In this document: positions 1 through 64,000 of the stretch, one piece after another | Layout of the letters: each line of letters opens with the position of its first letter | How positions within the stretch are numbered: the stretch's first letter is position 1 | Notes under the pieces: model-generated | The model's input: the letters and a program-made list of their open reading frames with translations, nothing else | Told to the model about the DNA's origin: nothing | Databases searched by the model: none | Position numbers and translations under genes: made by a program | Assembly: GCA_019038695.1 (NCBI GenBank) | Contig: JAHOYZ010000004.1 | Location: 1-64,000, forward strand | DNA: 64,000 nucleotides | Direction of reading: 5' to 3' | Source of the DNA: Candidatus Zixiibacteriota bacterium | GTDB lineage: Bacteria; Zixibacteria; MSB-5A5; GN15; FEB-12

Positions 1-137
1 TGTGACTGTCGAAATTCAATTCTCGATAAGGCATTAGGTGTCTCCTTTGTGGGTCGTTGAAAACTCTAGGATACACCTTTTGTCTTTTACACACTTCTAA
101 AGATATTACCGAGTTGTGCAAATTTAGACTACATACC
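1..137. other. Non-coding lead-in, no gene seen
   Basis: No plausible reading frame with a start and ribosome binding site is visible here. The stretch is AT-rich and precedes a well-formed promoter-like element. I see no RNA gene or repeat in it. Confidence 0.4.
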
Positions 138-165
138 TTGACATTCTTGGGCATTCTATTATACT
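138..165 (+). promoter_or_regulatory. Sigma70-type promoter for the M28 peptidase gene
   Basis: TTGACA at 138-143 and TATACT at 160-165 are separated by 16 bases, a close match to the housekeeping consensus. Transcription would begin near 172, giving a leader of about 100 bases before the signal-peptide reading frame that opens near 276. Inferred from sequence only. Confidence 0.5.
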
Positions 166-275
166 GATGTAACCAGCTTTGCAACGACATCATGTCTTTG
201 TAATACAATCGCTACACATCTGATCATTATGTTTTTCAAGGCGTCCGAATATCTACGCCGGAGAGGAAGTGAAAC

Positions 276-3173
276 ATTTTCGCCAAGTCTATTCTTAGGA
301 TAGGGCTACTCATAATAGTTCTGAGTATCTCCGCTAACGCGAACGATGCTTATCGAGTATCGGTTAACAGTCACGAAGATGCAGAGACGCTGTCAAAAGT
401 CGGTGTCAGCCCATTGCTGAGAGTCTCCGGCGGATATCTAGTACTCTGCGCCGAGGAACGATATCCGGACCTGGCCAACTCAGGTCTGTATCATGAACTT
501 GTTGCCTCTGATATTGATCGTACAAAACTCTTATTAGACATGCGCGTTGATTCTGCAAATGTTGGACGATACCCTTTGGTTTTTGAGCAGGGCAATCTCC
601 GGCTGTTTCAGGTAGAAATCTCGGAAGTTGACAAATCACTGAAATGGCCCGGTTTGGCCCCATTGCAAACACATAATTTGAAATTCCTGTACAAAGAACC
701 TCCGACACTGGAAGCTAGGACGACAAAGAATCTTGTAGATCTCAGTGGTCTCATTTCTCAGATAGACACCGATTCCTGCCAATCCTATATGGAGCAGCTT
801 GAAGCATTTGATGGCCGACTGATGGGCACTAGTTCAAACTACGCTTCTCGTGACTGGATTGTGAGCAAACTCCATGACTTTGGCTACGATTCCGTTGTTA
901 CCGATACATTCTGGGCTACAAATTTCTGGGAGTCTCCCCCGGTCCATGCCTTGTGTAACAATGTCATAGCCTACAAAGTAGGCACCGAGTATCCTTTGCA
1001 TCAGATTATCGTCTGTGCCCACAGGGATTCATATCCTCTCTCTTCACCCGGCGCAGACGACGATGGATCTGGTACGACCGCAGTTCTTGAGATAGCCCGC
1101 ATTCTGAAAGACATCGACACCAGGCAGACCTTTGTATTCTGTTTATTAGATGCAGAAGAAACAGGAATCTGGGGAGCATGGAATTATGCTAATCGAGCTT
1201 TCAAAAACCAGGACAGCATAACTCTGGTGCTGAATCTGGATTGCATCTCATATGAGGGGAACTTCGACACCTGTATGCTGTATGGCAATGATGAGGCGTT
1301 TGCATATTCGCAGCTATGGCAGGATCTGGCCGATTCACTATCGATTGGCATTCATGGCATACTTATCAACGACCGTGCAGAGTGGGACGGAGTTGCCTTC
1401 GATCAGCTTGGCTACAACACTATCAGCCTGGGCGAACAGATATATACCTGGGGCATCCACTCCAATCACGATAGCACTGTCTATTGCGACTTCGACTACC
1501 TGGCCAGAATCACCAAAGCGAGTTTGGCCATGGTCTACACCGCCAGCGAAACATATGTTCCGGATCCAATGCTGTTGATTGACTTTCCCAATGATGTTCC
1601 TTCACTCATACTGCCAGGGTCCAGCACTAATCTGGATGTAAACATCACTGGTTATGCAGGTGGTCAAATAAGTCCCGGTTCGGGACAACTGCATTATATT
1701 GTTGATGATGAGAGTTATGCCTCGGTGGTTATGACCCATCTGTCCGGAGACTCGTATCAGGCTACATTTCCTCCTTTTCCGAATTTGAGCAGAGTACAAT
1801 TCTATCTGACGGGACAGGAATCAGGTGGTGCGACAATCTATGCCGGCAGTCAAACCAGTCCATTCTATGCCTGCGCAGCGGTTGATGAAACAGTTATTTT
1901 TCATGACAATTTCGAGTCCAATCTTGGATGGTACAAATCAAGCACTTCCTCAAGTGGGAACTGGGCTCGGACTAAAGGAGGAGGTTACGGATATTACGGA
2001 CAGGCTCCCACCGACTACGATCAATCAGGGTACTGCTATTTCACCGGTCCCGAGCAATCATCCTGGGCCCATAGTGACATTGACGACGGTACTACGAGCC
2101 TGAGATCCCCGGTTCTCGATGCCACCGAGGGAGTCACCCTGGTTGAATATGCGCGATGGTATAGTAACAATACGGGTAACAATCCTTATGCCGATATCTT
2201 CGAAGTCAAAATATCAAATGATAATGGGTACAATTTTGCTCATGTCGCGACCATCGGACCGGTTGAATACTCATCTGGCGGGTGGTTTATACATAAGTAC
2301 TGGGTGAGTGACTATGTAACACCAAGTGACCAGATTCGGCTTCAGTTTGAGGCATCTGATCTTGGAGATGACTCCGAAGTTGAGGCGGCCATTGATGCGG
2401 TTCGGCTATTCCGTTATTCAAGTGGACCTGATGTATTGATCGAAACCGAAAGTCTCCCCGATTGGACGGCGAACCATCCTTATGGACAACAACTGAATTA
2501 CAGTGGTGGATATGGGGTTGTCTCCTGGACCGACCAAAACAACGATCTTGAGAGCACTGGCTTGTCTCTCTCATCTGTGGGTCTGCTTTCTGGAGTGCCT
2601 GTATCTGATGGCCTAATCAGTTTTACGGCTAAGGCGACTGATGGGATAGGGCGGACGGATACTATAACACTCTCCCTTCAAATTAACCCACAACTGCTAA
2701 TAGACACTACCAATCTGATCAGTCCACAGATTGGAAAAGAATACTCCGCCCAGTTGATGACAGTCGGAGGGACAGGCGTTCAAACATGGACAGATCGCGA
2801 TGACGACCTTCCGGGGACCGGCCTTGCCTTGTCGTCTGATGGTAATCTTCATGGAATACCATTAGATACAGGATTTGTTAGTTTTGTTGCCCAGGTGGAG
2901 GATGAAATCGGTGCGATTGACAACAAGATATATGACTTGCATGTCTATCCCCAGTTTATCTGCGGCGACGTCGATGGTGATACCGACGGCCCGAACATCG
3001 CGGATCTGACATATCTGGTGGCATATCTTTTTAACGGAGGACCGCCACCACTGGTTCTTGTGGCAGGCAATATAGATGGCATCACCGGTCCGGGGGGAAA
3101 GATAGATATTTCTGACCTCACCTCCCTTGTCGCTTATCTATTCACTGGAGGTTCCGAGCCAGTATGTGAATAA
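276..3173 (+). CDS. Secreted M28-family zinc aminopeptidase with He_PIG-like and dockerin-like domains
   Basis: An exported zinc peptidase. The core shows the M28 pattern: HRD near codon 203 (counted from 414), ADDDGSG shortly after, then DAEETG and a downstream His-rich loop. A MAM-like beta-sandwich follows (about residues 500-670), then two putative-Ig (He_PIG-like) domains ending around 850. The C-terminus carries two dockerin-like repeats ([16 protein letters not shown] and [15 protein letters not shown]). The first standard start codon in frame is TTG 414, but the frame is open upstream and encodes a clear signal peptide (GLLIIVLSISANAND at about 303-347). The only candidate start with a Shine-Dalgarno-like AGAGGAAG is ATT 276. 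Alternatively, removing one T from the run at 277-280 would join a GTG at 269 to this frame (MKHFAKSILRIG). A strong hairpin follows the stop. Function class is secure; the substrate is unknown. Confidence 0.85.
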   Translation: MFAKSILRIGLLIIVLSISANANDAYRVSVNSHEDAETLSKVGVSPLLRVSGGYLVLCAEERYPDLANSGLYHELVASDIDRTKLLLDMRVDSANVGRYPLVFEQGNLRLFQVEISEVDKSLKWPGLAPLQTHNLKFLYKEPPTLEARTTKNLVDLSGLISQIDTDSCQSYMEQLEAFDGRLMGTSSNYASRDWIVSKLHDFGYDSVVTDTFWATNFWESPPVHALCNNVIAYKVGTEYPLHQIIVCAHRDSYPLSSPGADDDGSGTTAVLEIARILKDIDTRQTFVFCLLDAEETGIWGAWNYANRAFKNQDSITLVLNLDCISYEGNFDTCMLYGNDEAFAYSQLWQDLADSLSIGIHGILINDRAEWDGVAFDQLGYNTISLGEQIYTWGIHSNHDSTVYCDFDYLARITKASLAMVYTASETYVPDPMLLIDFPNDVPSLILPGSSTNLDVNITGYAGGQISPGSGQLHYIVDDESYASVVMTHLSGDSYQATFPPFPNLSRVQFYLTGQESGGATIYAGSQTSPFYACAAVDETVIFHDNFESNLGWYKSSTSSSGNWARTKGGGYGYYGQAPTDYDQSGYCYFTGPEQSSWAHSDIDDGTTSLRSPVLDATEGVTLVEYARWYSNNTGNNPYADIFEVKISNDNGYNFAHVATIGPVEYSSGGWFIHKYWVSDYVTPSDQIRLQFEASDLGDDSEVEAAIDAVRLFRYSSGPDVLIETESLPDWTANHPYGQQLNYSGGYGVVSWTDQNNDLESTGLSLSSVGLLSGVPVSDGLISFTAKATDGIGRTDTITLSLQINPQLLIDTTNLISPQIGKEYSAQLMTVGGTGVQTWTDRDDDLPGTGLALSSDGNLHGIPLDTGFVSFVAQVEDEIGAIDNKIYDLHVYPQFICGDVDGDTDGPNIADLTYLVAYLFNGGPPPLVLVAGNIDGITGPGGKIDISDLTSLVAYLFTGGSEPVCE

Positions 3174-3201
3174 CCCATTCATCCAGATATGGTAGCAAGC
3201 C

Positions 3202-3237
3202 AAATCGGCCACCCTTCATATTGAGGGTGGCCGATTT
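3202..3237. terminator. Perfect 14-bp hairpin, likely bidirectional terminator
   Basis: AAATCGGCCACCCT (3202-3215) pairs exactly with AGGGTGGCCGATTT (3224-3237) across an 8-base loop. It lies between the convergent stops of the M28 gene and the dockerin-like gene. The U-tract is short on both strands, so termination is likely but not certain. Confidence 0.6.
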
Positions 3238-3343
3238 CTTGCCCGATTCTCTGTAGACATTTGCGAACCATAGAGCTCTATAGATTGGTGCAGGAGTCGG
3301 GCGATCTTCCCACAACCAGTACACTCGTTTTCTTAGTCCTCGA

Positions 3344-4663
3344 CTACTCCCCTATCGAACACGGTGTCGGAGCATCGCCTCCGGTAAACAGATAGGCAAC
3401 AAGGGAGGTAAGGTCAGAGACGTTGATTCCCGGCGGATCACCAGCTGAATCAATGTCAGCCTCTTCGTAACAATATGGCGGTGCCCCTCCAGTAAACATG
3501 TATGCAACCAGTTTGGTCAAGTCCGCCACATTGACATCATCAAAACGATCATAATCAAAGTTACCGGCGAGATCGCGGCAGCAGACCCACTGTGGGTCCA
3601 CACAAGTGCATTCGACATACGGACCACCTTCTTCAAGCAGGTTGGCATCATCCCAGTTGATCACACAATCGCCATTGACATCCGCGTTCCATGGACAAGG
3701 TATCGGCGGACTACCAAAATGTATATATTCGACAAGCATAGCCAATTCACTGATGTCAGAGAAACCGTCGCCATCAAGATCACCCGGAATTATGGGGAGA
3801 CAGCCCGGCAAAACAGTAACCGTCCCATCCAAAATAACAACAAGGCTGGTATCCAGACTCACCACTACAATATCTTCAATCAAGATGGAGTCACAATCCT
3901 CAGTTCCCATCGGGATTCGTTGCCAGTTGAGACACTCTTCGCCAGCCCATTGAGTACAGATAAAACACGAGGTGTCCGGGATAGTGTCATAGGTGAGGCC
4001 AATCGTATTACCCCAGGGATCGGAAAAACTGAAGTGGTCCATGGGGGGGTAGACAATAATCACGTTGACGATCTCCCCTTCGGGATCAACAGGATCAGCC
4101 AAAATGTCGAAGGGAATCTTAATAAGACTGCCACCCTGCTGAGGATAAATACCGGGCACTGTGGGCGGGGATATCATGTTGGCTATCCCAGCCACATTTA
4201 CGTCCGTTCCCATACCGGATATTGATCGTGCATCCACCCACTGCCAGCCCGAGGTTAGAGTGCCTGTCGTATCGAAAGCGGCAGCAGAGATTTCGTTGGT
4301 GTCAATCGTGAACCAGTCCCACGAATCATATGGGCTGACCAAAAGGGATTCTACACAGTCCGGTCCAGACCAAGTCAGACATTGCCAATAGCTCGTATCA
4401 ACAACTGTAGTAACGTCAAGCTGAAAGGTAATTACATCCGGCCGGTCCAGCATAAGCCACATCGCAAATCCGGCTACCGTATCCACATTGTTGTCCAATT
4501 TTATCGTCAGCATCCCTTCGCCGTCGGTGGAACTGACGGTCATGTCGAGCACCTCAACAACCAACTCCGGCTGGGCCGCAACTGATCCAGTGGTGACAAT
4601 CAACGCCCCCGCAATCATCAATACGAATGGAAAAAACCTCAAGGGACCAAAGTTCACACGCAT
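3344..4663 (-). CDS. Secreted protein with cohesin-like N-domain and two dockerin-like repeat pairs
   Basis: A 439-residue exported protein with a signal peptide (residues 1-30, ending VAAQ). The N-terminal half begins VVEVLDMTVSSTDGEG and resembles the beta-sandwich of cohesin-like proteins; this is a weak resemblance. The C-terminal third carries an acidic GDLDGDGFSD loop with ISELAMLVEYIHFG and a second pair containing VADLTKLVAYMFTGG and [15 protein letters not shown], the same dockerin-like module as in the neighbouring M28 protein. A GGAGG ribosome binding site lies 6 bases before ATG 4663. No enzymatic motif is visible. A structural or binding role at the cell surface is an inference. 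Confidence 0.75.
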   Translation of the reverse strand: MRVNFGPLRFFPFVLMIAGALIVTTGSVAAQPELVVEVLDMTVSSTDGEGMLTIKLDNNVDTVAGFAMWLMLDRPDVITFQLDVTTVVDTSYWQCLTWSGPDCVESLLVSPYDSWDWFTIDTNEISAAAFDTTGTLTSGWQWVDARSISGMGTDVNVAGIANMISPPTVPGIYPQQGGSLIKIPFDILADPVDPEGEIVNVIIVYPPMDHFSFSDPWGNTIGLTYDTIPDTSCFICTQWAGEECLNWQRIPMGTEDCDSILIEDIVVVSLDTSLVVILDGTVTVLPGCLPIIPGDLDGDGFSDISELAMLVEYIHFGSPPIPCPWNADVNGDCVINWDDANLLEEGGPYVECTCVDPQWVCCRDLAGNFDYDRFDDVNVADLTKLVAYMFTGGAPPYCYEEADIDSAGDPPGINVSDLTSLVAYLFTGGDAPTPCSIGE

Positions 4664-4890
4664 TGTTTACCTCCATGCATGGTTTGGCGGTTCTACTATT
4701 GCGGGCGAAAAACGACTACAACAGCAGTAATTGTGAATCTTCTAAACTGTCCCTTAACTCAGGCTACTATAGACAACCTATTCTGGACAAATGATGAGAA
4801 CAAAATTGCTGTTTCATATACAGCTACTTAATCAATTTACGAAAAAAGGTTCGTTTGTCAAGCGAAACAAGGTAAAACCCGGCTGCCGGA

Positions 4891-5223
4891 TCATTCCTCC
4901 AGCCAACTCAGCCTGTCGGCTCCTCGGTCTGAGAGAAAATGGTAATGAAGATGGTCTATCTCCTGGCAATATCCATTGTTGATAATCACCCGAAAATGAT
5001 CTGACAAACCCAGCTTGTCGGCAATCATCTTGACCTTAGTGTTCAGCATTGATAGTACAACTGCATCGGTCTCATAGAAATTATGTGTTACAGTCTTCGG
5101 AATGATTAGCAAATGCACCTGCGCCCGAGGATGGTGATCGGCGATGACGATAACTTCGTCGTCCTCATGAAAAATCTTTGCCGGTATTTCCCGTCGAATT
5201 ATACGCTCAAATATAGTAGCCAT
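4891..5223 (-). CDS. HIT-family (histidine triad) nucleotide-binding protein
   Basis: A 110-residue protein that matches the full length of the HIT family. The N-terminus (TIFERIIRREIPAKIFHEDD) and the central HHPRAQVHLLIIPK are typical of HINT-type nucleoside phosphoramidate hydrolases. The histidine triad is the H-L-H-Y-H-F-L segment near residue 93. Family members hydrolyse adenosine phosphoramidates; the natural substrate here is not known. It is monocistronic between secretome genes and its ATG lacks a strong ribosome binding site. Identification of the family is firm. Confidence 0.88.
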   Translation of the reverse strand: MATIFERIIRREIPAKIFHEDDEVIVIADHHPRAQVHLLIIPKTVTHNFYETDAVVLSMLNTKVKMIADKLGLSDHFRVIINNGYCQEIDHLHYHFLSDRGADRLSWLEE

Positions 5224-5737
5224 GTAGCAACTATACAGCCCACTGCTAACCAGGGCAATACCAATATTGATGTTGTAGCGCTAATGACATCGTTTCGTCC
5301 ATCGCATATCCTGCGCCCAATGCGAAGCGAGAACGAGCCACAATGCGGAAAAGTTTTCCTGTGTGTGTTAAATGTTTTTTTCTTTGAAATGGAACCAACT
5401 TCGCATTGCATGTGTACGATAAGTCAGGATGGAGATTTGGGTAAACGCAGCAAGCACCTTGAAACAGTGTGGTAATGTACAGACAGGGTCCGACGTTAAT
5501 CGGATAGTGCAGAAAGGCCTTGACAATTTGCGGATCTGTTTGTAGTATACTCATACCCCACCGGTAAATGAGAACCTTCGATTGCACATTAATAACGTTA
5601 AGCGCATATGATTGCGTTTACTGTAGAATAGAATTTTCGCATTTCGGATGAATGAACGCGACCGGCAGATGTCAATGGATTGATTTGGTCAATGCCGATC
5701 GCAGAAAGTCACTCACAGCCCGAGGAGGTGAACTTAG
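5224..5737. other. Intergenic region, 514 bases, only a promoter candidate
   Basis: Short frames on both strands lack coding character and ribosome binding sites, so I call no gene. The only signals I can support are the promoter-like element near 5520 and the GAGGAGGTG ribosome binding site just before 5738. Confidence 0.4.
5520..5548 (+). promoter_or_regulatory. Promoter-like element upstream of the sorted secreted protein
   Basis: TTGACA at 5520-5525 is followed after 17 bases by TAGTAT (5543-5548); an alternative TATACT lies at 5546-5551 with an over-long 20-base spacer. It would give a leader of about 180 bases to the gene at 5738. Moderate support only. Confidence 0.35.
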
Positions 5738-6559
5738 ATGAAACGCTCAAACATGCTGGTGATCATTACGATCATATTGCTGGCGCCTTCGCTGGTCTTT
5801 GCAGCAGCGGCCAACAACTTCATGGCTGGCAAAGCTGTCTCAAAAGACGCCAGTACGATAGTAATACCGCTAAGTATTACTAACGAAGCCAATCTGGCAG
5901 GAATCGATATTCCACTACAGTTCTCGGAGGGCGTTACGTTGAAAGCGGTAACGTTTGAGAACACACGGACGGAGTATTTTGATCTGAAGCTTGCCAATAT
6001 CAACAATGATAACAATACGGTTGTTATTGGTCTACTTCCGCAGATGACTCCTACTTTCAAGCCCACCCTGGCCGCTGGAACTGGTCCAGTAGCCAACCTG
6101 GTCTTCGAAATTAACGATGTCAATGTGGATGAAATCAAGCTTGATGCCATAGTACTGAGGGACCCGGGGCACACGCTGTGCTATGTGTACCAGGACAAGG
6201 TGGCCGGAACTACGCAAATGCGTATGGAACGGCCGGAGTTCGAAACTGTAACCGTGGCTCTGTCAAATGTGGCTCCGGATTCTCCGGATATGCCCACAAA
6301 ATTCAGCCTGGGTCAAAACTACCCTAACCCATACAACCCAACTACAATGATCGCTTACGATGTGCCCTCGGCATCCCATGTGACATTGTCGGTGTTCAAT
6401 GTCCTGGGGCAGGAAGTTGCTACCCTCGTTGATATGGACAAGGAAGCTGGTTCCTATCAGGTCGAATTCGATGGATCAGGTATCGCAAGTGGTGTGTACT
6501 TCTATCGCATCTCTGCCGACAACTTCTCCCAGACCAAAAAGATGGTTTTGGTGAAGTAA
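5738..6559 (+). CDS. Secreted protein with cohesin-like domain and T9SS type A sorting domain
   Basis: A 273-residue exported protein. A signal peptide covers residues 1-24 (ending VFAAAA). Residues 30-150 form a cohesin-like beta-sandwich (STIVIPLSITNEANLAGIDIPLQFS resembles the cohesin strand pattern). The last 85 residues are a type IX secretion C-terminal sorting domain: FSLGQNYPNPYNPTT, then VTLSVFNVLGQEV, SGVYFYRIS and a basic-hydrophobic KKMVLVK end. GAGGAGGTG lies nine bases before ATG 5738 and a strong terminator follows. A cohesin-like partner for the dockerin-like proteins nearby is an attractive inference, but the match is by pattern only. Confidence 0.8.
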   Translation: MKRSNMLVIITIILLAPSLVFAAAANNFMAGKAVSKDASTIVIPLSITNEANLAGIDIPLQFSEGVTLKAVTFENTRTEYFDLKLANINNDNNTVVIGLLPQMTPTFKPTLAAGTGPVANLVFEINDVNVDEIKLDAIVLRDPGHTLCYVYQDKVAGTTQMRMERPEFETVTVALSNVAPDSPDMPTKFSLGQNYPNPYNPTTMIAYDVPSASHVTLSVFNVLGQEVATLVDMDKEAGSYQVEFDGSGIASGVYFYRISADNFSQTKKMVLVK

Positions 6560-6632
6560 GAATCTGCCTACTTTGGAATTATTGTTGAAGCGATTCCAAT
6601 CATAGGCTCGTATAAGCTACTTTCGTCGACGA

Positions 6633-6670
6633 AAGCCCTGGCTGTTAGCCACAGCAGGGCTTCTTTTTTT
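6633..6670 (+). terminator. Rho-independent terminator
   Basis: AAGCCCTG (6633-6640) pairs with CAGGGCTT (6655-6662), with additional inner GCTG/CAGC pairing, followed by TTCTTTTTTT. It lies 73 bases after the sorted secreted protein. Confidence 0.85.
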
Positions 6671-7100
6671 ATCATATGTGTGGTAACTTTTATCAGGAAG
6701 CTGTGATCTGTATTTCGTAAGTCTGGCCTGACCTCCCTGACAGATATCGACATTTCTTGCGTCATTCCAAGTTCTGCGCTGATCCCGCCACACATCCTGC
6801 GCCCATACGACACTTAACACATACTCCGAGAATTACTGATCCCGACAATCTCCTGTGCGATAGTAAGATTCGGCATTGGCGCTAGTATTGGCACGGTATT
6901 TGTTTACAATATTGATAGTCGGAGAAACGACGTAAGCTGACAGTCCGCAACCCGTCGGCTTGCCGGAAAGACATGAGCAGTATTTCTTGGCGGTTAGGCT
7001 GTTCAATGAGTTCTCCGTCTGGTGAGGAGAGAGAGGTCTCGATGAGAGTTGGGACCTTTTTCTTATGCCTTTTTCCGAACTCACAGAAGCTGGAGAACTC
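6671..7100. other. Convergent intergenic region, nothing assignable
   Basis: About 430 bases between a terminator and the stop of the minus-strand PP-loop gene. Short frames of 60-83 codons occur, but none has a ribosome binding site, conserved motif or plausible composition. No RNA fold or repeat that I can name. Confidence 0.4.
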
Positions 7101-8132
7101 TTAGCGGATGATCAGTTTCTCAATGTCGCTGTCGCTAGCGGGTGCAACAGTACAAACTCGACCCTTCCCCTCTTCCCCAATTGTCACGTCTACCTCAGAT
7201 TCGCCTCTGCCCGAACTATAGCGCACCGTAACTGCAGCAGCAATTTCGATATTCTCCTCACTTGCATTACCAATCAACAGCGTAAGCGGCGAACCCCATT
7301 CAAGAGCCTCCATTTTGAAATAATGAGGGCGCATGCAGGACAGGATCGAATTGTTGTCCTGTTCGTTGCGTCCAACAACAATTTTGGTATTTTCATCGAG
7401 TCGAAAATGTCGCCCGAACCGTAAGAGATTGAGATCGTCGAAATCAATGTTCTCGCTGTGCGCCAGCAAATCGCGCAACCTGCACGAATAATTAGCATCG
7501 GTTAGCAAACACCCCGAAGCCGGATTGGGATAATCCTTCAACCCGAACTCAGCGGCCAGTTCCATCTGCCGTTTGCGACTACGCCCCTGGATCGCCTCAA
7601 GTTGTTCACGATCAATCAGACCACTAAGCTCAACATCGGTGGGCGGAAGCAGTTTTGCTGAGAGTGGACGCAGTAATTTCCCTTTCAAACCTGATTTGTT
7701 CGCCACTAGATTCAACTTGTCGCGTACTTGCGACATGGGCCGCTGGCCCATGACCTCGCCGGTAATAATGAAGTCGGCTCCAACCATCTTCATCAGTTCG
7801 TGCGCCTCATTGAGCATCAATATCCGACAGTCGGTACAGGGGTTCATGTTTTTCCCCCGACCATGTTTGGGGTTGATTACAATATCGACGAACTTCTGCC
7901 CCAGATGCATCAGCTTCACATTGAACCCAAACTTCTCCGCCGCAGGGTAGGGATTTGATCCGCAGGATGAACGATCCCCCAGATCACAGCCAAAATGTGT
8001 CATAAACGTTATCGCAGTAACTTCGATGTCCTGACGTAGCATTAGGAGTATTGCCAGGGCTGAATCAAGCCCTCCTGAGAAGAGAGCAATGGCGTGGCCA
8101 CGTTTTGGAGTGTGTTGTTCATTCACCGTCAA
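7101..8132 (-). CDS. PP-loop ATPase, ThiI/MnmA-like tRNA sulfurtransferase candidate
   Basis: An adenylating PP-loop enzyme. The N-terminal ALFSGGLDSALA is the pyrophosphatase loop, followed by a MnmA/ThiI-like Rossmann core containing CTDCRILML and TGEVMGQRPMSQ. The last 100 residues (from LLRFGRHFRLDENTKIVVGRNEQDN) match the DUF814/NFACT-R-like tail that accompanies this ThiI-like subfamily. Such proteins are expected to activate a tRNA uridine for sulfur transfer, but this subfamily is less well characterised than MnmA or ThiI. The open frame reaches a TTG at 8159. I prefer TTG 8132 because GAGGAA precedes it. The gene is divergent from mlaE. Confidence 0.72.
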   Translation of the reverse strand: MTVNEQHTPKRGHAIALFSGGLDSALAILLMLRQDIEVTAITFMTHFGCDLGDRSSCGSNPYPAAEKFGFNVKLMHLGQKFVDIVINPKHGRGKNMNPCTDCRILMLNEAHELMKMVGADFIITGEVMGQRPMSQVRDKLNLVANKSGLKGKLLRPLSAKLLPPTDVELSGLIDREQLEAIQGRSRKRQMELAAEFGLKDYPNPASGCLLTDANYSCRLRDLLAHSENIDFDDLNLLRFGRHFRLDENTKIVVGRNEQDNNSILSCMRPHYFKMEALEWGSPLTLLIGNASEENIEIAAAVTVRYSSGRGESEVDVTIGEEGKGRVCTVAPASDSDIEKLIIR

Positions 8133-8246
8133 TGTTTCCTCAGATCGCCTATGTACCAATCATACAACACAGACATTTCAATCCATCCCAAAAACTCATG
8201 GGTGCCAATATAAGTGATCCTCACCTATCACCCAAGGCCTTTTGCC

Positions 8247-8275
8247 TTGACTTGAGTCTACAGGCCGCCTATATA
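8247..8275 (+). promoter_or_regulatory. Sigma70-type promoter for mlaE-mlaF-mlaD
   Basis: TTGACT (8247-8252) and TATATA (8270-8275) are spaced 17 bases. The -35 is embedded in TTTTGCCTTGACTTGAG (8240-8256), which recurs exactly before rplU. Transcription near 8282 would leave only about 26 bases before the proposed mlaE start at 8308. Confidence 0.6.
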
Positions 8276-8307
8276 GCGCGGGAGTACAAATGTAAGGATA
8301 AAAGACC

Positions 8308-9090
8308 ATTTTTACCGCTATCAACAACTGGCTAAAACATTTCGCACACGAGTTACAGGGCCAGTTCTTCTTTGCTCTGAAAGCCGTAGCGGCGATATTC
8401 AGTCGGCCGTTTTACTTGACCGAGACCATCGAACAGATGCATTACGTTGGAGTGGGGTCCGTGTATCTCGTGGTCCTGACCGGTGTTTTTGCCGGCCAGG
8501 GTTTTGCGCTGGCTTTCTCGGCCGAGTTGGCTGATTTTGGCGCCAAGAATTACCTCGGCCGCATCATGGCTATTGCTATTATTCGCGAGTTGGGACCGGT
8601 TCTAGCGGGACTGATGGTCGCTGCCAGGGTAGCCGCCGGCATAACGGCGGAAATCGGTGCCATGAAATCATCCAACCAGATAGACGCCATGGTTGCCTTT
8701 GGCGTTGATCCGATGAAGAAACTGGTTGTGCCTCGCCTGATTGCTTTAGTTATGATGCTGCCGGTTTTAACTGTCATCTGTGATTTCATCTCCCTTTTGG
8801 GAGGATGGGTCATCGCTCACTTCATAGCACACGTAACCACAACCATGTACTGGTCAGCGGTGCGGGAACGGCTGACTTTCGGCAACCTGTTCATCGGTCA
8901 GCTCAAACCAGTTGTCTTCTCCTTTATTATAGCCTTCATCGCCTGTTATAAGGGGTTCACGTCGGTAGGGGGCACCAAGGGTGTTGGCCGGGCCACCACC
9001 GAGTCCGTGGTGCTTTCATCAATTACTATCCTGGTTGTGAACTTCTTCATTACCAAGATCGTTTTCTCCGTCATCAAAGGCTATTTATGA
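8308..9090 (+). CDS. mlaE: MlaE-type ABC transporter permease
   Basis: Permease of an MCE-type lipid transporter of the inner membrane. Hydrophobic segments and the conserved IIRELGPVLAGLMVAARV and AAGITAEIGAMK region identify the MlaE (DUF140) family, with YKGF(T)SVGGTKGVGRATTESVV near the end. The first standard start codon (TTG 8416) would delete the N-terminal amphipathic helix. The frame is open back to 8302 and encodes NNWLKHFAHELQGQFFFALK, normal for the family. ATT 8308, with AAGGA nine bases upstream and a promoter 33 bases upstream, gives 260 residues, the usual length. The stop overlaps mlaF by four bases (ATGA), so the three mla genes form an operon. Confidence 0.88.
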   Translation: MFTAINNWLKHFAHELQGQFFFALKAVAAIFSRPFYLTETIEQMHYVGVGSVYLVVLTGVFAGQGFALAFSAELADFGAKNYLGRIMAIAIIRELGPVLAGLMVAARVAAGITAEIGAMKSSNQIDAMVAFGVDPMKKLVVPRLIALVMMLPVLTVICDFISLLGGWVIAHFIAHVTTTMYWSAVRERLTFGNLFIGQLKPVVFSFIIAFIACYKGFTSVGGTKGVGRATTESVVLSSITILVVNFFITKIVFSVIKGYL

Positions 9091-9893
9091 TCGAACTGCG
9101 TAACATCCACTTCTCCTACTCCGACCGGCCTATCCTCAAGAATGTGTCCTTCACTGTCGGCGATGATGAGGCGCTGGTCATCATGGGTCCCTCCGGTTCA
9201 GGCAAATCGACTATCCTGCGTCTGATCCTGGGGCTTGAATGTCCGCAGCAGGGAGAGCTACTCATTGACGGCGCGAACGTTTGCACTATGAGAGAGAAGG
9301 ACCGAAGGAAGCTCCGTAAGAAAATCGGTATGGTCTTTCAAGCCGGAGCTCTGTTCGACTCTTTGACGGTCGGAGAAAACGTCGGTTATTACCTGATCGA
9401 ACACTCGCAACTACGACATAGAGAGATATTCGAGAAGGTCATGGAAATGCTCGGCTTTGTGGGCTTGGATGCGGACGAAGTAATCGACAAACTGCCTGAG
9501 GAGCTTTCGGGCGGCATGCGAAGGCGGGTGGCGATCGGAAGAGCCTTGTTATCGACCGACCCGAAAATTATGCTCTATGACGAACCTACCACCGGTCTTG
9601 ATCCCCGTGCAACGGAGAAGATTCTCGACCTGATCGGGAAGCTGCATTCTGAAAAACCGATTGCCTCTATCATGGTTACCCATCAAATTGTAGATGCCCT
9701 GACTATGGCCGACCGGTTTGTGGTCATAGCCGACGGTGAACTGGCTTTTGACGGCAACCGAGAGCAATTGCACACCAGCACTAATCGCCGAGTGAAGGAA
9801 TTCCTTAAACCTTTCCTGACTTCCTTCGCTGACGTAGCGCGGCAGCATTTTGTAACTGGAGTAGATGTAAACGAAGGACCCTCCGGCCCGTAA
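9087..9893 (+). CDS. mlaF: MlaF-type ABC transporter ATPase
   Basis: Cytoplasmic ATPase that powers the MlaE permease. Walker A is GPSGSGKST (about residues 32-40), the signature is LSGGMRRRVAIGRAL, Walker B is IMLYDEPTTGLDP and the switch His is in MVTHQ. At 268 residues it is of normal length. It overlaps mlaE by four bases and is followed by the MCE-domain gene, the standard mlaE-mlaF-mlaD order. mlaB and mlaC are not seen here. Substrates of this class are phospholipids or related hydrophobic molecules moved between membranes. Confidence 0.93.
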   Translation: MIELRNIHFSYSDRPILKNVSFTVGDDEALVIMGPSGSGKSTILRLILGLECPQQGELLIDGANVCTMREKDRRKLRKKIGMVFQAGALFDSLTVGENVGYYLIEHSQLRHREIFEKVMEMLGFVGLDADEVIDKLPEELSGGMRRRVAIGRALLSTDPKIMLYDEPTTGLDPRATEKILDLIGKLHSEKPIASIMVTHQIVDALTMADRFVVIADGELAFDGNREQLHTSTNRRVKEFLKPFLTSFADVARQHFVTGVDVNEGPSGP

Positions 9894-9940
9894 GGGAGGT
9901 CCGACTCAGATATTCGAGGTAATGAAAGAGAATTGCCAAT

Positions 9941-10876
9941 ATGAAAAAGTCTACTGATATCAAATGGGGTAATCTCAAAGTAGGATTGATCCTTTCCTTT
10001 GCCGTAATCGTCATGTTCTGGGCTTCTCTCGGTGGCGGCGGGACATCGATCTGGGATGCTAAGGTCAAGTTCAAATGCTTTTTCAGCAGCGTCAACGGAC
10101 TCGTGCCGGGCGCTCCGGTCTGGATGGCCGGCGTTGAAGTCGGTAATGTCCGTAGCGTAAGATTCGTGAACCTCGACGCCAGGCGCAAAGTGGAGATTGT
10201 CTGCCGGATCAAAAGGGATGTCTGGCCGATGATGACCGAAGACACTAAAGTGCAACTGGGAACGATCGGTTTCCTGGGCGACAAGTACGTCGAGATCCTC
10301 CCCGGTACCAAGGGACTACCCATCCTGGAGGAATATGCTACGGTACCGGTGGTATCCGCGGCTGATATCGAAACTCTGTTCAAAACGGGCGAAGAGACTA
10401 TCGGAGATGCTCGTGCAGTTGTTAATGGACTCGATACACTTCTGAATCGGATGAATCGCGGCGACGGCACCTTAGGACAGCTGGCGACCAATGATGAATT
10501 GTACGTCAGTATGGCAGCCCTCCTTGAGCGTCTGACTTCTCTGACTGCTGATCTGCAAAAGAATCAGGAGCGGATCATGGTCTCAATAGAGAAAACAGCC
10601 AATTCGGTTGAGACACTGACCAACCAGGTCAACACCAGTCAGGGGACAGTCGGCAAGTTGATCAACGACCCAAAACTGTATGACAATCTCAATGCTGTGT
10701 CCTCGCGTCTCGACAGCATCGTCAATAAGATCAACACGGCAGAAGGATCGTTGGGATTGATGGTCAGTGATACGGGACTGTATGTCGAGATGACCAACTT
10801 GATGATCCGCGTAGGCAACCTCGTCACCGACATCGAAAAGAATCCCGGCAAGTACTTCAAGTTCTCAGTATTTTAG
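9941..10876 (+). CDS. mlaD: MlaD-type MCE-domain substrate-binding protein
   Basis: Periplasmic, membrane-anchored MCE protein. A single membrane helix lies at residues 14-32 (VGLILSFAVIVMFWASLGG), followed by the MCE beta-barrel domain (SVNGLVPGAPVWMAGVEVGNV, then LGTIGFLGDKYVEILPGT). The C-terminal half contains helical repeats with GTLGQLATNDELY, GTVGKLINDPKLYDNL and GSLGLMVSDTGLY, the tandem module common in long MlaD proteins. It sits 47 bases after mlaF in the same operon and would form the ring or shuttle that receives lipid from MlaEF. Confidence 0.9.
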   Translation: MKKSTDIKWGNLKVGLILSFAVIVMFWASLGGGGTSIWDAKVKFKCFFSSVNGLVPGAPVWMAGVEVGNVRSVRFVNLDARRKVEIVCRIKRDVWPMMTEDTKVQLGTIGFLGDKYVEILPGTKGLPILEEYATVPVVSAADIETLFKTGEETIGDARAVVNGLDTLLNRMNRGDGTLGQLATNDELYVSMAALLERLTSLTADLQKNQERIMVSIEKTANSVETLTNQVNTSQGTVGKLINDPKLYDNLNAVSSRLDSIVNKINTAEGSLGLMVSDTGLYVEMTNLMIRVGNLVTDIEKNPGKYFKFSVF

Positions 10877-11205
10877 ACGCCAGTCTTGTTCAAAATGGCT
10901 TTGTTTGGTAATACGCGTTTTGCGTTTTTGGTGTAACTCCCTGTCATTGGGTGCGTAAGACGGATTTTCTTATAGTTTCAACCGGTGAAAACGTAGTAAA
11001 ATTGGTGCACCTTCTGTAGTCTCCTTGTATTGAATCTGTGGTTGTCATTTGTGAACGTTTCATGCACAAGGGTTGAGGGCAAGAAACTGGGGTGATGTAG
11101 TAGGGATAGTGGCAGACATGGCCTGTATCCCGGGTGCCCGGCTCAAACTCGTTTGGCAGGCATCGCCTGTTGTCCGAAGCACACGATCTTAATGTGACCG
11201 CAGAC
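10877..11205. other. Convergent intergenic region with a short palindrome
   Basis: No gene is seen. A weak hairpin ACGC-GTTTT-GCGT followed by TTTT (10913-10929) may terminate mlaD. CAGGCATCGCCTG at 11157-11169 is a self-complementary 13-mer that recurs at 13065-13077 on the other side of the subtilase gene. Confidence 0.4.
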
Positions 11206-12879
11206 TCATTTCAAGAAGACCATCTTTCTGGAGAGCTTCGTACTACCGGCCTTTAGTTCATAGAGATATACACCAGAGGAAACACTGTTACTTCTTTCAT
11301 CATTACCATCCCACACTGCTACATTGTAACCAGTTCCCTTTCTTCCATCAACGATTGTCCTCACATGTTGACCCAGAATGTTATATATGGTCATTGTTAC
11401 ATGCGAATCTTCTGACAGATAGTATTCAATTGTCGTGGTACTGTTGAATGGATTTGGGTAGTTCTGCTCCAGCTTGTGAGTCGATGGGATGAGGTGTGCT
11501 CTCTCCAAGAACTCCATCGATTTCACAATGTTGAGGATTCCCCAGCCATAGTCGTTGTTGGGGTAAGGCGTTCCTCGTGGAGTTGCGCCGGCAAGCAAAG
11601 CTTCCTTAATCTCGCGGGCGGTCGTGTTCGGTGCAAACTGCCGGAGGATTGCTATGGCACCGGCCACATGCGGAGACGCAACGGATGTTCCCCCTGTGAT
11701 CATGTATCCACCGTCTACGATGGATGACCTGACATATGCACCTGGAGCACACAGATTCGGTTTGATCGATACCGAGTCGCATGAGGACGGTCCCCTCCCT
11801 GAAGAGATGTAGACCTCTGAGTTTCGATGATCAATGGAACCTACTGCGAAATTCGTGAGAGAATCGTCTGCTCGTGTTGCTGGACTTCCGACTGTCATAG
11901 GACCGGGTCCATAGTTTCCGGCAGAATTAACGACAACAATACCAAGGGCTTCAACCATGTCAATCTGATCCCACCATCGATCATAACAGCCGGTGTTTGT
12001 GAGCATACTAATATTGATGACGTCCGGCATGTCCGCTGTGGTGTTGGGGTCTTCATCGGGATCTGCGGCCCATTCCCAACCGGCGAAACCTCCGAATATC
12101 CACTGTGCACCTGGGGCGACTCCAATTGTGTCTCCCGTACTATCATCATGACCTATCATGATCCCGGCAAGAAGAGTACCATGTGACGTATGAGCCGTAG
12201 GAAAATCGCAATTCCTACAGGCTGCTCTGGGATTCCCATCATGACCTTTCCAATTGTCATACAGGGCTGGATGACTGCCATCGACTCCAGATGCATCAAA
12301 GACGCAAACGATTCGACCTTCTCCTGTGTATCCCAACGCCCATGCTGAGTCGGCACCTATATATGATACGTTTGGTTCCACACTCAACTGAGCTCCGCTC
12401 TTTCGTGATTGATCTTCGCGAATGAATTCCGGTACCATTTGATGATACTCAGGATATTGAAATACTCTCTGAACACCGGCCTCAGCGGATACTTCATTCA
12501 CCTGGGAAGCAGCCAAATCAACTGATATTGTATTCGTCAGCCAATGGCTTTGTACATTCGCCGCCAAGCCGGATTCCTCTAGAATCTGAAGATAGCTCAG
12601 AATGTCCCGCTGGGTATTTTCTGCTATCTGTCTTAGTTTTCTGAGACCATACAACCGCCGTTCATGGAGCGTTGAACAAAGACGGTCCATTTCCTCAATT
12701 AGCTCTGAGGCAACAACTCCTCCCGCAATAGCCAATTCAACATGCACAACTTCATCCGGAGAAAGTTGGCTTACAATTTCAGAGATTTCCGGATCTATTA
12801 TGTTTGACAAATCAGGAGCAGACTTTGCATTCGGTAGAATCATCCCAATGAGTAGCAGAAGGAGTGTAATGTTGCGCAT
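11206..12879 (-). CDS. Secreted subtilisin-like serine protease with T9SS sorting domain
   Basis: An S8-family protease of 557 residues. After a signal peptide comes a propeptide-like domain (about residues 25-145) and the catalytic domain with Asp195 (VFDASGVDGSHP), His233 (HTSHGTLLAG), the oxyanion Asn in NSAGN and Ser399 (GGTSVASPHVAGA). The DASGVDG motif replaces the more usual DTGI/VD. The C-terminal 85 residues form a type IX secretion sorting domain (LEQNYPNPFNSTTTIEYYL, then SGVYLYELKAGSTKLSRKMVFLK). The frame extends to GTG 12894, but ATG 12879 gives a cleaner signal peptide (MRNITLLLLLIGMILPNAKS). No clear ribosome binding site decides between them. Confidence 0.87.
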   Translation of the reverse strand: MRNITLLLLLIGMILPNAKSAPDLSNIIDPEISEIVSQLSPDEVVHVELAIAGGVVASELIEEMDRLCSTLHERRLYGLRKLRQIAENTQRDILSYLQILEESGLAANVQSHWLTNTISVDLAASQVNEVSAEAGVQRVFQYPEYHQMVPEFIREDQSRKSGAQLSVEPNVSYIGADSAWALGYTGEGRIVCVFDASGVDGSHPALYDNWKGHDGNPRAACRNCDFPTAHTSHGTLLAGIMIGHDDSTGDTIGVAPGAQWIFGGFAGWEWAADPDEDPNTTADMPDVINISMLTNTGCYDRWWDQIDMVEALGIVVVNSAGNYGPGPMTVGSPATRADDSLTNFAVGSIDHRNSEVYISSGRGPSSCDSVSIKPNLCAPGAYVRSSIVDGGYMITGGTSVASPHVAGAIAILRQFAPNTTAREIKEALLAGATPRGTPYPNNDYGWGILNIVKSMEFLERAHLIPSTHKLEQNYPNPFNSTTTIEYYLSEDSHVTMTIYNILGQHVRTIVDGRKGTGYNVAVWDGNDERSNSVSSGVYLYELKAGSTKLSRKMVFLK

Positions 12880-12986
12880 ATCGAAAGAAAACACGATTTT
12901 CAGCCGGAGTCAAGTGCAAGTCGATGTCGGATTTCTCAAATCATGCCCAAACGAGTTTGAGCATGGCACCCGAGGAGAAGACTGGA

Positions 12987-13005
12987 TGCCGGATCAAGTC
13001 CGGCA
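12987..13005. repeat. Short extragenic palindrome
   Basis: TGCCGGA and TCCGGCA flank TCAAG. This GGATCAAGTCC-type palindrome is common as a dispersed extragenic repeat in many bacterial genomes. Only one copy is present in this window, so its repeat status here is inferred. Confidence 0.35.
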
Positions 13006-13028
13006 TAACAGATTTATGGCTGACATCC

Positions 13029-13077
13029 AAAAAAAACAGGCGATGCCTGCTTCGACTCCGCTCACAGGCATCGCCTG
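13029..13077 (-). terminator. Rho-independent terminator of the exonuclease-WYL gene
   Basis: On the minus strand a perfect 13-bp stem (arms at 13065-13077 and 13037-13049, sequence CAGGCGATGCCTG and complement) with a 15-base loop is followed by eight T residues (A-run at 13029-13036 on the plus strand). Confidence 0.9.
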
Positions 13078-13097
13078 GTAGCATGACGGAACAATTG

Positions 13098-13943
13098 CTA
13101 CTCGATGACTTTGAATTCCCCAATGCGGTCGAGGCGGAACGTTCGCTCGCCGCGGGCACGTTCGCAATAGGCATTAATATAGTATATCTCGCCCAATTGG
13201 TAGAAATGCTCCGGTCGGATCACCCGTGTCGTGGGCTGGTTGGAAGGAGTCTGGTACACAATATGCACTCGCAGTTTTTCATCTCTGGCCCGATTCAACT
13301 CGGAGTGTTCCTGGGGTAAATCAGCCTGTTGCGCCCGCCAATCATCCATAGCATAGGTCGAAGCCATATGTGAGAAGTCAGACTTTTTCTTGATGTTGCC
13401 AAACTTCGGCGCAATCAATTCAAACAGTTTTTGAACCAGTACCGCATCTCCCAGCGCCCGGTGATCCTGAGTTTCGGCTATGGAATAATGACGTGCCAAT
13501 CCCAACAATGAGTACGAAGACAACCCCGGAACATACCTTTGAAAAAGATCGACGGTATCGAGAATTGTATTTTCACCGAAATCCAGTTCCGCCCGTTCAA
13601 GTTCACACCCAACAAACGAAATATCAAACGGCGCATTGTGGGCAATCAATATAGAATCCGGACTGCAAAATGACATGAAATCTGCTATCACTCCGGCCGC
13701 CTCAGGAGCATCCACTAACATATCATCGGTAATGCCATGAACTCGAATTGACTCTGGCGGAATTGATCTCTTGGGATTTACCAGTGACTCGAAAACCTCT
13801 GTCTCGGACTGTCCGCACCGGAACTTCACCGCCCCAATCTCGATTACCCTATTGGCTGGAGCCCAAAGTCCTGTGGTCTCGGTGTCAAACGCTACAAACG
13901 TCTGCTCTCTGAGGTACGCGCTGATTTCAATCTCTGGTTGCAT
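13098..13943 (-). CDS. DEDDh 3'-5' exonuclease (PolC/DnaQ-like) fused to a WYL domain
   Basis: Residues 15-175 are a DnaQ-type exonuclease: FVAFDTETTGL (motif I), HNAPFDISFV (motif II) and QDHRALGDA (motif III), giving all four acidic residues and the His. The last 70 residues (LRVHIVYQTPSNQPTTRVIRPEHFYQLGEIYYINAYC, broken by usual WYL spacing, then RTFRLDRIGEF) match a WYL ligand-sensing domain. Exonuclease-WYL fusions exist in other bacteria but are not characterised to my knowledge. WYL domains bind nucleic acids or nucleotides, so regulation of nuclease activity is an inference. The frame opens at TTG 14009; ATG 13943 is chosen because it directly precedes the domain, although its ribosome binding site is weak. 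Confidence 0.8.
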   Translation of the reverse strand: MQPEIEISAYLREQTFVAFDTETTGLWAPANRVIEIGAVKFRCGQSETEVFESLVNPKRSIPPESIRVHGITDDMLVDAPEAAGVIADFMSFCSPDSILIAHNAPFDISFVGCELERAELDFGENTILDTVDLFQRYVPGLSSYSLLGLARHYSIAETQDHRALGDAVLVQKLFELIAPKFGNIKKKSDFSHMASTYAMDDWRAQQADLPQEHSELNRARDEKLRVHIVYQTPSNQPTTRVIRPEHFYQLGEIYYINAYCERARGERTFRLDRIGEFKVIE

Positions 13944-14017
13944 CCCGGCTAATATGTCCGTTTCAAATTCGATTGACAACTGCTTTTGGCTTTCTATCTT
14001 GAGAAACAAGGAATAAT

Positions 14018-14185
14018 GAATGTTATTGATCTATCCAAATGCACCAGACCTGTCGCGGAATCCTGCCCCTCGGACAAAGATTATGACGCGATACCAGCCG
14101 ACTTCTGCTTCCGGCCTTCAGGATACATAGGCGACAGAGACGTTTTCCTGCCTCTTATAATAGCAGCCGACAATGCATTGATCTA
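14018..14185 (+). CDS. Possible small protein upstream of hutH
   Basis: A 55-56 codon frame beginning ATGAATGTTATTGATC, with AAGGA directly upstream and a stop 17 bases before hutH. The predicted product (MNVIDLSKCTRPVAESCPSD onward, ending IIAADNALI) has two cysteines and no recognised domain. It could be translated as a leader cistron of hutH or be a chance frame. Evidence is limited to the ribosome binding site and position. Confidence 0.3.
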
Positions 14186-14201
14186 AAGGAGTAGTGACAT
14201 A

Positions 14202-15725
14202 ATGGCCTTAATACTGAACGGTTCCGGCCTGACCATCGACAAACTGGTCAAAGTAGCCCGACACTATGAACCGGTGGAACTATCTGCCGACGCTCTGGCC
14301 CGGATTGAAAAATGCCGGACTATGCTCGAAAAGAAAATCGAAGCCCATGAAATCATGTACGGCGTCAATACCGGTATCGGTGAGTTCTCCGAGGTCGTAC
14401 TGGATGATAACCAGATAGAGGATTTCCAGAAATACCTCATCTATAACCATTCAGCCGGAATTGGCGATCCAGCCCCGATAGAGTATGTGCGCGGGGCAAT
14501 GACGGGCCGAATCAATGTTCACGCTCACGGCAACTCCGGCGTCCGTCCCGAGATAACCCAGACGCTGGTCGCAATGCTCAACAAAGGTGTGACACCTTTC
14601 GTTTGTCAGAAGGGTTCTGTCGGAGCTTGTGGTGATCTTGCCCCTATGGCGCAGATAGCCCTGTTGATGATGGGCGAAGGCAAAGCCTACTATGAAGGTG
14701 AGTTGCTTGACGGCAAGACGGCTATGGAGAAAGCCGGAATTCCAATTCCGGGTTTACAGGCTCGTGATGGTCTGGCTGTCATTAATGGCTCGAATCTCCT
14801 CACCGCCATGAGCGCTATCTTCCTCCACGATGCAGCCCGATGGCTCAAACAGGCCGAGATCGGTTGCGCTATGTCGCTTGAAGCACTCAAAGCCAACATG
14901 AAGCCATACAGTGCCAGACTGCATGAGGTGCGTGGTTTCAAGGGAGCTGTTCGGAGCGCAGAGGCAATCCGAAAACTCGTGGCCGGTGGAGATCTGGCTG
15001 AGGGAAAAGTCAAATGCAAGGTCCAGGATGCCTACTCGATGCGCTCTACACCTCAAGTTATTGGTGCGGCTCACGATGCCCTCGCGTATGCGCGTTCACA
15101 GGTTGAGATCGAACTCAACGGTGTCGGCGACAACCCGATCTTCTTCCCCGACGAAGGTATACAAATATCAGGAGCGAACTTCCAGGGAACGCCGGTTGCG
15201 CTGCCGATGGACATGGCCGGTATCGCCATCACTATGGTAAGCATCATTTCTGAGCGAAGGATGAACCGACTCAACAACCCGGCGCTCAGCGTTGGCCTGC
15301 CCCCTTTCCTGACCAAAGGGGCCGGCATGTTCTCCGGTCTCATGCTCAGCCAATACACCGCCGATAGCCTTATCGTCGAACAGCGAATCCTGTCGGCACC
15401 GGCTTCAGTGCAATCAATACCGGCCGCAGCCGACCAGGAGGATTTCGTCTCGATGGGCATGAATACCGCCCTGAAGAACTTCCAAATTCTTGATAACGCT
15501 TGTGGAATTCTCGGTATTGAAATAATGGCTGCCGCTCAGGCCCTCGATTTCCGTGATTATGGCTTCGGAAAGGGTGTTACCAAAGCATACGAAGTAGTGC
15601 GCCGTCACGTCGATTTCCTCGATATTGACCGACCTCTCTACCCTGATCATACGAAGATGCAACAGGTCATTCGCTCCGGCGAAATCCTGATAGAAGTAGA
15701 GAAAGAAATCGGCTCGCTGGAGTAA
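14202..15725 (+). CDS. hutH: Histidine ammonia-lyase family enzyme with Ala-Cys-Gly MIO triad
   Basis: A 507-residue member of the MIO-dependent aromatic amino acid lyase family. Residue numbering matches bacterial histidase: catalytic Tyr53 in YGVNTGIG, His83 in YNHSAGIG, the MIO region GSVGACGDLAPMAQ at 139-152, and NPALSVGLPPFL, QEDFVSMGMN further on. The MIO cofactor normally forms from Ala-Ser-Gly; here codon 143 is TGT (Cys). The Asn82-His83 pair resembles the Ser-His of histidases rather than the His-Leu of tyrosine lyases or the Phe-Leu of phenylalanine lyases. A related aminomutase cannot be excluded. An AAAGGAG site precedes ATG 14202. No other hut gene is adjacent. Confidence 0.8.
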   Translation: MALILNGSGLTIDKLVKVARHYEPVELSADALARIEKCRTMLEKKIEAHEIMYGVNTGIGEFSEVVLDDNQIEDFQKYLIYNHSAGIGDPAPIEYVRGAMTGRINVHAHGNSGVRPEITQTLVAMLNKGVTPFVCQKGSVGACGDLAPMAQIALLMMGEGKAYYEGELLDGKTAMEKAGIPIPGLQARDGLAVINGSNLLTAMSAIFLHDAARWLKQAEIGCAMSLEALKANMKPYSARLHEVRGFKGAVRSAEAIRKLVAGGDLAEGKVKCKVQDAYSMRSTPQVIGAAHDALAYARSQVEIELNGVGDNPIFFPDEGIQISGANFQGTPVALPMDMAGIAITMVSIISERRMNRLNNPALSVGLPPFLTKGAGMFSGLMLSQYTADSLIVEQRILSAPASVQSIPAAADQEDFVSMGMNTALKNFQILDNACGILGIEIMAAAQALDFRDYGFGKGVTKAYEVVRRHVDFLDIDRPLYPDHTKMQQVIRSGEILIEVEKEIGSLE

Positions 15726-15786
15726 GGGTCAACAACGGGAACTTCCCGATATCTGCCGGGTGTAAGATTGAAGTTTGTAGGTTACT

Positions 15787-15818
15787 GCTCAAGTGGCAAG
15801 TTTTGCCTTGACTTGAGC
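15787..15818. promoter_or_regulatory. Hairpin and promoter-like element before rplU
   Basis: GCTCAAGT (15787-15794) and ACTTGAGC (15811-15818) form a perfect 8-bp stem with inner GGCA/TGCC pairing. The right side overlaps TTTTGCCTTGACTTGAG (15801-15817), identical to the mlaE promoter region, with TTGACT as possible -35 and a weak AT-rich -10 near 15830. It may end hutH transcription, start rplU transcription, or both. Confidence 0.4.
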
Positions 15819-15891
15819 GAAGGAAACGTTAATTTATTGGGCTTAACCCGAGATGGGATAATAGCTTCTAACGTCCTTTTGGAGGAATGAA

Positions 15892-16212
15892 ATGTACGCC
15901 GTTTTTGAAGTTTCCGGAGTCCAGTTTACAGCTCAGGAAGGTGATGTCCTGAAAGTTCCCTTACAGAAAGCTGACCCGGGAAGTAAATTTAACATTGAGC
16001 AAGTCCTGCTTGTCAAAAATCAGGATAGTACTCTTATTGGTACTCCGACCGTAGCCGATGCAAAAATCGAAGCCGAAATCATGAGTGAAGGCAAGTCTGA
16101 CAAAGTGCTTATTTATAAGTATAAACGTCGCACGAAGTACCGTCGTACCCAGGGTCATCGCCAAAAATACACGGAAATCAAGATCAACAAGATCGTATCA
16201 CCTGGCAATTAG
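15892..16212 (+). CDS. rplU: 50S ribosomal protein L21
   Basis: A 106-residue protein of normal L21 length. MYAVFEVSGVQF at the start and KVLIYKYKRRTKYRRTQGHRQ near the end are diagnostic. It binds 23S rRNA on the large subunit. GGAGGA lies five bases before ATG. The usual partner rpmA (L27) does not follow; bamA starts six bases downstream instead, suggesting co-transcription with the outer-membrane biogenesis genes. Confidence 0.95.
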   Translation: MYAVFEVSGVQFTAQEGDVLKVPLQKADPGSKFNIEQVLLVKNQDSTLIGTPTVADAKIEAEIMSEGKSDKVLIYKYKRRTKYRRTQGHRQKYTEIKINKIVSPGN

Positions 16213-16218
16213 GATATA

Positions 16219-18702
16219 TTGACTTCCATATGTAGACAGAGAGCACGGATTGCCCTGGTCTGCTGCATATTTCTGCTGGTCGGAGCTACTATTGGCTCGG
16301 CCCAACAGGTGTATCAGGTCGTCGATGTTAGCGTCGAGGGGAATCGGGTAGCAACACGCTCGCTAATAGTCGGCGTGTCATCGCTTGATGTTGGTACTTC
16401 TCTGACTCCTACTGCTATCGCCGAAACTATCAGGCGTCTTTACGGCTTGGGGATGTTTTCCGATGTTCGTATTGATGCCGAGCCGGTCACAGGCGGAGTC
16501 AAGGTATATATTATTGTCGCTGAGCTGCCCAAACTGGTCGGTCTCGAATTCTCTGGCAACAAGAAGATCAATACCAAGGACCTGAGAGAAGAACTGAAGC
16601 TCGGCGTTGGTGGATACATTTCCCCCTATCTTGTCCAGGAAAAGAAGAACGCAATACTTGAAACCTATGCAGAAAAGGGCTACTTCCGGGCCAATATCAT
16701 CCCGAACCTCAACTTCAATTCCGACTCTTCCGAAGCAATCCTGAGTTTCCAAATCGAAGAACGCTCCAAAGTCAAAGTCGAGACAGTCACCCTGACCGGT
16801 AACAAACGGGTCAAAGCCGATAAACTGATCAGTCAGATGCGTAATCGGAAGCGAGGATTCCTGAAAAGCTCTGACTTCGCTCAGGATAAGTACGAAGAAG
16901 ACCTTCAGAAAGTGATCGTCGAGTATCACAAGCGGGGATTTATCGACGCCCATCTTGTTTCCGACTCCATCGCTATCGACTCAGTCCGCAACCGTATGAC
17001 CATATTTCTGGACGTGTACGAGGGCCCTAAATACTATTTCGGTGAAGTCACTCTCAACGGTAACGAGGAATTGCCGGACAATGCGCTTATGAGCGTCATG
17101 AAGTTCAAAGCTGGTGATGTTTTTGATATAGAGAAGTATGAAGAATCCTGGAATGAATTGGGTTCCGCCTACTATGAGATCGGACACCTCCATGTTCGTA
17201 TAGCTGACGAACGTCATACGCGCACCGATTCGATTGTCGATGTTCAGTATGAGATTAGCGAGGGCGTGCCATCGCACGTCAACCTGGTGAACATCATAGG
17301 CAACCGTAAGACCAAAGAGAAAGTCATCCGCAGGGAACTGTCGGTACGACCAGGCCAGAAGTTCAGCCGAACGCGTCTGATTCGCTCGGTGCGTGATGTC
17401 ATGGCTCTGAATTTCTTCACCAATGCCGAGCCTATTCCGCTAAACCTGCCAAATGGTGATGTTGATATTGAGTTTCAAATCGAAGAGAAACAAACCGGCC
17501 AGATTTCGGCCGGGGCCGGGTATAACAGTCAGGATAAAGTAGTCGGTACTTTCGGCATGGGTATCCCGAACTTTCGGGGTAATGGACAAAACCTGTCGTT
17601 CAATGTCGAGTTTGGTAAACTCCGCAATTCTTTCTCGGTTTCCTTCACTGAACCATGGTTCATGGGCCGCCCAACTCTTATGGGTGTAAATGCTTTTGCT
17701 ACAAATCGACGCTGGTATGACGACTACACCGAAGGACGTACCGGCGGCTCGATTCGTCTGGGACGACGGTTACAGTGGCCCGACAATTACTTCCGAATCT
17801 ATGCCACATACGCGCTGGAACGGAACCGCTTCTTTGACTTTGACGAAACATACCTCGACCAGAATTCCTACAAATCACACCACTACTATGATGACCCGAC
17901 CACAGCCGACACGCCCTACGACGTCGCCCTCGACCAAACGGTTCACGGTCCGTATCCCGGTTCGATAATTCGCTATGGCGATGATACCCATACAGCCTCC
18001 AGAATCGCCATCTCCTTGATCCGTGATTCTCGTAATCTGCCTGAGTTCGCTACCGCAGGATCAATGATCTCATACCGAGTAGAAAACACTGGCGGTGTCA
18101 TGGGGGGTTACTGGAAATATCAGAAACACAGCATCTCGCTAGCCAAGTTTATACCATTGTTTGGTAACATCGCTCTGGCAGCCAAGGTCCATTACGGAGT
18201 CGTTACTTCGCCCGCTGGAGACAACCGTATCCTGATCTCAGATCGGTTCACTCCCGGAGGAACGAGCTATACGGGTATAGTACGCGGGTACGACGACGGC
18301 AGCCTTACTCCGGATTCGATGGTGACGCAATCCGACACTACTTTTTTCTACAGTGACCCCAACGCCATAGCAGGCCTCGACCCGGCTCAGGATACAACTT
18401 TTAGCAACTATAGCACTCGCGTTCGGGGCAAGTACATGCTGACCACCAATATCGAATTGCAAATACCGATTTCCCAACACCAACTGTATGCCTTGCTGTT
18501 TTTCGATGCTGGCAACTCGTGGCTGAATCGCTCCGACATACGGCCATTTCGAGATGTCTACCGCAGTGTTGGTCTTGGTTTTAGAATTGTGGTGCCAGCT
18601 ATCGGCACAATCGGGTTTGATTTCGGCTACGCCCTGGATGACGTCACTGGACAAGACAAGGGGTGGAAACCGCATTTCCAGATGGGAACAACGTTCAGAT
18701 AA
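16219..18702 (+). CDS. bamA: Outer membrane protein assembly factor BamA
   Basis: An 827-residue Omp85 protein that inserts beta-barrel proteins into the outer membrane. A signal peptide (to about residue 28, ending IGSAQQ) is followed by consecutive POTRA domains (about 30-430; typical segments are VEGNRVATRSLI, LEFSGNKKINTKDL, VTLTGNKRVKADKL and IIGNRKTKEKVIRREL). The C-terminal half is the surface-antigen barrel and ends with alternating hydrophobic residues and a terminal Phe-Arg. Translation appears to begin at TTG 16219, with AGGA four bases upstream. It lies six bases after rplU and upstream of ompH and lpxD, the classical envelope order. Confidence 0.94.
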   Translation: MTSICRQRARIALVCCIFLLVGATIGSAQQVYQVVDVSVEGNRVATRSLIVGVSSLDVGTSLTPTAIAETIRRLYGLGMFSDVRIDAEPVTGGVKVYIIVAELPKLVGLEFSGNKKINTKDLREELKLGVGGYISPYLVQEKKNAILETYAEKGYFRANIIPNLNFNSDSSEAILSFQIEERSKVKVETVTLTGNKRVKADKLISQMRNRKRGFLKSSDFAQDKYEEDLQKVIVEYHKRGFIDAHLVSDSIAIDSVRNRMTIFLDVYEGPKYYFGEVTLNGNEELPDNALMSVMKFKAGDVFDIEKYEESWNELGSAYYEIGHLHVRIADERHTRTDSIVDVQYEISEGVPSHVNLVNIIGNRKTKEKVIRRELSVRPGQKFSRTRLIRSVRDVMALNFFTNAEPIPLNLPNGDVDIEFQIEEKQTGQISAGAGYNSQDKVVGTFGMGIPNFRGNGQNLSFNVEFGKLRNSFSVSFTEPWFMGRPTLMGVNAFATNRRWYDDYTEGRTGGSIRLGRRLQWPDNYFRIYATYALERNRFFDFDETYLDQNSYKSHHYYDDPTTADTPYDVALDQTVHGPYPGSIIRYGDDTHTASRIAISLIRDSRNLPEFATAGSMISYRVENTGGVMGGYWKYQKHSISLAKFIPLFGNIALAAKVHYGVVTSPAGDNRILISDRFTPGGTSYTGIVRGYDDGSLTPDSMVTQSDTTFFYSDPNAIAGLDPAQDTTFSNYSTRVRGKYMLTTNIELQIPISQHQLYALLFFDAGNSWLNRSDIRPFRDVYRSVGLGFRIVVPAIGTIGFDFGYALDDVTGQDKGWKPHFQMGTTFR

Positions 18703-18725
18703 CAATAAACTTATTGGGGACCAAA

Positions 18726-19262
18726 ATGATTAGGATTCCGAAATTCGCGCTGGGATTGACCTTGGCTTTGGTGTTTGTGCTGTGGTGCAGCTCAGGAGTC
18801 GGCGCTCAAGGATTAAAAATCGGATACATCAAGGACGAACGTATCTACCAGGAATGGGATGCCTGGCTCAAAGCCCAAGAAGATTGGGTGACCGAAAGTA
18901 AGGCCTGGGATGAAGAGGCAAATACCAAGCAAGAGGCTCTCGAGGAATTAGTTGCGGAATATGAAAAACAGAAACTAATCCTGTCCGACGAAAAAAGAAG
19001 CGAACGTGAAGCCGCTATTCGAACCAAGGAAGCGGATCTCGATGCTTTTACGCGTCAGATTTACGGCCCACGTGGAACAGCCGAACAAAAGCAATCCCAG
19101 CTCATTCAACCCCTACTGGATCGATTGGCACGAGCGATAGAAACCCTGGCAATTGAGAGCGAGTACGATGTCATTTTCACTCTTCAGGGAATCGGCTATA
19201 TTAAAGAGAGTTATGAGGTGACCGACAAAGTCCTCGAGTTGCTTAATGAACTCGAAGAATAA
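18726..19262 (+). CDS. skp: OmpH/Skp-family periplasmic chaperone
   Basis: A 178-residue exported protein with a signal peptide ending SSGVGAQ and a mature start LKIGYIKDERIYQEW, typical of OmpH/Skp. The middle is a charged coiled coil (residues 50-130) that forms the tentacles holding unfolded outer-membrane proteins. The C-terminal IETLAIESEYDVIFTLQG is the family's beta-strand return. The open frame reaches back into bamA, but ATG 18726 is the start that gives a signal peptide. The end overlaps lpxD by 17 bases. Confidence 0.9.
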   Translation: MIRIPKFALGLTLALVFVLWCSSGVGAQGLKIGYIKDERIYQEWDAWLKAQEDWVTESKAWDEEANTKQEALEELVAEYEKQKLILSDEKRSEREAAIRTKEADLDAFTRQIYGPRGTAEQKQSQLIQPLLDRLARAIETLAIESEYDVIFTLQGIGYIKESYEVTDKVLELLNELEE

Positions 19263-20277
19263 TACACACTACACGCTTGAGGCTATCGCCAAGACGGTTG
19301 GCGGAACGGTTGAAGGCGACGGCGATGTCGAAATAACCGGCGTCGCCCCGATTGAATCGGCCACATCGTCGCAGATCAGCTTTGTAGCTGACGACCGTTA
19401 TAAGAAACATGTCGCCACTACTGCGGCGGGTGCCTTGGTTCTTGATGAGAATATCGAGTGTCCGCAGAAACCGGTTCTACGGCACTCTCTCCCCTACCTT
19501 GCCTTCGCTCGGATTATTGATCTTTTTCATCCGCACGAACCCCTGGTGGAGCCAGGCATCCATGAGACAGCCGTCGTTGCAGACAGTGCCCGGATTGATC
19601 CTACAGCGGGCATAGGTGCTCTGTGCCATGTTTGCGACGGAGCTGTAATTGGTCCCGGGTGCGAATTGTCATCATCTGTGTTCGTCGGACGTGATGCGAC
19701 GCTGGGGGAAAACTGCCGCATCTATCCGGGCGCCAGAATACTTGAACGGTCACGTATCGGCAACAACGTCATTATCCACGCTTCAACGGTGATTGGCTCT
19801 GACGGTTTCGGATATGCCGAATCCGATACCGGTCTCAGGAAGATCAAGCAAATCGGATGGGTGGAGATTGATGACGACGTTGAGCTTGGCTCCAACGTAT
19901 CGGTAGACCGTGGAGCGCTTGGTCCTACGCGAATCGGTCGGGGCACCAAAATCGATAACCTGGTGCAGATTGCTCATAACGTAGAAATTGGCCAACACTG
20001 CATTATCGTAGCACAGGTTGGCATTTCGGGCTCGACAAAGATCGGCGACGGAGTGGTTTTTGGAGGACAGGTAGGAGTGGTCGGCCATATTGAGATCGGT
20101 GACGGCGTTAAAGTTGGTGCTCAATCAGGAATCGCCAAGTCTGTCCCCGCCGGCAAGACAGTCTTCGGTAGTCCCGCCCTCGACATTATGACCACCATGA
20201 AAATAATAGCCTCCATGCCCAAACTACCCGATCTTCTCAAGAGAGTCACCAAGCTCGAAAAGAAGATGAACGAGTAG
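19246..20277 (+). CDS. lpxD: UDP-3-O-acylglucosamine N-acyltransferase LpxD
   Basis: Third step of lipid A synthesis: N-acylation of UDP-3-O-acyl-glucosamine with an acyl-ACP donor. Residues 1-100 form the uridine-binding N-domain (DGDVEITGVAPIESA, ISFVADDRY), and residues 105-320 are left-handed parallel beta-helix hexapeptide repeats. The catalytic histidine is His244 in NLVQIAHNVEIG. The C-terminal helix (LPDLLKRVTKLEKKMNE) is typical. It is translationally coupled to ompH by overlap. Its presence supports a lipopolysaccharide-bearing outer membrane. Confidence 0.95.
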   Translation: MNSKNNTHYTLEAIAKTVGGTVEGDGDVEITGVAPIESATSSQISFVADDRYKKHVATTAAGALVLDENIECPQKPVLRHSLPYLAFARIIDLFHPHEPLVEPGIHETAVVADSARIDPTAGIGALCHVCDGAVIGPGCELSSSVFVGRDATLGENCRIYPGARILERSRIGNNVIIHASTVIGSDGFGYAESDTGLRKIKQIGWVEIDDDVELGSNVSVDRGALGPTRIGRGTKIDNLVQIAHNVEIGQHCIIVAQVGISGSTKIGDGVVFGGQVGVVGHIEIGDGVKVGAQSGIAKSVPAGKTVFGSPALDIMTTMKIIASMPKLPDLLKRVTKLEKKMNE

Positions 20278-20865
20278 TCAGGTCGCCAGTTTCTCCTCGA
20301 GTTCAGCTATCTTGCGCCAATTAGCTTCCATCTCTCCAACGTGTATAATCACTCGATCCGTGTTACCGGCCGCCGCAGCCGATCGCACTAATTGGAGTAC
20401 CTCCCACTGACGCCTGTTGATGACCTTCCAGGACGCTACCTGGTTTCCAAGAGCTTCGACAGTCGCGTTCAATTCGTTCGCAATCGACCGGAGATGAGGT
20501 GTCGAGTCAAGCCCGTAAACCCGACTGACAAGATCACCAGCAGCCATTTCGCGTAGCCGTGCTTCAAGGACTGAGGCTACTCCGCGTGCACGTATCAAGG
20601 GCAAAATGGCCATGACTCCAATAGCAGTCAGCGCCGCGACCACCGCCGAAATCATGTACGGCATCAGCGTCATTGCGGCCAGTTCCAGACCACCTCCAGC
20701 CCGATCCATACCGGGAACGGAGACGATATCGCTAAAATACAGAATAATCGCGGCCGACAGGATGATCGTTGAACCGATCATCAGGGCTACTCTCCAATAC
20801 GCTCGCGCCAGACTACCCAAAGGCCATACCTCATAATGTATTACATCATCATATCGACGTAACAT
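20278..20865 (-). CDS. Membrane protein with HAMP-like segment, function unknown
   Basis: About 195-200 residues with two hydrophobic helices (YWRVALMIGSTIILSAAIIL and MISAVVAALTAIGVMAIL) enclosing a short external loop. A cytoplasmic region follows (LEARLREMAAGDLVSRVYGL, then HLRSIANELNATVEALGNQ) that resembles a HAMP linker plus a short coiled coil. There is no kinase, cyclase or methyl-accepting domain after it. The frame can start at GTG 20880 or ATG 20865; no ribosome binding site decides. The stop abuts the lpxD stop. I do not recognise a specific family. Confidence 0.6.
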   Translation of the reverse strand: MLRRYDDVIHYEVWPLGSLARAYWRVALMIGSTIILSAAIILYFSDIVSVPGMDRAGGGLELAAMTLMPYMISAVVAALTAIGVMAILPLIRARGVASVLEARLREMAAGDLVSRVYGLDSTPHLRSIANELNATVEALGNQVASWKVINRRQWEVLQLVRSAAAAGNTDRVIIHVGEMEANWRKIAELEEKLAT

Positions 20866-20960
20866 TAGTAGACGTCGCACATTACATATTATCTATCGAC
20901 CTCTCCAATGGGCTAACCTTAGTCCAATATCTGGGCGCTCGTGCGAAAATTCAGGACACC

Positions 20961-20992
20961 AAAAAAGCCCCGGACACAAGGCATCCGGGGCT
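20961..20992 (-). terminator. Rho-independent terminator of ssb
   Basis: On the minus strand AGCCCCGGA and TCCGGGGCT (20984-20992 and 20966-20974) form a 9-bp GC-rich stem with a 9-base loop, followed by a run of six T residues. Confidence 0.9.
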
Positions 20993-21018
20993 ATCGATAA
21001 TATTTGTTCAGGAATTAA

Positions 21019-21447
21019 TCAGAACGGCAGATCATCGTCATCCGCTGCGTTTTTGGGTTCCGGGGGTGCCCCTGCTGCCGGTGCGGAAGCCGCTGGTCGA
21101 CTTGCGCCGGAAGCATCATCACGATCGCCCAGAAATTGGAAGTTCTGGACTACTACTTCCGAGATATATCCTTTGGTACCGTCATCCTTATCCCAGCTCC
21201 TGTTATCAATCCGTCCCTCTATATACAGTTGTTTTCCTTTACGACAATATTCGTTGATAACCTCTGCCTGCTTCCCCCAGGCGACAATATTGTGCCAGGT
21301 GGTCTTTTCCTGCTTCTGGCCGTCCTGACTGGTCCAGCGCTCATTAGTAGCTAAGCTGAAGTTGACAACTGCACGCGAGCTTGTTGTGTACTTTAGCTCC
21401 GGGTCTTTACCCAGCCTACCGACGAGAATTACTTTGTTCACACTCAT
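21019..21447 (-). CDS. ssb: Single-stranded DNA-binding protein
   Basis: A 142-residue SSB. The N-terminal OB fold (VNKVILVGRLGKDPELKY, TWHNIVAWGKQAEVINEYC, LYIEGRIDNRSW) is followed by an Ala/Pro-rich linker and the acidic tip DDDDLPF that recruits repair and replication partners. AAGGG precedes ATG 21447 and a terminator follows, so the gene appears to be monocistronic. Confidence 0.96.
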   Translation of the reverse strand: MSVNKVILVGRLGKDPELKYTTSSRAVVNFSLATNERWTSQDGQKQEKTTWHNIVAWGKQAEVINEYCRKGKQLYIEGRIDNRSWDKDDGTKGYISEVVVQNFQFLGDRDDASGASRPAASAPAAGAPPEPKNAADDDDLPF

Positions 21448-21631
21448 GGTTTCCCTTTCTTGATGTGCCCTTCCATGAAATCAAACGTCCTCCTACCAAG
21501 AGACTCCGCAGCGAAGGCATATTAGATTAAATATACAATCTCTGTATCTCCATTGTCAAGGTACAGGATATTTTCCTTGAATGGCCAGACGCAATCACAT
21601 ATTGTACGGGTACTCTTTTGAAGGTATGAAC

Positions 21632-22453
21632 ATGACTAAATGGCTCAACACTGACGATGCTATCGTTACAATTGTACAGTTTCTCGTCAACCGCCTGAAA
21701 CGATCCAAGATGTCGGGCTATGTCGTAGGGTTATCAGGAGGAATTGATTCCGCTGTGGCGGCAGCCCTGGCGGTTGAAGCGGTCGGAGAAGATAAGGTCA
21801 TGGGATTGGTAATGCCGTATCGTGGCTCTTCTGAAAGTTCCTTGACTGATGCTGAGACTCTTGTCCGACAATTGAGAATCGAGCACCGGGTAATCGACAT
21901 CTCACCAATGATTGATGCCTATTATGACACTATCGATGATAACAATCGTTTCCGGGCCGGCAATAAGATGTCGCGCGAACGAATGGCTATCCTATTCGAT
22001 GCTGCGGCAGAGACCGGTCGGTTGGTCCTGGGTACTGGAAATCGCACCGAGATTTGTTTGGGCTATACCACCTGGTTTGGCGATTCCGCCTGTTCTGTAA
22101 ATCCAATTGGCGATCTGTACAAAACCGAAGTACGGCTGATCGCCTCTGCTCTCAACATCCCCGAAAAGATTACCTCCAAAGCCCCCTCGGCTGACCTTTG
22201 GACGGGACAAACCGATGAAGATGAAATCGGCGTACGATATGAACAGATCGACGCTATTCTGTTCCGAATAATTGAGGAAGGAATTGGATCGGAAGACGAG
22301 CTTCTCAAAGACGGATTTGACCGCGATGATGTTAGTCGCGTCGTCACTCTGATCAACCGTAACTGGTTCAAACGCACTATGCCGGAAGTCGCCTCTCTCG
22401 GACGATGTCCTATCCCGCAGCAAGTTCTCAATTCCGACGCCAAGAAAACATAA
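21632..22453 (+). CDS. nadE: NH3-dependent NAD+ synthetase
   Basis: Final step of NAD synthesis, amidation of nicotinic acid adenine dinucleotide. The PP-loop VGLSGGIDSAVAAAL, TGNRTEICLGYTTWFGDSA and the C-terminal IPEKITSKAPSADLWTGQTDE are conserved. No glutaminase domain is present, so ammonia is the expected nitrogen donor. The frame opens at 21581, but AAGG lies seven bases before ATG 21632, giving MTKWLNTDDAIV as the N-terminus. The stop overlaps the rsmI start by one base, starting a nadE-rsmI-PAP2-lgt operon. Confidence 0.92.
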   Translation: MTKWLNTDDAIVTIVQFLVNRLKRSKMSGYVVGLSGGIDSAVAAALAVEAVGEDKVMGLVMPYRGSSESSLTDAETLVRQLRIEHRVIDISPMIDAYYDTIDDNNRFRAGNKMSRERMAILFDAAAETGRLVLGTGNRTEICLGYTTWFGDSACSVNPIGDLYKTEVRLIASALNIPEKITSKAPSADLWTGQTDEDEIGVRYEQIDAILFRIIEEGIGSEDELLKDGFDRDDVSRVVTLINRNWFKRTMPEVASLGRCPIPQQVLNSDAKKT

Positions 22454-23163
22454 TGGATAACTCGAACGGCAAGCTCTACCTCGTCCCCACACCCATAGGC
22501 AACATGGGAGATATCACTCAACGAGCACTTGAAGTACTCGGCGAGGTTGATATTGTTGCCTGCGAGGACACTCGACGTAGCGGCAGCTTGCTGAAGAAAC
22601 TGGGGCTTAGCAAGAAGCTCGTCAGTTACCATGATTTCAACGAATCGACAAGAGCAGGACAATTGCTGGATTCCATACAAGAGGGGAAGTCTGTTGCCGT
22701 TATCACCGACGCCGGAACTCCGGGCATATCGGACCCAGCTTACCGCGTCGTCCGTGCCGCCATAGACGCCGATATTGAGATCATCCCCCTGCCAGGCCCC
22801 AGTTCCATACTCCCGGCTCTGACTGCCTCTGGCCTGCCAACCGACCGGTTTTTTTTCGAAGGATTTCTCCCCAATAAATCGGGCGCACGGCGCACGCGTT
22901 TGGGTAAGTTGCTGGACATACCGCACACGCTGATCTTCCTCGAATCCCCGCACCGGGTAGTGAAGTGCCTGACAGATATTCAGGAACAGTTCGGTGATCG
23001 TCAGGCATGCCTGGCTCGCGAGATTACCAAATTGCACGAACAGTTCCTGCGCGGATCGATTGGTGACATCCTGGTAGCAATTTCAGGGCGAAGCATCAAG
23101 GGCGAAATCGTCCTGGTAGTGGCCGGGGCTGATCGACGTACATCCAGGAAGGGTGCCGAGTGA
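22453..23163 (+). CDS. rsmI: 16S rRNA (cytidine-1402-2'-O)-methyltransferase RsmI
   Basis: SAM-dependent tetrapyrrole-methylase-fold enzyme that methylates the 2'-OH of C1402 in 16S rRNA. Diagnostic segments are YLVPTPIGNMGDITQRAL, CEDTRRSG, VITDAGTPGISDPAYR and LPGPSSILPAL. Its 236 residues are slightly short of the 280 typical of Escherichia coli because the C-terminal extension is reduced. TAATG couples it to nadE and the stop overlaps the next GTG start. Confidence 0.92.
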   Translation: MDNSNGKLYLVPTPIGNMGDITQRALEVLGEVDIVACEDTRRSGSLLKKLGLSKKLVSYHDFNESTRAGQLLDSIQEGKSVAVITDAGTPGISDPAYRVVRAAIDADIEIIPLPGPSSILPALTASGLPTDRFFFEGFLPNKSGARRTRLGKLLDIPHTLIFLESPHRVVKCLTDIQEQFGDRQACLAREITKLHEQFLRGSIGDILVAISGRSIKGEIVLVVAGADRRTSRKGAE

Positions 23164-24074
23164 ACCGTTCTCTCCTGAGTCGCTCCTATCTGTTTGACCG
23201 TCTCATCGCAGGTTACTCGCTCCTGATGATTCTAGCCATTCTCCTTCTCGGGAGGCCACTGAACCAGTACGTAGATGAGATATTCTTCTATACCGGAGTA
23301 GTAGTATTAGTCACCGTGATAGTACACTGGTTAAGTGAAGACCAGGGTGGAATGTATCGTCTCCTGCGGCTGCTGTATCCGCTTATCCTCTTTACATTTC
23401 TATACCGCACAACGGGTGGCTTGATGTTCCTCCTCTTCGACGGATTTTTCGACGGCCAACTCTGCGCTTTCGAGAAGTCGCTGTTTGGCGTCAACCCAAC
23501 TTTGTATATTGACCGCAACTTGCTGTCTCCCTGGCTCACCGAACCGATATCTTTGTGCTATTTCAGCTATTACCTGATGATACCCGTTTTCTTCATTACG
23601 GCCTACGTTCGTGGTAGTTACGCCCTGATACGCAGTGCGATGAGCGCCATCTGCATTATGTTTTTCCTTTCATATCTGTTGTTTTTCCTGTACCCTATCG
23701 AGGGTCCTCGCTGGCATTTTGTCGGACTTTACCAGAATGCCGTAGAGGGATCGGTTTTCAGGCAGTTGGTGGAAATCGTTATTGAGAAAGGAGCAGTTCG
23801 CGGAGGTTGTATGCCATCCTCACACTTTGGAGTGGCCCTGGTGCTGTTGATGTACACCTTCCGCTACTATGCGCGTTCGGTCGCCTGGACGGCTTCAGTA
23901 TTCACGCTGGGTCTTGGAGTCGGCACGGTATGGGGGCGCTTTCATTATGTCTCGGACGTAGTGGTCGGAGGACTGCTGGGATTGATTGCGACACTAGTAA
24001 TCTGGAAGTACTCGACAGACAAGCAAGTACAGCCCCGGTCATCAATTCGGAAAGAAGCTAACAATGTGTCCTGA
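23160..24074 (+). CDS. PAP2-superfamily membrane phosphatase
   Basis: A polytopic protein with about six membrane helices. The phosphatase signature is spread as YPIEGPRW, GGCMPSSHFGVAL and WGRFHYVSDVVVGG, which supply the conserved Arg and the two His of the PAP2 site. Family members hydrolyse lipid phosphates such as phosphatidic acid, phosphatidylglycerophosphate or undecaprenyl pyrophosphate; the substrate cannot be told from sequence. The layout with a long N-terminal region resembles inositol-phosphoryl-transfer-like PAP2 proteins. GTG 23160 overlaps rsmI by four bases. Confidence 0.82.
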   Translation: MNRSLLSRSYLFDRLIAGYSLLMILAILLLGRPLNQYVDEIFFYTGVVVLVTVIVHWLSEDQGGMYRLLRLLYPLILFTFLYRTTGGLMFLLFDGFFDGQLCAFEKSLFGVNPTLYIDRNLLSPWLTEPISLCYFSYYLMIPVFFITAYVRGSYALIRSAMSAICIMFFLSYLLFFLYPIEGPRWHFVGLYQNAVEGSVFRQLVEIVIEKGAVRGGCMPSSHFGVALVLLMYTFRYYARSVAWTASVFTLGLGVGTVWGRFHYVSDVVVGGLLGLIATLVIWKYSTDKQVQPRSSIRKEANNVS

Positions 24075-24873
24075 GTTATTTCATATCGGCTCTCTCCCCA
24101 TTCGTGGATACGGAATCATGCTGGCCCTGTCGTTCTTCGTGGGCGTTCTGTATATCAGGTACGTGTGTCGGAAATATGAACGTCCCTTCGAGCAATACCT
24201 CGCCATCGCATACATAATGATCTTTGGCGGTGTGATCGGAGCCAGGCTGTTCTATATCCTGTTCCACCTGAGCGAATTCAGTAACGATTGGTCGTCTGCG
24301 TTCAATCCATTTAGTTCAGAGAATTTCGGTATTGCGGGCTTGAATCTGTACGGCGGTGTACTGGTGGCTATCGCCGGCTCCATGGCCTACACGCGATGGA
24401 AACGCTTGTCGGTGCTGGACACATTCGATTACTTCTCTCCAACCCTGGGTCTTGGTCTGGGGCTCACTCGTATAGGTTGTTTTCTCAATGGATGTTGCTT
24501 TGGTACGCCTACCGATCTGCCCTGGGGCATGTCATTCCCGGCAGGATCGCTACCTTACTTCGCATACCACGATGCGGCATTGCACCCGGCCCAGTTGTAC
24601 AGTTCGCTCTACGGTTTGGGTCTGTTTCTCGTTCTTCATTACATGATGAAGCGGCGAGCCTTCGTCGGACAGCTGGTCGCCATACTCTTTATGGTCGAGG
24701 CAATCTTCCGCTTCGCGATTGAGTATGTCAGGTACTATGAAGATGCTATGCACTTTTCTTTCGATGGCCTCGAACCAACCTACAACCAGTTGATATCGGT
24801 AGTGATGTTCCTGGCGGGACTCGGGATATATATCTGGCAAAACAAACATGGCCGGCTGACGTCCAATCCGTAA
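24064..24873 (+). CDS. lgt: Prolipoprotein diacylglyceryl transferase
   Basis: Attaches diacylglycerol to the lipobox cysteine of prolipoproteins in the inner membrane. The signature RIGCFLNGCCFG, the upstream GLNLYGGVL and the downstream HPAQLYSSLYGL are diagnostic, within seven predicted helices. It overlaps the PAP2 gene by 11 bases and ends the operon. The YCF48 lipoprotein at 27.8-29.4 kb would be a substrate. Confidence 0.94.
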   Translation: MCPELFHIGSLPIRGYGIMLALSFFVGVLYIRYVCRKYERPFEQYLAIAYIMIFGGVIGARLFYILFHLSEFSNDWSSAFNPFSSENFGIAGLNLYGGVLVAIAGSMAYTRWKRLSVLDTFDYFSPTLGLGLGLTRIGCFLNGCCFGTPTDLPWGMSFPAGSLPYFAYHDAALHPAQLYSSLYGLGLFLVLHYMMKRRAFVGQLVAILFMVEAIFRFAIEYVRYYEDAMHFSFDGLEPTYNQLISVVMFLAGLGIYIWQNKHGRLTSNP

Positions 24874-24878
24874 CGCCT

Positions 24879-24907
24879 GCCCGGTAGGGCAATTCGCTAC
24901 CGCGGGC
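24879..24907 (+). terminator. Possible terminator after lgt
   Basis: GCCCGGTAG and CTACCGCGGGC can pair with a 2-base bulge. The following GCTTTCTCC is a weak U-tract. Low to moderate support. Confidence 0.4.
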
Positions 24908-24955
24908 GCTTTCTCCAACCTACCGTTTCGTAAGCTATTGATAAATATAATGAAA

Positions 24956-24986
24956 GCGGCCACTCCCTATTGTAGGAAGCGGCCGC
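24956..24986 (-). terminator. Hairpin terminator of the M14 peptidase gene
   Basis: On the minus strand GCGGCCGCTTCC and GGGAGTGGCCGC form a 12-bp stem (two wobble pairs) with loop TACAATA, followed by TTTCATTATATTT. Confidence 0.65.
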
Positions 24987-25017
24987 CATTGTCTATCTTA
25001 AGTTTTGTTCCTGGCTC

Positions 25018-27549
25018 CTAAGGACACACCACCGGATCTGTGCCACCAGTGAACAAGTACGAAACGAGATAGGTCAAGTCAGCAATATTGATCTCACCAT
25101 TGCCATCTATATCACCTTCTTCCAAGCACAGAGGAGGAGGACCACCAGTGAACAGGTAGGCTACAAGGTAGGTCAGGTCAGCAATATTGACTTCATCGGG
25201 TAATTCATAGTCGAGATTGCCGCGCAATTCGATACAACAGCATTTATCTCCAATACCATCGCCATTGGTATCGATCTGATTGGGGTTAGGATCTTCAGGA
25301 CAGTTGTCGCATAAGTCACCAACCGTATCGCTGTCAACGTCTGCTTGATTAGCATTTGCTAAGGTCGGGCAGTTATCACAGTCATCACCCACACCGTCGC
25401 CGTCGGAGTCCAGTTGATCGGGATTTGATACAGCCGGACAGTTGTCGCACACGTCGCCGACCCCATCGGAATCTGCATCGGCCTGATCTTGATTGTAAAT
25501 TGATGGACAGTTATCGTCCGGACAAGTGTTCTCGAGATGGTCCGGGTTACCGTAGCCGTCACCATCGGTGTCAAAGCAAACAGCACCACCCGCTTTCACA
25601 TAGGTATTAACAATCGGCGAGAAAAGGCTCCACTGCCCCTCAGCATCCTGAGCGCGAACTCGATAATAGTAGCTCCCCGGGGCTTTGTCGGTAAAGGAGT
25701 AGTGGTCCCCGGTGATCGTCGAGGAGACAATAACCTCGGAAGCATATCCATTCACCGGATAGATATCGTCGAAGTAGATTCCTTCTTCGACAACATATCC
25801 ATCAGTCTCATAGGTCAAACGAATGTATATTTCCTGTCCGACATAACTTGACAGATCGAACAGTCCCTCAACCCATCCCAAGGAATTTCCAGTGATCCCG
25901 TTCCCACGGTTGTTGCCATTCGGGTTGCTGGTTGTGGTGATGTTCCCCTCAAGGGTGGTGAAAGCCGAACCATCGATGGAAACCTCGACGTAGCCATAGT
26001 CCCAGTCTTTCTCAATATCATACCATGTCCATAGTCGCAGGGTGTCCCCGGTCAGGACTGCGATTGTGGAATCGGTTTTAATATAGCGATTGAAATTATT
26101 CCCGGAGCCTGAGTAGAAGCTGCTCGGCGCCGAGTGGCTGTGATCGCTTGAGATCGAGAAATCGTTATTGGTCCAATTGTCGAAGCCTTCTGCATTGTCG
26201 ATGATCCGCTGAAATCCGCTCAGTTCCACCAATTCGAAGAATACCGCTGGATTGACGGTGTCGTCAGAGTCCCAGGTAACATCGTATGCGATCGAGTCCA
26301 CCGTATCCGCCACGAATATGTCCGGTATCTCCGGGGGCAGAACTTCGTAAGGATCCCCGGCTACCTCACATAAGAACAGGATCGGCCCCAGGTTCTCGGC
26401 CACAAGGGCCGAGATGCGTGAAGGATCGGGCCAGAAGCCGTCATCGCTACTGCCGACCTCAAAAGTGAAGGCATAGTTCTTGTTCTTAAGAACCTGCTCT
26501 CCATAACACCAATCATCAGAGACGCCGTTGGCCGGGTAGAGACCATGGGACGGTTCAGCGGTGTAACCATTAAAGGTTGCCATCGAGTCGGCCATCGCAG
26601 CAAAGAGATCATTCTCCGGTGTCAACAGGTAGTCATAACCCCACGGATAAAGGATCAGATTGGAATAGGAGTGAATATACACCGTGTTAACGAAACTGTG
26701 GGCAATGGTAAAATCCCGCATATGCTGGGTCTCAGGCTCAGAGAAAGCACCGGTCCCTCGGTATGTTTGCGTACTGCAGTACGGGGATGACCCGACATCA
26801 TCGTACCCCCACTGGTAGCCGAAGTTACGGTTGAGATCTACCCCCCAGGTACCGTCCAAATTGTCCCGACGATTCTTGCGCCACATGCCGCCGCCACCCG
26901 AGTTGGTGACTTCGTTGTGATAGTACCCATCCGGATTCACTATCGGTACAAACCAGATTTCACGGTTATTGACCAGTTCGGTGATCTCCGGAAGTACCCC
27001 ATAATTGTCGGTCAGGTGATCTATGGCGTGTAGCACTACGAGCGGCGTGATTACCTCGCGGGCATGGATAGCGGAATTGAACATCACTTCCGGTTCGTCT
27101 TCGTTGACATTGGGATTGTCCGATATCTTGATCGCCCATATCGGCCGCCCCTCGATACTTGAACCCAGATTGTGCTTGGTCGAAACGATAGTTGGATGGT
27201 CTGCTACGATTACATCGATCGCGGCGTATACTTCCGAGAGCGTCATGTACCCGCCCATGTCCTTGTGGATATCGAGCCGGTTTCGGTAGAATGTCACGAG
27301 ATCAGCATGTATAACCTCAAGGCGGAAGCCCATTATTTCGAGCTCTGTCAACTCCTCCTTGTTGGTAATAATCTCAACATAGTCGTCGGTCTGGAACACC
27401 CGATCAAGAGGTAAGGACCGGAACTTGATGTAGTCTGCCTTGGTGTCAATAAAGATTTTTACCTGCATGTACTCTGCGGCAACAGCACCGGCATAACCAG
27501 CCACCAGCAACAGGACAAGAGCAAGAATGAGAATATGACAATAGCGCAT
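25018..27549 (-). CDS. Secreted M14 zinc carboxypeptidase with TSP3 and dockerin-like repeats
   Basis: An 843-residue exported peptidase. The signal peptide ends near AGAVAAE. The M14 domain (about residues 100-410) has the zinc ligands His162 and Glu165 ([10 protein letters not shown]), [11 protein letters not shown], the third His in [15 protein letters not shown] and the catalytic Glu in FTFEVGS. A MAM-like jelly-roll domain follows, then calcium-binding thrombospondin type 3 repeats ([13 protein letters not shown] repeated about four times) and a dockerin-like pair ([34 protein letters not shown]). ATG 27549 is chosen over 27567 because GGAG lies seven bases upstream. Probably degrades peptides outside the cell. 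Confidence 0.9.
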
Positions 27550-27824
27550 GAATGGTCTCCGATACATTAGGTAAGTACAGTTGATCTATTATATTATTCG
27601 TAACATAGTAGTAAGTGGGCCAACTTCGTCAGAAAATACATCAAATTGAGTTTGATGATCTATTAATCTATGGCCAATATAGTCTAAAGCTGCGATTTAT
27701 CAAGCCAAAATGTATCGGGCGCAGACTCTGCGATATGATTGGCTTCCACCAGTCAAATCTGTAATTTCCGGAACGGGAGAAAGGGGGGTCCTCTCGACCG
27801 CTTTATTCACACTGAACCCCAGGC

Positions 27825-29423
27825 TCAGTCCCCGCCAGTGTAGGTGTGCAGTATGGTACCTTCGCTACCGACCACCCAACCATTCTCGTCATCATGGAAA
27901 TAGACTCCAAACAGACTAGAAACAAAATCTGTCGACATCTGCGTCCAGCTAAGACCGTCGTCTGAAAACAGAACCACACCATCCGAACCAACGGCCCATC
28001 CTTTGCCGCTTGGCGCAAAGGTCACGTCGTATAGAGCATAACTAGCAAAACCTTCCAGCATAGTCCAATTCGATCCAGCATCATTCGTATACAGAATCGT
28101 TCCGGCCAGTCCAACTGCCCATCCCGTAGTATTGTTGATAAATTTAACATTGGTGAGATCGTAGTTTGAAGTATTGTCTTGCTCGGTCCAGGTTTCGCCA
28201 CCATCGGCTGTGAACAGAATGAGTCCGGTATTGCCTACGATCCATCCGCTATCGGCGCTGACAAATTGAACACCGCCCAGGTGGAGAGAGACATTAGCTT
28301 CTTGTGAAACCCAGGTGTTCCCTCCGTCGCTCGTGTGGATAATGAAACCAGCCCGACCGACAGCCCAGCCGGTATCAACACTTATGAAATGAACCGACTC
28401 TAAATCGAGTGTGTCCGGGGGGGGCTGTGATATCCAGTTCGCCCCACCATCAGTTGTTTTCACTATAAATCCGTGCTTGCCAACCGAGTAGCCTGTCTGC
28501 GCATCAAGAAACTGAACATCACCCAACATGTAGTCAAGCTGCTCAAGGTCCTGCAACTCCCATGTCTTACCACCATCGACTGTAGCCAATGCATATCCTG
28601 ATGGATAGGCTCCCCCAACATTCCCAACCACCCAACCGTGAAGATCATCGGAGAATGTGATGGCCCGGAGATCCTGCTGAATGGCATTGTCAATCTTCTG
28701 CCAACTTGTTACTCTGAGGCTGCAGGGGACAAACACATCTGCAGCTTGTGGTGAAGTTATAACAATCGTATCATAATAAAGGCCAGCTGCGAAGCCAACA
28801 TGATTCACGCTGACCGTAATCGTATCTGGCGCAGAAGAGCTTTGAGGACTGAAGGAAAGCCATGAGGACGAAGAACTCAAAGTGAAATCGGCTTGCGCGC
28901 TGAACTCGGTCGCACACACCAGCATCTGAGAGTCCGGCGGATCAATACCGCGTACACCCACGAATGAAAGACTCTTAGGAGAAGCACTCATACTGCTCCT
29001 AATGGATAGAGACACTTCGATGATCTGTGGAGAGTTGGTTGCTTCAGGTGAAACGATCCAGACACTATCCACATGTTCCCCGGCTGGAAGGCTATACCAA
29101 AGCATCTGAATCCAAAGTGTATCTTGCTCCGGAAGTGACCCAATCGGTAGTCCCTGCCCCTTGCCAACATCCAGCCAATCAGCAGTCCATTCGGCCTCAT
29201 ACGAAACCGTACCATCTCCGCTATTGGACAGATATACATTCGTCACCGCTGGATATAACGGCGGGTTACCAACCGTTGACGAATTCGAAATGATCAATGG
29301 CTCCACAATCAGCATTGGCGGATCTGAAGATACGGTATCCTCATCACACCCGCCAAGTACCAGCAAAAGATAAACCATGAACAGCAATAAGAGGACAGTT
29401 CCGGAGTTAATTCTGCGACTCAT
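27825..29423 (-). CDS. Lipoprotein with two BACON/Ig-like domains and a YCF48-type beta-propeller
   Basis: The N-terminal LLLVLGGC is a lipobox, so the mature protein is lipid-anchored through that Cys. Residues 35-230 form two beta-sandwich domains with BACON-like motifs (SNSGDGTVSYEAEWTADWL, LSSSSSWLSFSPQSS). Residues 235-532 are about seven repeats of the YCF48/sialidase-propeller type, each with a variant of TDGGxxW and GWAVGxxGxIL. Propellers of this class are common in FCB-group secretomes; the ligand is unknown. AAGGAAG precedes ATG 29423. Confidence 0.85.
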   Translation of the reverse strand: MSRRINSGTVLLLLFMVYLLLVLGGCDEDTVSSDPPMLIVEPLIISNSSTVGNPPLYPAVTNVYLSNSGDGTVSYEAEWTADWLDVGKGQGLPIGSLPEQDTLWIQMLWYSLPAGEHVDSVWIVSPEATNSPQIIEVSLSIRSSMSASPKSLSFVGVRGIDPPDSQMLVCATEFSAQADFTLSSSSSWLSFSPQSSSAPDTITVSVNHVGFAAGLYYDTIVITSPQAADVFVPCSLRVTSWQKIDNAIQQDLRAITFSDDLHGWVVGNVGGAYPSGYALATVDGGKTWELQDLEQLDYMLGDVQFLDAQTGYSVGKHGFIVKTTDGGANWISQPPPDTLDLESVHFISVDTGWAVGRAGFIIHTSDGGNTWVSQEANVSLHLGGVQFVSADSGWIVGNTGLILFTADGGETWTEQDNTSNYDLTNVKFINNTTGWAVGLAGTILYTNDAGSNWTMLEGFASYALYDVTFAPSGKGWAVGSDGVVLFSDDGLSWTQMSTDFVSSLFGVYFHDDENGWVVGSEGTILHTYTGGD

Positions 29424-29682
29424 TTGTGGTCTTCCTTTCCCTCACTTTGCAGCAAATAGGACACAGCCACACCAAATGTCAATGTCAAATGCTTATCGTC
29501 ACGGCAACGCATAGACCGGTACAGGTCAGACACTCTACCGCGACAAAGGACAGATCTATTGACGGTTCATTTAATTCGGGTCGAGTCCTCATGTCACAAT
29601 ACAGACGGACAACCCGGTCGTGTCGTTCAAACTCAACTACCGTGAGCTGGTGTCTCTCATGGATGAGCATTTATTCGATCAC
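29424..29682. other. Intergenic region between lipoprotein start and YkgJ-gene terminator
   Basis: No gene is supported. The region must contain the minus-strand promoter of the lipoprotein gene, but no clear -35/-10 pair stands out. Confidence 0.4.
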
Positions 29683-29721
29683 AAAAAACCCGTCGACGAG
29701 TTTGTTGTCCCGACGACGGGT
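29683..29721 (-). terminator. Rho-independent terminator ending the sat-apr operon
   Basis: On the minus strand CCCGTCG (29720-29714) pairs with CGACGGG (29695-29689), with extra flanking pairs, followed by TTTTTT. It lies 30 bases after the YkgJ-like gene and marks the end of the sat-aprBA transcription unit. Confidence 0.8.
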
Positions 29722-29750
29722 GTTTACTTGCCACAAGTATCGTAGTCAGA

Positions 29751-30599
29751 TCATTTCTCTACATCATGATCTCGAGCCAGTTTGCCTTTGGCCTTCAGTT
29801 CCTTCTTCTTGTTCTCAATGGCAGCGTCTTTGATGACCATGCTCTTGGCTCCAAAAAGAGCAAACCGAAGCCACTGATTGGCAAAGCTCAGCATCTCTAA
29901 ATCGTCTTCTTTGATCCGCGCTTTGGTTTCTTCGTCCACCTCAAATTTCTCGAAGAAAGAAGAGCTGAATACGAGTTTTCGGAATCGATCTACATCGTAA
30001 CATGCCATGAAGAACATCTCAACTCGATCAGGCGGAAGTTCCCCACCATCCTGGAAGTACTTGTGCGTCGTCAGGTCTCTAAACGCCTCGCCCATCTTGT
30101 TATATTCTTCGATCCCCTGATCCTTCAACCACTCTGACACAACGTATTGATGGTCTTCATTGAAACCCTTGCACACATCTTCTTTTAGCAGGAAATAAAA
30201 TTCCTTGTCGAGTTCTTCTGAACCCTCTCCAGGTGCGGCTAATCCGAGAGGATACATGCGGCAAGCCCATGGACGGTCCTCATAGACACCACAACCCTTC
30301 TCAGAAACAAAGGGACATTTCTTCTCTTCGTTGCTGCTCATCTGGAGCAGGATAACCGGGTATGGCAGGTTTCGATCAAACGGAGAGAGGGTATATTTTC
30401 TCAGGAGTTCTGTCGATGTCATGCCCAGCTTTTTCTTAAGCCGGATGATGTCGTATGGTGTCAGAAATATGTTGACGTCGCGACAACAGTTATTGAAACA
30501 TGGCACGCCTGGATGACAACGGAAGTCAAAAGTACTCTGCTCATCAAGACGGGGGTACTCCTTAAGGATTTGCTGCTTGAGATTCTCAATCTCTCTCAT
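29751..30599 (-). CDS. YkgJ-family cysteine-cluster protein, last gene of the sat-apr operon
   Basis: A 282-residue soluble protein. Near residue 28 is the cysteine cluster C-HPGVP-C-FNN-CC with a following NIFLTPYDIIRLKKKLG, the YkgJ/UPF0153 pattern expected to chelate zinc or an Fe-S cluster. CPFVSEKGCGVYEDRPWACRMYPLG adds three more cysteines. The rest is helical and charged. The stop-start spacing to the zinc-ribbon gene is three bases and both follow aprA, so co-expression with APS reductase is likely. No biochemical role is established for the family; involvement in Fe-S assembly or electron transfer for Apr would be conjecture. Confidence 0.78.
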   Translation of the reverse strand: MREIENLKQQILKEYPRLDEQSTFDFRCHPGVPCFNNCCRDVNIFLTPYDIIRLKKKLGMTSTELLRKYTLSPFDRNLPYPVILLQMSSNEEKKCPFVSEKGCGVYEDRPWACRMYPLGLAAPGEGSEELDKEFYFLLKEDVCKGFNEDHQYVVSEWLKDQGIEEYNKMGEAFRDLTTHKYFQDGGELPPDRVEMFFMACYDVDRFRKLVFSSSFFEKFEVDEETKARIKEDDLEMLSFANQWLRFALFGAKSMVIKDAAIENKKKELKAKGKLARDHDVEK

Positions 30600-30602
30600 T
30601 TT

Positions 30603-30884
30603 CTACTCCCCTTCCCGATCGATAATACGATCTCGGTGAGCCTGCGACGACCATGCCGGTAGAGGTGAACTCTGCCCTGTCTCCGGGTCAACGCGATGAC
30701 GGTATGAGATGTTCTGGTCATACTCGGTTCGCATCCATTCCCAGCCCTTCACATAATAGGAGCAGTCATCGTTGAAACAGACGTAATGTGCATGCAAGCC
30801 CCAGTTGGCTTCGACCGGAGGTTGCCAAAGGTGCATTTTCTGCCCACAGTGTGGACATATATCTATCTTCTTTTTGTCTTCCAT
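30603..30884 (-). CDS. Small zinc-ribbon protein downstream of aprA
   Basis: About 93 residues beginning MEDKKKIDICPHCGQKMHLW. Two cysteine pairs, C-PH-C near residue 10 and C-FNDD-C near residue 35, form an Ogr/Delta-like zinc ribbon. WGLHAHYVCFNDDCSYYVKGWEWM and the Arg-rich C-terminal RHRVDPETGQSSPLP segment have no assigned function. The frame can extend to TTG 30902, but ATG 30884 is more likely. It lies 220 bases after aprA beyond a strong hairpin and three bases before the YkgJ-like gene. Confidence 0.7.
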   Translation of the reverse strand: MEDKKKIDICPHCGQKMHLWQPPVEANWGLHAHYVCFNDDCSYYVKGWEWMRTEYDQNISYRHRVDPETGQSSPLPAWSSQAHRDRIIDREGE

Positions 30885-30996
30885 ATTCAAACCGATTTCC
30901 AATCTAACTTCTGTTGGGGCATCTGTAAACAGCTTCCTGAAGTCTCGCCGGCCATGATCTCCGCACCCACAGCCAGTTGGTTATGCGAAACTGAAA

Positions 30997-31027
30997 GTCC
31001 TCCGAGCGGGAAACCCGCCCGGAGGAC
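30997..31027 (-). terminator. Strong hairpin after aprA, terminator or attenuator
   Basis: On the minus strand GTCCTCCGGGCGGG and CCCGCTCGGAGGAC pair over 14 positions (one G-T wobble) with a TTT loop, followed by TTTCAGTTT. It would end or reduce transcription after aprA, letting the two small downstream genes be expressed at a lower level, and stabilise the aprA mRNA 3' end. Confidence 0.7.
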
Positions 31028-31123
31028 CATAAAATCAAGAATCAAGTAGTGAGCCATCGAGTTTCCGATGAGCCGGGTCGAAAGTAATCGAGCCTTACCA
31101 CCGGGTCGACAATGGCTACCATC

Positions 31124-32995
31124 CTATCCAAAGATGTACTTGATGTCGCGCTTCATCATCTCCCACTTACCGGACTTGCGGTCGTACCGGCAATTGGCAA
31201 AGACCGCCCAGTCTTCCTTCATGGTCGGGCAGTCAGAACGGAAGTAGTATCCAGGCCAGCGAGTCTCTTCACGGAAGAGAATCGTGCGGATATGAGCTTC
31301 TGCCTGCCACATACGGTGGATATTCTCCCAGCAGCGCATCAGTTCGTGCAGATCCTCGGCGCCCAACTTGTCAGAATCCTCTCTGAGGAAGTCCAACAGT
31401 TCGAGACCCTTCTCGAGGAGCGGCTTGTTGGTCGTGAACTGAGTGCTAACGCCACCAGCATACTCGTCCATGATCTTCTGTAAACGGAACATGAACTGCT
31501 TGGGACGAATGTAGTTGGGGTTGGTATCCTGATCGGTGGAACCATCCTTGTTGGTCTCAAAGGTATCCAGCGGAGCCAGGATGACCTTCTTCAACTCTTC
31601 GATCTTGGCATCATCAAAAGTCGGCTCAGCCGGATTGTCCACGCAGTAAGCTACGGCAGCTTTGGCCGCAATTCTTCCCTCGGTAAGAGAACCGGAGGAG
31701 AACTTGTGGCTGGAAGCACCAGTAGCATCACCGGCCGCGAACATACCCTTGACGGTGGTCATGTTGTCATAACCCCAGGCATAACCTTCAGGAGCGATGT
31801 CCGGAGGGCCACTGACCCAGGCGCCGGAGGCACCAGAGTGAGAACCAATGAAGTACGGCTCACAAGCGGCGATCTCAGATGGCTTCTCTTCCGGAGCGGT
31901 ATTGGTGGCCGCCCACAGAATAGCCTGCGAGATGGTCATGTCCAGGAAATCTTCCCAGGCTTCAGCTTCGAGCTCTTTGAGCTTTTTCTTCTTGGATTTC
32001 TCATCAGGAGATTCGTCGGCAATTTTCTGGATGGCTTCTTCGGTCCGCATATAGATCGGGCCTTTGCCGTCCATAACGTCAAGCATCATGAGCCAGTTAC
32101 GCAGGTTGGCCGGAACCGGCTTCACCATTCCGTAAGGTTTCCACTTCTCGAGTTCAGGGCGACGAGTTTCCATGTAGTTCTCACCCAGGCCATTGGTGGC
32201 ACGGGACTTGAACAACAGGAACCAGGCACCGACAGGACCATAAGCATCCTTAAAGCGCACCGGAATAAAGCGGACTTCCTGACAGGTCATTTCAGCGCCA
32301 CCCTTGAGGGTGAAATAGGCGCTGGCGCCGGAGTTAAACGGCGGATACCAGGAACGACCCAGACCTTCGCCAGTTGAACGCGGCTTGAAGACGTGTACCG
32401 CGCCACCCATGACAGCGATAGTCGTCTTCGCCTTGAAGACGTAGAACTTGTTATCGCGGACGCTGAAACCAACAGCGCCAACACACTTGTCACCGTCGAT
32501 CAGAGGCTCAACGATGAAAACACGCTCGTAGATATTGTCCATACCCAAAGCGTTCTTGGCGGCTTCAGCAACGAGAACCTTGTAGGATTCACCGTTGATC
32601 ATCAACTGCCAGCGACCTTCGTGTACGTAGGCACCTTCGGCATCTTTCCAGATCGGCAGTCCCCACTTCTCAAACAGATGCACAGACGAGTCAACGTGGC
32701 GCGCAATATTGGCCACGAGATCTTCACGACAAACACCCATCAGATCGTTGCGAACGTAATCGCAGTAATCATTGATAGTGTTCTGGCCGTCCTTGACACC
32801 AACATACTGGTTGATGGCGGACAGTCCCATAGCGACCGCACCGGAACGATCCATAGCGGCCTTATCGACCAACGTTACCTTGAGGCCGTGTTTCTTGGCC
32901 CAGTAGGCGCCTTCCACAGCACATCCACAGGCAGCCATACCGCCACCGCAGATAAGGACATCAGTCTTGACTTCAACAGTTTCGAAATTTGCCAT
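31124..32995 (-). CDS. aprA: Adenylylsulfate (APS) reductase alpha subunit
   Basis: FAD subunit that reduces APS to sulfite and AMP. The N-terminal LICGGGMAACGCAVEGAYW is the FAD-binding Rossmann motif. VDKAAMDRSGAVAMGLSAIN, GGAVHVFKPRSTGEGLGRSW and EMTCQEVRFIPVRFKDAYGPVGAW are conserved in dissimilatory AprA. At 623 residues it is slightly shorter than the Desulfovibrio enzyme. AAGGA precedes the start and aprB lies 18 bases upstream. Electrons are delivered from quinol through QmoABC and AprB. Confidence 0.97.
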   Translation of the reverse strand: MANFETVEVKTDVLICGGGMAACGCAVEGAYWAKKHGLKVTLVDKAAMDRSGAVAMGLSAINQYVGVKDGQNTINDYCDYVRNDLMGVCREDLVANIARHVDSSVHLFEKWGLPIWKDAEGAYVHEGRWQLMINGESYKVLVAEAAKNALGMDNIYERVFIVEPLIDGDKCVGAVGFSVRDNKFYVFKAKTTIAVMGGAVHVFKPRSTGEGLGRSWYPPFNSGASAYFTLKGGAEMTCQEVRFIPVRFKDAYGPVGAWFLLFKSRATNGLGENYMETRRPELEKWKPYGMVKPVPANLRNWLMMLDVMDGKGPIYMRTEEAIQKIADESPDEKSKKKKLKELEAEAWEDFLDMTISQAILWAATNTAPEEKPSEIAACEPYFIGSHSGASGAWVSGPPDIAPEGYAWGYDNMTTVKGMFAAGDATGASSHKFSSGSLTEGRIAAKAAVAYCVDNPAEPTFDDAKIEELKKVILAPLDTFETNKDGSTDQDTNPNYIRPKQFMFRLQKIMDEYAGGVSTQFTTNKPLLEKGLELLDFLREDSDKLGAEDLHELMRCWENIHRMWQAEAHIRTILFREETRWPGYYFRSDCPTMKEDWAVFANCRYDRKSGKWEMMKRDIKYIFG

Positions 32996-33013
32996 TTCCT
33001 TGTCCGTCCTTTC

Positions 33014-33454
33014 CTACTTTACCTTGGGGATTTCGGCCATACCACAGGACTCTGGCTCGGTGAACAGCATCGTGCTCTTGAGATCATCATCAGCAGTGGC
33101 AAAACCACCATCCGGGACCGCCGAACCTTCCGGCGTCGTACGGATCGGGAACTTGAAACGCTTGAGCATGCCATTACGGAACTTAACCGTCCACATAATG
33201 CTGTCAGTCGAACGCATCGGCGTGACGGAAGCACCCAGCGGGCAGAAGTCAGCATAACCGCGAACCTCGACCGCCTGTACCGGGCAAATCTTCACGCAGC
33301 TATAGCATTCCCAACACATATCCGGGGCCTGGTTGAAGGCCTTCATAAGATCTTTGTTGAGAACCATCAGGTCATTGGGGCAGATATACTGGCAAGCGGT
33401 CTTATCCAGCGCCTTGCACCCGTCACATTTCTCAGGGATCACATAACTAGGCAT
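33014..33454 (-). CDS. aprB: APS reductase beta subunit (2x[4Fe-4S])
   Basis: A 146-residue ferredoxin subunit with eight cluster cysteines in two sets: C-DG-C-KALDKTA-C-QYI-C and C-WE-C-YS-C-VKI-C. It passes electrons to the FAD of AprA. The C-terminal beta-strand extension (SIMWTVKFRNGMLKRFKFPI) wraps around AprA in known structures. It lies between sat and aprA in the order sat-aprB-aprA. Confidence 0.97.
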   Translation of the reverse strand: MPSYVIPEKCDGCKALDKTACQYICPNDLMVLNKDLMKAFNQAPDMCWECYSCVKICPVQAVEVRGYADFCPLGASVTPMRSTDSIMWTVKFRNGMLKRFKFPIRTTPEGSAVPDGGFATADDDLKSTMLFTEPESCGMAEIPKVK

Positions 33455-33534
33455 CGATTCCTCCTGATTGGATGTTTTTCTTAAGGTTCATAATTACTTT
33501 TCTGTCTTTGTATCTCATTTCTATTCCAATGTCG

Positions 33535-34749
33535 TTACTTGGCGTCGCCGGTTGCGTGGCCATGCATTTTCACTTCGACCTTCTCAGTCAGAGAACCGTA
33601 GTACTTGCGCAGGATAGCTAATACTTCCGCACGACTGAATTCGGCCGGAACGTCGCCACCTTCAGACAGAGACTTACGCAAAGCCGTTCCACTGAGGAAC
33701 AGACGATCTTCCTTCGCATGCGGACAGGTCTTCATCGAAGCCATACCACCGCACTTGTAGCACCAGAAAGTCCAGTCGATCGGAAGCATCTTGCACTCAA
33801 GAGCACCGTCCCAGAGTTTGAAGAAAATATCCTGGGCATCAAACGGACCATAATAGTCGCCCACGCCAGCATGGTCACGACCAATGATCATATGGGTGCA
33901 GCCAAAATTCTGGCGGAATACGGCGTGCAACAGGCCCTCGCGTGGACCGGCATAGCGCATATCGAGCGGGTATCCACCCTGTATTACACGTTCCTTGACG
34001 AAGTAATTCTCAACAAGCGTATTAATGCAGTTCACACGAACATCAGCCGGAATGTCGCCGGGTTTCAGCTTACCGACTAACTGGTGAATATACAATCCGT
34101 CGCTAACCTCAAGGGCGATCTTGGCCAGGTATTCGTGCGAACGGTGCATTGGGTTACGAAGCTGTAGCGCGGCGATCGTTGTCCAACCATTGTCTTCAAA
34201 TATCTTGCGGCTCTCAGCAGGACGCTGGTAGCTGCCCTTGAACTCGGTTGGGAAATAGCTCTCGGAGAGAACTTTCACTGGACCAGCCAGGTTGAACTTC
34301 TTCTGTTCCATGACCATCTTCACACCCGGATGCTCCGGATCTGTCGTTGTGTAGACGTGCTTGCACTCGAACTCCTTGTCGATTTCATAGCACTCGGTCA
34401 CTTTCATCGTGCCCATAATCTCTTCAGTCTCTCCTGAGACCAAACAAATTTCGGCACCGGCATCGATTTTGTCATCATGAGACAAAGTTACTGGAATCGG
34501 CCAAAAGATACCGTTGGTCATCTTCATGTCCTGACAGACACCTTTCCAGTCCGCTTCAGTCATGAATCCTTCCAGCGGTGTGAAACCACCAATACCCAGC
34601 ATAATCAAGTCGCCGGTTTCACGAGTGGTCATGACTACCTTGGGCAGTCCTTCGGCCTTCTTCAGTTCTGCTTCCTTCTCTTTTCCTTCGAGAAGCAGAA
34701 TCTTCAGAGTGTCACTCCCATGGGGAGAGATAAGTTTGCTGTTGCTCAT
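33535..34749 (-). CDS. sat: Sulfate adenylyltransferase (ATP sulfurylase)
   Basis: Activates sulfate with ATP to APS, the first step of dissimilatory sulfate reduction. Homo-oligomeric Sat signatures are present: [15 protein letters not shown] (the QxRNP and His active-site region) and [17 protein letters not shown] zinc-binding pattern ([15 protein letters not shown]) occurs near the C-terminus. At 404 residues it is of normal length and has no APS kinase domain. It is the first gene of the operon; a TGTGA-N6-TCACA palindrome and a GATACT -10 element lie upstream. Confidence 0.97.
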
Positions 34750-34814
34750 TGCATAATCCTGTTTCTATGCCAGAGGCATACGTTATTGAGTATCATTATG
34801 TTTTGCTATTGATA

Positions 34815-34832
34815 ATGTGACTTTTTTCACAA
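34815..34832 (-). promoter_or_regulatory. CRP/FNR-type operator upstream of sat
   Basis: Minus strand TTGTGAAAAAAGTCACAT contains the exact TGTGA-N6-TCACA inverted repeat. A GATACT -10-like hexamer (34794-34789) places the operator centre about 41.5 bases before the expected transcription start, the class II activator position. HcpR of sulfate reducers recognises this type of sequence; the regulator itself is not in the window. Confidence 0.55.
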
Positions 34833-35335
34833 AGCTAAGTCGTTCGGCTTCTCTACGGGTCTCCTCCCACCAAGTCTTTTTTTCGTAGCATCGAACGTAC
34901 TATTTTTCACAAGCAGTGTCAAGCGAAAAGCTCCGCAGTTTCTCTTATTTTTCACCTTTTTTTAGAGGATGACATCCTTCCGAACAACAGCACTAATAAT
35001 AACTTATATACACCACTCCCCCTCCTCTCGATTACCTGTGGAAGTTGTCCTGTCCACACTCTCAAATGATTAGTATGACTTAAGAAAGGGTTCTTTCTCG
35101 TTAAATACTACTGACTCTCCCCTGTCTGTCACCCCTAAACAATTATTAAGCACTGCTCATGCAATTCTGAGTCCGAAGGATGTTGTCATGTAATCGTAAC
35201 CTACTTACTGGAACAAAGTTACGATAATAGTAATTTCCAAGGCGTATATTGAACCTGTCCCGCTCAGATCAGAATATGGTATTCTGTTGAGTTTACCCTT
35301 CGTTTATGTTTGTTAACTCTATATTATGCAACACA

Positions 35336-35353
35336 TTGTGAAATTCGTAACAA
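35336..35353 (+). promoter_or_regulatory. CRP/FNR-type operator upstream of qmoC
   Basis: TTGTGAAATTCGTAACAA: half-site TTGTGA and its near-complement TAACAA separated by six bases. The same halves recur before qmoA (60766-60783). It lies just upstream of the qmoC -35 element. Confidence 0.5.
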
Positions 35354-35367
35354 CACGTGGAAATTTG

Positions 35368-35396
35368 TTGACAGCTGGTAATGTACGAAATACTTT
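35368..35396 (+). promoter_or_regulatory. Promoter for qmoC
   Basis: TTGACA (35368-35373) and TACTTT (35391-35396) are spaced 17 bases. An expected start near 35403 leaves a 50-base leader containing AAAGGAG before ATG 35455. The -10 is a weak match, which suits activation from the operator upstream. Confidence 0.45.
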
Positions 35397-35454
35397 AATT
35401 TGTTATTAAAGAATCCCATTTGTCGTTCCCAGTCCTTGGGAAAGGAGATCTTCA

Positions 35455-36648
35455 ATGGCGTCTGTGCGGACAATGGACCCTGATCTGAATCTTATTCACG
35501 ATCTCAGAAAAGCCGGTGGTGACACACTTAACAAATGTTATCAATGCGCAACCTGTTCGATCGTGTGTGACCTCTCCCCGGCCGACAAGCCATTCCCACG
35601 CAAAGAGATGCTAATGGCGCAGTGGGGGCAGACCGAACGCCTGGTTGCAGACCCCGACATCTGGCTTTGTCATCAGTGTGCCGATTGCACCACCTATTGC
35701 CCACGAGGTGCCCGTCCAGGCGACGTTCTCGCAGCAATCCGGAACTTCATATATCGAGCATACTCGGTCCCCGCCTTCATGGGAAAAGCCCTGCCCTCTC
35801 CAGCTGCATTGCCGATCCTGCTGGCGGTGCCCATTGCGATCTTGCTGGCCTGTGTCCTGATGTTCGCCCCGACCGGAGTTGATGGCAGTTATCTATTCCT
35901 GGCAGCAGGCCATACTATTGATTTCAACGTCTTCCTCCCCCACTCCACTGTGGATGTGGTCTTTGTAGGGGCAACGCTCCTGGTGTTCATACTTGCTGTT
36001 TTCGGTTTTACTCGATTCTGGAAAGCGCTAAAAGCTGGCAATCCTGAGGTCAAGATGTCATTCATACCGGCGTTGATTGCTACCATGGTAGAGTTCATTT
36101 CACACAGCCGGTTCAAGCAATGCGAAGAAAACCGACCGAGAGCAACTGCTCATCTTCTGCTGGTACTCGGCTTCGGACTGGCCTTCGCATCGACGATACT
36201 CGTGTTCGTACAGACATTTATCCCGCACTATATACAAGCGTTCTTTGTTGAAGATTTCCATCCTTTCTTCGAAGTCCCAGCCAGTGAGCTTCCGTTTGGC
36301 CTCGCCAATCACATCAAGATACTCGGTATTCTCGGAGGAATAGGTATTCTCGTGGGCACGCTTATGCTGCTCTATCGCCACTGGACCGATGCGGACAAGG
36401 TTGGTGCCAACGGGTATGCTGATTCGTTATTCCTCTACGTTGTGTTCTTTGCTGGCCTTACTGGTATGGCAGCCTGGTTGGTTCGTCTGTCGGGAGCTGC
36501 TATGGGGGCGTATGCGTGCTATTTCGCCCACCTGTTGTGCGTCTTCATGTTGCTGGTCTATTTGCCGTACTCGAAATTCGCCCACATGGTCTACCGCACT
36601 CTGGCTCTGACACATTGCCGGATGATCGGGAGAGAACCGCGAACGTAG
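35455..36648 (+). CDS. qmoC: Quinone-interacting membrane-bound oxidoreductase subunit QmoC
   Basis: Fusion of an HdrC-like ferredoxin part and an HdrE-like cytochrome b. Residues 1-100 carry two [4Fe-4S] motifs (C-YQ-C-AT-C-SIV-C and C-HQ-C-AD-C-TTY-C). Residues 110-390 form about six membrane helices with conserved His (ISHSRFKQC, IKILGILGGIG, CYFAHLLCVFMLLVYLPYSKFAHMVY). QmoC takes electrons from menaquinol for APS reduction with QmoA and QmoB. AAAGGAG lies seven bases before ATG. The gene is divergent from sat and about 21 kb away from qmoAB, unlike the usual qmoABC operon. Confidence 0.93.
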   Translation: MASVRTMDPDLNLIHDLRKAGGDTLNKCYQCATCSIVCDLSPADKPFPRKEMLMAQWGQTERLVADPDIWLCHQCADCTTYCPRGARPGDVLAAIRNFIYRAYSVPAFMGKALPSPAALPILLAVPIAILLACVLMFAPTGVDGSYLFLAAGHTIDFNVFLPHSTVDVVFVGATLLVFILAVFGFTRFWKALKAGNPEVKMSFIPALIATMVEFISHSRFKQCEENRPRATAHLLLVLGFGLAFASTILVFVQTFIPHYIQAFFVEDFHPFFEVPASELPFGLANHIKILGILGGIGILVGTLMLLYRHWTDADKVGANGYADSLFLYVVFFAGLTGMAAWLVRLSGAAMGAYACYFAHLLCVFMLLVYLPYSKFAHMVYRTLALTHCRMIGREPRT

Positions 36649-36803
36649 ACGAAACCATCGCTCTATAAGAATAATCCAAACTTGTCGCCCCAACGAACAA
36701 TTAAAGAGGCGATGCCGTTCTGGATTCGTCACTTGCCTGAACAACATCTGTTTGCTACCATTACGCAGGTAACATCACATTGTCACGGAGGAAACCTCCT
36801 GTT

Positions 36804-38489
36804 TTGAGTGAAAAATACATCTTCCATATGCAAGGCGTGAACAAATTCTATGGCCAGCGACAGGTCCTCAAGAATATCAATCTAAGCTTCTATCCCGGCG
36901 CCAAGATCGGTATTGTCGGCGAAAACGGATCTGGTAAAACAACTGTGCTCCGCATCATGGCCGGTCTCGATACAGAGTTTCAGGGCGACGCCTTCATCAC
37001 GCCTGGTTTCCGTGCTGGAATTGTACAGCAGGAACCAGAGCTTGATCCGAGCCTGACCGTGCGGCAGACGATTGAGTCCGCGTTTGGTGAGACCAAAGCC
37101 CTGCTCAATGAATACAACACTATCGCCGACAGCATGGCCACCCCTATGGAAGATGATGAAATGCAGAAGACAATGGAACGAATGGGGGTCCTTCAGGACA
37201 AAATTGACACTCTGGATGCATGGAATCTCGACCGCGCCCTGAGTGTGGCCAGCGATGCGCTCTGTCTTCCCGATGATGATCGCGTGGTTGAGACTTTGTC
37301 CGGGGGTGAGCGACGCCGAGTGGCGTTATGCAAAATTCTACTGGAGAAGCCGGACCTGCTGCTGCTTGATGAGCCAACCAACCATCTCGACCCCGAAACG
37401 ATTAACTGGCTTGAAGAACAGTTGCGCGAGTATCCGGGCACAGTCATTATAGTAACTCACGACCGCTACTTTCTGGACAATGTCACCAAGTGGATTCTTG
37501 AACTGGAGAGCGGCGCGGGGATACCGTGGGAAGGCAACTACACATCATGGTTGGAACAAAAACTGACCAAACTTGCCCATGCCGAGAAGAAAGACTCTCT
37601 TCGAGCGAAAGCGCTCCAACGGGAACTTGACTGGATTCGACTTAGCCGAGGTGATCGCAACGAAATGGCTCGCGCTCGTATCCGCGAGTACGAACAGTTA
37701 GTAGCTCGCGAAACCGCCAGATCAAAGTCGGGCGAGACAGTTATTCAAATAGCGCCTGGGCCGGACCTCGGTAGTCAGATTGTAGAGTTTCAGGATGTGA
37801 CTATGGGCTATGATGATCACACTCTGTTTGAGAAGTTATCGTTTGGCATCCCGCGTTCGGCGGTAATCGGTTTGGTTGGACCGAACGGGACCGGCAAAAC
37901 CACCCTTCTCAAACTGGTCACCAACGATCTGCAGCCGGTCTCCGGCACCGCAGTGATCGGCAAATCGGTGCAGATAGCTTATGCCGACCAGGAACGGCAA
38001 TCGCTTGATGGCGACGCCAACCTGATTGAAGAAGTAGGCGGCGGACTTGATCATGTGGTCATTGGCGATCGCAAAATCCCCATTCGGCAGTATCTTGCGC
38101 TGTACGGTTTCAAGGGGGCATCCCAACAAAAACGAGCTAGCGAGTTTTCGGGCGGTGAACGCAACCGGTGTCATCTAGCCAAAGTTCTCAAAGTAGGCGG
38201 CAACCTTCTGCTCCTGGACGAACCGACCAATGACCTCGATGTCAATACCCTGCGGATGCTCGAAGAGGCCATCCTTGATTTCTCCGGATGCGTACTGGTG
38301 ATCAGTCATGATCGCTTTTTCCTTGATCGCATATGTACCCATCTGCTGGTATTTGAAGGCGAGGGTAAAGTCAGATGGTACGAAGGCAACTTCTCATCGT
38401 ATCAGGAATGGCGCAGCAAGGAACTGGGCGATCACCTCTTTGAAAACCGCCGCAATCGGTATAGGACAATTGTGAAGGCACAGGCGTAA
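36804..38489 (+). CDS. ettA: EttA-like ABC-F translational ATPase
   Basis: A soluble tandem ATPase of the ABC-F class that acts at the ribosomal E site. Two Walker A motifs (GENGSGKTTVL, GPNGTGKTTLL), two signatures (LSGGERRRVALCKIL, FSGGERNRCHLAKVL) and two Walker B motifs (LLLDEPTNHLD, LLLDEPTNDLD) are present. The arm and linker region matches EttA (LDAWNLDRALSVASDAL, WEGNYTSWLEQK). TTG 36804 (SEKYIFHMQGVNKFYG) gives 561 residues, matching EttA. TTG 36780 would add eight residues and include the GGAGG site. The ribosome binding site lies inside the palindrome GGAGGAAACCTCC. Confidence 0.9.
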   Translation: MSEKYIFHMQGVNKFYGQRQVLKNINLSFYPGAKIGIVGENGSGKTTVLRIMAGLDTEFQGDAFITPGFRAGIVQQEPELDPSLTVRQTIESAFGETKALLNEYNTIADSMATPMEDDEMQKTMERMGVLQDKIDTLDAWNLDRALSVASDALCLPDDDRVVETLSGGERRRVALCKILLEKPDLLLLDEPTNHLDPETINWLEEQLREYPGTVIIVTHDRYFLDNVTKWILELESGAGIPWEGNYTSWLEQKLTKLAHAEKKDSLRAKALQRELDWIRLSRGDRNEMARARIREYEQLVARETARSKSGETVIQIAPGPDLGSQIVEFQDVTMGYDDHTLFEKLSFGIPRSAVIGLVGPNGTGKTTLLKLVTNDLQPVSGTAVIGKSVQIAYADQERQSLDGDANLIEEVGGGLDHVVIGDRKIPIRQYLALYGFKGASQQKRASEFSGGERNRCHLAKVLKVGGNLLLLDEPTNDLDVNTLRMLEEAILDFSGCVLVISHDRFFLDRICTHLLVFEGEGKVRWYEGNFSSYQEWRSKELGDHLFENRRNRYRTIVKAQA

Positions 38490-38515
38490 CAGGCATTGCC
38501 TGGCGGTTTGTTCCC

Positions 38516-39499
38516 CTAGTCAGCCAACCATCTCGCTACATCAGGGGCGTGGTAGGAAATGATGATGTCGGCACCCGCTCGCTTGATGGATGTCAGAATT
38601 TCCAAGGCCAGTCGTCGCTCGTCGACAATCCCACGCTCGGCGGCCAGTTTGACCATCGAATATTCCCCGCTCACATTGTAAGCAGCCACTGGCACGTTCA
38701 GATCAGGCATTGCTTTCGCATTGGCGATGACATCGAGATATGAAAGCGCCGGTTTGACCATTACGATGTCGGCACCTTCATCAACGTCGAGGGCGATTTC
38801 TTTGAGAGCCTCGCGGCTATTGGCCGGGTTCATTTGATACGATGCGCGATCACCAAACTGCGGCGTAGAACCGGCTGCTTCACGGAACGGACCGTAGAAC
38901 GCTGAACAATACTTGGCGGCGTACGCCATGATCGCCACCTCTTCGCTGCTACTTTTGTCGAGTGCGTCCCTGATTGCGGCCACACGACCGTCCATCATGT
39001 CGCTCGGCGCCACCATATCCGCACCCGCCTCAGCATGACTAACTGCCTGACGTGCAAGGAGATCAATGGTCGCATCGTTGTCTATCACGTTGTTGTTCTT
39101 GACAACACCACAATGACCATGATCGGTATATTCGCACAAGCAAACATCTGTGATAACCAGAATATCCGAATTGAACGACTTGATCTCTGACACGGCACGC
39201 TGGATAATACCATCCTTTTTCAATGACGCTGAGCCGGTAGCATCCTTGTTCGACGGAGTACCGAATAGGATTACGCCTGGAATACCTAACTTGAATGCGC
39301 GATCTGCCTCACGAGCAGTCTCGGCAACGGGATAGTTGAAAATGCCGGGCATGCTTGTTATCGGTTCCGGCTTGTCCACGACTTCACTGACAAAGACAGG
39401 GTAGATGAAATCCGAAATCGACAGTCGCGTCTCGGTCGTCAGACGTCGCATTGCTTCGGATCGCCGCAGTCGCTGGGGACGATCATTCGGAAAACTCAT
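38516..39499 (-). CDS. hemB: Porphobilinogen synthase (delta-aminolevulinate dehydratase)
   Basis: Condenses two aminolevulinate molecules to porphobilinogen. Both active-site lysines are visible (AYAAKYCSAFYGPFR and MVKPALSYLD). A cysteine-rich metal site, C-L-C-EYTDHGH-C, indicates the zinc-dependent type. At 327 residues it is full-length. It overlaps the cobA-hemD fusion by four bases and is the last gene of the tetrapyrrole operon, convergent with ettA. Confidence 0.96.
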   Translation of the reverse strand: MSFPNDRPQRLRRSEAMRRLTTETRLSISDFIYPVFVSEVVDKPEPITSMPGIFNYPVAETAREADRAFKLGIPGVILFGTPSNKDATGSASLKKDGIIQRAVSEIKSFNSDILVITDVCLCEYTDHGHCGVVKNNNVIDNDATIDLLARQAVSHAEAGADMVAPSDMMDGRVAAIRDALDKSSSEEVAIMAYAAKYCSAFYGPFREAAGSTPQFGDRASYQMNPANSREALKEIALDVDEGADIVMVKPALSYLDVIANAKAMPDLNVPVAAYNVSGEYSMVKLAAERGIVDERRLALEILTSIKRAGADIIISYHAPDVARWLAD

Positions 39500-41049
39500 T
39501 TGCTTCTCCTCAGGGAATGTGACGAGGCAAAGACCACCAGTTGGTCAATCAAGTCAGGAATAGAGTGCTTTGTAGCCTCAAGAGTAATATCAAAGCCATG
39601 TGAACGTATCACCTTCGATGTAGCCGGACCAATAGAGACAATCGCTGCCGGTGCAATGATATCCTTGATCTTGTCCGGATCGAGACATTTCATCAGGCCA
39701 TCCGCCGTTGAGCCACTGGTAAAGATGACAACATCCGGCGGAAACTCGGCCAGTTTCGCTTTTCTCTCTTCGGCCCATCCAACATGGTGGGTCTCGTAGA
39801 CCGTCATCGGAATCAACTCAGCGCCGACGGAAATAATTGCCTGATCAATATTGTCCACACTCAGATTACCCCGCACACGAACAACGGTCGCACCTCGAAG
39901 AGTTTCAATCTTCTCCAGTTCCTCGGAGAATGCTGCCGTCGTGGCTACCGCCGGAATGAAGTCCGGTGTAATACCATATTTCTTCAACGCCCGTTTCGTT
40001 CCTGTACCAATCACGGCGATCTTGAACGCACCCAACTTTCGAATATCATAACCATGTACCCTGAATTGCGAGAAGAAAAACTCAACGCCATTTTCACTGG
40101 TGAATACTAACCAGGACTTTTCGGTTTGGATATTCTTGAAATTGGTCCATGCTTTCTCGTCTGTGTGTTCTTTCACAGCTATTGTCGGAAAAGCCAGCAC
40201 CTCGGCACCCAGTTCGCGAAGTTGACGATACACCCAATCTGCCTGGTGTGCCGGGCGAGTCACCATCACCCGCAATCCGAACAGGGATTTGTCACGGAAC
40301 CAGTTGAGGTTCTCACGCAACTTCACTGCTTCACCGATAACCAACAATGCAGGAGCTGTAACCTTGTTGGCCCTGACAGTAGTGACCAATTCCGCAAGCG
40401 TAGAGACAAACACGCGCTGTGATGGGAACGTTCCTCGTTCAATGACAGCGGCTGGTACAGAGTCTGAAAGTCCTGACGTCATAAGCTCGGCAACAATTGG
40501 TTCAACCTCAGCAACACCCATATAGATGACGATTGTGCCCTTGGTTCCGCCGGCGATCCAATCCCACGGAACCGAAGAAACCTGCTTGTCCTTGGCCATG
40601 TGTCCGGTGGCAAAAAGTACCCAGGATGCACAACGCCGGTCAGTGGTCGGAATACCGGCATAGGCTGTGGCTCCCACTCCAGCCGTAACGCCAGGTACGA
40701 TCTCGAAGCGTATCTTGTTTTCCGCCAGAAACTCCGCCTCTTCTCCCCCACGTCCGAAGATCAGCGGATCGCTGCCCTTGAGTCTGACAACTATCTTACC
40801 AGCTCGTGCCAACTTGACCAGAAGCTTATTGATCTCATTCTGTCCAATACTCGCGCACCCTCCCCGCTTGCCGACATAGTGTCGCTCGACCGTCGGTGGC
40901 AAAGTAACAATCAGTTCATCGGGAATGAGGCTGTCATAAACAACAACATCACACGCCTGCAATAATTGATGTGCTCTGAGCGTTATCAGACCCGGATCAC
41001 CGGGGCCGGCACCAGCCAGATAAACAATTCCTCGCTCGTCAGTATTCAT
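39496..41049 (-). CDS. cobA-hemD: Fused uroporphyrinogen-III C-methyltransferase / uroporphyrinogen-III synthase
   Basis: The N-terminal 245 residues are SUMT (CobA/SirA): YLAGAGPGDPGLITLRA, VRLKGSDPLIFGRGGEE and VPGVTAGVGATAYAGIP. Residues 255-517 are a HemD-type domain (GLRVMVTRPAHQADWVYRQL, VFTSENGVEFFF, VVIFTSGSTADGL). The fusion makes uroporphyrinogen III and methylates it to precorrin-2, committing flux to siroheme. Such fusions are known in clostridia and other anaerobes. It sits 31 bases after the precorrin-2 dehydrogenase gene and overlaps hemB by four bases. Confidence 0.95.
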   Translation of the reverse strand: MNTDERGIVYLAGAGPGDPGLITLRAHQLLQACDVVVYDSLIPDELIVTLPPTVERHYVGKRGGCASIGQNEINKLLVKLARAGKIVVRLKGSDPLIFGRGGEEAEFLAENKIRFEIVPGVTAGVGATAYAGIPTTDRRCASWVLFATGHMAKDKQVSSVPWDWIAGGTKGTIVIYMGVAEVEPIVAELMTSGLSDSVPAAVIERGTFPSQRVFVSTLAELVTTVRANKVTAPALLVIGEAVKLRENLNWFRDKSLFGLRVMVTRPAHQADWVYRQLRELGAEVLAFPTIAVKEHTDEKAWTNFKNIQTEKSWLVFTSENGVEFFFSQFRVHGYDIRKLGAFKIAVIGTGTKRALKKYGITPDFIPAVATTAAFSEELEKIETLRGATVVRVRGNLSVDNIDQAIISVGAELIPMTVYETHHVGWAEERKAKLAEFPPDVVIFTSGSTADGLMKCLDPDKIKDIIAPAAIVSIGPATSKVIRSHGFDITLEATKHSIPDLIDQLVVFASSHSLRRSK

Positions 41050-41080
41050 AAGCGCGTACCCAATTAGTCAGTCACAAGAC

Positions 41081-41782
41081 CTACTCTTCTGAGCTACTGT
41101 CCGTCTGCTCACCCTTGTCGTCTTCCGGTGGGGCTGGGGCAGGAGCTCCTATCAGAATACGGTGCAGCTCGGTCTCAAGCGCAGCCCCATCCTTGGCATC
41201 AAATAACGTCTTCCAATCAACTTCCACAAAGCGTTCAAAGGCGGCGTGTTTCTGCTCCGGTTTCCCTTTCCAGTGGTTGCGGACGTTCACACGGAACTCC
41301 ACGGCCAACTTGACCAAGTCGTTCCAATGCTTGGGGAAGATATTCTCCAGCACATGTCTGAGATGTCCCGACAAGAACGGTGCCTTGCCATCGGTCGAGA
41401 TCGAGACGGTCATGCAATCTCGCGTTAACACAGCGGGAAAGATAAAATCGCACAAAGGAGGATTGTCCACGACATTCACCGGTATACCAGCCGCCTGGCA
41501 GTCATCATACACCTGACAGTTGACATCCTCATCGTTGCTGGCCCCGATCACCAATCCAAACGAACTCGCATCCTTGGCCTGATACGGACGCTTATGTAAA
41601 GTCAGCAGTTCCTTCCCCGCATAGTATTCAATTCTGTCCTCAACCTCAGGCGCAATCACAGTGATATTCGAATTGTACTCAAGCAACGTCTCAATCTTTC
41701 GCTGAGCGATTCGTCCGCCTCCGACAATCAAGCACTTACGATGTTCCAATGAGATGGCAATAGGTAGATAGGTATTAGCCAT
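41081..41782 (-). CDS. Precorrin-2 dehydrogenase / sirohydrochlorin ferrochelatase (siroheme synthase N-domain)
   Basis: Met8p/CysG-N type enzyme that oxidises precorrin-2 and may insert iron to make siroheme. The Rossmann motif is LIVGGGRIAQRKIETLLE; IGASNDEDVNCQVYDDC and VNVVDNPPLCDFIFPAVL are conserved, as is SISTDGKAPFLSGHLR. The C-terminal tail is extended and acidic (GEQTDSSSEE). It starts four bases after hemA. Siroheme is the prosthetic group of DsrAB, so its place beside the dsr cluster is functionally sensible. Confidence 0.92.
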   Translation of the reverse strand: MANTYLPIAISLEHRKCLIVGGGRIAQRKIETLLEYNSNITVIAPEVEDRIEYYAGKELLTLHKRPYQAKDASSFGLVIGASNDEDVNCQVYDDCQAAGIPVNVVDNPPLCDFIFPAVLTRDCMTVSISTDGKAPFLSGHLRHVLENIFPKHWNDLVKLAVEFRVNVRNHWKGKPEQKHAAFERFVEVDWKTLFDAKDGAALETELHRILIGAPAPAPPEDDKGEQTDSSSEE

Positions 41783-41786
41783 AGTA

Positions 41787-43010
41787 TCACTTCTCCGAAT
41801 CTGAACATTTGCTACACGTGCGAGCGGTTACCCGCACCAATTTCCTAACAAGCGAGCGAGTCGCCTCAGTCAATTCCAATTGCAACTCGGGCGACAACTT
41901 ATCAACTACCGTGGTCAGTGCCTGTTCCCTGAGCTGTTCGAACGATTCCTCGACGGTGGCCGACAACCGCTCGTGTCGAACATGATTGAACCAGTATATA
42001 AATTCGTTTAGACGTTCCTCGACGATTGTCTCGGCCTGCGGTATAGCCGCCTCACGCATTTTCTGCTGCCGACCAACGTGGTCTTTTACATCCTCAAGAT
42101 CAAGAATATCAATGTGCGGATAACGACCCTTTTCGCACTCGACATCGCGTGGGATAGCCATGTCCATAATAATCAGTTTCTTGCCCGGATGGGTGTCAAC
42201 AAATTGGTCAACTATAGCCGCCGTGATAATCGGTTCTTCCGATCCCGTACAGCTGACGACCAAATCGGCGTTCTCCAATAATTCGGACAGATTCTCCAAC
42301 CCACAACCGACACCATCATAACGATCAGCCAAAGTGACCGCTTTCTCTGAGGTTCGATTGGCGAAAACAAAACGGCTATGCGGCATACGCACAAGATTCG
42401 ATGCCGCCAGCACAATCATCTGGTTGACACCGATGAAAAGGATTGATGGCTTTTTCAGACCGTTGATCCTGGTCTTGATAAGATCAACCGAGGCGCTGCT
42501 GATTGAGCAGGCTCCTTTGCCCATCTCGGTCCCGGAACGAATCTGCTTACCCACCCGGAACGCCTGATGGAACAGCCGATGGATGACTTTACCGGTCGCT
42601 TTAACGGCACAAGCGGAGCCGTAGGCTTCTTTCACCTGCCCCATGATCTGGTTTTCACCAAGCACCATTGAGTCCAGACCGCCCGTCACACGGAAAAGCT
42701 GGTCAGCGGCATGACGGTCGCGCTTGGTATAGAAACTCTGTTGCAGGGAGTCGATGTCTATCCCTCTGTTATTGCGATAGAAACTCGCCACGACTTCGAA
42801 CGGATCCGCATTGTGTTCCGCCACAAAGTAGAATTCGACTCGATTGCAGGTAGAGATGATGCACGACTCGATCACTTCCGGCAGATCACTGAAGGTGGCA
42901 TTGGCCTCAGCCAGGTTATCATGCGTAAACCCAAACGGCTCACGTTGCTCAATCGAGGAGGATTTGTGGCTGATGCCACAGACGACCAAACGTGAAGCAA
43001 CCGACACCAT
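41787..43010 (-). CDS. hemA: Glutamyl-tRNA reductase
   Basis: First step of the C5 route to tetrapyrroles. The catalytic Cys is in STCNRVEFYFV, followed by GGLDSMVLGENQIMGQVKEAY, the NADPH domain (SILFIGVNQMIVLAASNL) and the dimerisation helices at the C-terminus. The open frame extends to 43130, but the protein begins at ATG 43010 (MVSVASRLVVCGISHKSS), sharing one base with the upstream stop (TAATG). ORF length is then 407 residues, normal for HemA. Loop residues GVNQM replace the more common GAGEM. Confidence 0.94.
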   Translation of the reverse strand: MVSVASRLVVCGISHKSSSIEQREPFGFTHDNLAEANATFSDLPEVIESCIISTCNRVEFYFVAEHNADPFEVVASFYRNNRGIDIDSLQQSFYTKRDRHAADQLFRVTGGLDSMVLGENQIMGQVKEAYGSACAVKATGKVIHRLFHQAFRVGKQIRSGTEMGKGACSISSASVDLIKTRINGLKKPSILFIGVNQMIVLAASNLVRMPHSRFVFANRTSEKAVTLADRYDGVGCGLENLSELLENADLVVSCTGSEEPIITAAIVDQFVDTHPGKKLIIMDMAIPRDVECEKGRYPHIDILDLEDVKDHVGRQQKMREAAIPQAETIVEERLNEFIYWFNHVRHERLSATVEESFEQLREQALTTVVDKLSPELQLELTEATRSLVRKLVRVTARTCSKCSDSEK

Positions 43011-44716
43011 TACTCTGCTTCCTCGGTTTCGGGCAAGCCCGTGGTCCCGCCGCCCAATACGACGACGTTGTCGAATCCGGCTGTTTTCAGTTGCAATGCA
43101 GCCTGATACGAACGTGGCCCCCGGCGACAAAAAACCAGGATAGGCTTATCGTGATTAATCTTGTCCAAACCGTTCTTGAGGTCGCCTAGTTTTATATGGA
43201 GCAGGTCAGCGACATCAACCCCGACATTTATCGGCATGGCTTCCACTTCTGCTATCTCTCGTACATCAAGCCAGATGGCATTGGCGAATTGCACCAGACC
43301 TTCACCGGGGCCAACAAACTCCATTCCCTTCTCCTGCGCCAGCGCCATTCCGGCCAGGTGGTGTAACGGGTCGAGTGCCTCGCCATACGGAGGAGCGTAA
43401 CCATGTTCGAAATCAAGCAGATCATTGATGGTTGCTTTTCGTTGGAGAAAAGACGAGAATACATCGACCCTCCGGGTGATGTCGCCTTTCCCAACCGCTT
43501 GCAAACCCAGCAGTTGCCTGCTTTCGGTAGCGTAGACCATCTTTAGGAAAACGTTGTTGTTTTCCGGGTAATAATCCGGCTTATCGAGAAAAGCTCCCCA
43601 AACCGTCTGAATATCCATCCCATCGGCAACAGCCGCGCGTTCTGACAAACCCACAGCACCGACGTTAAGATCAAATATCTTCACTAGAAATGCACCCAGC
43701 ACACCTGGAAAAGACGCGTCGTTGCCCACGATATTCTCAGCAATAATCCGACCATGCCGATTGGCCAGAGAACCCATTGGCATAAACACTTCTTTACCTG
43801 TCAGTTGATGGATCGATTCCACACAATCCCCACCGGCAAAAATATCAGGATCGGAAGTCCGCATTTGCGCATCGACTCGAATTCCGCCGGTCGATCCGAG
43901 TTCAAGACCGCAACCCGAAGCAAGTTCTGTCATCGGCTTAACGCCCAGACACATGAACACATAATCGGAATCTATGTCTTCGTTCTCAGATACGGAAATC
44001 GTAGCCTTGCCATCAATGACGGCTACTTTCTCGACCGTGGCTCCGGTCAGGACATTGATACCCTGCCCGATCATCTCAGCCTTCACCAGTGCGGCCATTT
44101 CAGGATCGAGTACGTATGGCAGAAGTTGATCTTCACGCTCAATCAATGTTGTCTCAATACCCCAGAGTCCTCCGGCAGCTTCGGCAACTTCACAGCCAAT
44201 GAATCCGCCGCCAATAATTGTAGCGGCCTCTATCTGTCCGGTCTGGGCCAATTTGCGAAACGTAATCGCATCTTCAGGACTCGTAAAGGTTCTGATATTG
44301 GGACCGTCATCAACCGAAAACGGTACCTTCGCTGCGGTCGCACCCGTAGCCAGCACCAATTTATCATAGCCGTGTTCAAATGTCGTCCCATTGGTAATCA
44401 TTCTGACCGTTACGATTTTCTTCGCCCGGTCGATGCTGAGCACTTCGGCTCCTGTGACCGCCTCGAAACCCTTTGTATTCTCAAAGAACTCCGCATCGCG
44501 AACAACGCCATACGACGTCAGGGTTAGTTTCTGAAAGTTGTCAACGTCACCAGACGCGAAATACGGCATCCCGCATGTCGCATAGGACAGTTGCTCTTCC
44601 TTCTGAAAGAGAGTTACCTTGACTTTCGGATTCCTTCGCATGAGGGTCGCTGCTGTCTTGGGACCCGCCGCAACACCACCAACAATAACTACATCTGATT
44701 TCGTAACTGAGTCCAT
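43010..44716 (-). CDS. CoA-disulfide reductase-like FAD oxidoreductase fused to a rhodanese domain
   Basis: Residues 10-450 are a class III pyridine nucleotide-disulfide oxidoreductase with the single redox Cys in SYATCGMPYFASG, FAD motif VVIVGGVAAGPKTAATLMRR and the NAD motif in TIIGGGFIGCEVAEAA. The C-terminal 110 residues are a rhodanese domain with active Cys in VFCRRGPRSYQ. Related fusions act as CoA-disulfide, CoA-persulfide or NADH-dependent persulfide/polysulfide reductases. GTG 44728 is an alternative start. The gene heads the hem operon and lies downstream of dsrP, suggesting a role in persulfide or elemental sulfur reduction beside sulfite reduction; this role is inferred. Confidence 0.85.
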   Translation of the reverse strand: MDSVTKSDVVIVGGVAAGPKTAATLMRRNPKVKVTLFQKEEQLSYATCGMPYFASGDVDNFQKLTLTSYGVVRDAEFFENTKGFEAVTGAEVLSIDRAKKIVTVRMITNGTTFEHGYDKLVLATGATAAKVPFSVDDGPNIRTFTSPEDAITFRKLAQTGQIEAATIIGGGFIGCEVAEAAGGLWGIETTLIEREDQLLPYVLDPEMAALVKAEMIGQGINVLTGATVEKVAVIDGKATISVSENEDIDSDYVFMCLGVKPMTELASGCGLELGSTGGIRVDAQMRTSDPDIFAGGDCVESIHQLTGKEVFMPMGSLANRHGRIIAENIVGNDASFPGVLGAFLVKIFDLNVGAVGLSERAAVADGMDIQTVWGAFLDKPDYYPENNNVFLKMVYATESRQLLGLQAVGKGDITRRVDVFSSFLQRKATINDLLDFEHGYAPPYGEALDPLHHLAGMALAQEKGMEFVGPGEGLVQFANAIWLDVREIAEVEAMPINVGVDVADLLHIKLGDLKNGLDKINHDKPILVFCRRGPRSYQAALQLKTAGFDNVVVLGGGTTGLPETEEAE

Positions 44717-44730
44717 TCTCTCCACCACAG

Positions 44731-44765
44731 ACCGAAGGGGCTGCCTTCAAGCAACCCCTTCGGGT
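44731..44765 (-). terminator. Strong hairpin between dsrP and the CoA-disulfide reductase gene
   Basis: On the minus strand ACCCGAAGGGGTTGC and GCAGCCCCTTCGGT pair almost completely around a 6-base loop. No T-run follows, so it may act as an attenuator or an mRNA 3'-end stabiliser rather than a full terminator. Confidence 0.5.
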
Positions 44766-44831
44766 CAGAGTATCTAATTCGTACTTTCTTCAACAAGCGA
44801 CCACACCGGCGGTTCCGGTTTCATTACCAGA

Positions 44832-45992
44832 CTAATGGTCAAGTAATTGCCGACGTACCCCCAGTGCGATCTTATACAAAACCGTCACCAGTAACGCGCC
44901 AACAGCATAAACTCCCAGCGTGATCATAACCTCCGGCATAGTAGGTGAATACTCGACAACCGCGCCCATCGGATTCGGAACAAAGCCGGTAATTATGAGT
45001 CCCATACCCTTGTCGATCCACAACGACATAAAAACGGCGACAGAGGCTACCGCCAAGACTGTGTGATTGCGACGCAACTTCGGCACGAGCAGCATCACCA
45101 GCGAGAAGACAGCCAGGATTATCGAAGCCCACATCCATGGCATCAGGAAAGTATGCTCTCCGATTCCCATGAACATATACTGGAAATGCGAAACGTGCTC
45201 AGGAATGTCACTGTACAGACCGGTGAATAACTCCATCAGCACCAGGAAAACATTTATACACATCGCATAGGTAGTGATTACCGCCAGCTTCTCGATCGGT
45301 TCTTTGCCGACATCGAACTTCGTCAGCTTCTTCAGCAACAGGCACAACAGAATCAGTAAAGCCGGACCCGCAGCAAAAGCCGAAGCCAAAAAACGAGGTG
45401 CCAGAACAGCCGTCATCCAAAACGGACGAGCCACCAGACCGGCATATAAAAACGCCGTTACGGTGTGGATGCTAACTGCCCAGGGAATCGAAAGGATAAT
45501 AATAGGCTTGATCCACTTCGGAGGTGCAACCGCCTTGCGTTCGGCCGACAGAGTGACAGCCGCCACCAGAGCGTTGATCCCCAGATAGCCGGAAAGAGCA
45601 ATGGTGTCCCAGAACATCGGGGAACTCGGCGACGGATGCAGGAACACATTGAGGATACGGAACGGCTGTCCCATATCAACAAAGATGAACAGCATACACA
45701 TAGTAACCGAGCCAATGGCCAGAAATTCTCCAAGAATGGTTATTTTGCCAAAAGCCTTATAATTGTGCAAATAGTACGGCAGTACAACCATCACCGCTGA
45801 AGCTGCCACTCCAACCAGAAATGTAAACTGGGCAATGTAGAAGCCCCAGGTAACATCACGGCTAAGACCGGTTATGCCCAATCCTTCACTGAACTGCCTC
45901 AGGTAGAAGAAAGTACCTACACCGATGACGGCTCCCAGAAGTATCAGCCAGCCCCAGTATTTCTTATCTCCATAAAGTGCTTTTTCTATCAT
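44832..45992 (-). CDS. dsrP: DsrP, NrfD-like integral membrane subunit of DsrMKJOP
   Basis: A 386-residue polytopic protein of the NrfD/PsrC family with about ten predicted helices, beginning MIEKALYGDKKYWGWLILLG. It is the second quinone-reactive membrane module of the complex, partner of DsrO and DsrJ. GAGGAA sits just before the start and overlaps the dsrO stop, indicating translational coupling. Order dsrM-K-J-O-P matches known operons. Confidence 0.94.
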   Translation of the reverse strand: MIEKALYGDKKYWGWLILLGAVIGVGTFFYLRQFSEGLGITGLSRDVTWGFYIAQFTFLVGVAASAVMVVLPYYLHNYKAFGKITILGEFLAIGSVTMCMLFIFVDMGQPFRILNVFLHPSPSSPMFWDTIALSGYLGINALVAAVTLSAERKAVAPPKWIKPIIILSIPWAVSIHTVTAFLYAGLVARPFWMTAVLAPRFLASAFAAGPALLILLCLLLKKLTKFDVGKEPIEKLAVITTYAMCINVFLVLMELFTGLYSDIPEHVSHFQYMFMGIGEHTFLMPWMWASIILAVFSLVMLLVPKLRRNHTVLAVASVAVFMSLWIDKGMGLIITGFVPNPMGAVVEYSPTMPEVMITLGVYAVGALLVTVLYKIALGVRRQLLDH

Positions 45993-45999
45993 TGGTTCC

Positions 46000-46800
46000 T
46001 CACACTATATAGTAGATTTCGGGGTTGGTTCCAAGGCCAGGCTTACGCCGGATGGTGTAATGCTCGGCCAGCAGAGCACGAACTTCGGACTCAGCATCCT
46101 CAAGATCACCAAAGACAAGAGCTTTCGCTTTGCACGCCTCCACACATGAGGGAAGCTTGCCAACCGCCAGACGTTCATCGCAGAAGGTACACTTCTCGAC
46201 TACGCCACGCTCACGAGTTGGGAAATTGGGATCAATCTTATCAATATGTGGCCGTGGATCGCGCCAGTTAAAGCTTCGCGAGCCATACGGACAAGCGGCC
46301 ATACAGTAGCGGCAACCGATACAACGATGCCAGTCCATCATTACAATACCATCCTGCTCCCGTTTCCAGGTCGCCTGAGTTGGACAGACTTTGACACATG
46401 GTGGACTGTCGCAGTGATTACACATCACCGGCACATGGCTATGCAGAATATGTTCCTCAAGATGTTTGTGACCCAGTTCATGGAACGCTCCGTGAAAGCC
46501 CTCTTTCCAGATCCACTTGATCTCATCCTTTGGGTTATCGAACTTCGGTACGTTGTGCGTCAAATGGCAAGCCGCGACACAATCGGTACAACCTTCTTCG
46601 TGCAGACACTTCTTGAGGTCTACAATCATAGCCCAGCGATTACCGACCAGAGGCTTGCCATCACTTGGTGGTGATGCAGGTGTAGTTGTATCAACCATGT
46701 TCGAATCGTGTTGACCAAACAGCCTGACCGGGGCAGCGCTTACTAAACCCAGGGCAGCCAGCCCGGAGGCTTTGATGAATTTCCGTCGATCAATACCCAT
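46000..46800 (-). CDS. dsrO: DsrO, periplasmic Fe-S protein with Tat signal
   Basis: A 266-residue ferredoxin-like protein. The N-terminus MGIDRRKFIKASGLAALGLV is a twin-arginine signal. Cluster-binding cysteines appear in four sets (including C-NH-C-DSPP-C-VKV-C and C-IG-C-RY-C-MAA-C), typical of DmsB/HybA-like proteins. It transfers electrons between DsrP and the triheme DsrJ on the outer face of the membrane. The start shares one base with the dsrJ stop (TGATG); the longer frame to 46836 would bury the Tat signal. Confidence 0.95.
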   Translation of the reverse strand: MGIDRRKFIKASGLAALGLVSAAPVRLFGQHDSNMVDTTTPASPPSDGKPLVGNRWAMIVDLKKCLHEEGCTDCVAACHLTHNVPKFDNPKDEIKWIWKEGFHGAFHELGHKHLEEHILHSHVPVMCNHCDSPPCVKVCPTQATWKREQDGIVMMDWHRCIGCRYCMAACPYGSRSFNWRDPRPHIDKIDPNFPTRERGVVEKCTFCDERLAVGKLPSCVEACKAKALVFGDLEDAESEVRALLAEHYTIRRKPGLGTNPEIYYIV

Positions 46801-47183
46801 CACTGCACCTCCTTTGGATCGACATGACAGCCCCAACAGTACGGCTCGATACCAAGATAGTCATGGCACCGATTACAAAAGGCTTCCTTGTTGGTGTGAC
46901 AACCGAGACAGGTGCGAGTGAGACTCATCTCCACCTCGTGGCCATTTTGATCGACCGTCATACGCTCACCGTCGCGAACCACACAATCACGCCAATCGTT
47001 TAGCAGGTCCATGTGATTGGCCTTCATGTATTCTGTCTCCATCACGCATTCCTGCACCCCAACCGGAATCTCCAATTCAGGTACATAATCGGCTTGCCCT
47101 TCAGCAACGTTGTACCACACCGGAAAAGCAACTAGAGCCAGAAAAACAACCAGCCCGACAATTATCAGTCCTTTGTCATTCAT
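46800..47183 (-). CDS. dsrJ: DsrJ, membrane-anchored triheme cytochrome c
   Basis: A 127-residue protein with an uncleaved N-terminal helix (LIIVGLVVFLALVAFPVWY) and three haem c sites, C-LG-CH, C-NR-CH and C-WG-CH, clustered in the C-terminal 45 residues. DsrJ is the periplasmic haem subunit of DsrMKJOP. It overlaps dsrK by eight bases. Confidence 0.95.
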   Translation of the reverse strand: MNDKGLIIVGLVVFLALVAFPVWYNVAEGQADYVPELEIPVGVQECVMETEYMKANHMDLLNDWRDCVVRDGERMTVDQNGHEVEMSLTRTCLGCHTNKEAFCNRCHDYLGIEPYCWGCHVDPKEVQ

Positions 47184-48795
47184 CCTCAGTTACCTCCATT
47201 CCGGGCAGAGGTTCCTGTCGCAAATCAGTGGTGCGTTTCTTCTCATCTTTCATAACCAATGCATTGCCTACGAGTTCGTGAAGCGCGCAAACTTCAACGC
47301 CAGGCACCCAGTACTCCAACAACGGTGGCAACGTAGCCTTGTCGATAGCACAGATGCAAGCCAGCATGTTCACATCATGTTTCTCCTGAACATACTTGAC
47401 AGCGTTAGCCCGTGGCAGGCCGCCACGCATACGCATCTCAAAATTCTCGTCGGTGCCAACTCCTGACCCACTACCACAGCAGAAAGTCTGCTCTCGGATA
47501 GTGTTGTCCGGCATCTCGAAGAAATTGTTGCAGACTGCATTCATAACATAACGGGGTTCATCGAGTAACCCCATAGCTCGCGCCGGATTGCACGAGTCAT
47601 GGAATGTCGCCCGAACATTGTCATTACGGCTCTTGTCGAGTTTGATCTTCTTGTGCTTGATAAGATCAGCCGTAAACTCTGCGATATGAACCATCTTAGT
47701 CGAAGAGGCATTCTCGAAACGAGTCCCCGTGATCGGCGACACTGGCGCTTCGAGAAAATCGGCCGGACCGTTCATGGTGTCCATGTACTGGTGTAACACA
47801 CGCCACATATGACCACACTCAGCGCCAATGATCCACTTAACACCAAGACGTTTGGCTTCCATGTAAATCTTTGAGTTGAGACGCTTCATCATGTCGGATG
47901 AGTGAAACAAACCAAAATTGCCTCCCTCGGAAGCAAAGGTGCTAAAGGTATAATCCAACCCTATCTCATGGAACAACGACATATAGCCAAGAAAACCGAA
48001 GTAGTGCGGATCGCCAAAGTAGTCAGCCGATGGCACCACAAACAGTATCTCCGCGCCCTTTTTATTCACAGGAGCGTCGACACGGACGCCAACGATCTCT
48101 TCGAGATCATCAACCGCAAAATCAACGCTGTCCTTGAATCCATGCGGCTGGATACCCAGGTGATTGCCGGTGCGAAAACAGTTGGCGGCCGGGGTAGAAA
48201 TCCAGTCGATGTCCAGACCCAACAGATTCAACAATTCCCGGCCCATCATCGTGATCTCAGCCGTGTCGATTCCGTAAGGACAGAAAACACTACAACGGCG
48301 ACACTCGGTACACTGGTAGAAGTAGGAGAACCACTCCTTAATAACATCCTTTGTGAGTTTTCTTCCTCCAGCCAGTTTGCCAAAGATCTTACCAACCGTT
48401 GTGAAATCGTTGCGATAAATCGAGCGCATCAATTCGGCGCGCAAAACCGGCATATTCTTGGGATCACCGGAACCGATATAGAAATGGCACTTGTCGGCGC
48501 AGGCTCCGCAACGCACACATATGTCCATAAACACCTTCAGGGAACGGTATTTGTCGAGGCGTTCCTTGAAACCGTTGCGAATGATTTCCTCCCAGTTGTC
48601 AGGTAACTGCCAGTCGTCATCAATAGGCTGCCATTTCTTCGAAAACGGCTGACCCAGATAAGCGGTACTGGCCGGAACAGCCCCATAGTTGTAGATCCCC
48701 CTGCGGAACTCTACTGTTGGGTCCATCCAATCCCTGGAGCCAGGATTGTAATCTACTTTTGCCAGTTCTTCTGGTGGGATAACTTTGTCAGCCAT
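47176..48795 (-). CDS. dsrK: DsrK, HdrD-like catalytic Fe-S subunit
   Basis: A 539-residue cytoplasmic protein related to heterodisulfide reductase HdrD. Two [4Fe-4S] motifs (C-VR-C-GA-C-ADK-C and C-TE-C-RR-C-SVF-C) precede CCG-type motifs (FHDSCNPARAMG and FCCGSGSGVGTDE) that hold the non-cubane-like cluster. It is thought to reduce the DsrC trisulfide/disulfide with electrons from DsrM. It starts two bases after dsrM. Confidence 0.95.
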   Translation of the reverse strand: MADKVIPPEELAKVDYNPGSRDWMDPTVEFRRGIYNYGAVPASTAYLGQPFSKKWQPIDDDWQLPDNWEEIIRNGFKERLDKYRSLKVFMDICVRCGACADKCHFYIGSGDPKNMPVLRAELMRSIYRNDFTTVGKIFGKLAGGRKLTKDVIKEWFSYFYQCTECRRCSVFCPYGIDTAEITMMGRELLNLLGLDIDWISTPAANCFRTGNHLGIQPHGFKDSVDFAVDDLEEIVGVRVDAPVNKKGAEILFVVPSADYFGDPHYFGFLGYMSLFHEIGLDYTFSTFASEGGNFGLFHSSDMMKRLNSKIYMEAKRLGVKWIIGAECGHMWRVLHQYMDTMNGPADFLEAPVSPITGTRFENASSTKMVHIAEFTADLIKHKKIKLDKSRNDNVRATFHDSCNPARAMGLLDEPRYVMNAVCNNFFEMPDNTIREQTFCCGSGSGVGTDENFEMRMRGGLPRANAVKYVQEKHDVNMLACICAIDKATLPPLLEYWVPGVEVCALHELVGNALVMKDEKKRTTDLRQEPLPGMEVTEDE

Positions 48796-48797
48796 AG

Positions 48798-49796
48798 CTA
48801 CTCCTTCTCCAGAGGAAGCCCGGCTTCCTTCATGACATCCCGGAATTCATCCTCGTACTCTTCATATGTGTGAAGCTTGACTTTCGGATTCCAGGGATTG
48901 ATGTGTCGACGAACACGGTTGTTATTGGCAAGATTGCGTGTTGGACTAAGAAACACACCGCCCATGTGCATGAGCTTGGAGATCGGGAAATACGCCAACA
49001 GACAACTAACCAGGAATAGATGGATAAAGAACATGACACCAATTCCGTCCGGTATGACCGGGTTGAAACTCATCAGCCCCATGGCGAGTTCCTTAACGGC
49101 AACGATGTCAGTTTTGGTGAAATACCGTAACAGAACCCCGGTTGTGGTGATGCCAAGCAATAGGAATAATGCAAGATAGTCGGCCACCAACGAGATCGTG
49201 CGCATCTGCGGAATAAAAACCCGACGCAAGAAAAGGTACGTCAGAGCACCAACAACAAATATATCAGTTAGATACAGGATGGGTAGCCCAACTTGAAAGA
49301 AGCCGTCCAACTCCCCAACGATAGCAATCACAGCCGGTACCGGCTCGGTGAAATACCTAAAATGTCTGATCAGGATGACCAAAAACGACCAGTGGAAAGC
49401 CAACCCGGCCACCCATAGCCACAGGTTCGGGCCGTATCCAATCTTCGGTCCCTCGCGAAGCTCACTGCTCGTGTTGCGCATAAGGGATCGGAAACAGAGC
49501 ACTTCAAGCGCCATTCGACCAACCGTCCCAAGAAAACTGTGGGGGTTGTCGAGCTTGGCTGATTTGATCCAGGGCAGACTTTTCTGCTGCCCGCAACTCG
49601 TCGGTATCCGGAAAGGAACCGGCGATGCGGCCCAGTGTAAGATGCGATAGACGATGCCAACTACGAAAAGACCCAGGCCGGCATACGGCAGAATTACACC
49701 AAAAAGAAAGCGTAGATCTGCCGTTCCGACACCAAGCCAGGCAACGACTACCAGGGCCAGTACGACGAAAAAGGCAATAACGGCATTCATCGGCAC
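48798..49796 (-). CDS. dsrM: DsrM, NarI-like cytochrome b subunit
   Basis: A 332-residue membrane protein with six predicted helices. Haem-ligand histidines are expected in LAFHWSFLVILIRHFRYF and MFFIHLFLVSCLLAYFPISKLMHMGG, as in NarI/HdrE-type cytochromes. It oxidises menaquinol and feeds DsrK. The preceding RsbRD_N gene ends at the base before its start, so the two are coupled. Confidence 0.94.
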   Translation of the reverse strand: MPMNAVIAFFVVLALVVVAWLGVGTADLRFLFGVILPYAGLGLFVVGIVYRILHWAASPVPFRIPTSCGQQKSLPWIKSAKLDNPHSFLGTVGRMALEVLCFRSLMRNTSSELREGPKIGYGPNLWLWVAGLAFHWSFLVILIRHFRYFTEPVPAVIAIVGELDGFFQVGLPILYLTDIFVVGALTYLFLRRVFIPQMRTISLVADYLALFLLLGITTTGVLLRYFTKTDIVAVKELAMGLMSFNPVIPDGIGVMFFIHLFLVSCLLAYFPISKLMHMGGVFLSPTRNLANNNRVRRHINPWNPKVKLHTYEEYEDEFRDVMKEAGLPLEKE

Positions 49797-50357
49797 CTAC
49801 CTCCCCGAAGACTGTTTATCCGAAGCGGGATCATTTGTATCATGTTCCTCCTGCTGATGGGGACTGCTTAATTTGCGCGAACCTGGCATGTACTGGAAAC
49901 GGCGTTTGATTTCGTTGACTCGGATTTCACTCATCTGGTCCCTGCACTTCATATATTGGTCAAAGGCCAGAAGAACCAGACGGTCTATACGATCATCCAG
50001 TTCAGAAAGCTCCTCCGGTTTAGTCGTTTCCCAACCACATCCGGCAATCGTTTCGCGGATCGCTCGTTTGAGCGAAAAGACAAAACCGACCGCTTCGGAG
50101 GCAGTAAACTCCTGTACGGTTCTAATGCGTACGATATTGTTCAGTGATTTTTCAACCTGATCGGAGAAATTGTCGGTCAAGATACAATCAAGAAGAACTC
50201 CAGCCTCGGTAGAAACAGTATGTCCAACCGGATTGCTGAAGCGATTAGACTGTTCGACAAGAAAGCGTTTGCTCTGGACGGGGTAGGTCTCCACGATCAA
50301 CCGCACCCAGTGCTCCAGAATTGATGTCTTCTCATTAGCCAGCAGTTCTGACAACAT
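49797..50357 (-). CDS. RsbRD N-terminal-like domain protein between dsrC and dsrM
   Basis: About 186 residues, all helical, beginning MLSELLANEKTSILEHWVRL. The pattern of a helical bundle with W-x-x-x-I-V-E-T-Y-P near the start and AVGFVFSLKRAIRE in the middle resembles RsbRD_N, a globin-like non-haem sensory fold. Such genes occur upstream of dsrM in other dsr-bearing genomes from memory. The C-terminal tail is polar and probably disordered. No DNA-binding or STAS domain is attached. GTG 50399 is an alternative start. A role in sensing or assembling the Dsr complex is inference. Confidence 0.65.
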   Translation of the reverse strand: MLSELLANEKTSILEHWVRLIVETYPVQSKRFLVEQSNRFSNPVGHTVSTEAGVLLDCILTDNFSDQVEKSLNNIVRIRTVQEFTASEAVGFVFSLKRAIRETIAGCGWETTKPEELSELDDRIDRLVLLAFDQYMKCRDQMSEIRVNEIKRRFQYMPGSRKLSSPHQQEEHDTNDPASDKQSSGR

Positions 50358-50413
50358 CTCGTTAGTTTCCCAAGCACGACTAGAACCGTGCGATTGCACA
50401 AGAACAATAGAAC

Positions 50414-50447
50414 GAGGGTCCCCGGAGGTTAAACCTCCAGAGACCTC
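50414..50447 (-). terminator. Long hairpin after dsrC
   Basis: Minus-strand GAGGTCTCTGGAGGTT and AACCTCCGGGGACCCTC form an approximately 16-bp stem with wobble pairs and one bulge. No T-run follows. It separates dsrC from the RsbRD_N-dsrMKJOP part and could raise dsrC mRNA stability or attenuate downstream expression, in line with the high DsrC demand of sulfite reducers. Confidence 0.5.
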
Positions 50448-50462
50448 ACGTCGTCAACAAAC

Positions 50463-50780
50463 TTACACACATCCGGTCGGTTTGGCTAAACCGGCAACCT
50501 TACAGGCACCCTTGGCGGGACCCGACGGAAAGAGCTCATAAACCTTCTTCAACGGGAAGCCGGTTTCTTTACAGAGCTTGCGGATCATCGGTGCAATACC
50601 GAATTTCTGCCAGTAGTCTCTGAGGTAGTTGACCAGTTTCCAGTGTTCTTCCGTCAAATCGCCAACACCTTCAGTACTGGCTAAAGCGAGAGCAATACGC
50701 TCATTCCACTCTTCCGGATTCTCCATGAAGCCATCTTCATCAACTTCAATTTTGACTTCTTCCCATTCAAATGTAGCCAT
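50463..50780 (-). CDS. dsrC: DsrC, sulfur carrier for dissimilatory sulfite reductase
   Basis: A 105-residue protein with the conserved C-terminal arm FPSGPAKGACKVAGLAKPTGCV. Both functional cysteines are present: one penultimate and one 11 residues earlier. This separates true DsrC from TusE and single-Cys homologues. DsrC accepts the sulfur of sulfite from DsrAB as a trisulfide and is reduced by DsrK. The open frame reaches 50801, but AGGAGG seven bases upstream selects ATG 50780 (MATFEWEEVKIEVDEDGFM). Confidence 0.96.
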   Translation of the reverse strand: MATFEWEEVKIEVDEDGFMENPEEWNERIALALASTEGVGDLTEEHWKLVNYLRDYWQKFGIAPMIRKLCKETGFPLKKVYELFPSGPAKGACKVAGLAKPTGCV

Positions 50781-50841
50781 CGAAAAACCTCCTGACGACA
50801 AACAATTATTGTGAATCTATCTGTTGTTTCCTTTAGAATTC

Positions 50842-52521
50842 CTATCGTAAATCAATAAATCCGCACGGGCAGGCTTCTCCACACTTCTTGCAGCCCTTGC
50901 AGAATTCCATCTTCGCCGTATATGGATCTCCCTTCACCAGAGGCTTGACTATGGCATTATCCCCGCAATAGCTCCAGCATGTACCGCAGTCAAAACACCG
51001 GCCACAACTCAAGCACCGCTTGGATTCTGCTGTCGCCTCTTCTACGGTGAGAGTGGTGACAATCTCAGCATCCATTGTTTTGAGCCGTTCATCAGGAGCC
51101 ATCTCACCGATCTTGACCCTGTCTTTCGCTTCATAGTAGGCCATCGCCATTCCCTCGGACGTGATCAACTTCTGACCGTCCGCGGGATCAACAGTAGCCT
51201 CACCGGTGATCATCTCATGGATAGATTCGGCAGCAAAACGACCGTGAGCTATCGCCGTAACAGCGATATCCAGATTGACATTATCTCCACCGGAATACAC
51301 ACCATCAATCTTGGTCTTGAACTTGTCATCGACCTTGATCCAGTCACGACCTTCAATGAAGTCCTCGAAACCGGTGAAGTCGGGGGCCTGAGAAATAGCC
51401 GCTATCAAGGTAGACATTTCCAAATCGAATGTGTCGCCCTCTATTGGCACCGGACGACGACGCCCTGAAGCATCCGGCTCACCCAGCTCCATGCGTTGAC
51501 ACTTCATGCCAACAGCCTTGTCGCCATCCTTATTAATCTCAATCGGGGCGGCCAGGTAGTGAATCTTTATGCCCTCTTCAATCGCCCCGTCAATTTCGGG
51601 ATCAATGGCGGGCATTTCTTCACGGGTGCGACGATAGAGAATCGTTACTTCAGCGCCGAGACGACGCGAAACACGCGCAGCATCAACGGCTGTATCACCA
51701 CCGCCGATTACGACGACGTGATCTCCGACATCAATGGTCTCGCCGTTATTGGCACGGTGCAGAAAGTCAGTCCCGGTGAATACATTCTTGGCGTCCTCAC
51801 CCTCAACCCGAAGTAAATATCCTTTGTGAGCACCAAGGCCAACAAAGATAGCCTTATAATCTTTTTGCAGATCGGTGTACTTGACGTCGTTACCGATCAT
51901 GGTGTTGAGCTTTAGCTCCACACCCATATCGCAGATGCGATCAATCTCTGCATCGAGGATGTCGATTGGCAAACGATAATCTGGAATACCGTAGCGAAGC
52001 ATTCCACCAGCCTTGGGGAAAGCCTCAAAGACAGTCACCGGGTAGCCGCGTCGGGCGAGGTGATAAGCGGCCGTCATTCCGGCCGGACCGGAACCGATCA
52101 CAGCAATTTTCTCCGAGCGAGTTTCCTCGGTGACCTTCTTAGGTACCAGCTTGTTCTTCAGTCCGTAATCACCCAGGAAGCGTTCAAAAGCATTTATCGA
52201 AACCGCACCTTCTAACTTGGTGCGGTTACAATCCGTCTCACACGGATGCGGGCAGACGCGTCCGCATACCGATGGGAACGGGTTCTTCTCCATCCACATG
52301 TGCCAGGATTCAGTTAGCGCCTGGTCACTTGATTTTTCATAATCTTCGCCCTTGGAAATGTTCATCAGAGCTCTTCTGATCGGATTATGATTCGGACAGT
52401 TGCTTGTGCACGGCGGCCGTTTCTCTACGAAATACGGTCGAAGATCACTCTCTAGCGTACTTCCACCACCGGTCCCAACGCTTCTGGTACGCAGTGTTTT
52501 CTTCTTCTTCAGTAGACCCAT
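50842..52521 (-). CDS. dsrL: DsrL-like NAD(P)H-dependent Fe-S flavoprotein (GltD family)
   Basis: A 559-residue GltD/NfnL-type oxidoreductase. Residues 35-140 hold the N-terminal Fe-S helical domain (C-TSN-C-PNHNP, C-GRV-C-PHP-C-ETD-C). FAD and NAD(P) Rossmann motifs follow (IAVIGSGPAGMTAAYHLA, VVVIGGGDTAVDAARVS). The C-terminus bears a two-cluster ferredoxin (C-RC...C-GT-C, C-KG-C-KK-C-GEA-C). DsrL of sulfur oxidisers is longer and passes electrons between DsrAB and NAD(P); relatives occur in some reductive dsr clusters. Position between cbiA and dsrC supports the name, but the substrate specificity is unproven. Confidence 0.78.
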   Translation of the reverse strand: MGLLKKKKTLRTRSVGTGGGSTLESDLRPYFVEKRPPCTSNCPNHNPIRRALMNISKGEDYEKSSDQALTESWHMWMEKNPFPSVCGRVCPHPCETDCNRTKLEGAVSINAFERFLGDYGLKNKLVPKKVTEETRSEKIAVIGSGPAGMTAAYHLARRGYPVTVFEAFPKAGGMLRYGIPDYRLPIDILDAEIDRICDMGVELKLNTMIGNDVKYTDLQKDYKAIFVGLGAHKGYLLRVEGEDAKNVFTGTDFLHRANNGETIDVGDHVVVIGGGDTAVDAARVSRRLGAEVTILYRRTREEMPAIDPEIDGAIEEGIKIHYLAAPIEINKDGDKAVGMKCQRMELGEPDASGRRRPVPIEGDTFDLEMSTLIAAISQAPDFTGFEDFIEGRDWIKVDDKFKTKIDGVYSGGDNVNLDIAVTAIAHGRFAAESIHEMITGEATVDPADGQKLITSEGMAMAYYEAKDRVKIGEMAPDERLKTMDAEIVTTLTVEEATAESKRCLSCGRCFDCGTCWSYCGDNAIVKPLVKGDPYTAKMEFCKGCKKCGEACPCGFIDLR

Positions 52522-52631
52522 GCTGCAACTCTTTCTCTTAATGTTTCCATATTCGCCAGGGCTAAATCCACCCTTATAAAACTTTTGGTCCGACCTCGCT
52601 TAAGGAATCGAACTTCAAATCAATTTCAATT

Positions 52632-54089
52632 CTAAATACCGGCAGCTATTCTGACCTTTTTCGTTCGCCTATCATCCTCCGCAGGAGTTCGTTTTGTCTC
52701 CGAGTCATTCACCCGGTGACGTTCCGATGCGCGTGATACCATAGCCCGCGCCCAGTCCTTCACACCAAGAGCGTGAAGGTGCGTATAGAGCGCGAGTGTG
52801 TTCTTCACCATCAGGCCATCACGACTATTCCCAAGTCCGGAGCCTCTTGTCATCGCGGCACAACCCGCATCTGCCTTGAGTGCTGAATCGGGGCCAGTGT
52901 AGTGAAATTCATGTCCCTTGAGAACCGCACCAATGTTAAAAAAGGGATTAGCACGGTCAATCAGCAATTCAGTATAGCCATGTCCGAACGGCTTTTCGTG
53001 CATCTCTAAATCAATATCGAAAACACCAGCCATCGGATACGTCTGCTTCCGCCACATAAGCGACCGGCAGAGATATATCAGACCACCGCATTCCGCGTAG
53101 ACAGGAAGCCCTCCCAACGCCGCTTTGCGAACCGATTGCATCAACGATCGATTGGCTGTCAGTCGTTCGGCATGCGTTTCGGGAAAACCACCACCAATAT
53201 ACAGTCCATCAATATCCGGTAGCTCATGATCAACCAGCGAAGAAATTGGAACCAACTCAGCACCACATGACTCGAGAGCTTCCAGGTTCTCAGGATAATA
53301 GAAAGTAAATACCGAATCCCTGAACACTCCGATCCGAACCTGTCTGGACGTCTTGACTTCCTTGACCTCTGATGGACTCTCCAACGGTGCAGCCGTCATG
53401 GCTATCTCAGTTAAGGCATCAACGTCCAGATAACGCTCGGCAATCTCAACCAGCCGATCGGTCAGACTCGAATCCGCATCATACTCAGCGGGTGTAACCA
53501 GCCCAAGATGACGACCCGGAATAAGGCGAGCCTTTTCTTCCATCTTGGGAATGCATCCCAGGACCGGGATTCCACAATACTGTTCTATTGAATCAGTGAG
53601 AACCCGCTGATGCCGCTTGCCGGCCACGCGGTTAAGAACAACCCCGGTGATGTTCACTCGGGAGTCAAAATCACGACAGCCATTTATCATGGCGGCTACG
53701 GTTCGAGTCACTTTGGTAGCATCGATGACTAAAACCACCGGAGCATCCAGCAACTTAGCCAACTCGGCTGTGCTGTGGGTGCCGGTAGTATCTTTGCCGT
53801 CGAAAAGACCTCGATTGCCTTCAACTACAGCGATCGCATTCGATTGAGTGTGACTCACAAACGAGTTGCGGACCTCTTCCTCGCTCACCATGTAGGTGTC
53901 GAGATTGCGACAGGCACACCCCGCCGCAAACGATAGCCAGGCGGCATCGATATAATCCGGCCCTTTCTTGAACACACTGATAGCCTGCCCCCGGCGGCCA
54001 AGGGCCGCCAGGAGACTAAGGCTAACAATTGTTTTGCCGGAATCGCCGGACAAACCGGCGATTATCAAACGCGGAACTTTCACACTCAT
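52632..54089 (-). CDS. dsrN: Cobyrinic acid a,c-diamide synthase-like amidase (DsrN)
   Basis: A 485-residue CbiA/CobB-family enzyme: P-loop LIIAGLSGDSGKTIVSLSLL, FKKGPDYIDAAWLS, and a C-terminal triad glutaminase domain with nucleophile Cys in VYAECGGLIYLC and a downstream His in GHEFHYT. In dsr clusters the homologue DsrN is thought to amidate siroheme to the siroamide used by DsrAB. No other cobalamin genes are nearby, which favours that role over corrin synthesis. It lies between dsrD and the dsrL-like gene. The last 35 residues are a charged tail. Confidence 0.9.
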   Translation of the reverse strand: MSVKVPRLIIAGLSGDSGKTIVSLSLLAALGRRGQAISVFKKGPDYIDAAWLSFAAGCACRNLDTYMVSEEEVRNSFVSHTQSNAIAVVEGNRGLFDGKDTTGTHSTAELAKLLDAPVVLVIDATKVTRTVAAMINGCRDFDSRVNITGVVLNRVAGKRHQRVLTDSIEQYCGIPVLGCIPKMEEKARLIPGRHLGLVTPAEYDADSSLTDRLVEIAERYLDVDALTEIAMTAAPLESPSEVKEVKTSRQVRIGVFRDSVFTFYYPENLEALESCGAELVPISSLVDHELPDIDGLYIGGGFPETHAERLTANRSLMQSVRKAALGGLPVYAECGGLIYLCRSLMWRKQTYPMAGVFDIDLEMHEKPFGHGYTELLIDRANPFFNIGAVLKGHEFHYTGPDSALKADAGCAAMTRGSGLGNSRDGLMVKNTLALYTHLHALGVKDWARAMVSRASERHRVNDSETKRTPAEDDRRTKKVRIAAGI

Positions 54090-54114
54090 GGAAGCCAGCC
54101 TTCAAAGAAGCGGA

Positions 54115-54360
54115 TCAGTCGTTGGCTGCCCCTTCCCTATGTGGTAGTTCCAGGTAGCTTCCACCAAAATAGGTATAGACCACGCGACCTGAATTAACCA
54201 GCGATTTGATAGCTTCTTTGCAGAGCTTCTTGTCGCACTCATCTTCACCGAATAACTGAATCATCGCTTTTCTCAGATCCATCGGTTTCAGTTTCTTCAG
54301 ACCTTGAGCGTCACTGACCATTTTGAACATGGCATCTGCAATTTCATCAACGGTCTTCAT
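54115..54360 (-). CDS. dsrD: DsrD, winged-helix protein of reductive dsr clusters
   Basis: An 81-residue protein (MKTVDEIADAMFKMVSDAQG onward) with the DsrD pattern including KKLKPMDLRKAMIQLFGE and SGRVVYTYFGGSYLELP. DsrD allosterically stimulates sulfite reduction by DsrAB in work I recall, and its presence is used as a marker for the reductive pathway. It starts 11 bases after dsrB. Confidence 0.94.
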   Translation of the reverse strand: MKTVDEIADAMFKMVSDAQGLKKLKPMDLRKAMIQLFGEDECDKKLCKEAIKSLVNSGRVVYTYFGGSYLELPHREGAAND

Positions 54361-54371
54361 AATACTACCTC

Positions 54372-55451
54372 TTAGAAGGTTAGGTGGGTTGACCGCTTAA
54401 ATGTCAGACCGGCATGTTTGAAGTCATCAATATGTGTCTTCTCAAACGGGATACCGGACATCTTGAAGAACTTCGGCCAGCCAATGCGTTCAATCCACTC
54501 ACCCATACGTTCATACGGACGAGCGTTCGCTGCCCACAGCTCCACCAACTTCCGAATAGCGATTGTAACTTCCGGCCAGCGCGGTGGATTATTGGGAAGG
54601 AACGGAATAGCGAGCTTCGAGAACATCGGTTCGTGCCGAGCATTCGAAACCTTGCCACCGACCCAGATGGAAATACCATCAGTTTTTGGATCATTCAATG
54701 GCATCGACGGACACACTGTGAAGCAGTTCGCACAGAACATGCAGTTCTCTTCGATAACCTCGACCGACTGATGGCCGTCCACAGTAGCGGGACGGATTGC
54801 ATTGGTCGGGCAGGAAGCTACTACACTGGGAATCTCACACTGCTTCTTAAGCATTGAGTGATTGGTGACAGGTGCATGAGTATGAATACCAAGAATGGCG
54901 ATATCCGAACAGTGCACAGCACCGCACATATTAAGGCAACAGGCCAGAGCGATACGCAGCTTGGCCGGCAATTTCTCTTCCGTAAAATACTCGATCAGGT
55001 CGTCCATCACAGCCTTGACGATACCAGAGGCATCAGTTGCGGCGGAGTGACAATGAACCCAACCCTGGGTATGGACAATCGACGTAATCGACTTACCAAT
55101 ACCACCAACCGGATGACCCAACGCGGCCAGGTCGGCGATGATCGGATCGATATTCTTCTCATCTGTTATCAGGAACTCGACATTGTGACGACTGGTGAAG
55201 CGCAGATGGCCACCACAGTATTTGTCAGCAAGGTCACAGTATATCCGAATCTTATCGACCGAGATCAGACGACCCGAGGCTGCCCGGACCGTGTAAAGTT
55301 TTGCACCACTTTCGGAGACATGAACCATGACTCCGCCTTTGATGATCTCATGATATTTCCACTTGCCGTAGTTTTCTTTAATGATTGGCGGCAAGAATTG
55401 CTCGTAATGTGGCGGGCCATAGTCTGTCCGCCGTTCATGTGTCTCTGCCAT
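54372..55451 (-). CDS. dsrB: Dissimilatory sulfite reductase beta subunit
   Basis: A 359-residue siroheme/[4Fe-4S] subunit. The sulfite reductase repeats ([20 protein letters not shown]) and the siroheme cluster motif ([14 protein letters not shown]) are present, followed by a ferredoxin domain [11 protein letters not shown]. It forms the catalytic heterotetramer with DsrA, reducing sulfite with DsrC. Located 59 bases after dsrA. Confidence 0.97.
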
Positions 55452-55510
55452 GTTAGACCTCTATTTTGTAATAGTTTCTTTCATCAAACAACACTAGAAG
55501 AGTCAGCATC

Positions 55511-56695
55511 TTACTCGCCTTCGTCTTCGCCGTAGAACACATAAGGATTTTCACGCGGATGAGCAACCATCTCAGGAGTCGGTTCTAAACCGATTGCTTC
55601 GAGGAAATTACCCATGCCTACACGCTGAATGAACTCACCAACGCGTTCACGGTTCTTACCTTCATCTCCCCAAATATCCCAGATAGCCTCTACGAGTTCC
55701 TTAAGATCCTCGTAAGGTGCTTCCATCTTCATAAACGGAATCATCACGGACGATAGCAAAGCGCCCTCGACAATCGGAGCCTTCGAGCCTAGAAGAATCG
55801 TAGCACCACGGTCCTTACCAGGACGCAGAGCCTTCGGCATCACGTTAATACAATGCATGCAACGAACACAGAACTCATTGTCAATACTCAGTTTGTCACC
55901 ATCAAGCCTCATGCACTTGCCGGGACAGTTGACAATCACATCGTTGACTACATCAAGCCCACCATCGATGTATTCCTTTACGGCCGCCTGATCCATCTGG
56001 ATGTCATCGCGCCAGGTACCGATAATGGACAAGTCGGCACGAGCAATCGAAGCCACACAGTCATTCGGACAACCGGACATCTTGAACTTGAACTTATATG
56101 GGAATGGCGGACGGTGCATTTCGTCCTGATAAGTCATGGTGAGGTCATGCGTGAGAGCCATTGTGTCGTAGCAGGCCCACTCGCAGCGCGATTGACCAAG
56201 GCAACAACTGGGAGTACGAACATCTGATCCCGAACCACCAATATCGAAGTTGATCTTCTGAAGATCGTCAAATATCGGTTCCAGCTGGTCCGTCGTTGTA
56301 CCCAGCAGGATTATGTCACCGGTTGAGCCGTGCATATTGGTCATACCAGAACCACGCTTCTCCCAGATGTCACAGATCTGACGGAGAGCTTCTGAGGTGT
56401 AATACCAACCAGCCGGTTGGTTAATACGCATGGTATGGAAGTGGGAAACGCCAGGCCATTCTTCGGGAAGGTCCGAATAACGACCAATAACGCCGCCGCC
56501 ATAGCCCATCACACCGACGATACCGCCGTGTTTCCAGTGGCCGATTCCTTCGCGATATGATTGTTCCAACTGACCCAGAAGATCGCGAGACATGGGGCTA
56601 CGCTTAGCCGCCGTCTTGATCTCCTTAACGAAGCTTGGCCAAGCCCCCGTCTCCAATTCATCAAGCATGGGGGTTTTCGGTAGTGTGTCAGCCAT
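55511..56695 (-). CDS. dsrA: Dissimilatory sulfite reductase alpha subunit
   Basis: A 394-residue subunit with the siroheme-proximal cluster motif ([17 protein letters not shown], then [19 protein letters not shown]) and an inserted ferredoxin domain [27 protein letters not shown] and the N-terminal [24 protein letters not shown] are conserved in DsrA. It is shorter than the Desulfovibrio protein (about 437 residues). It leads the dsrABD-N-L-C-MKJOP unit and is preceded by a 480-base regulatory gap. Confidence 0.97.
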
Positions 56696-56911
56696 TGTAA
56701 CTCCTCATCTTTGCTGGTATAGACAATCCCAGCCTTAACTCGTTTTATGTTATGTGCTTAATTATCTTAATGTAGTTTCCGAAACTCAGAACACGCCTCG
56801 ACTCTATAAAGTTGATTGGCCTCAAGCTACAAAAACCATACCAAAACGGTTATCTTTCCTACTATTTCAAGGAAAACATTAACGATTTTGCCAGCCTTAG
56901 TCAAGGAATAA

Positions 56912-56929
56912 TTGTGAAATATTTCATTA
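56912..56929. promoter_or_regulatory. CRP/FNR-type operator candidate upstream of dsrA
   Basis: TTGTGAAATATTTCATTA has one perfect half-site (TTGTGA) and a degenerate partner (TCATTA, four of six matches to TCACAA) with six-base spacing. It belongs to the same motif set as the sat, qmoC and qmoA sites but is weaker on its own. Confidence 0.35.
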
Positions 56930-57080
56930 ACTCTTGTTCTCTCAAGAATGCTACTCTTGATCAAGAAAACCCCAGATAGTGAACATATATAATTACATAA
57001 CAACTACTTATAACCGTATGCCGCTATGTTCAAACCACTATCTTACATTTTCACTAAATGATATTTCAACCAAAGAACCG

Positions 57081-57106
57081 GTAATCTTGTGAAATCCCAA
57101 GATTAC
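57081..57106. promoter_or_regulatory. Perfect 9-bp inverted repeat containing TTGTGAAAT
   Basis: GTAATCTTG (57081-57089) and CAAGATTAC (57098-57106) flank TGAAATCC. It lies between the qmoB terminator and the dsrA promoter. It may be an operator or an RNA hairpin; no function is evident. Confidence 0.35.
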
Positions 57107-57121
57107 GGTGGTGGTAAAATC

Positions 57122-57151
57122 AAAAAAAACCCTCCGCTAATGCGGAGGGTT
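57122..57151 (-). terminator. Rho-independent terminator of qmoAB
   Basis: Minus-strand AACCCTCCGC, loop ATTA, GCGGAGGGTT, then a run of eight T residues. It lies 25 bases after qmoB and separates the qmoAB and dsr transcription units. Confidence 0.93.
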
Positions 57152-57175
57152 CTGTAGTAACATCGAATCTGACTG

Positions 57176-59419
57176 CTACAAGTCCTTATACGGGTTAGGT
57201 CCGACTGTTTCCATTACCTCCAGGAAGTCATCGAAAATACCCGGAATCTTGTCGAAATCCGAGATGGATAGCTCATGAACTTCAACCCTCTCTTCTTCAA
57301 GCACAAGTTGCTTGAGCTTATCACGTACATTCTCCATACGATAAGAGGCCAGTTCTGAGCCTTTTACAAAGTGACACTGATAATCGTCACCCTTCTTACA
57401 GCCAATAAGAATCACACCATCGAATCCGCTGGCCAGAGCATCACTGATCCAAACCGTGCTCATCGATCCCAAGCAACGGATTGGTATGATCCGTAACATG
57501 GCATTGTATTTCTGACGCTTCAGAGCCGACATATCAATCGCCGGCAGAGCATCGTTTTCGCAGATAAAAACAAGTATACGCGGTTTCTCGTCGAACTCAT
57601 CGGGCATAGAAATCGACTTGATCATCTGCGAGACCATGTTGATGTTGAAATCCTTGAACGACACGATACGCTCAGGACAAGCACCGAGACAAACACCACA
57701 GCGACGACAACGGAATGGGTTTGGCTTGGGTGTCCCCTTATCATCCTCATCCAACGTTCCAAACGGGCATTCCTCAGTACAACGCTTACACTGAGTGCAT
57801 CTCTGGAAAAAGAAATCAGGGAATCCGGCATCACCTGAGCGGGGATGTACTGCGACGCCTCTGGCGCAGGACTCAACGGCCTGGATAGCCTTCATGGTCG
57901 CGCCGTACGCATCATTAGTAGCGCTGGCAAAGTCCATCGGCACACGAACTGCACCCGCGGCGTAGATACCAGTGCGACGAGTTTCATACGGGAAACAGAC
58001 AAAATGCGAATCAGGGAAACCATATTTGAGGGTTGGCAGATCGGTACCCTGGCGGTAGGTTAGATTTAGAATGCGAGCACCCTTTTCTGCACCGGCAGCT
58101 TCCTTCTTGCCATCACTCGTTTCGCCTTCAGGAGTAGCTTCCTCGACTGCGTTTTCTGTGCCATCCGCATCCTCAGCACCTTCGTCCTCGACCTTGGTGG
58201 TAGGAACCATACCGGTAGCGAGAACAACCATGTCGGCATTGATACTGATATCCTCACCGAGTAGAGTCTCGGACACTTCGACATTCAATTTACCGTCATC
58301 ACCCTTGGAAACAGATTCCAATTCGCCTTTGGTGAAAAACACCGCATCATCATCCTGCACCGCAGCATAGAACATCTCGAACTGTTGCGGCGACCGAACA
58401 TCTTTGTATACCACGAACACCTTGGCGTTGGGATACTGCTCACGTACATACTTGACCTGCTTCAGTGATACTCGACAGCAAACCGCCGAACAGTATGGCA
58501 AATGTTCCTGATCGCGCGAACCGGCACACTGCAAAAATACAACGCTCTCAACATCCTTGCCGGTAGACGGGCGCTTGATGCTGCCGTTGCTTACCATCTC
58601 TTCTAACTCGATATTGGTAACCACATCAGGAGAAACGCCATAACCCCAGTTGCTGAGTTTATCCGTCTCATACGGTTTCCAGCCACTGGACAGAATAATA
58701 GCACCCACCCGATGCGTTTCCTGGGAACCGTTGTTCATCGTTACGTCAAACTGGCCTGGCTGGCCCGCCGTCTTCTCAATAGTTGTTGAGGTGTGAATAG
58801 TAATATTCTCACTCGACGTAACAGCCTTAACCAATTCTTCGCACCCAATAGTAACCGGCTGATCATAGGGCGGCTGTTTGGGAAAACCCTTAGTGAACTT
58901 CCTGGCCCAACCACCAAGCTCGGCTTCTTTTTCCACGAGATGAACCTTGTAGCCTGCATCAGCAGCAGCATTGGCCGCTGTCATGCCGGTCATGCCACCA
59001 CCAACGACCAGAATATCTTTGCTCGTTTCCTCAATATGAGGTTCAGGAACTTCAGTAGTCTCAACACGGGCGATCCCCATGGCGATATAGTCCTCCGCCA
59101 TCGTTTGCGTGTCTTCATCATTTGGCTCGTGCGTATAAGTCACATACTCGCGAATAGGAACGCGGTCGGTGAGGATATCGCCACCAAACTGGAACATCTC
59201 TGGGAAAACACGGGCCGAGCACGCAGCTACAATAACTCGGTTGAGACCTTCGGCTTTGATATCGTCTTTGATACACTTTATGCCTTCCGGCGTGCAAAGG
59301 ATATCATGAGTTTTACAGACCACGACTTTGGAAGCATTCTCTTCTACCAACTTGTCGCAATCGAGGGATTTGCCAATCTCGCAGCCCTTGCAAATATAGA
59401 TGCCAATCTTCGTATCCAT
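57176..59419 (-). CDS. qmoB: Qmo complex subunit QmoB (HdrA-like with MvhD-like domain)
   Basis: A 747-residue FAD protein. Residues 135-165 hold the FAD motif LVVGGGMTGMTAANAAADAG, then HdrA-like regions (VVFLQCAGSRDQEHLPYCSAVCC). A ferredoxin domain with C-TQ-C-KR-C-TEE-C and C-RR-C-GV-C-LGA-C lies near 560, and a C-terminal MvhD-like domain (about 600-747) carries a [2Fe-2S]-type pattern. Residues 410-450 form an acidic Glu/Ala/Asp-rich insert (ATPEGETSDGKKEAAGAEKG) that breaks the conserved core. It starts three bases after qmoA. Confidence 0.95.
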   Translation of the reverse strand: MDTKIGIYICKGCEIGKSLDCDKLVEENASKVVVCKTHDILCTPEGIKCIKDDIKAEGLNRVIVAACSARVFPEMFQFGGDILTDRVPIREYVTYTHEPNDEDTQTMAEDYIAMGIARVETTEVPEPHIEETSKDILVVGGGMTGMTAANAAADAGYKVHLVEKEAELGGWARKFTKGFPKQPPYDQPVTIGCEELVKAVTSSENITIHTSTTIEKTAGQPGQFDVTMNNGSQETHRVGAIILSSGWKPYETDKLSNWGYGVSPDVVTNIELEEMVSNGSIKRPSTGKDVESVVFLQCAGSRDQEHLPYCSAVCCRVSLKQVKYVREQYPNAKVFVVYKDVRSPQQFEMFYAAVQDDDAVFFTKGELESVSKGDDGKLNVEVSETLLGEDISINADMVVLATGMVPTTKVEDEGAEDADGTENAVEEATPEGETSDGKKEAAGAEKGARILNLTYRQGTDLPTLKYGFPDSHFVCFPYETRRTGIYAAGAVRVPMDFASATNDAYGATMKAIQAVESCARGVAVHPRSGDAGFPDFFFQRCTQCKRCTEECPFGTLDEDDKGTPKPNPFRCRRCGVCLGACPERIVSFKDFNINMVSQMIKSISMPDEFDEKPRILVFICENDALPAIDMSALKRQKYNAMLRIIPIRCLGSMSTVWISDALASGFDGVILIGCKKGDDYQCHFVKGSELASYRMENVRDKLKQLVLEEERVEVHELSISDFDKIPGIFDDFLEVMETVGPNPYKDL

Positions 59420-59422
59420 GAC

Positions 59423-60697
59423 TTACTTCCTCCCCCCGGCTATGATGGCCTTAAGCGCAGCTCCGGTGGCATCCTGTATTGAGGCCGAAACCTCGAAAGG
59501 ACGATGGACAGTCCCGGCCCCAATTACCCCCTGGTTGCTAGGAACAATGAAGCCAAACTCATCCTGGACTGTGTCCAGAGGCGGCTTGTCATCAGCAGTA
59601 TTGGGCACCATACCCACTGCCAGGACAGCCATATCTACCTCTGTCTTTGTTATCTCACCGGTCAATGTATTCTCAGCTTCCAGAATGACATTCTTGTTGG
59701 CCGGGTTCTCAGTAATAGCACCAACCTTGCCGCGATGGAAATGCAGTTTCTCATCTTCCTGGCTCTTGACATAGAAATCCTCAAGACGGCCTGGAGAGCG
59801 AACATCAATATAGAACAAGTGTACGTCGGCTTCAGGATACTGCTCGCGGATATAGGTAGCCTGCTTCATCGAAGCCAGACAACACACCGCCGAACAATAC
59901 GGCAGGTGGTTCTCATCACGTGAACCAGCACACTGAACGAATCCAATACTTTTAATCTCACCCTGATCTGAAGGGCGAACAACCTTACCGTCCGTCGGGC
60001 CAGTCTTGGAAGCCAACCGCTCCATCATCAAGTTGGTGACAATGTTGTCGTACTTACCATATCCCAGATTATCTATCTTGGATGCATCGTAAGGTTTCCA
60101 TCCAGTCGCCCAGACAACAGCTCCGACCTTAATCGTTACCGTGCGAGGTTTCATTTCAAGCTCGATAGCGTCGTATTCGCAGGCCTCGGCACATTTCTTC
60201 ATCCGTTCGTCACCGGCAAACTCCGGATCAACAACGTAGTGTGGCGGGTAAGACATCAGGTGCGGCAGATAGACCGCTTTTGTCTTCTTCATGCCATAAT
60301 TGAAATCATCGACGCGCTCAATTTCGCACACTTCAGCGCACTTATCGCAACAGGTACAGCGATCATTCACAAAACGTGGATTGAGTGTCATCGTCACCGT
60401 GTAGTCGCCCGGCTTACCCGAAACATCAGTCACCTCGGCAAGCGTGAGCACCCGGATGTAAGGACTGACCCGTATTCTCTTAAGATTGATCTCAATGCCG
60501 CAAGTCGGCGGACATAGCTTAGGGAAATACTGGTTCATCGCGGCTACCCGTCCACCAAGTGATGGCAGTCGTTCTGCGAGGATCACATGTTTCTGAACCT
60601 CGGCCGTTTCGATAGCCGTCGTCATGCCGGCAATTCCACCGCCAACGACTAAGGTATCAGCCTTGATCTCATCCTGGACCGGTTCGTATTCGGCCAT
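59423..60697 (-). CDS. qmoA: Qmo complex subunit QmoA (HdrA-like)
   Basis: A 424-residue cytoplasmic FAD/Fe-S protein. TLVVGGGIAGMTTAIETAE is the FAD motif; PPTCGIEINLKRIRVSP, C-TC-CDK-C-AEV-C and IGFVQCAGSRDENHLPYC are HdrA signatures. With QmoB and QmoC it links menaquinol to APS reductase. AAGGAGAG precedes ATG 60697. Its start is divergent from the TudS-like gene. A TTGTGA-N6-TAACAA palindrome and a CATAAT -10 candidate lie upstream. Confidence 0.95.
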   Translation of the reverse strand: MAEYEPVQDEIKADTLVVGGGIAGMTTAIETAEVQKHVILAERLPSLGGRVAAMNQYFPKLCPPTCGIEINLKRIRVSPYIRVLTLAEVTDVSGKPGDYTVTMTLNPRFVNDRCTCCDKCAEVCEIERVDDFNYGMKKTKAVYLPHLMSYPPHYVVDPEFAGDERMKKCAEACEYDAIELEMKPRTVTIKVGAVVWATGWKPYDASKIDNLGYGKYDNIVTNLMMERLASKTGPTDGKVVRPSDQGEIKSIGFVQCAGSRDENHLPYCSAVCCLASMKQATYIREQYPEADVHLFYIDVRSPGRLEDFYVKSQEDEKLHFHRGKVGAITENPANKNVILEAENTLTGEITKTEVDMAVLAVGMVPNTADDKPPLDTVQDEFGFIVPSNQGVIGAGTVHRPFEVSASIQDATGAALKAIIAGGRK

Positions 60698-61016
60698 ACT
60701 ACTCTCCTTATAGACCTGACCCCAAAGGTGCAGGCATTCTCAATTATGCTTCAAACTATGTCGGCTTGTGAAATAATTAACAAGCAATAATACACAAACC
60801 TCTTCGTAGTCGGACCACAATCGAAGGTTGCCCGACAAATTTGCCTTTGAAATAACTTGCTGCGAGTCAACTTGTCAAGCTATTAAGTCTGCTGGACTCG
60901 CTCAACCGGTCACGCTTTCCAGCCTACGATACTCCCGGTCCAAACATGTTTGAATCGACCACCCTCCGTGTCCATAATTAGTGCGTAATTCATCTTTGTT
61001 TCGTATACTCTAATTG
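60698..61016. other. Divergent intergenic region of qmoA and the DUF523 gene
   Basis: No gene is present. For qmoA a minus-strand CATAAT (60748-60743) is a -10 candidate, with the operator-like palindrome upstream. For the plus-strand gene TATACT (61003-61008 region) is AT-rich but no -35 stands out. Confidence 0.4.
60766..60783. promoter_or_regulatory. CRP/FNR-type operator upstream of qmoA
   Basis: TTGTGAAATAATTAACAA shares both half-sites (TTGTGA, TAACAA), the spacing and the AAAT start of the spacer with the site before qmoC. Its centre lies about 38 bases before the start predicted from the CATAAT element. Confidence 0.5.
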
Positions 61017-61553
61017 ATGAGTGAGGACAAGATCGTCATAGCCGTTAGTGCCTGTCTCCTGGGACACAAAGTTCGCTACGACGGTGAACACAGGCGGCAT
61101 GAATGGATAGCAAATAGGCTCGCACAGCGAGTCAAACTGCTGCCGATTTGCCCCGAACTTGATGCCGGGCTGAGTGTTCCCCGTGAACCGATTGATCTCA
61201 TCGGAGAAATTGGAAATCCACGAGCCATCGGCCGTGAATCCGAAACCGACCTGACCGACAAACTCAGGCAGTCAGCATCAATCAGGCTTCAAAAAAAAGA
61301 CATAAAGCACTTCAGTGCCTTCATCTTCAAAGACAAATCCCCAAGCTGCGCTATTCGCGGTGAGAAGATCATCCTCAAATCGGGTCGCATTGTTCGCAAA
61401 GGAACCGGTATTTTTGCCGCCGAGCTGATGCGTCGGTATCCCCAGCTTCCAGTCATTCACGCCATAGACCTCGATGATGATCACAAGCGTGAGAGTTTCA
61501 TGACGCACGTCCTAGCATATCACCGTCAACAGGCAGACTCTCGGAACCGCTGA
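61017..61553 (+). CDS. DUF523 / TudS-like [4Fe-4S] desulfidase candidate
   Basis: A 178-residue protein of the DUF523 family. The three invariant cysteines are visible: Cys13 in VSACLLGHKVRYDG, Cys in LPICPELDAGLSVPR and Cys in DKSPSCAIRGE. In characterised TudS these bind a [4Fe-4S] cluster that removes sulfur from thiouracil; relatives may act on other thiolated molecules. TTG 61014 is immediately upstream; ATG 61017 is preferred. The gene is divergent from qmoA and convergent with the methyltransferase gene. Confidence 0.85.
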   Translation: MSEDKIVIAVSACLLGHKVRYDGEHRRHEWIANRLAQRVKLLPICPELDAGLSVPREPIDLIGEIGNPRAIGRESETDLTDKLRQSASIRLQKKDIKHFSAFIFKDKSPSCAIRGEKIILKSGRIVRKGTGIFAAELMRRYPQLPVIHAIDLDDDHKRESFMTHVLAYHRQQADSRNR

Positions 61554-61573
61554 AGGGCTCCGCGCTACGACGC

Positions 61574-62236
61574 CTACACGAACCAGGCGGTAACCACTCC
61601 CACCAGCGGATGCACTCGACGGACCACGACCTCAGCTCCAAGATTCTGAAATAGATCCGTCAGGAAATCCGCTTTGCAGGGAAAGTCTGTCTCGCCCCCA
61701 TCGTAGTCTACTTCCTCGAAAGCGGCCGTATGCAATGCAGGATCTTCGAAGAACATCAGATCACCGACAACCATCCGTCCGGGGCGAGTTAACAGAGATG
61801 CCAGACCTTTGATGCTTCTTGCTTTGAGGTCGTCCGGGAGATGATGCAGGGCATATACCGCCGCCATCCGATTGATCCGATGGCTACTCAGATCTATGTG
61901 TGCCTGTGGTTCCTCAAACGAACCGAGAGCAAAGATCACATTAGCCAGTCCTAACTTGTCCGCCCTCACTCGCGCATGATCCAAACTACTGGAGCTTATG
62001 TCGAGACCGATTACCCGCCGACAGCGCGCCGCAGCCGCCAAAGCCCATTCACCACATCCGGTCCCAACGTCAAGGAGGATATCCTCCTTACCAAGCGACA
62101 ACTCACTCAGCACCAGTTTACCTACACGGTAGAGAACGCTGTCCTCTGATGCCTGTCCTGGTTCGCCGGTTCGATCCCGGTCGGTGCTCTGGCCATCGAA
62201 CATCTCGCCTATCTTCTGTCGATCATACTTAGACAT
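61574..62236 (-). CDS. Class I SAM-dependent methyltransferase, substrate unknown
   Basis: A 220-residue protein. [20 protein letters not shown] is motif I of class I methyltransferases, then [15 protein letters not shown] and [15 protein letters not shown] (motif IV region), with [11 protein letters not shown] following. Such UbiE-like proteins methylate small molecules or thiols; nothing here decides the acceptor. The N-terminal 30 residues ([14 protein letters not shown]) are typical of UbiE-like enzymes. Confidence 0.75.
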
Positions 62237-62369
62237 TTATTCCGACCTTTCCGGTCCAGACCTCGATTCATTCAAATCCATATCCTCGCCAATATGTATT
62301 TAAGGGAAGCAACCGGTCAACAAAGACCTTGTCATACAATGTTGACTCCCGTACTTTCCAAACAATACT

Positions 62370-62393
62370 GTCGAAACCGAAGACGGTTTCGAC
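62370..62393. repeat. Perfect 10-bp inverted repeat upstream of glnS
   Basis: GTCGAAACCG (62370-62379) and CGGTTTCGAC (62384-62393) enclose AAGA, ending 32 bases before the glnS start. There is no T-run, so it is a leader hairpin, operator or dispersed palindrome. Confidence 0.5.
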
Positions 62394-62425
62394 CTACTCA
62401 AAACAGGAAGAGACAAGAGAACAAC

Positions 62426-64000
62426 ATGTCCCCAGACGAACCGATCAAACCGACCAATTTCATCCGCGACATAATCGATCAGGACCTGGCCAACAACAAG
62501 AACGACAGCCGCGTTCATACTCGTTTTCCCCCGGAACCAAACGGCTACCTTCACATCGGTCACGGCAAATCGATCTGCCTGAACTTCGGTGTCGCCACCG
62601 ACTATGGTGGTCTATGTAACCTCCGTTTCGACGATACAAATCCGACTCGTGAGGAAACTGAATACGTCGATGCTATCATGGAAGATATTCGTTGGTTGGG
62701 ATTTGACTGGGACGATCGCCTTTTCTATGCCTCAGATTACTTTGATCAGCTCTATGAGTTCGCCTTGAAGCTAATTAAGTCTGGCAAAGCGTATGTCGAC
62801 GACCTATCGGCTGACGAGATCAGGAAATATCGCGGCACTCTGACCGAACCGGGCAAGGATAGCCCTTATCGTAATCGCCCCGTCGAAGAGAACATCGACC
62901 TGTTCGAACGAATGCGGGCCGGAGAATTCGAAGATGGCACCCGTGTGCTACGGGCGAAAATCGATATGTCTGCGGGGAATCTGAATATGCGCGACCCGGT
63001 CATCTACCGTGTCCTCCATGCTCATCATCATCGCACTGGCGACAAATGGTGCATCTATCCCATGTATGACTGGGCGCATGGGCAATCGGATTCCATCGAA
63101 GGCATCACGCATTCATTGTGTGATCTTGATTTCGAGGATCACCGTCCGCTATATGATTGGTGCGTTGAACAACTCGGTATACATCATCCGCAACAAATTG
63201 AGTTCGCACGGCTGAACCTCAGCTATACAGTGTTGAGCAAACGTAAGCTCCGCGAACTGGTCGAGGGTGCTCATGTTACCGGGTGGGATGATCCCCGGAT
63301 GCCTACTCTGTCCGGTTTACGACGACGTGGCTACACTCCCGAGGCAATCCGCAACTTCATGGACAGGATAGGTATTGCCAAACGCGACAGCATAGTGGCA
63401 GTAGCCGATTTGGAATTTGCCATCCGCGAAGACCTCAACAAACATTCACTTCGAGTGATGGGCGTCCTCAATCCCCTCAAGGTCGTCATTGACAACTACC
63501 CCGAAGATCAGACCGAGCAGTTAGATGCCATCAATAACCCTGAAGACGCATCTGCCGGAACACGCAAGATTCCGTTCTCGCGCGAATTGTATATTGAACG
63601 TGAAGACTTCCGCGAGGACCCGCCAAAGAAATATTTCCGTCTGTCTCCCGGACGTGAAGTTCGACTGCGCTACGGGTTTTTCATTACCTGTACAGATTTC
63701 GTCAAGGACGATCAAACTGGCGAGATTGCCGAAGTCCACTGCACTTACGATCCGGCAACTCGCGGTGGTGATTCCCCCGACGGCCGCAAAGTAAAAGGTA
63801 CTATTCACTGGGTGTCAGCTTCCCATGCCATTGAAGCTAAGACCCGTTTGTATGATCGGCTATTCACGAAAGAGAACCCGATGGCTGTCAGCGAGGGCGA
63901 AGACTTCAAAGATAATCTTAATCCTGACTCGTTGGAAATAATCACAGCGCTAGTGGAACCAGGCCTCGTCGATGCTAAACCGGGGAGCCGCTACCAGTTC
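62426..64000 (+). CDS. glnS: Glutaminyl-tRNA synthetase, C-terminus beyond the window
   Basis: Charges tRNA-Gln directly. [20 protein letters not shown] is the class I HIGH motif, [12 protein letters not shown] the KMSKS equivalent, and [28 protein letters not shown] is specific for GlnRS. After residue 330 comes the anticodon-binding beta-barrel region. The 525 codons in the window are still open at base 64000; full-length enzymes of this type are about 550-570 residues. ATG 62426 has GAGA upstream but no strong ribosome binding site. Confidence 0.95.

Follow-up and report, generated by a model that had tools for sequence, protein, structure and literature searches.

A probably reductive dsr cluster with a type 2C dsrL and a dsrD-like gene, without dsrEFH, in a Zixibacteria bacterium

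Results

The dsr cluster within a 64,000-nucleotide stretch from an uncultured Zixibacteria bacterium (contig JAHOYZ010000004.1; this whole stretch is termed the window) is in all likelihood devoted to reductive sulfate/sulfite respiration, with a DsrL of type 2C passing electrons from NADPH to DsrAB and with DsrMKJOP reducing the DsrC trisulfide. The open reading frame coordinates placed qmoAB and then dsrA-B-D-N-L-C-T-MKJOP on the minus strand, and every gene named in a first-pass annotation of this DNA was found where it had been placed on that strand. The dsr genes are preceded by qmoA (positions 59423 to 60697; HdrA-like, assigned from synteny) and qmoB (57176 to 59419; HdrA2-like with FlpD, assigned from position and synteny). 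A terminator-like hairpin of 12 bp with a T-tail is located 3′ of qmoB (57126 to 57153, minus strand), suggesting that the dsr genes form a separate transcript starting below the hairpin; a search of the window against Rfam gave no match. The sulfite reductase is encoded by dsrA (55511 to 56695; TIGR02064, 588 bits) and dsrB (54372 to 55451; TIGR02066, 493 bits), the product of the latter falling among the reductive types and away from oxidative DsrB in a tree. After the small dsrD-like gene (54115 to 54360) come dsrN (52632 to 54089; TIGR00379, 447.5 bits), of the cobyrinate a,c-diamide synthase family and associated with siroheme amidation, dsrL (50842 to 52521) and dsrC (50463 to 50801; TIGR03342 and PF04358), whose product has a Cys-X10-Cys-X C terminus (CKVAGLAKPTGCV).

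A gene for an RsbRD_N domain protein (49797 to 50399; PF14361) adjoins dsrM in a slot that is kept across loci, including dsrABL(EF) loci, and is termed dsrT here. The NCBIfam equivalog cutoffs were reached by dsrM (48798 to 49796; NF038037, 528 bits), dsrK (47176 to 48795; NF045796, 733 bits), dsrO (46000 to 46836; NF045797, 300 bits) and dsrP (44832 to 45992; NF045798, 458 bits), while dsrJ (46800 to 47183), for the multihaem cytochrome subunit, was assigned from its position, CxxCH motifs and synteny. The gene kept after dsrP in related loci encodes a flavoprotein resembling CoA-disulfide reductase (43010 to 44728, minus strand; TIGR03385, 362 bits, below the cutoff), with a C-terminal extension that appears rhodanese-like by eye. 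Elsewhere in the window are sat (33535 to 34749; TIGR00339/NF003166), aprB (33014 to 33457; TIGR02060, 205 bits) and aprA (31124 to 32995; TIGR02061, 905 bits) on the minus strand, qmoC (35455 to 36648; NF038018, 391 bits) on the plus strand and siroheme genes. The genome has a single dsrA with its dsrB and no oxidative dsrAB.

The gene directly 3′ of dsrB encodes a protein of 81 amino acids and keeps this position in 17 aligned loci; members of the family were found after dsrB in several phyla. An AF2 model of the protein was a winged helix (pLDDT of 92). The dsrD label given to this gene in the first-pass annotation agrees with position and fold but not with Pfam, as the DsrD family PF08679 matched neither this protein nor its relatives. 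Comparison with classical DsrD of Desulfobacterota by hhalign gave a probability of 86 and an E value of 4.9e-6, with none of 300 shuffles scoring as well; this was one comparison, made with a profile enlarged by three Desulfobacterota members, two of them encoded beside dsrB and one a fused relative, and the similarity was weaker without these three. The protein shares with classical DsrD the slot after dsrB, the small size and the winged helix and differs in the wing, where it has YTYFGGS rather than a motif like YWSSGST. It is rather unlikely that DsrD has been replaced by a small winged-helix protein of separate descent, such as a regulator of the operon: the failure of PF08679 would fit such a protein, as would a Foldseek search of the PDB, in which the best matches were Fur and linker-histone winged helices and DsrD was absent from the top 50, but the shared slot, the similar length and the hhalign result all argue against it. 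A profile search of the PDB with the protein gave only chance matches. The replacement of DsrD by another protein would touch this one part of the cluster and is compatible with the explanation offered for DsrL. We regard the protein as a probable remote relative of classical DsrD, named from its position and remote similarity, and presume that it activates DsrAB. A more tentative and somewhat doubtful extension is that proteins with the YTYFGGS wing may form a separate DsrD subfamily, present in Zixibacteria, Omnitrophota, Planctomycetota and some Desulfobacterota, that would differ in DsrAB activation and perhaps govern pairing with DsrL-2 in DsrL-bearing lineages.

The dsrL gene is complete, lies in a dsrAB-bearing organism and encodes a predicted Fe-S flavoprotein of 559 amino acids, an NADPH:acceptor oxidoreductase (NF009410, 571.8 bits; PF14691 and PF07992) with the domain order specified for DsrL by Löffler 2020 (PMC7596348), namely, an N-terminal ferredoxin domain, an FAD domain with embedded NAD(P) domain, a linker and a C-terminal two-cluster ferredoxin domain. 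Also as specified there, genes for pyruvate/ketoisovalerate:ferredoxin oxidoreductases are not linked to it. The C terminus is Cys-rich, and the linker, at 65 amino acids between boundaries that we set ourselves, is equal in length to that of dsrAB(EF)-linked DsrL. The YRR motif of the NADP site is present (ILYRRTREEM), and the fourth ligand of the distal cluster is Arg (SDLRP); Arg replaces Cys42 of NfnB and Ser/Thr replaces Cys39, a signature of DsrL-2 occurring with reductive DsrA. In an alignment, SxxRP and YRR were present in all 16 dsrABD-linked DsrL rows, while all 12 oxidative dsrAB(EF)-linked rows had SxxCP and no YRR, the same pattern of signatures that separates DsrL-2 from DsrL-1 in PMC7596348. 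YRR was also seen in paralogues linked to KOR and in GltA/Nfn relatives, so this motif alone is not diagnostic. The location of dsrL close to a reductive dsrAB with dsrD, in a genome lacking oxidative dsrAB, is the setting expected of DsrL-2C. DsrL-1B-like proteins from dsrABL(EF) loci of Bacteroidota-phylum genomes agree with this DsrL in domain order, in the length of the linker and in the partner enzyme encoded nearby but differ in having a Cys ligand, no YRR, about 37 to 40% identity, adjacent dsrEF and an oxidative DsrB.

The interval from dsrB to dsrP contains no dsrE, dsrF or dsrH. Matches to PF02635 (DsrE) and PF01206 (TusA) numbered zero across the 96%-complete genome, with positive controls run alongside, and hence neither dsrEFH nor tusA, the marker genes of oxidative Dsr systems, was present. 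The occurrence of dsrD and a dsrL-like gene without dsrEFH between dsrB and dsrP, as proposed in the first-pass annotation, was thus borne out by both the coordinates and the whole-genome search. As the type II DsrEFH cluster of bacteria is reported to be syntenic with tusA (PMC13293266), the genome-wide absence of DsrE and TusA would also count against a cluster of this type. These observations bear on whether the pathway could run in reverse, with DsrABL oxidizing sulfur and reducing NADP+ as in sulfur oxidizers with DsrL-2. DsrL-2 is reversible in vitro and is used by some established oxidizers (PMC7596348), and dsrEFH is not strictly needed, as exemplified by Desulfurivibrio (discussed in PMC7596348); a reductive-type DsrB, a probable DsrD homologue, an Arg rather than Cys distal-cluster ligand and a genome without DsrE or TusA nevertheless make this direction very unlikely here.

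In the DsrL tree, which was built without DsrL-1A, 2A and 2B references, DsrL was separated from GltA/Nfn/GltD with a bootstrap of 100 and fell in a clade of dsrABD-linked DsrL, together with those of Ignavibacteria and of Omnitrophota SURF_12, the latter being among the dsrL carriers given in Löffler 2020 (PMC7596348). A grouping with NfnL/GltD enzymes, named beforehand as the outcome that would refute the assignment, was rejected by an AU test (P = 0.007). A common clade of DsrL-2C and oxidative DsrL was neither resolved by the tree nor rejected (AU P = 0.35). A plasmid search for DsrL-1A references yielded only PFOR-linked paralogues, and no dsrAB-linked DsrL was present among the best 30 loci from 395 genomes of one phylum, Desulfobacterota by content. 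Co-occurrence was analyzed in 61 related genomes: dsrL was detected in 26 of the 27 with dsrAB, being broken by a run of N in the 27th (G057), and in none of the 34 without. The dsr gene order was repeated in about 25 Zixibacteria loci and, with some rearrangement, in Omnitrophota, Planctomycetota and others, indicating that the arrangement is not due to chance. It is extremely improbable that an electron transfer subunit of the GltD/NfnL type, or one linked to KOR/PFOR, is encoded here and serves another enzyme from within the dsr cluster, since, despite a common superfamily and KOR-linked paralogues that match the protein in length, both ferredoxin domains and YRR, a GltD/NfnL identity is rejected by the tree and AU test and a KOR-linked one by a gene context lacking KOR and GltB genes, and dsrL is always found with dsrAB and is missing where dsrAB is missing.

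Discussion

In the route that we propose, the FAD of DsrL-2C would take a hydride from NADPH, and DsrL would hand to DsrAB the electron pair needed for starting sulfite reduction, with the divergent DsrD as presumed activator. DsrC would then take over the sulfur as a trisulfide, which would be reduced by quinol electrons through DsrMKJOP. In the established model, DsrMKJOP acts on the DsrC trisulfide and not on DsrAB. DsrL would therefore be a direct donor to DsrAB, and the suggestion in the first-pass annotation of a second electron input besides DsrMKJOP falls away, as the two do not serve the same enzyme. Its NAD(P)H donor can be narrowed, with NADPH but not NADH predicted by the motif; the DsrL-2 of D. 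amilsii was active with NADP(H) only (PMC7596348). The DsrL-2 encoded beside the sulfite reductase very probably feeds it with electrons from NADPH, a reading in line with the nicotinamide electron transfer from DsrL to DsrAB in PMC7596348. DsrL works in both directions in vitro, and DsrAB of the reductive type can operate in reverse in certain organisms, as PMC6018796 and PMC13293266 discuss; the reductive direction is thus inferred from published enzymes, as are the NADPH specificity, the transfer to DsrAB and the function of DsrD.

The combination of dsrD and dsrL without dsrEFH is not exceptional in this phylum and corresponds to the DsrL-2C pattern already in print (PMC10591310, PMC6018796). 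DsrL-2C-type clusters with dsrD and without dsrEFH were described by Löffler 2020 (PMC7596348), Diao 2023 (PMC10591310) and Hausmann 2018 (PMC6018796), such that the pattern is already on record for Zixibacteria, named in both PMC7596348 and PMC10591310, and for Acidobacteriota. The DsrL of the window is very probably a DsrL-2C: domain order, YRR, Arg ligand and linkage to reductive dsrAB and dsrD are the same as in these reports, no difference in kind was found, and the window adds one further genome. The Acidobacteria cluster (PMC6018796) has the same dsrABCDNTMKJOP, sat, aprBA and qmoABC genes and dsrL-dsrC duo and likewise lacks DsrEFH and TusA, but belongs to another phylum, and its DsrD reportedly has hydrophobic residues in common with D. 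vulgaris DsrD, whereas the similarity is remote for the protein described here.

The cluster is thus an ordinary though well-supported case of an arrangement known from Zixibacteria and other phyla. In surveys based on PF08679, genomes of this kind would be counted as dsrD-free, and calls of metabolic direction could be misled. The cluster provides a further clear case of predicted NADPH-coupled sulfite reduction beyond the classical sulfate reducers, and the near-perfect co-inheritance of dsrL and dsrAB suggests that DsrL is a standard component of sulfite reduction in Zixibacteria and not a remnant from sulfur oxidation.

Organization of the dsr cluster

The first-pass annotation had described dsrD and a dsrL-like gene occurring together without dsrEFH. 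Both genes were located as described, dsrL at 50842-52521 (559 amino acids) and dsrD at 54115-54360, and all the genes that it named are on the minus strand. Read from upstream on this strand, the order is qmoA, qmoB, a hairpin, dsrA, dsrB (54372-55451), dsrD, dsrN (52632-54089), dsrL, dsrC (50463-50801), dsrT, dsrM, dsrK, dsrJ, dsrO, dsrP and a gene for a CoA-disulfide-reductase-like flavoprotein. The NCBIfam equivalog cut-offs were reached by dsrA, dsrB, dsrM, dsrK, dsrO and dsrP and the subfamily cut-off by dsrC, whose product has the C-terminus CKVAGLAKPTGCV and keeps the two functional cysteines (Cys-X10-Cys-X). As sat, aprB, aprA, qmoC and siroheme synthesis genes are present in the same window, in addition to the dsr cluster, the window contains a complete sulfate reduction pathway. 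The qmoC gene (35455-36648) is on the opposite strand to qmoAB and about 20 kb away, adjoining sat-aprBA, with the siroheme genes lying between. The hairpin (57126-57153, minus strand) is strong and terminator-like; its position, after qmoB and before dsrA, suggests separate transcripts for qmoAB and the dsr genes. The flavoprotein gene (43010-44728) directly follows dsrP and is conserved at this position in most Zixibacteria loci.

The genome has a size of 3.28 Mb and a completeness of 96%. Searches of this entire genome with PF02635 (DsrE) and PF01206 (TusA) produced no match, while the same searches were positive in control genomes. DsrE-family proteins were detected in some dsr-bearing relatives, in each case encoded on a different contig from the dsr genes. 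In a tree of DsrB, the window protein grouped with its counterparts from other phyla that carry dsrD and from Desulfobacterota, and a fully supported branch divided this group from the oxidative set.

Conservation and co-inheritance

The order dsrABD-N-L-C-T-M was observed in approximately 25 Zixibacteria loci, and variants of it were found in Omnitrophota SURF_12, where dsrL is upstream of dsrA, and in three MAGs, one from Planctomycetota and two unclassified. Co-occurrence was examined in 61 genomes, consisting of the genome itself and 60 relatives from its genus, family and order, with a DsrL match being counted at E < 1e-140. dsrAB was present in 27 of these genomes and was accompanied by a DsrL match in 26; in the 27th, dsrL begins but is interrupted by a run of N. 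Among the 34 genomes of this sample that lack dsrAB, no DsrL match was found. A member of the same genus that is 92% complete (G001) was without dsrA, and the pathway is therefore patchy within the genus. Zixibacteria-like dsr clusters were also seen in three loci labelled Latescibacterota or Thermoanaerobaculia (L039, L044 and L054), which are probably due either to mislabelled MAGs or to transfer.

Relationships of DsrL

The nearest named relatives of the window DsrL were from Candidatus Zixiibacteriota MAGs, at no more than 84% identity. In a maximum-likelihood tree, this protein grouped with other dsrABD-linked DsrL; GltA/Nfn/GltD lay apart from it (100/99), as did the fused homologues. 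The first-pass annotation had named grouping with NfnL/GltD enzymes as the outcome that would overturn its reading; forced grouping with GltA/Nfn/GltD was rejected (p-AU 0.0068), and hence that outcome was not observed. The nearest proteins outside the dsr-linked clade were DsrL-like proteins from Desulfobacterota-phylum genomes (loci L109 to L112), of which that of L109 adjoins KOR genes and that of L112 had no recognised partner gene.

Oxidative DsrL references were taken from 22 Bacteroidota-phylum genomes, in which dsrL comes after dsrB and, in nearly all, also before dsrE and dsrF; green sulfur bacteria have this gene order. For the oxidative DsrL relative to the window clade, the wider group had values of 89/88, and a union of the oxidative proteins with the window clade was not rejected (p-AU 0.35).

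In the residue signatures described in the literature, the two sets differed cleanly. SxxRP plus YRR was present in all 16 dsrABD-linked rows, while SxxCP without YRR was present in all 12 oxidative rows. The former combination is that reported for DsrL-2 with reductive DsrA and the latter that for DsrL-1 (PMC7596348), such that the window DsrL and its dsrABD-linked relatives agree with DsrL-2 and the oxidative Bacteroidota-phylum rows with DsrL-1. YRR alone has no diagnostic value, as it is shared by KOR-linked and GltA-type relatives.

The 81-amino-acid protein encoded after dsrB

The 81-amino-acid product of dsrD had no match to PF08679, the family of classical DsrD. Applied to 59 genomes of the G067 phylum (Desulfobacterota by content), however, this family model detected DsrD in 27, mostly adjoining dsrB. 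Relatives of the 81-amino-acid protein were strongly conserved (17 loci; mean column identity, 75%), and the protein has a YTYFGGS wing. In Zixibacteria, Omnitrophota and Planctomycetota, and also in two genomes of Desulfobacterota, the gene after dsrB encodes a protein of the YTYFGGS type. The AlphaFold model was of a single winged helix and was confident (pLDDT 91.7); the top 50 Foldseek matches contained no DsrD and instead included Fur and linker-histone winged helices.

Proteins of the 81-amino-acid type were found between dsrB and dsrN in two genomes of the G067 phylum. In a third genome of this phylum (L175:8581-9405), a DsrD-like winged helix is fused to a methyltransferase-like domain, and the same genome also has a classical DsrD. 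When the three members from this phylum were added to the profile, the match to classical DsrD was raised, with a probability of 86 and an E value of 4.9e-6 (calculated for a single comparison), and none of 300 shuffled profiles gave as good a match. We consider, with moderate confidence, that the 81-amino-acid protein is a divergent DsrD.

Known occurrences and proposed electron route

DsrL-2 with reductive DsrAB was described by Löffler et al. (2020), who named Zixibacteria (PMC7596348). Diao et al. (2023) defined DsrL-2C and stated that dsrD occurs with dsrL-2 in Zixibacteria (PMC10591310), and Hausmann et al. (2018) reported Acidobacteria with dsrD, dsrN and a dsrL-dsrC pair and without dsrEFH or tusA (PMC6018796). 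The dsrD-dsrL arrangement without dsrEFH was, therefore, already known, and the window represents a further example.

The DsrL enzyme of D. amilsii works with NADP(H) only (PMC7596348). By analogy with this enzyme, DsrL-2 would supply DsrAB with electrons from NADPH, reduction of the DsrC trisulfide would proceed via DsrMKJOP, and DsrAB would be activated by DsrD. The sequence evidence is presented here, and from it and the published enzymes we infer the electron route, the cofactor use and the direction.
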